Shown: positions 1 to 38,940 of the stretch, one piece after another | How the letters are laid out: every line of letters starts with the position of its first letter | Position numbering within the stretch: the first letter of the stretch is position 1 | From: a bacterium | Lineage (GTDB): Bacteria; CLD3; SB21 | Direction: 5' to 3' | Assembly (NCBI GenBank): GCA_019695335.1 | Contig: JAIBAF010000032.1 | Location: forward strand, 1 to 38,940 | DNA: 38,940 nucleotides | The notes under the pieces: model-generated | Told to the model about the DNA's origin: nothing | What the model saw: the letters and a program-made list of their open reading frames with translations, nothing else | Database searches by the model: none | Translations under genes and position numbers: made by a program

Positions 1-721
1 AAAAATCGCCGCCGAAGTATTCAATGAAAAAGGTTACGATGCACGATCGTCAGCCGACGATATCGAATTTGAAAATGATTGGGTGTACGATCTGCGACAT
101 TTGGACAGGAAAATAAAATTTGAAGAGCTAATTCCGATGGCTCATTTCAGGCAAGTCAGTTTGTCATCGACCGGTTATTACCGTACGCCGAATGTTTTTT
201 TCGATAAAGAAAAAGGACAAGGTCGTCCGTTTCATTACTATGCGTTCGGTATGGCTGTAACAGAGGTGCTCATCGACACGCTCACGGGACGACACACGAT
301 TTTACGGACGGATATTTTGCATGACGTCGGAGATTCGATCAACCCTGCGATCGACATCGGGCAAATTGAAGGCGGCTATATTCAAGGCGTTGGATGGTGT
401 ACGACGGAAGAAGTGAAATGGGATGCCAAAGGACGCTTGCTGAATCATTCACCGGACACATATAAAATCCCGAATATCCAAGACATCCCGAAAGATTTCA
501 GGACTGCGCTTTTGCAAAACGTTCCGAACCCGAATACGATTCACTCCAGCAAAGCCGTGGCCGAACCGCCGTTTATGCTTGCCCTGTCATGCTGGCTGGC
601 AATTAAAGATGCTGTGTCAGCAGTTGGCGATCACAAAGTCGAACCTGAGTTTTCATTGCCAGCGACGAACGAAGTAATATTATTAGCAATTGAAAAAATC
701 AAACAGCGATACTCTCACTAA
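1..721 (+). CDS. xdhB: Xanthine dehydrogenase, molybdenum-binding subunit (3' part)
   Basis: The frame is open from base 2 with no start, so the gene begins before the window and only about 239 C-terminal residues are seen. These match the molybdopterin-binding large subunit of the xanthine oxidase family, which hydroxylates hypoxanthine and xanthine to urate in the cytoplasm. Visible landmarks are QGRPFHYYAFG, the DILHDVGDSINPAIDIGQ stretch followed by EGGYIQGVGW, TYKIPN, and SKAVAEPPFML. The Glu of AEPP corresponds to the catalytic base in the usual GEPP motif, so the active site looks intact apart from a Gly-to-Ala change before it. The FAD and Fe-S subunit genes, if separate, would lie upstream. 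The gene converges on the lipoprotein gene at 765. The family is secure; the exact substrate is inferred. Confidence 0.93.
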   Translation, partial: KIAAEVFNEKGYDARSSADDIEFENDWVYDLRHLDRKIKFEELIPMAHFRQVSLSSTGYYRTPNVFFDKEKGQGRPFHYYAFGMAVTEVLIDTLTGRHTILRTDILHDVGDSINPAIDIGQIEGGYIQGVGWCTTEEVKWDAKGRLLNHSPDTYKIPNIQDIPKDFRTALLQNVPNPNTIHSSKAVAEPPFMLALSCWLAIKDAVSAVGDHKVEPEFSLPATNEVILLAIEKIKQRYSH

Positions 722-764
722 TAAAAAATTTAATACCTCAGAAAATTGCGGGATTGTCTTACGG

Positions 765-1577
765 TCATTTCTTTCTGAATAGTAATTTAACGTCCCGTGT
801 TCCATCGCAGTCAGCCCAATTAAATGTATCAAGCACTAGATTGATATCGTCTTCAAAATGTCCTGTTAATGTTTTTTGAGCCGCACATCCTCCATTGTAG
901 CCTGAAATAAATTGATTGAGTACAAACGATGTAATTTCTGTTCCGCTGACGGTCATTGTAATCGTCGCATCTTGCGCTCCATTTCCAAACGGCATAAAAG
1001 TCGTATCCGCATAAAACATTTGACCGGTATAGTTTTCACTAATACGCAATGACATCCCGAATTTAGCAGGGCCCGGAGGACCGAGATCTTCCCACGTTCC
1101 AACATAATCGCCGGCATATACAGGCTTGTCCTGAAGCGTAAATAACTTAGCCTCGGAAAGTTGATGAGAATTTGATTGGCCGATCGTTGCGATATAGAGA
1201 CTGTATGAAGTATTGTTGGCAATCGGATCGCCATCCGAATCTTTGATGTCGGCGCCCGGTTTGATGACTTGGGATGCGGCATTTGAAATTGTCATAGGAA
1301 AATAATTGCCGCCGACCAATGCATCGATCTGATCGGTTGAAAAATCATCAGAGGATTTTACGATGACTAACCGTACTTCTTCCAGATCGTCAATATTGAC
1401 AGCCGAATTAAAATTAACGTAGATCCTAAAATCGGAAGCGCTGCCGGAATTTCCAACGTCGTATATTTTTTCGACACTGTAAACATTAGCTGGAAGTTGG
1501 AACGTTTCACCTCCGTCTTTACATGCCAAGCAAACAAAAACGCTTAACAGCGCAAGACTCATCATACTCTGTTTCAT
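765..1577 (-). CDS. Lipoprotein of unknown function
   Basis: This 270-residue protein starts with a short signal peptide and a lipobox-like CLAC (Cys19), followed by acidic and polar residues, which suggests a lipid-anchored envelope protein. AGGAGC lies 9 bp before the ATG and supports the start. The mature part looks beta-rich. An N-terminal half (residues about 30-130) resembles an Ig-like fold, and a C-terminal half (about 150-270) has the G-T-W and T-G-H-F patterns typical of small beta-barrel lipoproteins. Two cysteines (GGCAA and WADCDG) may pair. I do not recognise the family. It lies downstream of the AraC regulator gene with an 89-bp gap and could share its transcript. The function is unknown. 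Confidence 0.8.
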   Translation of the reverse strand: MKQSMMSLALLSVFVCLACKDGGETFQLPANVYSVEKIYDVGNSGSASDFRIYVNFNSAVNIDDLEEVRLVIVKSSDDFSTDQIDALVGGNYFPMTISNAASQVIKPGADIKDSDGDPIANNTSYSLYIATIGQSNSHQLSEAKLFTLQDKPVYAGDYVGTWEDLGPPGPAKFGMSLRISENYTGQMFYADTTFMPFGNGAQDATITMTVSGTEITSFVLNQFISGYNGGCAAQKTLTGHFEDDINLVLDTFNWADCDGTRDVKLLFRKK

Positions 1578-1666
1578 GGTATAGGCTCCTATTTATTTAA
1601 CTATTAATTATAAACTCAATATAATTATTTATCTGAATTCGTACTTTTTTAGTTATTAAATAGCAA

Positions 1667-2824
1667 TCAATTAAATGATGGGGAAGATTGAATTTGTTTG
1701 CGGTATTCGGTCGGGGTCGTTCCGGTAATCTTTTTGAAAACCGAATTAAACGTGCCTTTGTGATTGTATCCGACCATGTATGCAACTTCCAGGACGTTTA
1801 GCTCTTTTTTATTGTAAGAATGAAGGATACGTTTAGCCTCATCGATACGCTTTTGGTTGATATAATCAAAAAAATTGACCATGTGAACGCGATTGATAGT
1901 CTGAGAAATATGATGCTTGCTGACATTCAGTATGGAAGCCAACTTTTCCAGTTTCAAATCATTTTCAAGGTATAGTTTTTCTTTCTCCATGATTCGATCC
2001 AATTCGTCGGCAATTTTCTGTATGGCTGAAAACGGCAATGCCGAATGTCCGTATTTGGTATTAGCCGATTCGTTCGCGGATGTGGTCGTTAATTTTACGC
2101 GGGAAGGTATGAGAGATTCTGCAATGGAATTTCCTTCACGGAGATTAATTTTGGCGCCATCATACCATGCCATGAAAAATATCGTTGCTGAAGAAGCAAG
2201 GGACATGTAATAATCGTATTGAATCTGCCAGTCAGGTTCAGATGAAAAAATCAAATACGCTGCCGACATGATTATGAAAAGGACATAGAAAGCTGCAATC
2301 CAACGCGCCCACGATCGCATGAAACCAATACCAAATTGTTTCCTAATGATAAAAATCACTACAATTGCATACATACTCATATGCAAAACCTTTATCCAAC
2401 CGATATAATCGAAGATAAAATAAAATTGAACATTCTTAATGTGGTAGAATTTTGTATCAGCCGAACTCAGATAAAAGGGTATTTTAAAAATCAGAAAGAA
2501 GATAAACGGGACAGCGTGAGGGAAGTACGACTGAAGGTTTTTTTGATTATCAAAAACCGAATCAAAATAGATCAGCAGGCATGGACCATATAATAGCGGA
2601 AATAAAACGGTTGCATCGCAAAAAGCCGGTATATTGTAAATTAATCCCGTCCAATAAAGCACATATTCGAAAAGCGTTAGCGATTGTAAAATGACATAAA
2701 CGGCCAAAGCGAAATCACTTTGCCTTTTTGGGTCCCGCCGAACCAATAACCTTGTTGAATAAAAAATTCCAATGGAGGAAAAACCTGTAAACAGCAAAGG
2801 CCAAAAATTTAAGGAAGGTTGCAT
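1667..2824 (-). CDS. AraC-family regulator with membrane-embedded N-terminus
   Basis: The N-terminal two thirds (residues about 8-225) consist of six or seven hydrophobic helices, and the C-terminal part (about 270-380) is a double helix-turn-helix AraC domain. The latter shows SKHHISQTINRV in the first HTH and VAYMVGYNHKGTFNSVFKK followed by TGTTPTEYRK, the family signature. I take the ATG at 2824. The frame also reads back to a GTG at 2848, but the ATG version begins like the paralogue at 33721 (both start near FWP-L-F). Such proteins are thought to sense a signal at or in the membrane and bind DNA at nearby promoters. A 24-bp element at 2897-2920, also found before the esterase operon, lies 72 bp upstream and suggests autoregulation plus control of the neighbours. 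The ligand is unknown. Confidence 0.88.
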   Translation of the reverse strand: MQPSLNFWPLLFTGFSSIGIFYSTRLLVRRDPKRQSDFALAVYVILQSLTLFEYVLYWTGLIYNIPAFCDATVLFPLLYGPCLLIYFDSVFDNQKNLQSYFPHAVPFIFFLIFKIPFYLSSADTKFYHIKNVQFYFIFDYIGWIKVLHMSMYAIVVIFIIRKQFGIGFMRSWARWIAAFYVLFIIMSAAYLIFSSEPDWQIQYDYYMSLASSATIFFMAWYDGAKINLREGNSIAESLIPSRVKLTTTSANESANTKYGHSALPFSAIQKIADELDRIMEKEKLYLENDLKLEKLASILNVSKHHISQTINRVHMVNFFDYINQKRIDEAKRILHSYNKKELNVLEVAYMVGYNHKGTFNSVFKKITGTTPTEYRKQIQSSPSFN

Positions 2825-2896
2825 ACTTATGTCTAGAGTTGAGCGCACTTTAATTAAGCAATGTTAATCTCAACTTAAGCATAATTAAGCGAAAAG

Positions 2897-2920
2897 TCGA
2901 ACGATCCGATAAAGTATGAC
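2897..2920 (-). promoter_or_regulatory. Shared 24-bp upstream element, copy 1
   Basis: The plus strand carries TCGAA followed by CGATCCGATAAAGTATGAC, matching 23 of 24 bases at 5185-5208. It lies 72 bp before the AraC start codon, in the gap after the amidohydrolase gene. The sister copy lies 80 bp before the esterase start in the same orientation. This is most simply read as an operator or activator site for a common regulator, plausibly the AraC protein encoded next to it. The binding protein is inferred. Confidence 0.6.
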
Positions 2921-2948
2921 GAAAATACAGAAAAATTTTTAGGGTTTT

Positions 2949-4283
2949 TCAGAATTCTGAGGCTAATGTTTCCATCTTTTGCGACAATTCCTCTTCACTT
3001 AACCAATGTCCTCGAACCATCACGCCAGCCCGGTTTTTCAAATGCGTTAGATCAGTCAGCGGATTCTGATTTAATAAAAGCAGATCGGCGCGGTATCCGA
3101 GTTGGATTTTACCAAACGGTATTTCCTCCGGTTTGGTTTTAATAATGAAATTCCCGGCGTTCAGCGTAGCGATTTTCAGAACATCGGCGTTGGAAATTCC
3201 ACATTTTTTTAGTTCTGCCAGATCATCGTGGATCATAAATCCCGGTATACCTCCGGGAATCGTCGGAGAATCTGTTCCGGCAAGCAGAGGAATTCCGGCA
3301 TCATTGAAGGCTTTGACAAATTGTTGCTGAAAATGATAATTATCGTTCAGATTTCCCTGATTGTGAATATAAGCGCCGGAATTACGCCAGGAAGTAACCC
3401 ATCGCGGGTCGACATATTTGATTTCATCAGCTGACAGCAGTGCATCGCGACCCGAGGAGTTTCCCCATTGCTTCATAATGATTCGATAAGCCGATAACGT
3501 CGTCGTGAGATATGCACCGGCATTTTTAGTATCACTGACCGCTTCAGGAATTTTCGATTCGTTGTTTGAAAAATTGAAATAGGCATAAATATATTCTTCA
3601 GCATGCGCGATCATGGCCTGGCCTTCCTGGATAATGCGCTTAAGTCCCGGGGCGCGAACGCCGTGGCCGATAACCGGCATGTTTTTACTTTTGGCTTCAT
3701 CCATCAGCGCCAGGAAAACGTCCGTTTGAATGCTGTTGTATACTTTGATAAAGTCCCACCCTTGGGATTGAATAGTACCGACGACTGTTCGTGCGGCTTC
3801 TTCAGTTTGAACGATCCATCCGCGGCTGCCGGTTCCATCTACAAAAGCGCCCGCATAAATAGTGGGTCCAAGAAGATCGCCCGACTTAACCTGATCGCGC
3901 ATCGATAAAATATTGGAGGGGCTTCCCATATTGAGAATAGTAGTGACACCGTTGGCCACATACGGCAAAAGATCGTTTTCGTAATTGACGTGCGTATGCA
4001 TATCGGCAAGCCCCGGCATGAGATATTTACCGGAACAGTCAAGTACGATCGCTCCGGATGGAATTTCCAAATTTGGTCCAATGGCTGAAATTTTCTGACT
4101 ATCCGTGATCACGTCGACCGGTCCTTCAAGCGTACCTTGTTCTACATTGACGATGTGGACGTCATGGAAAATGATGGTTCCGGTCGTGTCTCGTACGGAG
4201 ATAGCCGCAAACGATTCGGCATCTTTTTCCGAGCATGCCAGCACGGAAAACGTCATTAAAAAAAGAAAGGCGATTTTTTTCAT
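2949..4283 (-). CDS. Amidohydrolase-family lipoprotein (imidazolonepropionase/prolidase-like)
   Basis: This 444-residue metal-dependent hydrolase has a signal peptide and lipobox ending SVLAC (Cys17), so it is probably anchored in the envelope. The TIM-barrel metal motifs are present in order: ADMHTHV (HxH, about residue 96), DFIKVY (the Lys that is carboxylated in the family, about 180), GHGV, AHAEE and AGTDSP (the final Asp, about 340). A beta-sandwich flanks the barrel, with KYLMPG before it and GYRADLLLLNQNPL after it. Relatives cleave cyclic amides, ureas or X-Pro dipeptides; the substrate here cannot be told. Its ATG overlaps the stop of the upstream esterase gene as ATGA (4280-4283), so the two are translationally coupled and probably act on related compounds. 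Confidence 0.9.
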   Translation of the reverse strand: MKKIAFLFLMTFSVLACSEKDAESFAAISVRDTTGTIIFHDVHIVNVEQGTLEGPVDVITDSQKISAIGPNLEIPSGAIVLDCSGKYLMPGLADMHTHVNYENDLLPYVANGVTTILNMGSPSNILSMRDQVKSGDLLGPTIYAGAFVDGTGSRGWIVQTEEAARTVVGTIQSQGWDFIKVYNSIQTDVFLALMDEAKSKNMPVIGHGVRAPGLKRIIQEGQAMIAHAEEYIYAYFNFSNNESKIPEAVSDTKNAGAYLTTTLSAYRIIMKQWGNSSGRDALLSADEIKYVDPRWVTSWRNSGAYIHNQGNLNDNYHFQQQFVKAFNDAGIPLLAGTDSPTIPGGIPGFMIHDDLAELKKCGISNADVLKIATLNAGNFIIKTKPEEIPFGKIQLGYRADLLLLNQNPLTDLTHLKNRAGVMVRGHWLSEEELSQKMETLASEF

Positions 4284-5104
4284 TTGGATTTCCCATCAAA
4301 AAAATTAAAGATCAACGGATACAAAGACGCCCAAGTAGGATCGTCGAGGAAATGGGTTTTATTATTCAAACGATACAACATTACTTCCTCACTAGTACAC
4401 GCGGAAAATTGAAAATGAGTAATTGATGTTGTACTGTCCAAAGTTTGTGGCGCCGTCGAACATCCATTGTGCGTGGCATAACCATTCATCATGGCGGCAA
4501 CGGATTGAAAATTTAATCCTTGTGGTGCTCCGCCGCTGTAAGGGACAATTTCATCGTTTGCTGAACTGACCTGGAATACCGAAATTTCCGGTGCTGAGCC
4601 AGCGATCGTTTGTCCGGTAAGCCAACTACCGTTTACAGGAGCAATAGCGGCGAACACGTCGGATTCTCTGGCCATTTTGTGACATAAAATTGCTCCGTTT
4701 GAAAATCCGAGCGCGTAGATTCGTTGTTTATCGATTGATGTACGTTCATCAAGCCACTGTACAATTTCCCTAATCAGTCCCGTATCATTGGCCGTCGACG
4801 TTCCGATATCCGAATTCCAAAAACCATTAACGCCTTGCGGATATACTCCGATCCAGTGGTGTTCATTGATCAAATCTTCCAAAGCATCAGGGTAAATTGA
4901 ATTGGTGCCTTGCCCGCCATGAAAAGTAAAAACCACCGGCGCAGGTACAACGCCCGCGACAGCCGGAAGTTGCACTAAAAAAGTTCGATTTAATCCGCCA
5001 AAGCTTATAGTCATACTATTAACGCCGGACGAAAGCTCATTGCCTGATTTTTTATCGCAGGACAGGATGAAACATATTGCCAGGGCAATACTCACATTTT
5101 TCAT
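4280..5104 (-). CDS. PHB-depolymerase-like esterase lipoprotein (LpqC family)
   Basis: I start at the ATG at 5104, preceded by AAAGGAAAA, rather than at an in-frame ATG 51 bp earlier, because this gives a clean lipoprotein signal with Cys12 (CFILSC). The protein is an alpha/beta hydrolase of about 274 residues in the esterase_PHB/feruloyl-esterase group. FTFHGGQG forms the oxyanion-hole region, YPQGVNGFWN is typical of the family, GFSNGA carries the nucleophile Ser, SANDEIVPYSGG carries the Asp and NKTHFLDD the His. It probably cleaves ester bonds of short polyesters or aromatic esters in the envelope. It forms a two-gene operon with the amidohydrolase, with overlapping stop and start, and has the 24-bp element 80 bp upstream. 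The exact substrate is unknown. Confidence 0.88.
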   Translation of the reverse strand: MKNVSIALAICFILSCDKKSGNELSSGVNSMTISFGGLNRTFLVQLPAVAGVVPAPVVFTFHGGQGTNSIYPDALEDLINEHHWIGVYPQGVNGFWNSDIGTSTANDTGLIREIVQWLDERTSIDKQRIYALGFSNGAILCHKMARESDVFAAIAPVNGSWLTGQTIAGSAPEISVFQVSSANDEIVPYSGGAPQGLNFQSVAAMMNGYATHNGCSTAPQTLDSTTSITHFQFSACTSEEVMLYRLNNKTHFLDDPTWASLYPLIFNFFDGKSK

Positions 5105-5184
5105 ACTGTGTTTTCCTTTTTTAATATTAATAAGTAATAAGTGCGATGAAATCATTTTAATGATAAGCGTGTTTGCCGGATCAA

Positions 5185-5208
5185 TCGACCGATCCGATAA
5201 AGTATGAC
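5185..5208 (-). promoter_or_regulatory. Shared 24-bp upstream element, copy 2
   Basis: The sequence is TCGAC followed by CGATCCGATAAAGTATGAC, differing from copy 1 at 2897-2920 only in the fifth base. It sits 80 bp before the esterase start codon, in the 139-bp gap below the PD40 gene. Conservation stops abruptly outside the 24 bp, which suits a binding site rather than a recent duplication of the whole leader. Confidence 0.6.
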
Positions 5209-5243
5209 TGAATAAGAATGTACAAAAAAAGGACAGAAGCCTA

Positions 5244-6239
5244 TTACTCTATCGCCAGAACGTAAATTTCCAAATTTCCCTCTTTTTCTGACGCAAAAAT
5301 AATTTTCGTTCCGTCCGGCGACCACGAAGGGATCGTTTCTCTGAAACCATTGGAAGTTAGTTGCCTGATACCGGATCCGTCCGCATTCATGTAATAAATA
5401 TCGGGGACATCACCTTTGACGAACAAAATACGACTGCCGTCGGGCGACCACGAAAACTCATATTCATCTTCATCGGAATGAGTAAGCCGCGTTACGTTCG
5501 AACCGTCCGTATGCATCGTATAGAATTCATAATTACCGTCACGATTGGATCGGAACGCGATGGTATTACCATCAGGAGACCATTGCGGCTCTTCATCCTC
5601 TGCTGCGTTGGTGGTTAATCGAGTCAAATTTGATCCATCGCTATTGACAACGTAAATATCCCAATGTCCGTTCCTATTAGACATAAAAGCAATTTTGCTG
5701 CCGTCCGGTGACCAAACATGCCCAAAATCATCAGCCGAATGATTAGTGCATCGCGTCTGATTGGCCCCGCTAGTATCCATGGTATAGATTTCGAAATTGC
5801 CGTCCCTCATTGACAAAAAAGCGATTTGAGTACCATTGGGCGATACAAACGCAGCTCCATCCAGGGCTGATGAATTGGTCAACCGGGTTTGCTGTGAGCC
5901 GTCAAGATTCATGAGGTACAATTCTTTATTGCCATCCCGTTCAGATTCGAAGACCATTTGTTGTCCGTTTGGGAGCCACCGTGCGTGCGTATTGTCGGTC
6001 GTATTCTGCGTAAGACGCGTCAGCTCCGATCCATTGGCCGTACAGCGGTAAATTTCATAATGACCTTCTCTGTCGGAGTCAAACAAAATGTAGGTACCAT
6101 CGGGTGACCAAAACGGATGAAACTCTGTCGCTACGTTGTTCGTGATCCTGATCCATTCGTTTTCGGAAGGAACGGAATTTTCTGAAGATTTATCCGAACA
6201 GGAAATTACAACTATGAGTACGGCCATCCATATTCTCAT
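5244..6239 (-). CDS. Seven-bladed PD40 (TolB-like) beta-propeller lipoprotein
   Basis: After a lipobox (VVISCS, Cys14) the protein of 331 residues is almost entirely seven repeats of about 42 residues. Each has W-SPDG-x-I-x-F-x-S-x-R-x-G-x-EIY-x-M-x-x-DGS-x-x-TRLT. This is the WD40-like PD40 repeat of TolB and DPP-type propellers. Unit six is shortened (FVKGDVPDIYYM). A single seven-bladed propeller with no added catalytic domain suggests a protein-protein or glycan-binding scaffold in the periplasm. A strong AAGGAGAAA precedes the ATG. The repeats are also evident at DNA level as diverged units of about 126 bp. It is not the Tol-Pal TolB itself: the N-terminal TolB domain is missing and no tol genes are nearby. 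The partner is unknown. Confidence 0.9.
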   Translation of the reverse strand: MRIWMAVLIVVISCSDKSSENSVPSENEWIRITNNVATEFHPFWSPDGTYILFDSDREGHYEIYRCTANGSELTRLTQNTTDNTHARWLPNGQQMVFESERDGNKELYLMNLDGSQQTRLTNSSALDGAAFVSPNGTQIAFLSMRDGNFEIYTMDTSGANQTRCTNHSADDFGHVWSPDGSKIAFMSNRNGHWDIYVVNSDGSNLTRLTTNAAEDEEPQWSPDGNTIAFRSNRDGNYEFYTMHTDGSNVTRLTHSDEDEYEFSWSPDGSRILFVKGDVPDIYYMNADGSGIRQLTSNGFRETIPSWSPDGTKIIFASEKEGNLEIYVLAIE

Positions 6240-6386
6240 AACTTTTCTCCTTTTGTTGAGTTAATCAAAATTGTCGGGTCGTTGTCAATTTTTTTGTAGC
6301 TGAGTTATTTAATTGGAGTCAACTTGATTAATTAAACAACTAATTATTTCCCAAAGACGAATTACTCAAAAATTCAAAAATCTGTC

Positions 6387-6415
6387 TTGTTGATCAAAAA
6401 GAAATTTTCTATACT
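6387..6415 (+). promoter_or_regulatory. Sigma-70-like promoter for the uridine kinase operon
   Basis: TTGTTG at 6387-6392 and TATACT at 6410-6415 are separated by 17 bp and lie 20 bp before the ATG at 6436. Both boxes match the consensus in most positions and the spacing is ideal. The AT-rich region between the divergent PD40 gene and udk holds no other feature I can recognise. Confidence 0.5.
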
Positions 6416-6435
6416 TGTAAAAAAACAGACACGAC

Positions 6436-7059
6436 ATGAAACGACCTATCTTTATTGGTATTGCCGGCGGAACGGCTTCAGGAAAAACATCCGTCGCTAA
6501 AGAAATTGTGATGAAATTGGGTGAACCTCAAAAAGTCGCCATCATCACTCAGGATTCTTATTATAAAAACTTGCCCGGCATTCCCCATGTACCTGGCGGC
6601 GGCCATAATTTTGATCACCCGGACGCGTTTGATCAGGAATTAATGCTGAATCATTTACAGCAATTAATCCGCGGTGAGGCCGTTGATATACCGGTATACG
6701 ATCACAAAAGTCACGCCCGCACGGATAAAGTAACGCGCGTCGAACCGCATAAAGTTTTACTGCTTGAAGGCATTCTGATTCTCGAAAACAGAAAACTACG
6801 CGAACTTCTCGATATCAAAGTGTATATTGACGCCGATGCCGATGTTCGCCTGATCCGCCGCCTCCAGCGGGATATTCATGAATATGCGCGTTCATTTGAT
6901 TCCGTCATTGAATCGTATCAAAAAATCGTTAAACCGATGCATTTGCAATTTGTCGAGCCATCCAAACGTTATGCTGACGTCATCATTCCGCGAGGCATTG
7001 AAAACAGCGTCGGTGTCGATTTGTTGATCACGAAAATCAAGTCTTTGCTCGATGAATAA
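6436..7059 (+). CDS. udk: Uridine kinase
   Basis: This cytosolic P-loop kinase phosphorylates uridine and cytidine to UMP and CMP in pyrimidine salvage. At 207 residues it has the usual family length. The Walker A motif is GGTASGKTS (residues about 11-19). ITQDSYYKN and HNFDHPDAFD follow, the latter being the nucleoside-binding signature, and then PVYDHKSHART and the LLLEGILIL Walker-B-like strand. The lid region contains RLIRRLQRDIHEYARS. All key motifs are present, so it should be active. It is the first gene of a three-gene plus-strand operon: the next gene overlaps it by 8 bp. No obvious ribosome binding site precedes the ATG. Confidence 0.97.
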   Translation: MKRPIFIGIAGGTASGKTSVAKEIVMKLGEPQKVAIITQDSYYKNLPGIPHVPGGGHNFDHPDAFDQELMLNHLQQLIRGEAVDIPVYDHKSHARTDKVTRVEPHKVLLLEGILILENRKLRELLDIKVYIDADADVRLIRRLQRDIHEYARSFDSVIESYQKIVKPMHLQFVEPSKRYADVIIPRGIENSVGVDLLITKIKSLLDE

Positions 7060-7540
7060 TTTTTTTCATCGGGACCGTATCGCCGGATTGGTCATTTATC
7101 CAGTCGGCGACGCCATCGCACAATTGATCGTAGGCGAATTTCACCTTCTCCGATTAATAGTCCTGGCCGTGGCCGGTGGTGCAATATATGCATGGGAAAT
7201 TCCTAAATGGTTTCAGTACATTGAAAAGCGGTATACCCATTTTTTCACACGCACTTTGGCTGCCATTGTTTATTTTAACCCGCTATGGATTGCGCGGCAT
7301 TTATTTTTTATTACGATTGCCACGGCGCCGGAAGTTCTCGGAACGCTGAATACCACAACGGATGCTGCTGTCCATTGCATCATTACGGGAACTAAATCAT
7401 TTCTCGGCGCCATCGTTTTATCCTTTATAGGAAATTTCATCATTCAAAACCGTCTGCCGCTTCGATTTCGTTTTATCGGTAGTTCGGTTTTCAGCGGACT
7501 CATGGCCGTTTATTACGCTTTATCACAAAGGTATTTTTAG
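7052..7540 (+). CDS. Integral membrane protein, possible Mpv17/PMP22-like
   Basis: This 162-residue protein has about four hydrophobic segments (near residues 10-50, 60-80, 95-125 and 135-155). The pattern recalls the Mpv17/PMP22 family of small membrane channels. GDAIAQ comes near the start, then an Arg and a Trp in the next helix, then YFNPLW. GNFIIQNRLPLRFR and a final YYALSQ resemble the family's NF..VP..R and W..YLS ending. The similarity is by eye and weak. The start codon lies within the last codons of udk (8-bp overlap) and the stop TAG directly abuts the next ATG, so all three genes are co-translated. A role in metabolite permeability would be speculation. Confidence 0.72.
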   Translation: MNNFFHRDRIAGLVIYPVGDAIAQLIVGEFHLLRLIVLAVAGGAIYAWEIPKWFQYIEKRYTHFFTRTLAAIVYFNPLWIARHLFFITIATAPEVLGTLNTTTDAAVHCIITGTKSFLGAIVLSFIGNFIIQNRLPLRFRFIGSSVFSGLMAVYYALSQRYF

Positions 7541-8095
7541 ATGACATTCGAAGAACGCGACATTGATTTGATTTTGAAAGCGATCAAATTTTCTGCTGAA
7601 AAGCATAAAGATCAGCGACGAAAAGATGCCGAAGCGTCGCCGTATATCAATCATCCTATCCAGGTAGCCGAATTACTGTGGCGCGTAGGGGGCGTACGCG
7701 ATACCGTCGTCATTCTCGGAGCATTGTTACATGACACGATCGAAGATACGGAGACGACGCCTGAAGAGATCGAATCGCTTTTCGGCGAAGACGTGCTGGA
7801 CGTAGTTTTGGAAGTGACGGATGACAAAAGACTGCCGAAAATGGAAAGGAAACGGCTGCAGATCGAGCAGGCGCCGCATAAAAGTTTACGGGCCAGGCAA
7901 CTGAAGTTAGCCGATAAGATATGCAATGTTCGCGACATTACGCATTCTCCTCCGAGAGACTGGACACTCGAAAGGCGCTTGGAATATTTTGATTGGACTG
8001 AAAAAGTCGTCAACGGGATTCGTGGAAGTAATGTGCCGTTGGAAAAACTGTATAACGAGTTATTGAGAGAAGGCCGCTCACGGCTCAAGCTATAA
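7541..8095 (+). CDS. HD-domain hydrolase, MESH1/RelA-SpoT-like small alarmone hydrolase
   Basis: The 184-residue protein is a stand-alone HD hydrolase domain like that of SpoT and MESH1, which removes pyrophosphate from (p)ppGpp. Motifs in order are H17 ([10 protein letters not shown]), [31 protein letters not shown] (the HD pair, about residues 67-68, plus the ED site), [16 protein letters not shown], and [12 protein letters not shown], which carries the last conserved Asp. No synthetase, TGS or ACT domain follows, which fits MESH1-type enzymes (about 180 residues). It starts with no gap after the preceding gene, so it is co-translated with it. Together with uridine kinase it suggests nucleotide housekeeping. 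It may instead act on NADPH or another nucleotide, as some MESH1 proteins do. Confidence 0.88.
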
Positions 8096-8096
8096 A

Positions 8097-8732
8097 TTAT
8101 TCTTTTATCCCCACTATCAACCACATTTCATCGTTGCGTGAAACGCGCTGAACGAACGGCTCGATTATTTTATCGATTCGGAATCCGGCATTTTCCAGAT
8201 CTTTTTTTACAAAGGCTGAGCCAATCCTGTGCGTTTCAGTTTGCTCCTTGCGTGTGGCTTTTCGTAAACGATCCGTAATCGGTTCGACAATCACCAAACG
8301 TCCTCCCGGCTTCAGGGCTTTCTTGATATATGCCAGCATGGAAACATATTCCGTCATTTCATGGTAAGCATTGACGATCACGGCAGCGTCCAATACGCCA
8401 TCCGGCAGCATCGGATTGTCGGTTGTGCTGTGAATGATGGTAACGTTCGTGACGGAGTCTTTCTTGAGGTTCTTTTTTAAATCTTTTAATGCATCCTGAT
8501 CAATGTCCACAGCGTAAATCGTTCCGGCAGCACCGGCTTGTTTTGCCATTTTTAAAGTAAGGTATCCGTCCTGGCATCCGATATCTGCAGCGACGCTTCC
8601 GGAATCAAGATTCATTGCCCGGAAAATTCCCTCAACGTTTTGCCATTGATCGCGTTTCGTCCAATCATCTTGGGCACGACTGCTTACCGTTAACAGTATT
8701 TGAATTAGAAGGACAACAGACTTCAATTTCAT
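8097..8732 (-). CDS. Exported class I SAM-dependent methyltransferase
   Basis: The start is taken at the ATG at 8732, giving a clean signal peptide (residues 1 to about 20, ending SSRAQ). An ATG 15 bp upstream is also possible, and neither has a ribosome binding site. After the signal comes a Rossmann-fold methyltransferase. VAADIGCQDGYLTLKMA is motif I with Asp and two Gly, AVDIDQDAL is the acidic loop that binds the ribose of SAM, then DAAVIVNAYHEM and LKPGGRLVIVEP. An exported SAM-dependent enzyme is puzzling because SAM is cytoplasmic, though similar predicted secreted methyltransferases occur in FCB and proteobacterial genomes. The stop codon is 1 bp from the stop of the HD gene on the other strand. 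The substrate is unknown. Confidence 0.87.
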   Translation of the reverse strand: MKLKSVVLLIQILLTVSSRAQDDWTKRDQWQNVEGIFRAMNLDSGSVAADIGCQDGYLTLKMAKQAGAAGTIYAVDIDQDALKDLKKNLKKDSVTNVTIIHSTTDNPMLPDGVLDAAVIVNAYHEMTEYVSMLAYIKKALKPGGRLVIVEPITDRLRKATRKEQTETHRIGSAFVKKDLENAGFRIDKIIEPFVQRVSRNDEMWLIVGIKE

Positions 8733-8817
8733 GAATATACACAACATTTTTTTGAGAATTAAAGCAGACTACGGAAGCAATACTAAAAAAGTTACGTAAA
8801 TTTTTAGGTCATTCGGA

Positions 8818-9639
8818 TTAAATATGCACATGAACGCCCATCCACAAAATGACGCTAGAAAAACCTAAATGTTGCTTTTTTAATGTGATGGTTTTGTAAC
8901 TCGGAACGCTAGTAGTTGAAATGTTATAAACCAACTCTTGTGCGGGAATTTTGACGACAGAGCAAGCCGTGTATTCACCTTTGAGCTGAAGCGATACATT
9001 TTGTAATATATAGAAATCTAAACTTGTCGTTATAGAAGAGCTGACAACATTGCGGGCCAGAGAAAAAGTGTTAACTGTGTCATTCACAGCAATAATATAG
9101 CCAGGGGGACCGTTTATTAATACAAAACTTTGCTTGCCATTTACCCGAATACGATTCGCTCCAATTCCTAAACCTGCAGCAAATTCCAATCGGGTGCCAT
9201 CCAGATGTTTTAGAACAACAATAACGTAATCCGCATATAATTTTAATCCGTAGTTTTTAAAATGTTGTGAGATATCGTGATGTTCCGATTGAATTCCTTC
9301 TACGATATTCTTCCAGTTACTCCCGGAAATATGCGATTGAATAAAATAATTGAACATAAAGCCAATGCGTATCGTTTTATTTATGTTTTTTTCAACTGAT
9401 ACATTCCACGCTTTGGGTTGTCCATGCGAAATTGATGGGTACCCTGAGTTTTTATAGTTTTCGAAAGTCTCACTAAAATAATTCAATCGTGGATTACCAA
9501 ATAGAATAGAAATGCGGGCAAATCGATCAGGCAGCAATTTGCCTACTATTGAGGTATCGGCCAATACCGTTTGTGCATTGATATCGATTACATAGCTCAA
9601 TGAAATAAGAATCAGCATTATTGAGCATTTCATGGACAT
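8818..9639 (-). CDS. Putative outer-membrane beta-barrel protein
   Basis: This 273-residue protein has a signal peptide cut after residues about 20-23 (DINAQ). Alternating aromatic and hydrophobic stretches follow, as in outer-membrane or autotransporter-like barrels: ARISILFGNPRLNYF, IRIGFMFNYF, GLKLYADYVIVVL, LEFAAGLGIGANRIRV, LDFYILQNVSLQLKGEY, and a final strand ending in VHVHI. The alternation supports an 8- to 10-stranded barrel facing the outer membrane, but I do not recognise a named family. A second in-frame ATG at 9633 is an alternative start. It sits alone between the methyltransferase gene and the FtsX permease gene, with gaps of about 85 bp on both sides. Confidence 0.72.
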   Translation of the reverse strand: MSMKCSIMLILISLSYVIDINAQTVLADTSIVGKLLPDRFARISILFGNPRLNYFSETFENYKNSGYPSISHGQPKAWNVSVEKNINKTIRIGFMFNYFIQSHISGSNWKNIVEGIQSEHHDISQHFKNYGLKLYADYVIVVLKHLDGTRLEFAAGLGIGANRIRVNGKQSFVLINGPPGYIIAVNDTVNTFSLARNVVSSSITTSLDFYILQNVSLQLKGEYTACSVVKIPAQELVYNISTTSVPSYKTITLKKQHLGFSSVILWMGVHVHI

Positions 9640-9680
9640 GAACTCATATTTGAATAATTGAAAAAAGCCGGGAGCAATAT

Positions 9681-9692
9681 AGAATATATTCT
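9681..9692. repeat. Perfect 12-bp palindrome upstream of the barrel-protein gene
   Basis: AGAATATATTCT reads the same on both strands and lies 41 bp before the start codon at 9639. It is followed by a partly related GATTCTTCAAAGAA. It could be a dimer binding site. As an AT-rich palindrome of this length it could also be chance. Confidence 0.3.
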
Positions 9693-9725
9693 GAGATTCT
9701 TCAAAGAAATTTTAAATACATTGCC

Positions 9726-12128
9726 TCATTCATGCCGGAGTGCTTCTGCCGGATTGGTGAGCGATGTTTTGATAGTGTGATAGGCGACAGTAATTACTAC
9801 CAGTAATAAAGTAACCAGACCGGCTGTTGCTAAAATTTCAAATCCCATGTGCGCTTGATAAGCGAAATCGGCCAGCCATTGATGAATAGCCCACCATCCG
9901 AGCGGCCAGACGATGAGATTGGCTATTACGACGAACGTGATAAATTCTTTGGTGATCAGCAGGGCGACGATAGGGACCGATGCACCCAAAACTTTCCGTA
10001 TGGATATTTCCTTGGTGCGCTGTTCAACTGTAAATACAATTAATCCGAAAAGTCCGAGTGCGGAAATGATCAGAGCCAAAATCGTCAGATATTTGACCAT
10101 TGTACCGGCTTTATTTTCCATTTGGTACTGTCGGTCGATACTTTCGTCAAGAAATCGATAGGCAAACGGTCGCCCCGTAATTTCCGTCCATTTTTTTTCT
10201 ATGAATGTCATGGCTTCTATTGTATTGCCTGGCCGGAGTCGTACGATGAGATTACGCAAAGTAGGCGGATGCATTTGCAAAACCATAGGGCCAATTTGAT
10301 GATGGAGCGATCGGAAATGAAAATCTCTAACCACGCCGAGAACGTACCCGCTTCTTGCCAGTTGCCAGCCACCGTTGCCCGATGTAAAATAATCAATGCG
10401 TTTCCCGATCGGGTCTTTCCATGCGCCGCCTACTTTTTCTATCAACTCTTTCCAGGCGGTCTCATTAATGAGATATCCGGTGCTATCGGTTACCCGTTTT
10501 CTGTCCGGCGTTCTACCGAAAGCCATTTCCATTCCCAACGATTCAACGAAATCGAAGTCTACGATATCCGTCGACATGCTCAGCAAGTTGTCAATATTTA
10601 CATCGGACATGCCTTCAAAGGCAAAAGGAACTCCATAGGTATTTGCATCGCCGGGCAGCGTAAGCGCTGCCGAGACATGCGTGACGTAAGGCGAATTGGT
10701 AAGTTCTGTCTGCAGTAAATTTACTTTTTGCCATAATTGCGGGCCGTAATTGATCACGACGACTTGTTCACGATCGAATCCAAGCCGGATGGTTTTCATG
10801 AAATCCATTTGTTTGGTAATCGCAAGCATCGCTATAATTAGAAAAACCGAGCTGGCAATCTGGAAAGTGACCAACGTATATCGAAATCCGCGATGCGATG
10901 GCCGGTTAAAAGACTTGGCTTTAAAAGCATGCAGCGGCGTGTAGCTTGACAAAATAGCAGCAGGATAACTTCCGGAAGCAAAAGTCATCACGGCAATGAA
11001 CAAAACCAAAGCCGGAAACATCCATAATCCCGACGATAGATCAAGAGAAAGGTTTCGTTCGACTAACGATTCAAACATCGGAAGAGAAAGTTCGGTAAGC
11101 CCAAGCGCTATCAATACAGCCGTAGAGGAGGTAAGCGCAGCCTCACTCATGAATTGGCGGATCAGTTGCCGGCGTTCGGCCCCAAAAACTTTGCGCATGC
11201 CAACTTCAACTGCACGTTTGGATGAGCGGGCAGTTGAAAGGTTGACGAAATTAATACAGGCAATAACCAAAACCAGAATAGCTATCGAAACGAACATCAG
11301 TACGTACATTTTGTCGCCTTGCGGCGAAATCTCGAATCGCAAGCCGCCTGAACTCAAATGAATATCCAGAAGAGATTGTAAAAAAGGTTTTTTTCTGAAC
11401 TCTTCGGGTTGTACCCCATGGCGTGCGTAAAACGCTTCAATTTGATCATTGATGTGTGCCGATGATTTCGAAGATTCGAGTAAAAAATAAGTATAGATGA
11501 GATTATTATCATACACCTGAAGGTCGTTTGAGTGGTTTTCATAAAGCTTAAACGAACCGATCAGGTCGAAAATAAAATGAGACTGAACCGGAGGATCATC
11601 AATGACGCCCGTAACGTTGAGCAGATATTCACGATTGGAATATGTGATTGGAATATTTTTGCCCATGGCATCGATCGTACCGAAATAACGTAATGCAGTC
11701 GATGCCGTTAATACAACGGATTCAGGTGTTTTCAGAGCTGACGTTGCGGAGCCATGAATGAAATGAAATGAAAAAATTTCAAAGAAAGCGGAATCGGCCA
11801 GGTAGAATCGTTCACGAAATTGTTTTTCCGGATTGATGCCGATAAAAAAATCGGCATTCTGGCTTAGGCGGACGACTTTTTCAATTCCGGGTAATTCCGC
11901 CTGCATGGAAGGCCCGGAGGGTACAGGCGATCGTGCTATATCGCTGACGAGTCTGAAAATCCGATCAGCATGGCGATGATATCGGTCGTACTGCCACTCA
12001 TACACGGCATAACGTACCACAAGAATAAAAGCCGCAATTCCTATCGAGAAGCCTAAGAGATTGATGACACTAATGGTTTTATATTTCAGGAAATTGCGGA
12101 TGGCGATTTTGAGATAATTTCGAATCAT
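9726..12128 (-). CDS. MacB/FtsX-type ABC transporter permease, large form
   Basis: The protein of about 800 residues has the duplicated architecture usual for FCB permeases. An N-terminal helix (about residues 18-42, after NYLKIAIRNFLKYK) is followed by a large periplasmic MacB-PCD domain (about 45-280), an FtsX block of three helices (about 283-440, with NFVNLSTARSSKRAVEVGMRK), a second periplasmic domain (about 445-680) and a second FtsX block (about 685-800, with ISIRKVLGAS). ATG at 12128 is preferred over the upstream TTG at 12134. Such permeases work with a separate ATPase in export of peptides or lipoproteins, or as mechanotransmitters for periplasmic enzymes. No ATPase or membrane-fusion gene is adjacent, so the partner is elsewhere. 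It may instead respond to antibiotics or envelope stress. Confidence 0.93.
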   Translation of the reverse strand: MIRNYLKIAIRNFLKYKTISVINLLGFSIGIAAFILVVRYAVYEWQYDRYHRHADRIFRLVSDIARSPVPSGPSMQAELPGIEKVVRLSQNADFFIGINPEKQFRERFYLADSAFFEIFSFHFIHGSATSALKTPESVVLTASTALRYFGTIDAMGKNIPITYSNREYLLNVTGVIDDPPVQSHFIFDLIGSFKLYENHSNDLQVYDNNLIYTYFLLESSKSSAHINDQIEAFYARHGVQPEEFRKKPFLQSLLDIHLSSGGLRFEISPQGDKMYVLMFVSIAILVLVIACINFVNLSTARSSKRAVEVGMRKVFGAERRQLIRQFMSEAALTSSTAVLIALGLTELSLPMFESLVERNLSLDLSSGLWMFPALVLFIAVMTFASGSYPAAILSSYTPLHAFKAKSFNRPSHRGFRYTLVTFQIASSVFLIIAMLAITKQMDFMKTIRLGFDREQVVVINYGPQLWQKVNLLQTELTNSPYVTHVSAALTLPGDANTYGVPFAFEGMSDVNIDNLLSMSTDIVDFDFVESLGMEMAFGRTPDRKRVTDSTGYLINETAWKELIEKVGGAWKDPIGKRIDYFTSGNGGWQLARSGYVLGVVRDFHFRSLHHQIGPMVLQMHPPTLRNLIVRLRPGNTIEAMTFIEKKWTEITGRPFAYRFLDESIDRQYQMENKAGTMVKYLTILALIISALGLFGLIVFTVEQRTKEISIRKVLGASVPIVALLITKEFITFVVIANLIVWPLGWWAIHQWLADFAYQAHMGFEILATAGLVTLLLVVITVAYHTIKTSLTNPAEALRHE

Positions 12129-12181
12129 AGCCAAACACCAGTCGTTTCAATATGAGGTACAACTTTTTAAAGTAAATCTTT

Positions 12182-12832
12182 CTATCGTTTCATTTCTGCA
12201 GTTGATATACTGTCTGAATATTGACGCCACTTTTGCAGCCAAAAGACCATCCGGGGCGCGCTTTTTCCAGTAAAATATAATGTGGAATCAGGTTTGATAA
12301 GCTCAGGCTCTGAAATATTTTTTTGAGAAAACAGCCAGCGTTTGAATCCTGAATATTCAACATTTTGACTGCTCTTGTAGGTAGTTATTGTCTTCATAAC
12401 AAGTTTTGCGACTTTTCCTTCATACATATGAAGATCCAAAACTTCAATCTGGGCTCCAAGATTGAGGAGGTTATAAAAGTCACTTGTTTCTTTTGCGACT
12501 ACTGTTACGACATTGTCATTGGCGCACAAAATTTCATGTTCCCAAATTGTGTTTGTTCTTTTTTCAAATTCACATATATCACTTTCACCGCGCTTGTAAG
12601 GCCTGGATACTCCATTCATGTCAACCGAAATTGTGCTATCAGTGAGAAATGGACGCACCGCCATTTTGTCCATGGCCTCTCTTGCCTTGCAGAATTTTGC
12701 TGCGGCAATCATTACTTCATCCTCGTCATCAGCAGGGAAATTTGGCTTCGTGTTATTGCACGATAGTATGAGGAGAAATGTAGTAACCAATTTGAAGAAG
12801 AATCTTTGTTTTGTTAAAATCCATCTTTTCAT
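12182..12832 (-). CDS. Lipoprotein with probable NTF2/SnoaL-like domain
   Basis: The 216-residue product begins with a basic N-terminus and a signal ending in LLILSC, with Cys25 as the likely lipid anchor. The body (about residues 38-150) has a conserved-looking pattern of a first helix (DEVMIAAAKFCKAREAMDKMAV), PFLTDSTISVDMNGV, a turn, and strands ending in EVLDLHMYEGKVAKLVMKTI. This is reminiscent of the cone-shaped NTF2/SnoaL fold. I do not see catalytic residues that would assign an enzyme function. It lies 53 bp upstream of the permease gene on the same strand and could be its periplasmic partner. The fold assignment is tentative. Confidence 0.72.
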   Translation of the reverse strand: MKRWILTKQRFFFKLVTTFLLILSCNNTKPNFPADDEDEVMIAAAKFCKAREAMDKMAVRPFLTDSTISVDMNGVSRPYKRGESDICEFEKRTNTIWEHEILCANDNVVTVVAKETSDFYNLLNLGAQIEVLDLHMYEGKVAKLVMKTITTYKSSQNVEYSGFKRWLFSQKNISEPELIKPDSTLYFTGKSAPRMVFWLQKWRQYSDSISTAEMKR

Positions 12833-12868
12833 AAATATTTGTTCATGTATAGATCATATGTCATGAAA

Positions 12869-13840
12869 TTATAGTTCATGATGAATGGTGATTTTTACAA
12901 TAAATTCATCCGCTTTCTTTCCTCTTTTGATGTCAGTATAACCTACCCATGCTTTTTTATCGGTGCCTATAAACTTCCATTCGCCTTGATCTTTTTTGTC
13001 CGGATCGATCCTATTCCATTTTTCATTTTCTGTCAGGACTTTACTAATTTGGTTCGACAATTCTTCCATGGATAATTTTGAATTGATTTGGACCATGCTT
13101 TCAAATCGATCATTATTGCCATCAAAAGTCAAAGGCGTTCCGTCGAGTTGACGCAAAAGCAAGCGCATTATATTCGAGGTATTACAATCGGCAAGGGAAG
13201 CAGCCGCATATTTAGAATCCGGATTCCAATCAAACTCAAGCCAGCGAGCAAAAACTTTGGACCAGCCGTTTCCATAGATATTACCGACGATATGCAGCGA
13301 TCCGTCGATACCGGAACTCAGGCCTGCCGTGGTGATGATTTTTCCGTTATCGACGAATCGTTTATTCCTTACCAGACGCGCCGAAGGTACTTCGGCCTGG
13401 AGTTCGTCGATATAACCCGCGGTAGTGGTGGCTTCAAGACCATTGAGCAATCCGGCTTTGGCCAGAAAAAAAGCGCCGTTGCATACAGACATGACATAAT
13501 CGGCTTTTTTTGCTCGCTCCTGAATCCAAGTAATCACCGATGATTCCTGACGTGTTTTTTCTACGCCAAACCCGCCGGGCAATAACAGAATATTGACATG
13601 GGGACAATGTTCCAGATCGTAATCGGGTATCACTTTCATACCCATATTGGTTAGGACCGTATCCATTTTTTGAGCGACCGTAAAAACATTAAAACCATAG
13701 CCCAATACTTCATAAGGGCCGGTATAGTCGATGATCTGAACGCCGTCAAAAAGAAAAATACTCACACTCTTAACTTCCGATTGAGCCGCTAAACTTTTTC
13801 CTATCATTGCAGCTATTAGAAAAAATCGTAGCAATTTCAT
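12869..13840 (-). CDS. Exported DJ-1/PfpI-family protein with C-terminal extension (paralogue 1)
   Basis: ATG at 13840 is chosen over an upstream TTG. The signal peptide spans residues about 1-19. The DJ-1/PfpI domain follows (about 25-205), with FLFDGVQIIDYTGPYEVLG, LLLPGGFG and the nucleophile elbow MSVCNGAF (Cys120). The sequence around Asp and Cys resembles isonitrile hydratase and the sensor half of GlxA-type regulators. The last 125 residues form an extra domain shared with the protein at 17192 (F/Y-WNPDS-x-YA, LADC) but absent from the one at 16505. Export of a Cys-nucleophile DJ-1 enzyme suggests hydration of, or damage repair on, small molecules in the periplasm. It ends the DJ-1/cupin/S41 gene row. 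A degenerate copy of its gene start appears at 16099-16142. Confidence 0.88.
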   Translation of the reverse strand: MKLLRFFLIAAMIGKSLAAQSEVKSVSIFLFDGVQIIDYTGPYEVLGYGFNVFTVAQKMDTVLTNMGMKVIPDYDLEHCPHVNILLLPGGFGVEKTRQESSVITWIQERAKKADYVMSVCNGAFFLAKAGLLNGLEATTTAGYIDELQAEVPSARLVRNKRFVDNGKIITTAGLSSGIDGSLHIVGNIYGNGWSKVFARWLEFDWNPDSKYAAASLADCNTSNIMRLLLRQLDGTPLTFDGNNDRFESMVQINSKLSMEELSNQISKVLTENEKWNRIDPDKKDQGEWKFIGTDKKAWVGYTDIKRGKKADEFIVKITIHHEL

Positions 13841-13880
13841 AAACGCTTTCAAATTTAAATTACTTATTTGAATAACTTAA

Positions 13881-15068
13881 TTACTCGGTTTTCCATTTGA
13901 TCAGTAAGTTATCGCCGTTATTCCTCATCGTTTGTCCGGCAATTAGAAAAAGGTTTTTACTGATTTGCTGAATATTATAGACTTCGTCATTCAACTCGGA
14001 AAATTCGATTTTACTAACCTGGCATTTTTCAGTTTCAATATAATATTTGATTAAGACGATGTCCCGTGTGTCAGTTGATGGTTTCCTTATAAATCCAATT
14101 CCAATAAATCGGCCGTCGTTGGTAAAGATTCCGTTTTCCAGTTTTATATCTTCAGCAGTTTGAAATATAGTTTTTGCAATGACCTCGCCTTTTTCATCGA
14201 GTCGCATGAACAGCAATGCTCCTAAACTGTCTGACTTTTCCAACGTGTGACCCGCTATAAAGATTTGACGGTTTTTGAGTTCGGTGACTACGGATGGGAA
14301 TTCACCTTTAGATGTCGCAATGATTTTTTTCCAAATGAATTCACCATCGGTCGTAACGCGATACAATAATATATCCGAATTCTGCGGGTAGTTTTCATTG
14401 GTGATTCCCGAAATCAATAAGTCGCTGTTTTCCATTTCCATGGTATTATAAAATTTATCCAATTTTTCTTCGCCGAAAGTTTTTTTCCAGATAACCCGCC
14501 CGGAGTCGTTGATTTTAAATAATAACCCATCGAGGTTTCCGGCGTCCCACGACGACGTCAAACCTGCAACGATATAATTTTTATCTTTGGTCTGACGTAT
14601 ATCGTATGCGCGTTCTTCTTTGGGTCCGTCTAATAGTAATGTCCATAGCGTATCACCGGACTGATCCGCTTTTACGATCATAGCATCCAACTGACGTTCG
14701 CCTTCTTTTCGGATAAAGCCTGAAAAAATATAATTTCCGTCGTGAGCTTTGGTTCCGGAATATAAGAACCGAAAATGCCGATCCGGTAAAACTTTTGTCC
14801 AAAGTACATTCATATCAGAAGTGATTTTATTAAAAGTGATTTGCGGTTGGCGATTGCTGTAAGTCACCCCGGTCAGCAAGAAAGAATTATTATCAGGAAT
14901 CAAAAAAACACCTTGTTCAACACTGTCAGTACCCCATGTTTTGATTTCATAGTTCTCTTTTTTTTCTGTGTGGACTGTTAAGGTATTTTGACAAATACCT
15001 GATGATACTCCGGACAAATACCACATCAGCGTGATCAATAAAATCGGGATTGAAAGAATACCATTCAT
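13881..15068 (-). CDS. Exported seven-repeat beta-propeller protein
   Basis: The 395-residue protein has a signal peptide (to about residue 26, GICQN) and about seven repeats of about 50 residues. These have the form D-x-N-[YF]-I-x-[AS]-G-x-T-x-x, then a polar stretch, then D-x-L-[LI]-x-[KR]-x-x-x-x-G-x-x-x-W. Clear cores are FLLTGVT, YIFSGFI, YIVAGLTS, LLISGIT, IFIAGHT, FIGIGFI and LFLIAGQT. This is the delta-60 or quinoprotein-like propeller pattern found in secreted FCB proteins. It has the same architecture as the protein at 25366. There is no C-terminal secretion tag and no catalytic motif. It lies in the same strand run as the neighbouring DJ-1 and S41 genes, with gaps of 40 and 44 bp, and is probably cotranscribed. 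The binding partner is unknown. Confidence 0.85.
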   Translation of the reverse strand: MNGILSIPILLITLMWYLSGVSSGICQNTLTVHTEKKENYEIKTWGTDSVEQGVFLIPDNNSFLLTGVTYSNRQPQITFNKITSDMNVLWTKVLPDRHFRFLYSGTKAHDGNYIFSGFIRKEGERQLDAMIVKADQSGDTLWTLLLDGPKEERAYDIRQTKDKNYIVAGLTSSWDAGNLDGLLFKINDSGRVIWKKTFGEEKLDKFYNTMEMENSDLLISGITNENYPQNSDILLYRVTTDGEFIWKKIIATSKGEFPSVVTELKNRQIFIAGHTLEKSDSLGALLFMRLDEKGEVIAKTIFQTAEDIKLENGIFTNDGRFIGIGFIRKPSTDTRDIVLIKYYIETEKCQVSKIEFSELNDEVYNIQQISKNLFLIAGQTMRNNGDNLLIKWKTE

Positions 15069-15112
15069 GAGATTATTAACTCCATTTGTTTTTAATAACG
15101 GTTGAATTCGGA

Positions 15113-16090
15113 TTATAAAGTTAGTGCCGTTTCGAGAATTGCATCTTTCTTTTCCGTCAAAATATCATTCATCGCGGCACTTTTATGAGGCGGTAAACCG
15201 ATCTTTTCATATACTTTCCCGTCAGGAAGCATGTATTTTTGATTTGAAAGTCCTAAACGCCACCCGTTTGACAAATTGATCACCATTACGTCTGAATGCA
15301 TTCCATTTGTATTTTCTCCGAGTATGATTGCGCTGGGAATTGCCCGCATGGCCATGACGAACATTTCTGCGGCGCTGGCCGTTGCACGGCTGGTCAAAAC
15401 CACGATTTTGGGAGGAATCAGAATAGTACCTTCCGGCTTAATGTAAAGATCGCGATGTTCGCCGTAACGGCCTTTGAAATAGGTTTCTTTGGAATAAACG
15501 AATCTTTTCTGATCGGTAAACCTTCCTGCCAAAGCCAGTGCGATGGTGTCGTATCCGCCTCCATTAAACCGCACGTCGATAATGATTTTTTTTACACTTT
15601 TCAGAAACTGAGTTGCTTCGTCGATATCAGCGGCATCGTATCCTTCCATTGAGTTTATATTTATATAACCCGTTACTTTGTCCAGCATGCCATAAACTAT
15701 TTTTCCTTTTCGATGAGTTTCATTTTTCAAATATTTTTCATTAATCAATGATTGTATCTCGGCGCTGTTCACGAGCCATGCCGGTTTGACTTTGCTTTTG
15801 AAATATTTTCCGTCTGCTGAAATCGACACATGACCGTCACCAAGCGGATCAACCATCTGGCTAAAAATCGTAAACAATTCGTCATCGGTAGTTGATGCGT
15901 TAACTTTAGGTCTATAGATTTTCCTTTGTTCAGCCCAATTCATATTACGCAATTCAAAAAAAGCATAGTGGTCGTCAAAAACTTGCCAGAATTCATCAAA
16001 GAGGCTTAAGGGGTTTCCGCTAAAACTGCAAAAAACGAAATTAAGCGCGATCAGCATCACACGTAGATACCATTTAGAACTCAGGTTCAT
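15113..16090 (-). CDS. S41-family (tail-specific/tricorn-type) serine protease
   Basis: A 325-residue exported protease with a signal peptide (hydrophobic residues about 8-24). Motifs in order are the cap domain with VDPLGDGHVSIS, whose His is the S41 catalytic His; GYININSMEGYD; IIIDVRFNGGGYDTIALALA; TSRATASAAEMFVMAMRAIP, carrying the nucleophile Ser; and LGENTNGMHSD. The Lys of bacterial CtpA-type enzymes is not at this last site, so the enzyme resembles the S41B tricorn/C-terminal-peptidase subgroup with Ser, His and an acidic residue. No PDZ domain is evident. It sits between the propeller and cupin genes. The 62-bp leader before its ATG contains a relic of a DJ-1 gene start, so its upstream region was rearranged. 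The substrate is probably misfolded or peptide tails in the periplasm. Confidence 0.88.
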   Translation of the reverse strand: MNLSSKWYLRVMLIALNFVFCSFSGNPLSLFDEFWQVFDDHYAFFELRNMNWAEQRKIYRPKVNASTTDDELFTIFSQMVDPLGDGHVSISADGKYFKSKVKPAWLVNSAEIQSLINEKYLKNETHRKGKIVYGMLDKVTGYININSMEGYDAADIDEATQFLKSVKKIIIDVRFNGGGYDTIALALAGRFTDQKRFVYSKETYFKGRYGEHRDLYIKPEGTILIPPKIVVLTSRATASAAEMFVMAMRAIPSAIILGENTNGMHSDVMVINLSNGWRLGLSNQKYMLPDGKVYEKIGLPPHKSAAMNDILTEKKDAILETALTL

Positions 16091-16098
16091 ATTTTGCT

Positions 16099-16142
16099 CC
16101 GATCATTGGCGAATTAGAAAAAATCGATGAATTTCATAAAAG
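16099..16142 (-). pseudogene. Relic of a DJ-1 gene start in the S41 leader
   Basis: Read on the minus strand, this leader matches the first codons of the DJ-1 gene at 13840 (plus-strand coordinates 13800-13846). It shares TTTATGAAATT, then CGATTTTTTCTAAT (14 identical bases), then CAATGAT, with a few short indels between the blocks. The resulting frame is broken: Met-Lys-Phe-Ile-Asp-Phe-Phe then stop. It appears to be a truncated duplicate of the signal-peptide end of a DJ-1 gene, left between the cupin and S41 genes. The upstream similarity (AATAAGT-AT) suggests that part of the leader was copied too. Confidence 0.6.
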
Positions 16143-16152
16143 CACAGATAAC

Positions 16153-16473
16153 TTATTTATAGTCTTCACGAACCGGATAAAAACAGTCAATAACAAAACA
16201 CTCCGTAATCGCTGTAGCAGTGTGTGGCACATGACTTGGAATAATGGCGATGATACCTGGTTCCAGCACACGGGTTTCATTTCCAACCGTCAGCTGAAGT
16301 TGTCCGCGAATAACATTGACAATCATTTCGTGAATATGTTCATGAAGGGGAATGACAGCTCCTGCTTTCATGTTCCAATAAGCTATAGTCATGTTATCTG
16401 AGTGAATAAAACGTCCGATAAAACCAGGCACAACTTCACGCTCCTGTACGTCATCTATTTTTATGAAACTCAT
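16153..16473 (-). CDS. Small cupin-domain protein
   Basis: This is a 106-residue single cupin barrel without a signal peptide, so it is cytoplasmic. The metal-binding motif HEHIHEM (residues 43-49) carries two or three His and the Glu of cupin motif 1. PSHVPHTATAI (about 79-89) is motif 2 with the final His. The central G-Q-L-Q-L-T-V-G and L-E-P-G-I-I strands are typical. Such small cupins bind a metal and act as dioxygenases, isomerases or sensors; the substrate cannot be read. The gene is the only non-exported one among the DJ-1 cluster, with 31 bp to the DJ-1 gene upstream. A cytoplasmic helper converting a product of these enzymes is one possible role. Confidence 0.85.
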   Translation of the reverse strand: MSFIKIDDVQEREVVPGFIGRFIHSDNMTIAYWNMKAGAVIPLHEHIHEMIVNVIRGQLQLTVGNETRVLEPGIIAIIPSHVPHTATAITECFVIDCFYPVREDYK

Positions 16474-16504
16474 CGATCATATCGCCTTATATTAATTCTG
16501 AATA

Positions 16505-17176
16505 TTATTTCTGCACAACCAAACCTTCGTTGGGTTTCCATTTGTCGTATTCCATGTACTTGGCTGTTCCTGCGGCAACATCTCTTCCAAGGAGTCGTTC
16601 GACAAGATGCAAAGCTCCGTCAATTCCGGCGGAAACGCCCGCAGTCGTTATGATCTGTCCGTTGTCAACATACCGGGTATTACGGTGCACGGTTGTTTTA
16701 GGAGCAGCTTTGATCAGGTTGTCAATTTGTCCGTACCAAGTTGTAGCTTCTTTGCCTTCCAGCAATCCTGCTTTATTCAGAATAAATGCGCCGGTGCAGA
16801 CAGACATTAGGAGGGCGGAATTTTTGGAAGCCTTTTGCAGCCACTGTATTACTTTTGGATTATCGCCTGATGGGCCGGAGTTGCCGCCAGGTAAAACAAT
16901 AATATCGGGTTGAGGGCAATTGTCGATGGTGTACTGGGGAACGACGGTGATAAACCGCTGACTTAAAATCGGATCGGTGGTTGCGGCTACAGTAAAGACA
17001 TTGAATGCAAAACCGCTGTCCGTCGATGCGGACGCAAATACTTCCGACGGTCCGCCGAAATCCAGAATTTCAACTCCCTGATAAATAAAAAATGCCACAT
17101 TCCGTTTTTTTACAGCCTGGCCTTGTAAGCAGCTTACAGTGAATGTCATTAAAAAAATATAAAAGAATGTTTTCAT
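16505..17176 (-). CDS. Exported DJ-1/PfpI-family protein (paralogue 2, short form)
   Basis: This 223-residue version contains only a signal peptide (to about residue 19, LQGQA) and the DJ-1/PfpI domain. FFIYQGVEILDFGGPSEVFA gives the conserved Asp, IVLPGGNSGPSG the glycine loop, and LMSVCTGAFILNKAGLL the nucleophile Cys elbow. TTAGVSAGIDGALHLVERLLG is typical of the isonitrile-hydratase/GlxA-like branch. AGAGGAA lies 5 bp before the start. The C-terminal extension present in its two paralogues at 12869 and 17192 is missing, so it is nearer the basic family length of about 200 residues. It is 15 bp downstream of the 17192 gene, in an operon with it and the cupin. The substrate is not identifiable. 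Confidence 0.88.
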   Translation of the reverse strand: MKTFFYIFLMTFTVSCLQGQAVKKRNVAFFIYQGVEILDFGGPSEVFASASTDSGFAFNVFTVAATTDPILSQRFITVVPQYTIDNCPQPDIIVLPGGNSGPSGDNPKVIQWLQKASKNSALLMSVCTGAFILNKAGLLEGKEATTWYGQIDNLIKAAPKTTVHRNTRYVDNGQIITTAGVSAGIDGALHLVERLLGRDVAAGTAKYMEYDKWKPNEGLVVQK

Positions 17177-17191
17177 TGGTTCCTCTTAAGA

Positions 17192-18220
17192 TTAATTCGA
17201 AATTTTATCGGTTTTGTTAATTTCAAACGCAATATTCAATTGATTCGTTCCGGTTGATTTGACTTCAACTGTCGCTCGCCAGTATACGCCGTTTTTATCG
17301 GCTAATTTCCATTCACTTTTGGAATTGGCATTGTCTTTTGACGTTACGAGATTCCACGATTGATCGGCGGCCCATTTTTTATTGATTTCATCCAGAACTT
17401 GTTTGGCGGGCTTGGTAGAAGGAATTAACCACACTTCATTCCATTGGCGCTTGTCACCATCGATTGTTACCAGACGGGCATTTGCTGAATAGAAAACTTC
17501 ATAGATTGCGCCCGGTAATTTTGTATCAGCCAGAGCGGCGCGCGCATAACCGGATTCCGGCTGCCAATTGTATTCGATGCCAAGAGCGACGCCCTGTGCT
17601 TCCGCTTTCCCTAAAATTTTTCCGATCAGATGCAGAGCTCCGTCCATGCCTGCAGATAAACCGGCCGTTGTTAAAATCTTTCCGTTATCGACGACGCGTT
17701 CATCCCAGACCGGAATAGTATTCGGTGAAAACGATTTCAGATCTTTAATGAAAAAAGAAGTCGTGGTTGAACGCAATCCTTCCAACAATCCCGCTTTAGC
17801 CAATAGAAAAGCTCCGTTGCATACGGACATCACGTATTGCGATTCTTTCGCTCGTTTTTTTATCCAATCAATGACCGTGATGTTTTCAAGCTGAGCGCCC
17901 ACACCTTCGCCTTGTGCACCCGGAGTAATATTGCCTCCACCCGGAATCACAAGGATATCCGGCTTAGGTTCATTTCCAAGAATGTAGGTCGGATTGACGC
18001 TCATTCCGAAAGCGGTTGTGATCGTACGTTTTTCGGCAACGGTATAAACATTAAATCTCGCGCCGCCGAGAAGTTCGTATGGTCCGGTATAGTCGATGAT
18101 TTGTACTCCGTCGAAGAGCAATATGGCCGCATTCAACGGTTGTTTAGTATTTGATTGGGCGTGTGTTTGAAAATTTAAAAGGAAGCTGAAAACACACGCT
18201 ATTCCTATCATTTTTAACAT
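17192..18220 (-). CDS. Exported DJ-1/PfpI-family protein with C-terminal extension (paralogue 3)
   Basis: The 342-residue protein has a signal peptide (to about residue 21), then a DJ-1/PfpI domain with LLFDGVQIIDYTGPYELLG, ILVIPGGG and the Cys elbow VMSVCNGAFLLAKAGLL, then a 130-residue extension with SGYARAALADTKL and a final beta-rich part. It resembles the protein at 12869 along its whole length, and that at 16505 only in the DJ-1 part. A good AGGAGT ribosome site lies about 8 bp before the ATG. It is probably the first gene of the operon running 18220 to 12869. Between its start and the CNGKC gene there is an ATCACTCAAAA sequence also found at 31923. It is probably a periplasmic hydratase or glyoxalase-like enzyme. 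Confidence 0.88.
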   Translation of the reverse strand: MLKMIGIACVFSFLLNFQTHAQSNTKQPLNAAILLFDGVQIIDYTGPYELLGGARFNVYTVAEKRTITTAFGMSVNPTYILGNEPKPDILVIPGGGNITPGAQGEGVGAQLENITVIDWIKKRAKESQYVMSVCNGAFLLAKAGLLEGLRSTTTSFFIKDLKSFSPNTIPVWDERVVDNGKILTTAGLSAGMDGALHLIGKILGKAEAQGVALGIEYNWQPESGYARAALADTKLPGAIYEVFYSANARLVTIDGDKRQWNEVWLIPSTKPAKQVLDEINKKWAADQSWNLVTSKDNANSKSEWKLADKNGVYWRATVEVKSTGTNQLNIAFEINKTDKISN

Positions 18221-18274
18221 AAATAACTCCTATGCTTTTATGATCACTCAAAAAGAATGCTATGGTCGTTCTTT

Positions 18275-18634
18275 TCAAACGTTAGGCGGATGAAAAAAAG
18301 AACGGTATAGAGGTGATATGAAAAAAATACGACGATCATCCTGAAATTCTGTCGTCGAAGAAAACGAATGCATGAATGACATTATTGCAGGGCACACGGC
18401 CCAAAACGATTCCGTTTTTTTTACCGTTGGAGTTTCTTCGCGTTTTTGTTCCTTATCCAGCTTTTTAAGCAACTGACATTTTCCATTACATTTTTTTTCA
18501 GGCTTGGAGCGATTCTCACAAAGATTAGCCGCGATATATTGCCGATTGACTTCAAAACAAACGACAATGCATAGTTTGTTTAACGCCTGAAAACTGATAG
18601 TCATCAGCAGAATTATGTTAATGATAGTTTTCAT
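18275..18634 (-). CDS. Small CNGKC-motif membrane or exported protein
   Basis: ATG at 18634 is chosen because the preceding 24 codons run into the next gene and the hydrophobic segment NIILLMTISFQALNKL then follows directly as a signal or anchor. The remaining part shows EVNRQYIAANLCENRSKPEKKCNGKCQLLKKL. This is a hallmark seen in short FCB proteins encoded near transport or redox genes, and its two cysteines (CNGKC) may bind metal. The rest of the 119 residues is polar, then ends in FFISPLYRSFFHPPNV. It follows the Ig-like gene by 61 bp on the same strand and may end that operon. The function is not established; metal binding is a guess. Confidence 0.7.
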   Translation of the reverse strand: MKTIINIILLMTISFQALNKLCIVVCFEVNRQYIAANLCENRSKPEKKCNGKCQLLKKLDKEQKREETPTVKKTESFWAVCPAIMSFMHSFSSTTEFQDDRRIFFISPLYRSFFHPPNV

Positions 18635-18695
18635 TAAGACTATACACTTGTCAGAGTTTAAACGTTTTGCTGAAATCGTAAGATTCTTAAAAGGC

Positions 18696-19871
18696 TTATT
18701 GAGCAATAAACGTCAACACTACTTCTTTTTCGTCTCTTTTTTGATAAAGCAGATTATTAAGGTCTACATCAAACAATTGCATAATGTCATTTCCGGCCAG
18801 GTCTTCTAGTCGGGTATCAATTTTTAATTGGTAGTTTCCATATTGCCAGGGTTTCAAAGGCGTGTAAATCCAGCGTTGCTCGTGATCATCGACCTGGATG
18901 CTGCCTTCTACTTCTTTGCCAGCGTTATCATAGATTGTGAGCAATCGATTTAGTAAGGCTTCATCCATCGGTTCATTAAATTTCAATACGAGTGGCTGTG
19001 ACGTTTCTGCGTTGGGAATGGTCAGAGTCCATTTTTTTTCATCCGGTGATACGCGGTCTGCAGGTCCGATAATGAAATTTTTTTCAAACGATGTCGTCAG
19101 AGAATTACCATAAACGTCTTTCCAATCTTTATCAATTTCTAACCGGTATTGATATCCTTCTTTCAACGGCAACCCAAGTTGAAGATTGGGTGCAAGATCC
19201 CGCTTGATTCTTCCCGGGTCAAAAAACAAAGTCAATCGTTTCTGTTCGTGATCCCAGAGTTCTGTCGGTGCGGCGAGAAAAGCATCTTCTTCGTAGATCC
19301 CCGTCGATACATTGAATAAACGGATGTGATCATAAGCTTGTCCGCGACGCATGGGTTCGGAAAAGTAAATGTAGACTTTGAGTAAATTCATCGGAAGAAT
19401 ATCGGAGGTCGGAAAAATTTTTTCAACTTTTGCGTTTGATTGCTTTTTTTCTCCGGCCATTTGAAATGTATAAGTTATTTTAGTCGCACGATTTTCGACC
19501 GGTTCATGGATCAGTGCGTACAGTTTTCCCACATCCACAAAAGCAGTGTAGCCGATGCCCGCAGTAAAACCAAATTTGGGTTTGAATCGGATTACGTCAT
19601 GTTCAATGGTATATTCTCCTAAAATTGAAGGATCGTTTTCAGAATAGGGCAACTCATTGCCGATATAGATATCCCAAAAAAGCTGCCATTGTCCGGTATT
19701 CAACGAACATTTTTCAATTTTCTCCAAAATCGTCAGATCGATTCCGAAAATTTCAAGAGATCCGTAATGAGGGCTGGCCTTATCATCGTTGATGGCTATA
19801 TGTATAGGCTCCGAAAATGCCGATAACGAGAAGACGCAAACCGTGATCATGCAACAAAATAAATTTTTCAT
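18696..19871 (-). CDS. Exported protein with Ig-like (SbsA-type) domains
   Basis: The first in-frame ATG (19871) follows a TTG; I use the ATG. A signal peptide (to about residue 21, FSEPI) precedes about 370 residues of beta-rich sequence. At least two stretches match the bacterial Ig-like SbsA pattern: VEKIFPTSDILPMNLLKVYIYFSEPM (about residues 150-175), and LVLKFNEPMDEALLN followed by the GNYQLKIDTRLEDLAGN ending (about 295-370). The terms FSEPM, FNEPMD and LEDLAGN are diagnostic of that domain. It probably forms an extended periplasmic or surface rod. It lies 19 bp downstream of the propeller gene at 19891 and looks cotranscribed. No enzyme motif is seen. Confidence 0.82.
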   Translation of the reverse strand: MKNLFCCMITVCVFSLSAFSEPIHIAINDDKASPHYGSLEIFGIDLTILEKIEKCSLNTGQWQLFWDIYIGNELPYSENDPSILGEYTIEHDVIRFKPKFGFTAGIGYTAFVDVGKLYALIHEPVENRATKITYTFQMAGEKKQSNAKVEKIFPTSDILPMNLLKVYIYFSEPMRRGQAYDHIRLFNVSTGIYEEDAFLAAPTELWDHEQKRLTLFFDPGRIKRDLAPNLQLGLPLKEGYQYRLEIDKDWKDVYGNSLTTSFEKNFIIGPADRVSPDEKKWTLTIPNAETSQPLVLKFNEPMDEALLNRLLTIYDNAGKEVEGSIQVDDHEQRWIYTPLKPWQYGNYQLKIDTRLEDLAGNDIMQLFDVDLNNLLYQKRDEKEVVLTFIAQ

Positions 19872-19890
19872 CAAACGTCTTTGATCGTAA

Positions 19891-21099
19891 TCACTTGACT
19901 ACTTTTTTTGAATTATCATAGAAATAAGGTTTTTTTCTGGCTCTGAAATCCAATAATCCTGTAAAAAAATCTCGCTGAAGTATTGCGATATAGGTATCGT
20001 CTATTTTGTCCAATTGGAGAACATCGACCAACGACATGTCGACATATTTCAATCCTGCAGAAAAATAAAGCCCGTTCCGGCCGATATCTTTTTGCCATTG
20101 CGGCAGGGTTTCAAATTCTTTTTCTCTTGAATCGGCCGTCAATTCCCGGGCTTCAATAATTTGATCGCAATCGACAACCATCATATTGCGATGGTAATTG
20201 GATATGAGAACAAATTTTTTGCCGTTATTTTCGAAAGAGATCATATCAATCGGTGCATTACCGGCGCCAAGATCAGCGATGGCCTTTCCACGGATTTTGC
20301 CTCCGGTTAATTTATCAACCGGAAAAAGAGCAATGGGTGTGCAGCCGTACCCCGCCATGAGGTTCAATTGGCCATTGATCATAATCGGCATCATCGACGT
20401 AATCGGCGCACGTGTTTCAAATTTGTGATGCGATGCATGATAGACTTCGAGCCCTGTGGCCGTAGCCGTTTTTTCTTTGAACGGAAATGTAACTTTGCGC
20501 AGCGTCGAAGAAAATTCTTCATTGGATAATCCCGAAAAATAAATGTTGCCGTCGTAATAGACGATGTCAGTAATCGTACTTTCATGACGTGCGTTATCTT
20601 TGGGAAGGGCATTTGTAATGGGAAGTTTAAAATAAGAAATATTGGCTAACGCAACTTCCGTTAGTTTTCCCTCGCGATCCATTTTGATCAGCAGAGGCAT
20701 GCGTTTGTCATTCTGAGTTACGCTTAATGAGAGGTAAACATTTTTAGAGAGTGGGTTGACGGCCATATCGTTGATCGTGATGTCGTCGCGGGTTTTTCCA
20801 ACCAATGCAGCCAGTTTCTTATCGATACTCAGTACGTCAAAATATTCATAATTGTTTGCCGTCTGCGTATCTTTCGTGTCAATTGCAAAAAGCGCATCGC
20901 CGTCGGCATCGCCAAAGAATAAAATGCCTTGAGGCCCGAAGGCGAGTTCACCAATTGACAACACTTCCGGCGAACCGGCTGTAAAATTAGCGGTGATATT
21001 TAAGACATTGTCAGGATGATCATCGGAACCGAACACGACTGAAAAGCCCATCACCAGGCATACACACATGTGAATGAACGAGTGATTGATTTTTTTCAT
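19891..21099 (-). CDS. Exported beta-propeller-like protein of unknown function
   Basis: The 402-residue product starts with a signal peptide (to about residue 23, FGSDD) and a GGAG site 8 bp upstream. The mature sequence has strand-turn repeats reminiscent of NHL or lactonase propellers: LSIGELAFGPQGILFFGDADGDALFAID, NPLSKNVYLSLSV, DIVYYDGNIYFSGLSNEEF, QLNLMAGYGCTPIALFPV and KFVLISNYHRNMMVVD. I do not recognise a named family. Two Cys and several His are present but no clear metal or catalytic motif. It lies in the same-strand run M28 - MBL - this gene - Ig-like gene, with short gaps of 19-33 bp, so it is probably part of that operon. It may bind a small ligand or another periplasmic protein. 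Confidence 0.75.
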   Translation of the reverse strand: MKKINHSFIHMCVCLVMGFSVVFGSDDHPDNVLNITANFTAGSPEVLSIGELAFGPQGILFFGDADGDALFAIDTKDTQTANNYEYFDVLSIDKKLAALVGKTRDDITINDMAVNPLSKNVYLSLSVTQNDKRMPLLIKMDREGKLTEVALANISYFKLPITNALPKDNARHESTITDIVYYDGNIYFSGLSNEEFSSTLRKVTFPFKEKTATATGLEVYHASHHKFETRAPITSMMPIMINGQLNLMAGYGCTPIALFPVDKLTGGKIRGKAIADLGAGNAPIDMISFENNGKKFVLISNYHRNMMVVDCDQIIEARELTADSREKEFETLPQWQKDIGRNGLYFSAGLKYVDMSLVDVLQLDKIDDTYIAILQRDFFTGLLDFRARKKPYFYDNSKKVVK

Positions 21100-21124
21100 G
21101 ATCGCATCTCCATATTATATGACA

Positions 21125-22183
21125 TTATCTTAATGCTGCTTCTTTAAAAACAAGCTTGATCAAAAGAGCCGACGCCTGATCGAACCGGTCACCCAAAGTT
21201 TGGTCGTTACCGGCAAAGTCATCGCGAAATTCTGATAAATCGACGTGACCTTTGACTTCCTCAAACGAACGAAACTCCGCCGGTCCGACAATTTTTAAGC
21301 GCTCATTCATTTGGGTGACAGCGCTTTTCATCCAATTCGTCACCAATGTCAGATATTTTTTATCACGAAAAACTTCGCCGTGTCCCGGAACAATCGTTTC
21401 CGGATTTAAATCGGCGATACGGTCTAACGTTTTTATCCATTCACTCGGATAACCGTCATACGTGTACGGCATTGGATGAACCAATAAATCACCCGTCATA
21501 ACGATTTTTTCTTTTGGAAGATATACAATGGCATCGCCGGTTGTATTGCCTCTCCCGAAGTATCGGACATAAATTTCTCGACCTCCAATGTCAAAATTCA
21601 TATCTTGCGTGAAAGTGATGCTGGGCGACTGGTAAGTCAGGGGTTTCCATTCATTGACCACGATTTCACGCTGAGCGATCGATTGTTCGATTTCCGTTTG
21701 CTCATCTTTGTTCAAAGTCTTGCCGGTTTCATTTTTTCCCGATTGAAGCTGGACTTTGGATTTATTGATTCCGTCCACAAGCCGGGCTAATGCAGTACCG
21801 ACATACAGATCCATGTCCGCTTTGGTTTCTTCGTGTGCTATAATTCCGACACCCGGAAATGAATCGGCATATACAGCGTTATTGAAACAATGATCGTGAT
21901 GCCAATGAGTATTCAGTACATACCGAACGGGTTTATTGGTCCAGGTTCGTATTTGCCGGATGTCTTCGCGCGCCGTCGATGCCCAATACCCGGGATCGAC
22001 GACAAACACTTCACGGTTGCCGATGATCACAGTGGTATTTCCTTGCGGAAATCCATTCGGAGCAGGCTGATGCCGGATAACGTATACATTGTCAGCAATC
22101 TTAATTGAAGTAGATTGTGCCTGTATATTCCACGACAAAAAGCATAGCAAACATAAAAACAAGCAAACCGAACGGCTCATCAT
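21125..22183 (-). CDS. Exported metallo-beta-lactamase-fold hydrolase (paralogue 1)
   Basis: This 352-residue protein has a signal peptide (to about residue 23, IQAQS). The MBL core has FPQGNTTVIIGNREVFVVDPGYWAS, the metal motif THWHHDHCF (about residues 93-101), and IIAHEE. A Gly-Asn-Thr-Thr-Gly-Asp-Ala loop, MTGDLLVHP and IVPGHGEVF supply the remaining Asp and His ligands. It belongs to the large NDM/L1-like group of secreted hydrolases; activity on beta-lactams cannot be assumed, since the lid differs and several lineages act on lactones or nucleotides. It is paralogous to the protein at 24154 but lacks that protein's N-terminal Cys-rich module. It sits between the M28 and propeller genes of one transcription unit. 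Confidence 0.9.
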   Translation of the reverse strand: MMSRSVCLFLCLLCFLSWNIQAQSTSIKIADNVYVIRHQPAPNGFPQGNTTVIIGNREVFVVDPGYWASTAREDIRQIRTWTNKPVRYVLNTHWHHDHCFNNAVYADSFPGVGIIAHEETKADMDLYVGTALARLVDGINKSKVQLQSGKNETGKTLNKDEQTEIEQSIAQREIVVNEWKPLTYQSPSITFTQDMNFDIGGREIYVRYFGRGNTTGDAIVYLPKEKIVMTGDLLVHPMPYTYDGYPSEWIKTLDRIADLNPETIVPGHGEVFRDKKYLTLVTNWMKSAVTQMNERLKIVGPAEFRSFEEVKGHVDLSEFRDDFAGNDQTLGDRFDQASALLIKLVFKEAALR

Positions 22184-22216
22184 TTTTTCTTTCGTGGTTA
22201 ATTGGTGATTAATAGT

Positions 22217-24007
22217 TTATTGTAACACGTTGGGTGCGAGCGCCATCTGGCAAACCGGGCAAACACCCGGTTTATCAAAATGAATATTATCACAGGGTAG
22301 ATTACATGGCGGGCAAATATACCCGTTGATTTTGAATTTCGTTCGGTCTGGCAAATTCAAATTTGGTTTATTTGCAATGGTCCATGTGGTCGCAAATACT
22401 AACCGCGTCACACGTGCCAGGTGTTCATAATCAATGGTCTGAGGTTCGTCGGTTACTTTGTGGTAATGCTCGGTCAATCCTGTTGAATAATACAAATACG
22501 GGATCATCTGGACTGCGAAATTAATATGATCCGATGGAAACGCATTCGGTGTAATTTCCAGTCCGTCATTGATCAGTTTGTTTGCAGTTGAATTGATGTC
22601 AACCAATGATTTGGATAAAACCGGCGAACTGACGAGATAGATGTAGTTTTTACTTTTTGTCGGATGTTTGAGATCGATACCGCCGACACCGTCCATATTG
22701 ATATTAACCACTGTGCGTTCCAGAGGAATGACCGGCTGATCAACCGTGTAAAAACGTGAACCTAAAATTCCTTTTTCTTCTGCGGAAGTGTTTAAAAATA
22801 GAATAGAACGTTTCGGCCCTTGTCCGGCATTTTTGGCATTCATAAAAGCCTGTGCAATAGTCAGCACGGCGGCCGTGCCGGAACCGTCATCGGCGGCGCC
22901 GTTAAAAATCTGATCTTTTTGCTGCTGATCGTGACCGAGGTGATCATCATTTTTCCCAAGATGATCGTAATGTGCTGACACGACAATAACTTCGTTCTTC
23001 AGAATCGGATCGGAGCCTTCGATATAACCTAAAACGTTTTCCGTTGGTAAAGCATCGAAATGCTCGCCCTTTGCCACGACCTCAACGTCTTTGACATTCA
23101 TGACAACCGGTTTCAGATTTTTATTGATCGCTTGTTGAAGGGAAGCGGACGTATAACCGGTATTTTTCAAAATAGCATCGGCGAATTGTGACGATACCAC
23201 GTAAGTAGGCGGTAAGAAAGCGCTCGAATTGTCCGACTTCAATGTGACGCCGCCGATACGATCAAATTGCGGCAGCGTTTGCGCCGCCAATTGGCGGATG
23301 CTCAGCTTCTGGCGCGGGCTAAGATCGCCGATGACGAGAACTCCTGCCGGTTGACCCGCTTGAATGATGGAGGTTATTTTCGTAAGAAACAGTTTTGACC
23401 ATGCGGAAACTTTTTTATTGGCTGTCGGCAGAAGACTGGTAGAATCGTTCAACAGCGGTTCGTCGGCGAAGATCAGCACCCATTTGCCGGTAATGGAAAT
23501 TTTTTGCGAGCTCAGCGCTTTAAAGTCGTTGTATTTCAATGAATCGGCAGCTATACCGTATCCGGCAAATACGATACCCGCCTGCACGTCTTTCGGTTCA
23601 CCGGAAGCAAAATAGGCCAGATCGTCCTGATGCTCGAGTGAAAAAGAACTGGTGATCACGGCTGCATTGTTAACGCGTACTTCAATCGTGCTGTTAGGTT
23701 TTGCGCGTTTGTAAACCGAAAACGGCTGGAAGTAAATATCCGGGGCGAAAGGATCGGTCGTTTTGACCGTGCCCATCGGCTTGACTCCCATCATGCGATA
23801 TTGATTGGCGATATAGTTGGCGGTAATTTTCTGGCCACGCGTTGATGTTTCGCGCCCTTCCGTCAGATCGGAAGCAATGAAATACAAATGTCCGGCGAGA
23901 CGGTCCGCCGTAATCGTTGGAAAATAATTAAAAAAAGATGTATCGGTTTTTTCCTGCGCGGTGAGTGATAAAGTCATGCACACTACCAAGAGTGAGAGCG
24001 ATTTCAT
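22217..24007 (-). CDS. M28-family zinc aminopeptidase with C-terminal Cys-rich module
   Basis: The exported 596-residue peptidase has a signal peptide (to about residue 17) and an N-terminal cap with a PA-like insert. Its co-catalytic zinc centre is visible as HYDHLG (His), FNGAADDGSGTA (bridging Asp), SAEEKGILGS (catalytic Glu and Glu ligand), NINMDGVGG (Asp) and TEHYHKVTDEP (His). After the catalytic domain a short extra piece (residues about 563-596) shows CPPC-x3-C and GVCPVCQMALAP, a zinc-ribbon-like heavy-metal module. The same module type, but N-terminal, occurs in the MBL protein at 24154. The gene begins its transcription unit, with a shared 15-bp motif 68 bp upstream and CGAGGAT as ribosome site. 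It should trim peptides in the periplasm; the extra module's role is unknown. Confidence 0.92.
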   Translation of the reverse strand: MKSLSLLVVCMTLSLTAQEKTDTSFFNYFPTITADRLAGHLYFIASDLTEGRETSTRGQKITANYIANQYRMMGVKPMGTVKTTDPFAPDIYFQPFSVYKRAKPNSTIEVRVNNAAVITSSFSLEHQDDLAYFASGEPKDVQAGIVFAGYGIAADSLKYNDFKALSSQKISITGKWVLIFADEPLLNDSTSLLPTANKKVSAWSKLFLTKITSIIQAGQPAGVLVIGDLSPRQKLSIRQLAAQTLPQFDRIGGVTLKSDNSSAFLPPTYVVSSQFADAILKNTGYTSASLQQAINKNLKPVVMNVKDVEVVAKGEHFDALPTENVLGYIEGSDPILKNEVIVVSAHYDHLGKNDDHLGHDQQQKDQIFNGAADDGSGTAAVLTIAQAFMNAKNAGQGPKRSILFLNTSAEEKGILGSRFYTVDQPVIPLERTVVNINMDGVGGIDLKHPTKSKNYIYLVSSPVLSKSLVDINSTANKLINDGLEITPNAFPSDHINFAVQMIPYLYYSTGLTEHYHKVTDEPQTIDYEHLARVTRLVFATTWTIANKPNLNLPDRTKFKINGYICPPCNLPCDNIHFDKPGVCPVCQMALAPNVLQ

Positions 24008-24075
24008 ACGTATCCTCGATTTATGTTTTTCAAGAAATTAGGTTCCAAATACAATAATTAAATCAAAGATAAAGG

Positions 24076-24090
24076 TCTTGAACGATATTG
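24076..24090 (-). promoter_or_regulatory. Shared 15-bp motif, copy A (before M28 unit)
   Basis: The plus strand reads TCTTGAACGATATTG, so the coding strand reads CAATATCGTTCAAGA. It lies 68 bp before the M28 start. The identical 15 bases occur at 28053-28067 and a one-mismatch form at 26641-26655, all at similar distances from a minus-strand start. Downstream on the minus strand a TATCTTTG, resembling the FCB -7 box TAnnTTTG, follows after 5 bp. It probably binds an activator. Confidence 0.65.
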
Positions 24091-24153
24091 CTCTTTTAAT
24101 ATGTGAGTTTTTCACGGCAGCTATGATGAATTTTCATTCAGGGATTTGGTCGT

Positions 24154-25341
24154 TTAGCGCAATTTGACTTCGTAAAACGCATCCCGAATTAAGCAACCCT
24201 GAACAGTGCGATCAAAAAAATCGCCAAGATATTTATCATCGCCTGCAAACTCCTTCCGTATGGCCGCCAGATCCATGGTTTTTTGCACATCTTCAAGTTG
24301 AGCGCCATTACCCAGTTTGTAAAATACGCGGCGGACTTCGGAAACAGTCGTGGTCAATAAACGAACAATCTGGTTCAGGTAAGACATATCATTTAAAATT
24401 TCCCCATGCCCCGGAACAATCTGTACCGGACCAAGCGCGGCCATGCGCTGAAGCGTTCCATTCCATTCCGATGGATAGCCGCTGCATAAATACGGCGTCG
24501 GATAAACCAGAATATCACCCGTGATAAGAATTTTTTCTTTCGGAAGAAAAATGACCGCGTCACCGGCGGTATTGCCGAGTCCCATGTGTTTAATTTGGAC
24601 TTCACGGTTACCGAGATTAATATTTAATTCCGTTTCGAAAGAAAGATTCGGAAGCCGGTCGGTGAAATTGACAAATTCAGCGACAACTTTCTCACGGGCA
24701 GCGATATCGTTTTTAATCGCTTTAATTGCATCTTCTTTAAGAGGATTTCCATTCTCATCTTTTCCCGATTCGACTTTTTGTTTGAGTTTTTTCAAATCGT
24801 TCGGATACCGGATCAGCCACTCTTTATTGAAGCCTTCCATTTCTTCCAGCGTCACTTTGTGAGCGATGATACCGATGGATGGAAACGCCGCGGCGTACGT
24901 ACTGTTACCCCATGTGTGATCGTAATGCCAATGCGTATTAACAAGATAGCGTACCGGCTTGTCCGTCCACGTTTTTATTTTTGCAATGTCTTCGCGTGCG
25001 GTGGACGGTAAAAAACAGGCATCGACTACCAACACTTCGCGTTCGCCGACGATAACCGTGGTGTTGCCTTGAGGAAATCCCGTGGCCGCGGCATTGTGGT
25101 GAATGACGTAAACGCCGTCGGCAATTTTCTTCGGTTCAAGCGGCGGAGCTATGCCGGTTTCTTTGTCGACAACGTACATACCGCACGACGGACACATCCC
25201 CTGTTTAGTAAAAATTTCACCGTCGCGGATGCAACCGCACGGAATACAAACATACGTGCGAGCCGTTTCCTGTTTTTGAGACCACCCTGAACATGTACAT
25301 CCCAAAAGTATGACGAGAAGTGAACAGATAAATCGTTTCAT
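24154..25341 (-). CDS. Exported metallo-beta-lactamase-fold hydrolase with N-terminal Cys-rich module (paralogue 2)
   Basis: The 395-residue protein has a signal peptide (to about residue 21, with a possible lipobox Cys at 15 or 17). A Cys-rich module at residues 30-58 follows, with VCIPCGC and MCPSCGM (Cys32, 35, 37, 50 and 53). Then comes an MBL-fold domain with FPQGNTTVIVGEREVLVVD, THWHYDHTWGN (metal-binding HxHxD), IIAHK, a GNTAGDAVIFLP loop, ITGDILVYP and IVPGHGEIL. It shares most of its core with the protein at 21125. The module is like the heavy-metal-binding YHS-type zinc ribbon and is seen again at the C-terminus of the M28 peptidase. It is cotranscribed with the propeller gene at 25366 (24-bp gap), under motif copy B. 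Confidence 0.9.
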   Translation of the reverse strand: MKRFICSLLVILLGCTCSGWSQKQETARTYVCIPCGCIRDGEIFTKQGMCPSCGMYVVDKETGIAPPLEPKKIADGVYVIHHNAAATGFPQGNTTVIVGEREVLVVDACFLPSTAREDIAKIKTWTDKPVRYLVNTHWHYDHTWGNSTYAAAFPSIGIIAHKVTLEEMEGFNKEWLIRYPNDLKKLKQKVESGKDENGNPLKEDAIKAIKNDIAAREKVVAEFVNFTDRLPNLSFETELNINLGNREVQIKHMGLGNTAGDAVIFLPKEKILITGDILVYPTPYLCSGYPSEWNGTLQRMAALGPVQIVPGHGEILNDMSYLNQIVRLLTTTVSEVRRVFYKLGNGAQLEDVQKTMDLAAIRKEFAGDDKYLGDFFDRTVQGCLIRDAFYEVKLR

Positions 25342-25365
25342 TTTGTTTTCCGATAAAGTGAATGA

Positions 25366-26583
25366 TTATTGAATGCGTTTTTTGTTGAATCGGGGATCCG
25401 TTTTGCTCCAATTGGGTTGAGTTACTCTCATAACTAAGGCATCCTGCCGCCCGAATCCGATATTTTCCGAGTAGGCGCCGATCAACAGCGAACCGTCCGT
25501 CATCGGTAAAATGGCGGTACCATAATCGCTCTTGGACCCTCCGAATGTTGAAACGAAACCTTCAAAACTTCCTGTTGAATCGAGACGCGTCACAAAAATA
25601 TCCCACTCGCCGGCGCCGGCGCTTTTTGTGTAGCCGGTCAGCCAGCAGCGTCCTGAAGAATCAATATGACTCATCATCACCCGGTCGTCTTCGGAACCGC
25701 CAAAGATCTCTACGCGTAATACTTCGCCTGTTGGTCTGAGAGTTATGGCCATCATATCATTGACCGCTGCATTCCAACTGCTGGTATATCCGGCTGCTTG
25801 AATACGTCCATCGGGATAAATCTGTAAACTATGCGGTATGTCGGTTCCACCGTCCGTGCCGACTTCTTGTTTCCACACTTCTGTTCCGTCTTGATTGATT
25901 TTGATGAACAAGACATCAGTATTGGTATTGTGTTCGGTGGTACCGGTTAATACGAAGCCGCCGTCGGTCGTGGGTTCAATGTAAAGCGCCTGATCATTTT
26001 CGGGTCCGCCATACGTTTTGCGCCATTGCTCAATTCCGCCATTATTAATTTTAATCAACAGTACGTCGCGCTTTCGTGTGCTGTCGCCTTCGGTAAAACC
26101 GGCCAGGATAAATCCTCCGTCCAATGCCGGTGCAATATCCGTAGCGCGATCGTACCGTGAATCGCCGAAGGCATTTTCTTTAATAATATACCCGTCGTGA
26201 GTAAGAATGGCTGAATAAGCATCGATGCCTCCGTGACCAATGCGGGTTGTAAAACCGCCGACGGCAAATAGGCTGTCGTACGTTTCCGTTACCGCCCAGA
26301 AAGCATCGACGCCACCGCCAATGCCATGTTCGCGTGTCCAAATGATTTTTCCATTGGGAGTAAATTTTGAAATCAGGCTGTGCCAATCGGATTTGGTGTC
26401 GTCGCGATTTAGAAAACCCACGGCTACAAAATTACCATCGCGAGTCGGAATGATGTGATTAATCCAATCGTCCAGAGGAGAAGTATAATCAATACGCCAG
26501 ACAATTTTCGAAGAGCCGTCGCTGGTGAAATTTTCTACACGCTCCCATCCGATCACTATCAGGCAGATCAATAAATAGATCAT
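25366..26583 (-). CDS. Exported seven-repeat beta-propeller protein
   Basis: This 405-residue protein, with a hydrophobic N-terminus (residues 1-12) that may be a signal peptide, shows about seven repeats of the type D-G-N-F-x-x-x-G-x-x-x followed by W-x-x-x-x-G-G. Cores are NFVAVGFLN, LFAVGGFTT, GFILAGFTE, GFVLTGTTE, RIQAAGYTS, RCWLTGYTK and LLIGAYSE. This is the same propeller class as the protein at 13881, usually in secreted FCB proteins. No catalytic motif or C-terminal sorting tag is visible. It starts its transcription unit and is followed after 24 bp by the MBL gene, with motif copy B 57 bp upstream. It probably binds a ligand or partner of the neighbouring hydrolases. Confidence 0.84.
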   Translation of the reverse strand: MIYLLICLIVIGWERVENFTSDGSSKIVWRIDYTSPLDDWINHIIPTRDGNFVAVGFLNRDDTKSDWHSLISKFTPNGKIIWTREHGIGGGVDAFWAVTETYDSLFAVGGFTTRIGHGGIDAYSAILTHDGYIIKENAFGDSRYDRATDIAPALDGGFILAGFTEGDSTRKRDVLLIKINNGGIEQWRKTYGGPENDQALYIEPTTDGGFVLTGTTEHNTNTDVLFIKINQDGTEVWKQEVGTDGGTDIPHSLQIYPDGRIQAAGYTSSWNAAVNDMMAITLRPTGEVLRVEIFGGSEDDRVMMSHIDSSGRCWLTGYTKSAGAGEWDIFVTRLDSTGSFEGFVSTFGGSKSDYGTAILPMTDGSLLIGAYSENIGFGRQDALVMRVTQPNWSKTDPRFNKKRIQ

Positions 26584-26640
26584 GTTCTAAATTGTGTTTT
26601 ATATGGTTCGGATGGAATATATTGAAATGAGAGGGGAGAG

Positions 26641-26655
26641 TCTTGAACGATCTTG
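26641..26655 (-). promoter_or_regulatory. Shared 15-bp motif, copy B (before propeller-MBL unit)
   Basis: TCTTGAACGATCTTG differs from copies A and C in one position. It lies 57 bp before the ATG at 26583, in the 85-bp gap after the UlaG-like MBL gene. A GAGAGGGGAG tract sits just on the coding-strand downstream side. Confidence 0.6.
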
Positions 26656-26668
26656 CAGTCAAAGACGG

Positions 26669-27460
26669 TTAGAAACGAACGGTTTGATAGAGTTTGTAAA
26701 AGATCACGGAACCGGGAATCTGCTGTTCAAATTCAATCAGTTCACTTTCTTTCTCACCGGGATAAATATGGGTAATGATGATTGATTTGGGGTGAATCCA
26801 TTGTTCGACCAACTTACGGTTATCGGCATCGTACACCACCCAGAGAGGGAGGATCGCGATATCGATGTTATCGTGTAATAGGTTCAGCGCTTTCAAAACC
26901 TGACCATCCGCATTCATATCCCCGACATGAAGTATTTTTTTTCCACCTATATCGATAATATATCCGATATTTTGTACGGCGTGATGACGTTGTGGAGAGG
27001 AGTGTGGAATATTTAGTGCAATAACCGTATAAGGCATGCCCGACAGCGTGTCTCTGTCGGCTGGTTTTAATGAGAAGACACGTTTCCGAACCAACGAGAA
27101 ATCTTCATATAACGCCATTGAATCGGCCGCTTGTTGCGGAACACATGCGCGGGCATCGGGATGTTTCAAAAAACGTAACGTTAACGAAGGCTCAAAATGA
27201 TCACGGTGGCGATGCGTGACGAATAGCGAGCGCGTGTTTTCGAAACGTCCTTGTCGATTTATAATTGAGTCAACCAGCGATTGAGGCGGATACATATACA
27301 GCGAATCATAAAAACTATGCAACCCGTCAATGATCAGCGATTGTTTTTCGTCCTGGATCAGCACACCCATATTGCCTAAATAGCTGATGCTGAACGTTTG
27401 CGATTGAACAGCCGGTGCGATCAGTGCACAGCAGCAGACAATGAGATTATAAAACTTCAC
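26669..27460 (-). CDS. Exported UlaG-like metallo-beta-lactamase-fold protein (paralogue 3)
   Basis: The start codon is GTG (27460); no closer ATG fits. A signal peptide (to about residue 20, VQSQ) leads into an MBL-fold protein of 263 residues. It is more like UlaG/RomA lactonase-phosphodiesterase types than the NDM-like paralogues at 21125 and 24154. THRHRDHFEPSL carries the HxHxDH motif, GKKILHVGDMNADGQV has the bridging Asp, and IITHIYPGEK has the last His. The Cys of NDM-like enzymes is absent. It lies 42 bp downstream of the small gene at 27503, in one unit under motif copy C. Possible substrates are lactones or cyclic phosphodiesters in the periplasm. Confidence 0.88.
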   Translation of the reverse strand: MKFYNLIVCCCALIAPAVQSQTFSISYLGNMGVLIQDEKQSLIIDGLHSFYDSLYMYPPQSLVDSIINRQGRFENTRSLFVTHRHRDHFEPSLTLRFLKHPDARACVPQQAADSMALYEDFSLVRKRVFSLKPADRDTLSGMPYTVIALNIPHSSPQRHHAVQNIGYIIDIGGKKILHVGDMNADGQVLKALNLLHDNIDIAILPLWVVYDADNRKLVEQWIHPKSIIITHIYPGEKESELIEFEQQIPGSVIFYKLYQTVRF

Positions 27461-27502
27461 GAGGAAAGTTTTTTTTTGGATTTAAAAATGAGATGCACAA
27501 TT

Positions 27503-27991
27503 TCAACCTAATTCATCCATATTAGTTGCAATTGAATTCATGTAACCATCAACATCAGGGCGCTGAGGATCAGACATGATACATTTCACCCATGCGCTGC
27601 GCTCCTGCCATATCACGGCACAATCCCACACACACATATTCATACCGGTAAGCGTATTGAAACGGTAATCCAGCGGATGATCGATCGGCGCAACAAAACT
27701 ATGCGTGACGATCATATTTTCATCAGCAAACCAATTAAAGGAAATAAAATTGGCGTTCCACCCGTTGTGTAAAATAATAAATCCAATTCCATACGATGAA
27801 ACTTTGGACACGTCGGGAATTTTTTTCCACAATCTTTTGACAAGAGTAAGATATTCTGAACTTGCTTGTGTATTAGAATGGTAGGTGATTGTATAAATTT
27901 TAAAACTCCATTCGTCGATCATCCAATGGCCGAGATAGCCAAGCGCTCTTGGAGCAAAAGGTTCTGACAGTTTAATAGGGATAACATTCAT
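27503..27991 (-). CDS. Conserved hypothetical cytoplasmic protein
   Basis: I take the ATG at 27991 instead of 28030, because it places copy C of the shared motif at 61 bp, like copies A and B, and because the protein then starts MNVIPIKLSEPFAPRALG. The 162-residue product has no signal peptide. It has conserved-looking patches GHWMIDEWSFKIYTI, YGIGFIILHNGWNANFISFNWF and NMCVWDCAVIWQERSAW. These resemble an uncharacterised family of proteobacterial and FCB proteins for which I know no function. It is the first gene of a two-gene unit with the UlaG-like MBL protein. No catalytic motif is apparent. Confidence 0.78.
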   Translation of the reverse strand: MNVIPIKLSEPFAPRALGYLGHWMIDEWSFKIYTITYHSNTQASSEYLTLVKRLWKKIPDVSKVSSYGIGFIILHNGWNANFISFNWFADENMIVTHSFVAPIDHPLDYRFNTLTGMNMCVWDCAVIWQERSAWVKCIMSDPQRPDVDGYMNSIATNMDELG

Positions 27992-28052
27992 AGGGTAAAA
28001 AATTTTACAAGAGTATGTTGCTAATAGCAATATATAAATGCCAATGTAAAAA

Positions 28053-28067
28053 TCTTGAACGATATTG
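28053..28067 (-). promoter_or_regulatory. Shared 15-bp motif, copy C (before DUF-MBL unit)
   Basis: TCTTGAACGATATTG is identical to copy A and lies 61 bp before the ATG at 27991. On the coding strand it is preceded by AAAAAGTCAATA and followed by a TACATTGG, a near match to the TAnnTTTG box. It also lies 100 bp before the plus-strand gene at 28168, so control of that gene cannot be excluded. Confidence 0.62.
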
Positions 28068-28167
28068 ACTTTTTGAATTCATCTTGTTCGGTAGTTATGT
28101 TTGGTATAAATTGATGAAATAAATACTGTCGCCACATTGATGACCACTAGCAAGAAAGAGCGTCCAA

Positions 28168-28698
28168 ATGAAATCACTACGCGGCTTTGCTTCTTCGCTT
28201 AGCTTTCTATCAGCCGTTCCTGTCGCAGTACTGTATCAAATTTTTTTTGACCGCGGCGTTGAAGCGCTTATTCACTGGATATTTGCCATGGGCTTTGCAT
28301 TCAGTGCATTTGCCGTATTTGACTTTAAGGTCGCGAAATGGGCTAACATGCTCGCTTCGGCTGCAACTGCCGCCTTGTCTGTAATATTTTTTACACAAGG
28401 ATTAAGCTTTTTGATCGGCCATGAACGCCTTTCAAATATTGCACTCAATGTTTTAGGGCAGGAGTTGGAACGAGGATTGTGCGATGTTTTTATTATTTGG
28501 TTGGTAATACTGTTGTTCGTGGATAGCAAGGGCGTTACGCGAATTTTTGGCTTTATATCTATGTCAATCGTCGTCGCAGTGGAAATTTATACCATTTTAC
28601 TTCCGGGTAATGCGCCGGATGGTTTAAAAGCATTGTATCTGTTGGCATTTGTCTGGTTCTTATTTGAAAGCTTGAAAAAGCAAAATGAGGCTGCATAA
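28168..28698 (+). CDS. Five-helix integral membrane protein, unknown function
   Basis: The 176-residue protein has about five hydrophobic segments (near residues 5-26, 30-49, 53-75, 100-120 and 128-170) with short loops and no signal peptide. It is an inner-membrane protein without recognisable motifs. RGFASSLSFLSAVP at the start and a charged C-terminus (SLKKQNEAA) suggest an N-in/C-in topology. It stands alone between the MBL units on the minus strand and the metal-sensor pair. Its leader holds motif copy C on the opposite strand. AAGAAAGAG is a possible ribosome site. The family is not known to me. Confidence 0.75.
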   Translation: MKSLRGFASSLSFLSAVPVAVLYQIFFDRGVEALIHWIFAMGFAFSAFAVFDFKVAKWANMLASAATAALSVIFFTQGLSFLIGHERLSNIALNVLGQELERGLCDVFIIWLVILLFVDSKGVTRIFGFISMSIVVAVEIYTILLPGNAPDGLKALYLLAFVWFLFESLKKQNEAA

Positions 28699-28721
28699 AA
28701 TTTAATAGCTTTGCCGACATA

Positions 28722-29141
28722 TTATTTGTCTTGAAAGAAATCACTTTTTAGAATGTCTTTTTCTCCTGTAATTTGAAGCCGGATAATTTTTTTATCGGGT
28801 GGAAATATCATAGTAAACGTAAAAAAGGCGCAGCAATCTCTTTCAAAATTTACAAAATCAATCAGCTGGTTGGCCGTCTCGTCGGATGCATCGAAAATCC
28901 ATTCGAAGCCGTCGGTGAGCTCGTTCACATCGGTGCTTTTGGACAAAAGCTCTTGTTTGATTTCCTTGCTTCGTTTAACTTGTTCGGCGCTATTAAGTTT
29001 GCAAGCCACAATAGGTTTGTCATTCGTCTCATCCGCACAACAAGGATCGGCAGGCGTGAACCTGTTTTTTAAAATCGGTAGAAAACACAATAAAGCCAAA
29101 GCAACAACGACTAAACTAATTAATATAATTTTCCAATTCAT
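28722..29141 (-). CDS. Membrane-anchored double-CC protein, MerR-controlled
   Basis: The 139-residue protein has a single N-terminal transmembrane helix (about residues 4-24) followed by PCCAD (Cys34-35), VACKLN (Cys47), an ELTDGFEWIF stretch and FERDCCAFFTF (Cys103-104). The CxLxxxE, DG-[YF]-x-[FW] and ER-x-CC-x-F-x-F pattern belongs to a small family often found beside mercury and arsenic resistance genes, where vicinal cysteines may bind thiophilic metals. It is divergent from the MerR gene at 29217, with a promoter at 29175-29206 of MerR type (19-bp spacer). AAGGAGC lies about 6 bp before the ATG. So it is very likely induced by the metal the regulator senses. Its exact role, as metal chaperone or binding protein, is inferred. 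Confidence 0.82.
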   Translation of the reverse strand: MNWKIILISLVVVALALLCFLPILKNRFTPADPCCADETNDKPIVACKLNSAEQVKRSKEIKQELLSKSTDVNELTDGFEWIFDASDETANQLIDFVNFERDCCAFFTFTMIFPPDKKIIRLQITGEKDILKSDFFQDK

Positions 29142-29174
29142 GACTTGCTCCTTGATCTAATAATTTATCGGATC

Positions 29175-29206
29175 AATATAAGGATTGGAGTATAGTCCAG
29201 AGTCAA
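29175..29206 (-). promoter_or_regulatory. MerR-type promoter/operator (19-bp spacer)
   Basis: On the minus strand a -35 TTGACT (29201-29206) is separated by 19 bp from a -10 TTATAT (29176-29181), or by 20 bp from TATATT (29175-29180). The overlong spacer holds the dyad TGGA-N-TATA-N-TCCA, the classic arrangement repressed and activated by MerR proteins that twist the DNA. It drives the CC protein gene at 29141. The MerR start codon at 29217 is only 11 bp beyond the -35 box, so the regulator probably also represses its own promoter. Confidence 0.82.
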
Positions 29207-29216
29207 GAGGTTTTTT

Positions 29217-29594
29217 ATGTTCATCGGCGAAGTTTCAAAAAAAACCGGATTTAGCCGCGACACAATTCGTTTTTATGAAAAAGTAGGGGTGATCGGAAAA
29301 AATCTTTCACGCGGCGAAAACCGATATCGGCAATACGGCGATACAGACATTCTGCGCCTCCAGCGTATTAAAAAAATCAAAGCGTACGGCTTTACGCTTA
29401 CGGAAATCAAAAAAATTCTGGAAGCTTGGGAGACGGACACCGTTACCTGTAATGCTATGTTGAAAATTGCACGAAAAAAGACCCGGGAAATAGAAATTAA
29501 AATCCGGGAGATGGAACGAATAAAAGAACGTATCAGCGTTGAATTCAAACGATGCGCTCTTCAATGTTACAATAACCGATGCAAAATTTTATAA
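29217..29594 (+). CDS. MerR-family thiophilic-metal (Hg/Pb-like) sensor regulator
   Basis: A 125-residue MerR protein with an N-terminal winged HTH (residues 1-70: IGEVSKKTGFSRDTIRFYEKVG, RYRQYGDTDILRLQRIKKIKAYGFTLTEIKKIL), a long dimerisation helix, and a Cys-rich tail. Cysteines lie at 78, 113, 117 and 122. The 78-113-122 set has exactly the spacing (35 and 9 residues) of MerR Cys82-117-126 and the same positions as PbrR, so a trigonal Hg(II) or Pb(II) site is predicted. It lacks the SoxR Fe-S cysteine cluster and the CueR C112-C120 loop spacing. It is divergent from the CC protein with a MerR-type promoter between them. The regulator overlaps the next plus gene by 16 bp. Confidence 0.92.
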   Translation: MFIGEVSKKTGFSRDTIRFYEKVGVIGKNLSRGENRYRQYGDTDILRLQRIKKIKAYGFTLTEIKKILEAWETDTVTCNAMLKIARKKTREIEIKIREMERIKERISVEFKRCALQCYNNRCKIL

Positions 29595-29932
29595 ATGAAA
29601 ATACGTTGATAGCATGGCTGATTACCGTGTCGGTGGAGTATATAATCTGGCTAGCCTGGATCCGGCGCTTTCCGATCAGGCTCTTAGGGTGTTGCATTCT
29701 GGTCAATACGCTGACACAACCGTTGGCTGTGTGGATTTACCATTCGTGGGCGCTGAGCCTGCCGGATTATAAAGGCGGACACGTGATCAGATTATTGCTG
29801 ATCGTAGAGACAGGCGTTATAACGGCCGAATGGATTTTAGTAAAATGGTTTCTGGGTCATTCCTGGACACGCACGTTTTGGATCGTACTTAGCGCGAACG
29901 CAGTGACGACGGCGTTGAGTTTTTTATACTGA
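29579..29932 (+). CDS. Small integral membrane protein downstream of the metal sensor
   Basis: The 117-residue protein is almost wholly hydrophobic, with about four helices (near residues 9-27, 34-56, 67-85 and 95-115). Tryptophans lie at helix ends and a charged loop lies between (SLPDYKGGHVIR). No metal or transport motif is clear. Its ATG lies within the last codons of the MerR gene (16-bp overlap), so it is translationally coupled to it and may be the transporter or signal partner of the sensor. The two genes are on the opposite strand from the CC protein, so they are probably expressed at the regulator's basal level. The family is not recognised. Confidence 0.65.
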   Translation: MQNFINENTLIAWLITVSVEYIIWLAWIRRFPIRLLGCCILVNTLTQPLAVWIYHSWALSLPDYKGGHVIRLLLIVETGVITAEWILVKWFLGHSWTRTFWIVLSANAVTTALSFLY

Positions 29933-29956
29933 ACGTTGATCTAATTAGTATTAGTT

Positions 29957-29985
29957 TTGACAGCTCTTCTGACTCAATATCTTAT
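29957..29985 (+). promoter_or_regulatory. Candidate sigma-70 promoter before ankyrin lipoprotein
   Basis: TTGACA (29957-29962, full consensus) and TCTTAT (29980-29985, four of six) are separated by 17 bp. They lie 30 bp before the start at 30016, which has a strong GGAGG site. The overlap with no other gene supports the reading, but the -10 is weak. Confidence 0.42.
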
Positions 29986-30015
29986 AAACTTTTTTAAAAA
30001 CTTGCGGAGGATTGT

Positions 30016-31317
30016 ATGAAATCCATCATGTTTTTGTTCATCACCGCGATAATGTTTTGCGGGTGTTCACAGCCGCCCAAGGATCGTTTTAGTGTGACGG
30101 TCACAACGAATGATTCATTGATTCTTTTTGATGGTCAACCGATAGCTAGGATTCAGGATGAAATCGAAGAGGTAAGCTATGTAATGAGCACTCTGTCTGA
30201 TACACTGGACAAACTTAAACAAGAGATGGTGGATTCGGCAGAACATTCCAATAAAAATTTTTATGGCCGCTTGTTTGTTGAAATGCCACCGCAATTATCA
30301 TATAAGCTTGTTTTTAAAATAATTTTTAGCAGCCAATTTGCTCATTTTGGTGAGATCCGATTGCGTGGGACATTGAAAAATGGATCGAGGATTGAAATTC
30401 CGGTGATTTCCGATCAAGGAATAGGATTGTTACATCGAATTATTATAACGCCGAAAGGTGCGTTACTTTCCGTTTCTAATCGATGGGCTCCTCCAGCTGA
30501 ATGTCGGGCTTCTTTGAATAATGAATCCGCTGGCTCAACTTTTGAGGTGATTGCTCCGGGCGAAAATGAAGGCTGGTCACCGTCGATTTTTGTTCCGGTG
30601 TCGGATGATCTCAAAGAGTTAAAAGAAGAGCTTGATTGGATTCAGTACGAACTGATGAAAATCGGATTTAGCGGTGGGAGACATTTTTTAATACAATGCA
30701 CGGAGGATGTTTCATACGGAACCTTGTTTTCAGTTGCAGCGACCATCATAGAATCTATAAAACAAAGCTCTCAGGCGGAAAAAAATACTTTGGTCGATAC
30801 GCTGCGGCCAATGCTTGAGCCTAACGGAAGTGTCTTTCGTTATTATAACGGGCTTACACGGTCTTACGATGACTTCTCGATCAGGACTTGGTTATTGAAA
30901 GACGGTATGCAGGATACCGTTGTGAATAGTGAATCGCGTTACCTGCTTCTTGGGTTTCCTAATATTTTACGTGCAGCGATTGAAGGCGGTAATACCGTTC
31001 GCATTCAAAAATTGAAAGAATACGGATACGATCTTAACCAATATGCTTTTCTGAATTTTTCGGTTAACGCTGCTTGGCGCGGTTTTACTCCTTTGTTGCT
31101 GGCCATCCAGTGTAATGAGCCGGAAATCGTAAAAACGCTGATCGCGTCCGGAGCTGATCTGAATAAGCGATCCGTTCAATTTAAAGAAATCATTACCGAT
31201 TTGAAGGCAAAACGTTCTCCTACAATGATCGGTCGTGTCGTCTCGCCGCTTGCATTAGCCAATGAAAAAGGAAACAAAGAGATCGTCGAATTACTCAAAT
31301 CGGCCGGTGCTGAATAG
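30016..31317 (+). CDS. Lipoprotein with TolR/ExbD-like segments and C-terminal ankyrin repeats
   Basis: This 433-residue lipoprotein has a lipobox MFCGC (Cys17). The middle contains two stretches that resemble the beta-alpha-beta fold of TolR/ExbD periplasmic domains: NFYGRLFVEMPPQLSYKLVFKII (about residues 80-105) and GRHFLIQCTEDVSYGTLFSVAATII (about 220-245). At the C-terminus (about residues 315-433) three ankyrin-like helix-turn-helix units are visible: NILRAAIEGGNTVRIQKLKEYG, TPLLLAIQCNEPEIVKTLIASGADLN and SPLALANEKGNKEIVELLKSAGA. Surface lipoproteins with ankyrin repeats probably act in protein-protein contact. The combination with TolR-like segments is unusual. It converges on the DUF4199 gene with 6 bp between their stops. 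Confidence 0.78.
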   Translation: MKSIMFLFITAIMFCGCSQPPKDRFSVTVTTNDSLILFDGQPIARIQDEIEEVSYVMSTLSDTLDKLKQEMVDSAEHSNKNFYGRLFVEMPPQLSYKLVFKIIFSSQFAHFGEIRLRGTLKNGSRIEIPVISDQGIGLLHRIIITPKGALLSVSNRWAPPAECRASLNNESAGSTFEVIAPGENEGWSPSIFVPVSDDLKELKEELDWIQYELMKIGFSGGRHFLIQCTEDVSYGTLFSVAATIIESIKQSSQAEKNTLVDTLRPMLEPNGSVFRYYNGLTRSYDDFSIRTWLLKDGMQDTVVNSESRYLLLGFPNILRAAIEGGNTVRIQKLKEYGYDLNQYAFLNFSVNAAWRGFTPLLLAIQCNEPEIVKTLIASGADLNKRSVQFKEIITDLKAKRSPTMIGRVVSPLALANEKGNKEIVELLKSAGAE

Positions 31318-31323
31318 AAACCC

Positions 31324-31863
31324 TTATTCCGGTAAAACTTCTTTCCGACGTAATATACCGGCGCAGATCAGCGAGACGGCAAGGCCGACTGGAAATATTT
31401 CCATCAACGTAATTCCAAATCTAGGCAGGAAATTTTTATATATTTCCTTCATGCCATCCATATCTTTCGTTGCTTTTTCAATATCCGCTTCCGAAGCGCC
31501 TTCGTTTTTCATTTTTTTAACACAATAGTCCGCATATTCATTCATAAAATTATTTTTAGCGTTGGGGCTGCTTTGGTAATAAATTTCCCAACCGGTAGCA
31601 TACATGAGTGATGCAATCACCGAGATTAAAAGGCCGATCTGCAATCCCGTTAAAAATTTAATAGACCCGTTTTGATGCCGATCGCGGTACGATTTGATTC
31701 CAAAAAAGATCATAGACAGAGATACGATCATGCTGGCATAGCCGACAAGGTCGCCATTGTCGAAAGTTAGAACGCCTTTTTCCATGAAAAACATCATGAC
31801 CCATAAAAAGATCGTGATCAGGCCTCCACACAATAATCCAAATGTCCATACTATCTTGCGCAT
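31324..31863 (-). CDS. DUF4199-family membrane protein
   Basis: The 179-residue protein has four hydrophobic helices: residues about 5-27, 38-58, 72-92 and 150-170. It has the DUF4199 layout, common in FCB bacteria: a FGLLCGGL first helix, GYASMIVSLSMIFFGIKSYRD, and an amphipathic segment with EYADYCVKKMKNEGASEADIEKA before the last helix. Its function is unknown. It is preceded by a two-helix LuxR protein on the same strand, a pairing I associate with this family, which suggests a membrane sensor-regulator pair. In the 107-bp gap between them there is the dyad ATCA-N10-TGAT at 31923-31940. The protein probably modulates or senses a membrane signal for the LuxR regulator. Confidence 0.85.
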   Translation of the reverse strand: MRKIVWTFGLLCGGLITIFLWVMMFFMEKGVLTFDNGDLVGYASMIVSLSMIFFGIKSYRDRHQNGSIKFLTGLQIGLLISVIASLMYATGWEIYYQSSPNAKNNFMNEYADYCVKKMKNEGASEADIEKATKDMDGMKEIYKNFLPRFGITLMEIFPVGLAVSLICAGILRRKEVLPE

Positions 31864-31922
31864 AGTTTTCTCCGTTTTTTAAAAAAATTTACCAAAATAT
31901 AAGGTAGATGCGCCCGAAAGGC

Positions 31923-31940
31923 ATCACTCAAAAGTATGAT
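31923..31940 (-). promoter_or_regulatory. Imperfect dyad before the DUF4199 gene
   Basis: ATCACTCAAAAGTATGAT forms an inverted repeat ATCAnnCnnnnGnnTGAT, 59 bp before the DUF4199 start. This suits a LuxR/NarL-type dimer. Its AAAGTATGA half is also in the 24-bp elements at 2897 and 5185, and its ATCACTCAAAA half recurs at 18243. These are possible sites for the LuxR regulator encoded upstream. Confidence 0.45.
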
Positions 31941-31970
31941 TTTAGGGCAAATCAGCTTAAGGATGCAGAT

Positions 31971-32393
31971 TTAAGGGAGGATACGAAGTTCTTTGGCCCG
32001 TTGGATTGCTTGAGTACGCCGCCGGGCGTCTAATTTCATAAAAAGATTGGATGAATGAGTCTTAATCGTATTGATGGAAACGTAAAGTCTGTCAGCTATT
32101 TCTTGGTTGGATAATCCTTGTGCTATCAATTCGAGTATTTCATATTCACGTTTACTGATATCAAGTTTTTGTAAGGCTTTCTCATCACATGTAAAATCGG
32201 GGCGAGCGAGAATGACTTTAACCCGTGTCAATCGCCGTCCAGCCCAAACGCCAATGAAAGAAAAAATCACTGCCACCGCACCGATATAAATCTCCAGTGT
32301 AAAATCGCGAACAAAAAACCGGTACTCGATGAATTTAAGTAAAGCAATCAATGCCGCCATGGCGATGCCGTATAGAATAACTGTTTTAAACAT
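31971..32393 (-). CDS. Two-helix membrane LuxR-type transcriptional regulator
   Basis: The start is set at ATG 32393, because the frame upstream of it overlaps the divergent aldolase gene and encodes no recognisable protein. The 140-residue protein has two transmembrane helices (about residues 5-22 and 32-52) and then a LuxR/GerE HTH (about 75-137: SKREYEILELIAQGLSNQEIADRLYVSINTIKTHSSNLFMKL). There is no response-regulator receiver or autoinducer domain, so it is a membrane-tethered DNA-binding protein. It pairs with the DUF4199 gene downstream. Target sites could be the dyad at 31923 and its relatives. No good ribosome site is visible. Confidence 0.84.
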   Translation of the reverse strand: MFKTVILYGIAMAALIALLKFIEYRFFVRDFTLEIYIGAVAVIFSFIGVWAGRRLTRVKVILARPDFTCDEKALQKLDISKREYEILELIAQGLSNQEIADRLYVSINTIKTHSSNLFMKLDARRRTQAIQRAKELRILP

Positions 32394-32506
32394 GCCGAAA
32401 ACTTGTAAAAAAAAGAGAAAAAAACAAGCCCTGAACCAAAGAGGTAAAGTTTTTCGTGGCAATCTTCGACGCGAGTTCGTACAATCATTTTTATCGATGT
32501 AACATC

Positions 32507-32512
32507 TATAAT
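32507..32512 (+). promoter_or_regulatory. Candidate -10 element before the threonine aldolase gene
   Basis: A perfect TATAAT lies 17 bp before the start at 32530, with an AGGA ribosome-like site between. No good -35 box is seen at 16-18 bp spacing, which would suit activator-dependent or alternative-sigma transcription. Confidence is low. Confidence 0.3.
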
Positions 32513-32529
32513 TATTAGGATACAACCGT

Positions 32530-33705
32530 ATGAGTAGTCGCAGGGCTTTTTTGAAAGGAACGGCCATAGCTGCTGTTCCAACCATATTTAATTTTCCAGG
32601 GGCCATCGCTTCTTTGATATTGCCTGCATTTAATGCGGACGAAATCAATTTTTTCTTTGACGGCGATCGGAATTATACCGACCCGGAGTTTTATTCTAAA
32701 AAATTGTATGAACTTGCAAAAGCCACCAAAGATCAAGCCGATTTCTACGGGCAGGGCGGAGCTGTGGCTGCACTGGAGCAGGCTTTTGCCGCCGTAACCG
32801 GAAAAGAAAAGGCGATTTTCGTTCCGTCCGGCACGATGGCGAATCAGTTGGCATTAAAAATTCTGAGCGGAAATAACACCAAAATTTTTGTTCAGGAAAC
32901 GAGCCATATTTTCAGAGACGAAGCGGATGCGGCACAATCGGTTCATGGCAAGCGTCTGATTCCGTTGGCCAAAGGACAAGGCAATTTTACATTGGACGAA
33001 TTGAAAGAGGCCGTCGACTATCATAATCAGGGTGAAGTTTTCAAAAGCGGCATCGGCGCTATTTCCATTGAGAATCCTGTTCGCCGCATGGACGGCCAGG
33101 TATTTAAATTCGATGAAATGAAAAAAATTTCGGCGTACTGTAAAGAGCAGGGATTCAAATTACATCTGGATGGCGCGCGTTTGCACATCGCTTCGTCGTA
33201 CTCCGGAGTTTCCATTAAAGAGTATGCGTCGTGTTTCGATACGGTGTATATTTCATTATACAAATATCTCGGAAGCGGTGGCGGCGCGATATTGTGCGGC
33301 GATGCGCCGGTTATCGATCAGATGCCGCATTGGATTAAAGTATACGGCGGTACGATGTTCCAAAGCTGGCCCTACGCGCTGATGGCTTTGAACAATCTTA
33401 AAGACATCGAAACACGGTTGAGTATGACTAAACAAAAAGGCGAGGATTTTGTTGCGCTGATCAATCAAACCGACGAATTTCAGATTGGCAAAATGGCCGA
33501 TGGTACGAATGTCTTCGATCTGACCATCAAAGGCACCATCGATTACAAAAAATTTAACGATCTGCTTAGGGAAAAGGGGATTTTAATGGGACGGGCTAAC
33601 AAAGGGATTGTCAAAACATTGATCAATGAAACGATTCTGAAAAGAGATAGCCATGAAATTTTGAAAGCCATGAAAGAAGCTTACAGCAAAGCGAAAACAG
33701 CTTAA
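32530..33705 (+). CDS. Threonine aldolase-family PLP enzyme with twin-arginine signal
   Basis: The 391-residue protein has a Tat signal, SSRRAFLKGTAIAAVP (residues 2-17, Arg-Arg pair at 4-5), followed by a fold-type I PLP enzyme of the threonine aldolase/beta-eliminating lyase family. Motifs in order are FYGQGGAVAALE, IFVPSGTMANQLAL (PLP phosphate loop), ISIENPVRRMDG, KLHLDGARLHIA (Asp binding the pyridine nitrogen) and SLYKYLGSGGG, whose Lys245 should form the Schiff base. Relatives cleave L-threonine or L-allo-threonine to glycine and acetaldehyde in the cytoplasm. Tat export of a folded, PLP-loaded enzyme is chemically consistent but uncommon. It is followed after 15 bp by an AraC gene, probably in one operon. 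Confidence 0.93.
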   Translation: MSSRRAFLKGTAIAAVPTIFNFPGAIASLILPAFNADEINFFFDGDRNYTDPEFYSKKLYELAKATKDQADFYGQGGAVAALEQAFAAVTGKEKAIFVPSGTMANQLALKILSGNNTKIFVQETSHIFRDEADAAQSVHGKRLIPLAKGQGNFTLDELKEAVDYHNQGEVFKSGIGAISIENPVRRMDGQVFKFDEMKKISAYCKEQGFKLHLDGARLHIASSYSGVSIKEYASCFDTVYISLYKYLGSGGGAILCGDAPVIDQMPHWIKVYGGTMFQSWPYALMALNNLKDIETRLSMTKQKGEDFVALINQTDEFQIGKMADGTNVFDLTIKGTIDYKKFNDLLREKGILMGRANKGIVKTLINETILKRDSHEILKAMKEAYSKAKTA

Positions 33706-33720
33706 TCGTCAAGGAATATT

Positions 33721-34863
33721 ATGTTTTGGCCAGCGCTTTTTTCAATTGGAATTGCTCAAGGGTTATTTTTAATCACCTTGATCATGATCAAAGGTCGTAA
33801 AAACTTCCTTGCTTCCCGATTGATCAGCATTATGATTTTTCTGATGATGTTATCGAATTTCGGATATTTGGCTATCCGTACTGAGTTATTGTATTATATT
33901 CCTCAAGTCTATGGATTGTCTTTTGGATCGTTGTTTCTTTTTGGTCCTCTGTTATATTTTTATTCCAAAGCCGTTTTGGTAAACGGATTTCAATGGCGTA
34001 GAAAAGATTGGTTACATTTTCTCCCATTTTTAATTCAAGCGACGACGGCGATACCGTGGTTTCTGAATGATTCCGAAGATTGGATTGTTTTTATTCGTAC
34101 CTTTCTTGCAGGTAATTTAATCGTCGAGCTTTATCCAAAAATCGTATATGCCGCCCAAAATTTTCATTTACTGATTTACATTATCTTGACGTCACAACGA
34201 ATTCGTTTGGCAAGACAAGAACACCAACAGGCGAAGTACGTTGTTCCGGTTTCTTCACGTGTCCGATGGCTTACCGGCTTAACGATGTGTTTGGCGCTTT
34301 TACTGGCTGCAGTCTTTTCGATGTATATTTTTGTAATAGTGCATGGAAAATTCAACCCGGTCACGAATTACATCTATACCGTTGTCACTTCCGGAATTAT
34401 CTATTTCATGGCTTATTCGTATGTACTAAATCCTGAATTGATCACGCCTGATTTTTTGCAGAAATACCGGACTTATATGCCGTTTGACGGCGATATAGGC
34501 GAGAGGTATCTGGAAAAATTGAAGTCCTTGATGGATCATGAAAAATTGTATGTGAATCCCGATTTAAAACTTGCAGATCTGGCTGAGGCATTAAGTTTGC
34601 CACTACATCAGGTTTCGAAACTGATTAACGATAAGTTTGGTAAATCGTTTACCGATCTGATCAACGCGTATCGCGTTCAAGAATTTATCGACCGCGTTAA
34701 TCGCCCTGAATATCAGTCACATTCCGTTTTTGGCCTGGCGCTTGACGTTGGTTTTAATAGCAAATCCGCATTCAACTCTGCCTTTAAAAAACTGACCGGT
34801 AAAACACCTTCCGAATACCGTCATGAGTCTGAAAAATCAGGCTTTTCAAGTCCGATTTTATAA
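33721..34863 (+). CDS. AraC-family regulator with membrane-embedded N-terminus (second copy)
   Basis: This 380-residue regulator has seven hydrophobic segments in its first 235 residues (first near 4-22, last near 212-232) and a C-terminal AraC domain (about 260-372). The domain shows LAEALSLPLHQVSKLINDKFGKSFTDLINAYRVQEF and FGLALDVGFNSKSAFNSAFKKL followed by TGKTPSEYR. It is a paralogue of the gene at 1667 and shares its topology and FWP start. It lies between the Tat aldolase and the hydrolase at 34942 and may sense a product of that cluster. An AAGGAAT sequence is the ribosome site. The effector is unknown; a hydrophobic or peptide signal is often proposed for such proteins. Confidence 0.88.
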   Translation: MFWPALFSIGIAQGLFLITLIMIKGRKNFLASRLISIMIFLMMLSNFGYLAIRTELLYYIPQVYGLSFGSLFLFGPLLYFYSKAVLVNGFQWRRKDWLHFLPFLIQATTAIPWFLNDSEDWIVFIRTFLAGNLIVELYPKIVYAAQNFHLLIYIILTSQRIRLARQEHQQAKYVVPVSSRVRWLTGLTMCLALLLAAVFSMYIFVIVHGKFNPVTNYIYTVVTSGIIYFMAYSYVLNPELITPDFLQKYRTYMPFDGDIGERYLEKLKSLMDHEKLYVNPDLKLADLAEALSLPLHQVSKLINDKFGKSFTDLINAYRVQEFIDRVNRPEYQSHSVFGLALDVGFNSKSAFNSAFKKLTGKTPSEYRHESEKSGFSSPIL

Positions 34864-34941
34864 ATCAGGTCGAAGGGTTTCCTTTTAGAGCCTATCTTTA
34901 TAAGTTGTTTGATTTTTTTTCATCAACTGAAGGAAACGCCT

Positions 34942-35955
34942 ATGCGATGGTTAAAGTTCTGTATTTTTTTCTTTTTATCGATGGCTACGGATATTCAATA
35001 TGGTTTTGCTCAGTTTCGCCCGGAAATCGATAGTACCGTCAATAATCTTGTGCACACGCCTGGATATAAAACCGGTCACTTGGGCGACTTGGGTGCAGTA
35101 AAAAAGTATGGAAACGGGCAACAAAACTTGATTCTCATTCCCGGCTTGGGCTTCGATGCATCTGTATTCGACGATTTCATGGAAACAAATGAAAATTTGT
35201 ATACTATGTATGCGATTACGATTGCCGGTTACGGAAAAACGGCTGCTCCACCGATGCCTGCTGAAGGAACGAGTTACGGAGAACAAACATGGACACAAGG
35301 AACGGTCGCTGGATTACTTAAGTTGATCGATAAAGAAAAATTGGAGAAGCCGGTCATAGTCGGACACTTTGTCCAAGGCACGCAGATTGCATTGCGCTTG
35401 GCTGAAGATTATCCAAATAAAATCGGGGGTGTGATTATTTTGGGCGGTCCGGCTAAATTCATTGTTGCGATGAACGGGCGAGTCAAAGATTTTCCGCTGG
35501 ATACGATGATCTTATTTACTGACAAAGCAACAGGTCCAAAGTGGTTTAAACACATGACCCGGAAATTTTACGATGAAAATAATATTCGTCCTGAAATTTA
35601 TTCTCTCGACAACCATCGCGGCATGGAACTTTGGCAGCAATCCACTTCCATTCCTTTGCCGGTGCTTGTACGTTATGTGTGTGAATATTTTGCCAGTGAT
35701 GTCAAAGTAAGATTTCCGGAAATACAATGTCCGGTGCTCATATTGCGTCCAACTTTCAGTGAATCAATTCTTTCTGATCCGGTCAATAATTATGTCCGGC
35801 CGCAATATATTGATTCATGGAATGATGCGCCGTCAAAAAATTCATTGATTCAGTTCAAAGATATTCAGAATGCATCGACGTTTGTCTGGAAAGATAAGCC
35901 GGATACGGTATACGATGCGATACATGTTTTTATAAAATTTCTCAAAAACAAATGA
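34942..35955 (+). CDS. Alpha/beta hydrolase-fold protein lacking catalytic Ser and His
   Basis: ATG at 34942, preceded by AAGGAAA, is the start; the frame runs back to a TTG with no support. The 337-residue protein has a signal peptide (to about residue 24, GFAQF). It has a typical alpha/beta-hydrolase core with LILIPGLGFDASVF and AITIAGYGKTAAPP. The expected nucleophile elbow G-H-S-x-G-G reads VGHFVQGTQIALRLAEDYP, so the Ser is Phe143. Near the C-terminus the usual RHFIM-x-D-x-P site reads NASTFVWKDKP, so the His is Thr313. Both substitutions are unambiguous in the DNA. It should therefore be a catalytically dead binding protein, unless a different residue acts. It is downstream of the AraC gene with a 78-bp gap. 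Confidence 0.85.
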   Translation: MRWLKFCIFFFLSMATDIQYGFAQFRPEIDSTVNNLVHTPGYKTGHLGDLGAVKKYGNGQQNLILIPGLGFDASVFDDFMETNENLYTMYAITIAGYGKTAAPPMPAEGTSYGEQTWTQGTVAGLLKLIDKEKLEKPVIVGHFVQGTQIALRLAEDYPNKIGGVIILGGPAKFIVAMNGRVKDFPLDTMILFTDKATGPKWFKHMTRKFYDENNIRPEIYSLDNHRGMELWQQSTSIPLPVLVRYVCEYFASDVKVRFPEIQCPVLILRPTFSESILSDPVNNYVRPQYIDSWNDAPSKNSLIQFKDIQNASTFVWKDKPDTVYDAIHVFIKFLKNK

Positions 35956-35967
35956 TTCACGTGCGTC

Positions 35968-37200
35968 TTAAATCATTTTTCTTGGGATCAAAATGACATC
36001 CGTCGTTCGATGTTCACGCGAAATCGTAAGTTTGTGAGGGGTTGTTTTTTCTAATACGCGACGCAATTCAGTCAGCGTATAAAAAGATGCCGGTTTTTCG
36101 TCAATCGACTCGATCAGATCATTCTTTTGTATGCCGCTGGAGTACGCCGGCGAATTTTCCAAAACATCATTGATTCTGAATGTATGATAATCTTTTCCTT
36201 CAGCAGTAATGCTGAGACCGCCACAAAATGCGGAAGCAAAAGAATCGATAAATGTCGCATTAGGCTCGAGGTATAAACGATCATGTTTAAGATCAATAAC
36301 GATATTAAACCGATTCATGATTTGCATGCCGATGCTGCCGTATTCCGAAGGATTGGCATGGGCGCCGGCCTGATCTTGAGAAAAAAGCGTGACCGGATTG
36401 CTGATGACAAAATTTCCAAGCTGCAATTTTGAGATTCTACCCATTTGTCCGACTGAAGCGCCGCCGGCTCCAACTTTACCGATTGCGCGAATGGTTGGTA
36501 TGGAGCCATTCAACAACTGCCGGTCATTGACAAATGGCGAGTTAAATAACAGAGCACCGGACGACCCCATGTCTATTAAAAAAGGACCGCGGCTTGCAGG
36601 TTCGTTTGATAAACTGATTTCCGCATCCATTTGAATATGCCCAGCGCCGTTCAACCTGACGGGAATTGCGTCGCCTTTACCGGCGTATGCAAATGTGTTT
36701 TTATCGTGTAATATCATAGTGAGATTTTTAAAATCAATTTCCACCGCAAACTGTTTAATAAATTCAGTGCCAACCAAACCATCGAAATCGTGTCCGAAAG
36801 AAGCGGCGAGGTGTTTCAGCTGAATTGCCAGCGTAACAGGCTCGGCATAAGTGTCATATCCGGGAATGATCATTGATGCGTCACTTACAAAATAACCGGT
36901 GGATATTTGCGAGCCGGCGCCTTTCACCTGAACGTCGCCTCTGAATGACAATCCTAATTCTTTTGCCGTTTCCACTTCGATTAGAGTATATTTGTTACCC
37001 GTGTCCAGGATAAAAGACAACTCACGTGAATTGTTTACTTTTGCTTTGAACAGAATATGATTGTTGATCATTTCAAAAGGAATAGTTACCCCGGATTGGG
37101 GTACGATGGGATCAGGTTTAAAAAATCCGATCTTCCAAACAATCAAAATGACGCTTAAGAACACTACGGCAACTAGTGTAATTTTAGTTTTTCGTTTCAT
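35968..37200 (-). CDS. Retropepsin-like aspartyl protease with C-terminal PDZ domain
   Basis: This 410-residue membrane-anchored or exported protein has an N-terminal helix (about residues 7-26). Two aspartyl-protease lobes follow: FILDTGNKYTLIE (Asp near 65) and FLIDMGSSGALLF (Asp near 210), where Met replaces the usual Thr or Ser after Asp. GHDFDGLVGTEFIKQF and YGSIGMQIMNRFNIVIDLKH are the turns typical of this bacterial family. The C-terminus (about 310-405) is a PDZ domain with SPAYSSGIQKNDLIESID. The protein probably cleaves or binds periplasmic polypeptides. The Met change in the second active-site loop may alter activity. It converges on the hydrolase gene with 12 bp between stops. Confidence 0.88.
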   Translation of the reverse strand: MKRKTKITLVAVVFLSVILIVWKIGFFKPDPIVPQSGVTIPFEMINNHILFKAKVNNSRELSFILDTGNKYTLIEVETAKELGLSFRGDVQVKGAGSQISTGYFVSDASMIIPGYDTYAEPVTLAIQLKHLAASFGHDFDGLVGTEFIKQFAVEIDFKNLTMILHDKNTFAYAGKGDAIPVRLNGAGHIQMDAEISLSNEPASRGPFLIDMGSSGALLFNSPFVNDRQLLNGSIPTIRAIGKVGAGGASVGQMGRISKLQLGNFVISNPVTLFSQDQAGAHANPSEYGSIGMQIMNRFNIVIDLKHDRLYLEPNATFIDSFASAFCGGLSITAEGKDYHTFRINDVLENSPAYSSGIQKNDLIESIDEKPASFYTLTELRRVLEKTTPHKLTISREHRTTDVILIPRKMI

Positions 37201-37309
37201 AGGATTAAAGATAGGTTTAAATAATCAAAAAAAATTGATCATTACTACGCCATATGTGAATGGATTGTTTCAGTTTTTAAAACACGATGTCTTTATATAA
37301 GGAGGTCTT

Positions 37310-37666
37310 ATGAATATCCGCAGAATTGTTCCCGATATCGTCACAGATCAAATGGAAGTCAGCAAAAAATTTTATTCGGAATTTTTTGAATTAAAACTGG
37401 CAATGGACTTGGGTTGGGTTGCCACGTTGATTTCGACGAGTAATGAAACGGCTCAAGTTACGCTCGTTAAAGGTATTCCACCTTCGACAGACGATCACAC
37501 GGTTGCTCTGACTGTTGAAGTTGAAGACGTTGACGCCATGTATCGCAAGGCGCAACATGCAGGGTTAAAAATTATTTACCCCATGACAGACGAACCTTGG
37601 AGTGTTCGGCGTTTTCATATTAACGATCCCAATGGAATTACTATAAACGTGATGATGCATCTTTAA
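37310..37666 (+). CDS. VOC-family (glyoxalase-like) protein 1
   Basis: A 118-residue single-subunit VOC fold (paired beta-alpha-beta-beta-beta). IVPDIVTDQMEVSKKFYSEFFELKLAMDLG forms the first module, and VALTVEVEDVDAMYRKAQHAGL, then RRFHINDPNGITINVMMHL the second. Metal-ligand positions in relatives are His/Glu at strand ends, here partly visible in FHINDPNG and NVM. Members include glyoxalase I, bleomycin and fosfomycin resistance proteins and dioxygenases; the specific reaction cannot be told. A strong AAGGAGG lies 6 bp before the ATG. It is followed after 21 bp by the DinB gene and later by another VOC gene, forming a plus-strand row of small detoxification-type proteins. Confidence 0.88.
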   Translation: MNIRRIVPDIVTDQMEVSKKFYSEFFELKLAMDLGWVATLISTSNETAQVTLVKGIPPSTDDHTVALTVEVEDVDAMYRKAQHAGLKIIYPMTDEPWSVRRFHINDPNGITINVMMHL

Positions 37667-37687
37667 AAATAGTCAAAGGGTAATCTT

Positions 37688-38176
37688 ATGAAATTGTCTG
37701 AACCGTTGGTTGCAGAATTGCAATATGAAAGCATCTCGACGCGAAAAATGCTGGAACGCGTACCGCAGGAAAAGATGGCGTGGAAACCGCATCCGAAATC
37801 CCGTTCGTTGGGTGAAGTCGCAGTTCATATTGCTCATCTTCCAGGACTATTTATAACCTCGATGTCTCAGGATGAATTGGACAAAAATCAGTACCCGATG
37901 CAGCCGGTCAATACCGTATCCGATTTAGCCGCACTTTTTGATAAGAATATTCGCAATGCACTGGCGGTTTTAAAAATTTTATCGGACGAACAGATGATGG
38001 CCTCGTGGCGCTACCGGTACGGCGAAAAAATTATTTTTGAAATGCCACGGCTTGCGGTGATTCGCGGAATGGGTTTCAGCCACCTGATCCATCATCGCGG
38101 ACAATTATCGGTTTATCTTCGTTTGCTGGATGTGCCGCTGCCGCCGGTTTACGGGCAAACAGCCGATGAAGGGTAA
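37688..38176 (+). CDS. DinB-family putative metal-dependent enzyme
   Basis: This 162-residue four-helix-bundle protein has the DinB/YfiT signature. MLERVPQEKMAWKPHPKSRSLGEVAVHIAHLPG carries the first His ligand (VHIAH, about residue 53), and MGFSHLIHHRGQLSVYLRLLDVPLPPVYG carries the HxxxH pair (HHRGQ). The metal site therefore looks complete. Such proteins act as thiol transferases (bacillithiol, mycothiol or glutathione dependent) or as hydrolases, often in detoxification. AAAGGG is the ribosome site, and the gene is 21 bp downstream of a VOC gene, consistent with a stress-response operon. The thiol co-substrate of this lineage is unknown. Confidence 0.9.
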   Translation: MKLSEPLVAELQYESISTRKMLERVPQEKMAWKPHPKSRSLGEVAVHIAHLPGLFITSMSQDELDKNQYPMQPVNTVSDLAALFDKNIRNALAVLKILSDEQMMASWRYRYGEKIIFEMPRLAVIRGMGFSHLIHHRGQLSVYLRLLDVPLPPVYGQTADEG

Positions 38177-38251
38177 TTGGTAAAATTTCTTTGTAATTCC
38201 TCCGAATGATTTTAAATTGATATATCCGCTCATCATTTGGAGGAGTTGCTT

Positions 38252-38665
38252 ATGCATTCTATTATTAATTTCCATAATGCCTCGCCGATTTTGCCGGTAA
38301 ATAATTTAGAAATTTCCATCCAATATTATTCCGAAAAGCTGGGATTTATGCTTGACTGGAAAGAGCCTGAGATCATGGCTTCGGTTTCCCGCGGGCCGTG
38401 TAATCTTATGTTGTGTGAAGGTGACCAAGGCCACTCAGGTACTTGGGTGTGGATCGGTGTTGGCGATGTGGAAGCACTGCACGAAGAATTTAAAAAATCC
38501 GGCACGATCATCCGTAACCCTCCGACCAATTACTATTGGGCATTCGAAATGCAAGTGCAGGATCCCGACGGCAACGTTTTACGTTTCGGATCCGATTCCA
38601 AGAAAGGCGAGTCTTACGGACCATGGCTCGATATGCATGGAAAATATTGGCCTGCACAAAAATAA
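38252..38665 (+). CDS. VOC-family (bleomycin-resistance-like) protein 2
   Basis: ATG at 38252 with GGAGGAG 8 bp upstream is the start; an in-frame TTG 15 bp earlier is part of that ribosome site. The 137-residue VOC protein has ASPILPVNNLEISIQYYSEKLGF as the first module, NLMLCEGDQGHSGTWVWIGV in the middle, and AFEMQVQDPDGNVLRFGSD with the usual DPDGN turn and Phe-Gly ending. It is of the resistance or glyoxalase type, but the ligand is unknown. It is 75 bp after the DinB gene with a small AT-rich gap, so it may be in the same operon or have its own promoter. The gene for a lipoprotein follows after 19 bp. Confidence 0.9.
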   Translation: MHSIINFHNASPILPVNNLEISIQYYSEKLGFMLDWKEPEIMASVSRGPCNLMLCEGDQGHSGTWVWIGVGDVEALHEEFKKSGTIIRNPPTNYYWAFEMQVQDPDGNVLRFGSDSKKGESYGPWLDMHGKYWPAQK

Positions 38666-38684
38666 ACATTCGCTTGGTAAAGAA

Positions 38685-38940
38685 ATGAAAGCTGTTCCAT
38701 TACTCCTTGCACTTCTATTGCTGACCGGTTGTGCGCACAAAGAAATCCGGATGTATGAACCAGGAAAAACTCCTACGACAATCTTGGATTCAGTCGTTGT
38801 AATGAGTAAGCCTGTAAGATTGACTTACACTAATGAAAAACGAAAAGTGCAAAAAAATGTGCGTGGTTTTTTAAAAAAACAAGAAAACGGATTCTATCAG
38901 TTTGAACCGCGTAAATTCGGCGAAACCAAACCTTCAAGAA
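38685..38940 (+). CDS. Lipoprotein of unknown function (5' part, cut by window end)
   Basis: An open frame of 85 codons runs off the window with no stop. It begins with MKAVPLLLALLLLTGCAHK, a clear lipoprotein signal with Cys16 as the lipid anchor. A polar, Lys-rich sequence follows with EIRMYEPGKTPTTILDSVVVMSKPVRLTY and KRKVQKNVRGFLKKQ. No domain is recognisable in this part. It lies 19 bp after the VOC gene and is probably in that operon. No strong ribosome site is visible. Confidence 0.78.
   Translation, partial: MKAVPLLLALLLLTGCAHKEIRMYEPGKTPTTILDSVVVMSKPVRLTYTNEKRKVQKNVRGFLKKQENGFYQFEPRKFGETKPSR

Follow-up and report, generated by a model that had tools for sequence, protein, structure and literature searches.

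In Salmonella, the activators MarA, SoxS and RamA act at class II promoters, where a forward-oriented site lies ~30-42 bp upstream of the start and overlaps the -35 element; the number of -35 matches in these promoters averages 1.9 and is never above 3 (PMC10268841). Among LacI-family regulators ~90% are local, and local regulators of this family are often autoregulated (PMC4052901). MerR proteins bind in the spacer of promoters whose -10 and -35 elements lie too far apart (PMC12781870). Here we describe a 15-bp motif that precedes three adjacent transcription units (units 1 to 3, in the direction of transcription) on the minus strand of a 38,940-nt stretch of bacterial DNA, which we call the window, and we compare its arrangement with these systems.

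Motif copies and promoter anatomy

The motif CAATATCGTTCAAGA occurs exactly at 28053-28067 (copy 1) and 24076-24090 (copy 3), and with one mismatch, as CAAGATCGTTCAAGA, at 26641-26655 (copy 2). All copies are on the minus strand and intergenic, and copy 2 is 13 nt past the stop codon of the upstream gene, which encodes a protein of the metallo-beta-lactamase (MBL) fold. The coordinates, strand and single mismatch are exactly those claimed in a first-pass annotation of this DNA. The same annotation placed the copies 57-68 bp before the first start codon of each unit, and we measured 68 nt (ATG 24007), 57 nt (ATG 26583), and 61 nt (ATG 27991) from the motif end to the start codon. For unit 1, ATG 27991 was preferred over TTG 28030, which would lie ~8 nt ahead of the point where transcription is predicted to begin; if TTG 28030 were the start of unit 1, only 22 nt would separate it from copy 1. 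The 15-mer is asymmetric and not palindromic, and 3 of 3 copies point towards the genes, which is the single orientation expected of an AraC-type site.

The genome's own promoter was derived as TTGAC-N17-TATATT from hexamer counts in upstream regions; the promoter background covered 20 stretches of 20 kb and, besides these, the window and three more stretches of the same genome. In these upstream regions the -10 element TATATT peaks 30-50 nt before starts, and TTGAC precedes it with a distinct spacer of 17 nt. Each motif copy is followed by a predicted -10 element on the same strand: TATATT at 28029-28034, 18 nt past copy 1 (-35-equivalent AAGATT, 16-nt spacer), TATATT at 26616-26621, 19 nt past copy 2 (AAGACT, 17-nt spacer), and a weaker TATTGT at 24051-24056, 19 nt past copy 3 (AAGACC, 17-nt spacer). 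In random upstream regions of the same genome, the empirical probability of finding TATATT at one spacing in two of three regions was 0.003. The three -35-equivalents match TTGACA at 2-3 of 6 positions, and no 9-of-12 sigma-70 match using the predicted -10 elements was found at these promoters. Since the motif ends 18-19 nt before the -10, its last four bases (AAGA) are the first four positions of the poor -35 hexamer. If transcription begins 7 nt past the -10, the motif would lie at about -46 to -31 (about -45 to -31 for copy 1) and the leaders would be 26-37 nt long. Thus, as at class II promoters, a site overlaps the -35 region at a fixed distance from the -10, and the native -35 is poor at all three promoters. 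The palindrome within an over-long spacer that marks MerR-type promoters was not found, and the motif ends before the spacer.

On this evidence, the 15-mer is probably the binding site of one locus-specific class II activator that serves three adjacent operons. The predicted activator would sit at about -46 to -31 in three promoters of the primary sigma factor, each with a TATATT-like -10 and a poor -35. Because the -35 is poor and the site lies at the -35, transcription of the operons concerned (27.99-26.67 kb, 26.58-24.15 kb, and 24.0 kb downwards) would depend on the bound protein. The most likely type of activator would be a protein of the AraC family that binds as a monomer, since the site is asymmetric, has a single orientation and overlaps the -35 by ~4 bp. 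Some findings count against such an activator: the -10 of copy 3 is poor, unit 1 has an alternative promoter match (TTGCTA-N17-TAAAAT, 28030-28002) downstream of the motif, and no nearby regulator gene has the site upstream.

The position of the site would suit occlusion equally well: a repressor bound to it as its operator would lie over the -35 region of all three promoters and keep RNA polymerase out. The confinement of the copies, the simulations of upstream regions described below and the spacing to the -10 support a shared protein site in this case as well. We infer activation rather than repression, since promoters with no good -35 (2-3 of 6 positions, and no 9-of-12 sigma-70 match with this -10) would have little basal activity left for repression. 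Moreover, dimeric repressors mostly use palindromes, and the site is asymmetric. A repressor is therefore possible but unlikely.

A fixed distance of 18-19 nt to the -10 and an overlap with the -35 place would also be expected if an alternative sigma factor recognised the 15-mer itself as an extended -35 element. However, a dedicated sigma factor normally has its own -10 and more than one target locus. Here the -10 is the TATATT of this genome's ordinary promoters and the targets are confined to one locus, which makes this explanation improbable. Finally, the motif might act in RNA, as a leader or 3' end element, given that one copy is only 13 nt after a stop codon and that all copies are 57-68 nt ahead of starts. 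Folding of the three regions was unremarkable (z -0.99, 0.13, and -0.30), there was no credible Rfam match, and the predicted transcription starts fall downstream of the motif; a role in RNA is thus highly improbable. Sigma-54, MerR, and RNA-element readings were all rejected as a poor fit.

Chance, duplication and reach in the genome

An exact 15-mer pair with a third copy within one mismatch appeared in 24 of 100 third-order Markov sequences of window length (39 kb), and thus the bare repeat is weak evidence. With the search confined to upstream regions of the window, 0 of 3000 simulated sets contained such a triple, before orientation, adjacency and spacing to the -10 were counted. The earlier assertion that the pattern is hard to explain by chance therefore holds with this restriction, and chance as the source of the three copies is extremely unlikely. 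A sample of 214 upstream regions of the same genome (~490 kb, A/T-rich runs set aside) contained only three such families, namely the CAATATCGTTCAAGA motif, one more within the window, and a cassette-like array elsewhere, on a different contig. At G000:C2:84599-93472 (within L123), the repeated segments TAACATTAGCAATTCCC, TTACNGTGATCGAGCC, and TTAAGCTAATGAAAACC stand ahead of three small genes, possibly an integron-like cassette array.

Since all copies of the motif are inside 4 kb, they might have arisen by recent duplication at the locus or be a small dispersed repeat with no function. However, over the 45 nt that precede each copy, the sequences resembled one another no more than shuffled ones did (p 0.26, 0.77, and 0.69), and over the 45 nt that follow, which contain the -10, they were only marginally more alike (p 0.015, 0.07, and 0.10). 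This dissimilarity of the flanks outside the site argues against a recent duplication. In addition, the first genes of the three units are unrelated (a family-less protein, a beta-propeller and an M28 peptidase), orientation and spacing to the -10 are preserved, and the genome has no further copies with up to one mismatch. A duplication or functionless repeat is thus very unlikely.

The first-pass annotation had suggested one regulator for a wider set of exported hydrolases, and had called for a genome search for matches 50-75 bp before their starts. In the whole 3.76-Mb genome there were no further copies with up to one mismatch. There were 16 copies with two mismatches, all 16 of them inside ORFs, and no motif within two mismatches was found near the MBL paralogs at G000:C4:13508, C49:26925, and C1:125485. 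The site is therefore locus-specific, and a genome-wide regulon was rejected. A single shared regulator for the three units still fits, since the orientation, the -10 spacing and the lack of likeness outside the site are consistent with one DNA-binding protein, which would co-regulate them. The looser pattern TCGTTCA-N18-24-TATWTT had 10 matches, of which two are sites described here and seven fall within ORFs; the remaining one (G000:C4:76838) is intergenic. A four-mismatch candidate before 8818-9639 (AAATTTCTTTGAAGA, 58 nt from the start) was unconvincing.

In G001, the single genome of the same genus among those compared, the DNA of the unit 3 MBL gene and the right flank from 32512 are both matched at 79% identity. 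The contigs of G001 break off at the positions that correspond to 22027 and 32512 of the window; whatever lies between them, including all three copies of the motif, is either missing or falls into a gap of the assembly. The more distant relatives examined yielded no orthologous cluster. G001, G002, and G004 also contain matches with up to one mismatch; these appear unrelated, being single hits that, by eye, are coding or at a gene 3' end.

Genes of the three units

All genes described in this section are on the minus strand unless they are given without a unit. Unit 1 begins with a gene (27503-27991) whose product has no family match and no signal-like N-terminus. The second gene (26669-27460, GTG start) encodes a UlaG/PRK00685-like MBL-fold hydrolase (PF12706/PF13483) with a signal-like N-terminus. 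Unit 2 begins with a repeat beta-propeller (25366-26583) with DUF5122 or delta-60-like repeats, below cut-offs, followed by an MBL-fold hydrolase (PF00753, 24154-25341) with a lipobox-like N-terminus and then a cysteine-rich HMBD-like segment. This segment (CIPCGC...CPSCGM) resembles the C-terminal heavy-metal-binding domain (PF19335) of the M28 peptidase that begins unit 3 (22217-24007). The second gene of unit 3 (21125-22183) encodes another PF00753 MBL-fold hydrolase. The unit 2 and unit 3 MBLs are paralogs (47% identical), and their nearest NCBIfam models are SoxH-related, below cut-off. The claim that each unit encodes an exported MBL-fold protein agrees with these family matches and with the N-termini, which are signal-like or lipobox-like in 3 of 3 when judged by eye. 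A degradation or detoxification role, which was also proposed, comes from family names alone and is not supported.

Unit 3 probably extends far past the M28 and MBL genes, as closely spaced genes on the same strand continue to ~18.3 kb. These encode an uncharacterised exported protein, a Big_5 protein and a small ORF (18275-21099), with gaps of <30 nt or overlaps, and they are a likely continuation of the unit. The same-strand run possibly reaches 9.7 kb. There are three DJ-1/PfpI-family genes and a cupin gene at 12869-18220, and a compact version is found in G001:C246, where the unit 3 MBL adjoins a DJ-1/cupin pair. Heavy-metal-binding-like cysteine segments are fused to the C-terminus of an M28 protein (22217-24007) and to the N-terminus of an MBL (24154-25341); a similar M28 fusion is found at G006:C455:7335-8537.

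Candidate regulators and comparison with known systems

The genome has 29 matches to the AraC-type HTH (HTH_18), and two of them are in the window (1667-2848 and 33721-34863), both in proteins with hydrophobic N-terminal halves. The window also encodes one LuxR-type HTH protein (31971-32648) and a MerR protein (29217-29594). The motif was found upstream of none of these four regulator genes. The AraC-type gene 33721-34863 has an ortholog in G001 (83% identical) without the motif; because the G001 contigs break where the promoters would lie, this absence is no argument against that regulator.

The AraC-type gene 1667-2848 more likely goes with a different repeated element, TCATACTTTATCGGATCGNTCGA. 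TCATACTTTATCGGATCGNTCGA occurs at 2897-2919 and 5185-5207 (minus strand) with all 22 specified bases identical, and in the genome, with up to three mismatches, it is found only upstream of this gene and of a hydrolase gene (4280-5155). Thus TCATACTTTATCGGATCGNTCGA is likely to be an autoregulatory AraC site. One copy of it has the core ATCGTTC in common with the CAATATCGTTCAAGA motif. A related 15-mer at 29160-29174 may be due to chance. In G001:C59, the matched blocks around window 765-2848 and 4280-6239 stand ~90-100 bp apart, and therefore the AraC gene, its neighbours and TCATACTTTATCGGATCGNTCGA seem to have been either inserted here or deleted from G001.

It is conceivable, though we think it doubtful, that one of the two AraC-type proteins is membrane-tethered, binds CAATATCGTTCAAGA and switches on the locus of exported MBL, M28, propeller and DJ-1-like proteins on a periplasmic signal. 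To our knowledge, such a regulon would be a previously undescribed one. In two relatives (L109 8517-10934 and L112 5689-7353) a membrane AraC-type gene is directly upstream of an MBL homologue, and a histidine kinase and a LytTR-like regulator precede it. The AraC-MBL adjacency in G004 and G006 was set aside, as it concerns another AraC, most closely related in this genome to the one at G000:C4:72 kb (60%), and the promoters of the adjacent MBL genes have a different sequence. The 15-mer provides a handle on the co-regulation of an exported hydrolase cluster in a little-studied lineage, and it can serve as bait for the regulator.

The sequence of the site is new; the kind of arrangement, in which a local activator would bind at the -35, is an ordinary one. 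MerR-type promoters share with this locus a nearby MerR gene, but they have a palindrome in a 19-20 bp spacer, whereas the site here is asymmetric, lies at the -35 and is followed by a spacer of normal length (16-17). Like the local regulons known from comparative genomics, the locus has one motif before a few adjacent operons; unlike them, it has no evident regulator gene, and none nearby carries the site upstream. The marbox of MarA, SoxS and RamA, monomer activators of the AraC/XylS family (PMC10268841), resembles the motif in being an asymmetric site in one orientation that overlaps a poor -35 and is followed by a normal -10. The regulons of MarA type are spread genome-wide, whereas CAATATCGTTCAAGA is confined to one locus and has a different sequence.
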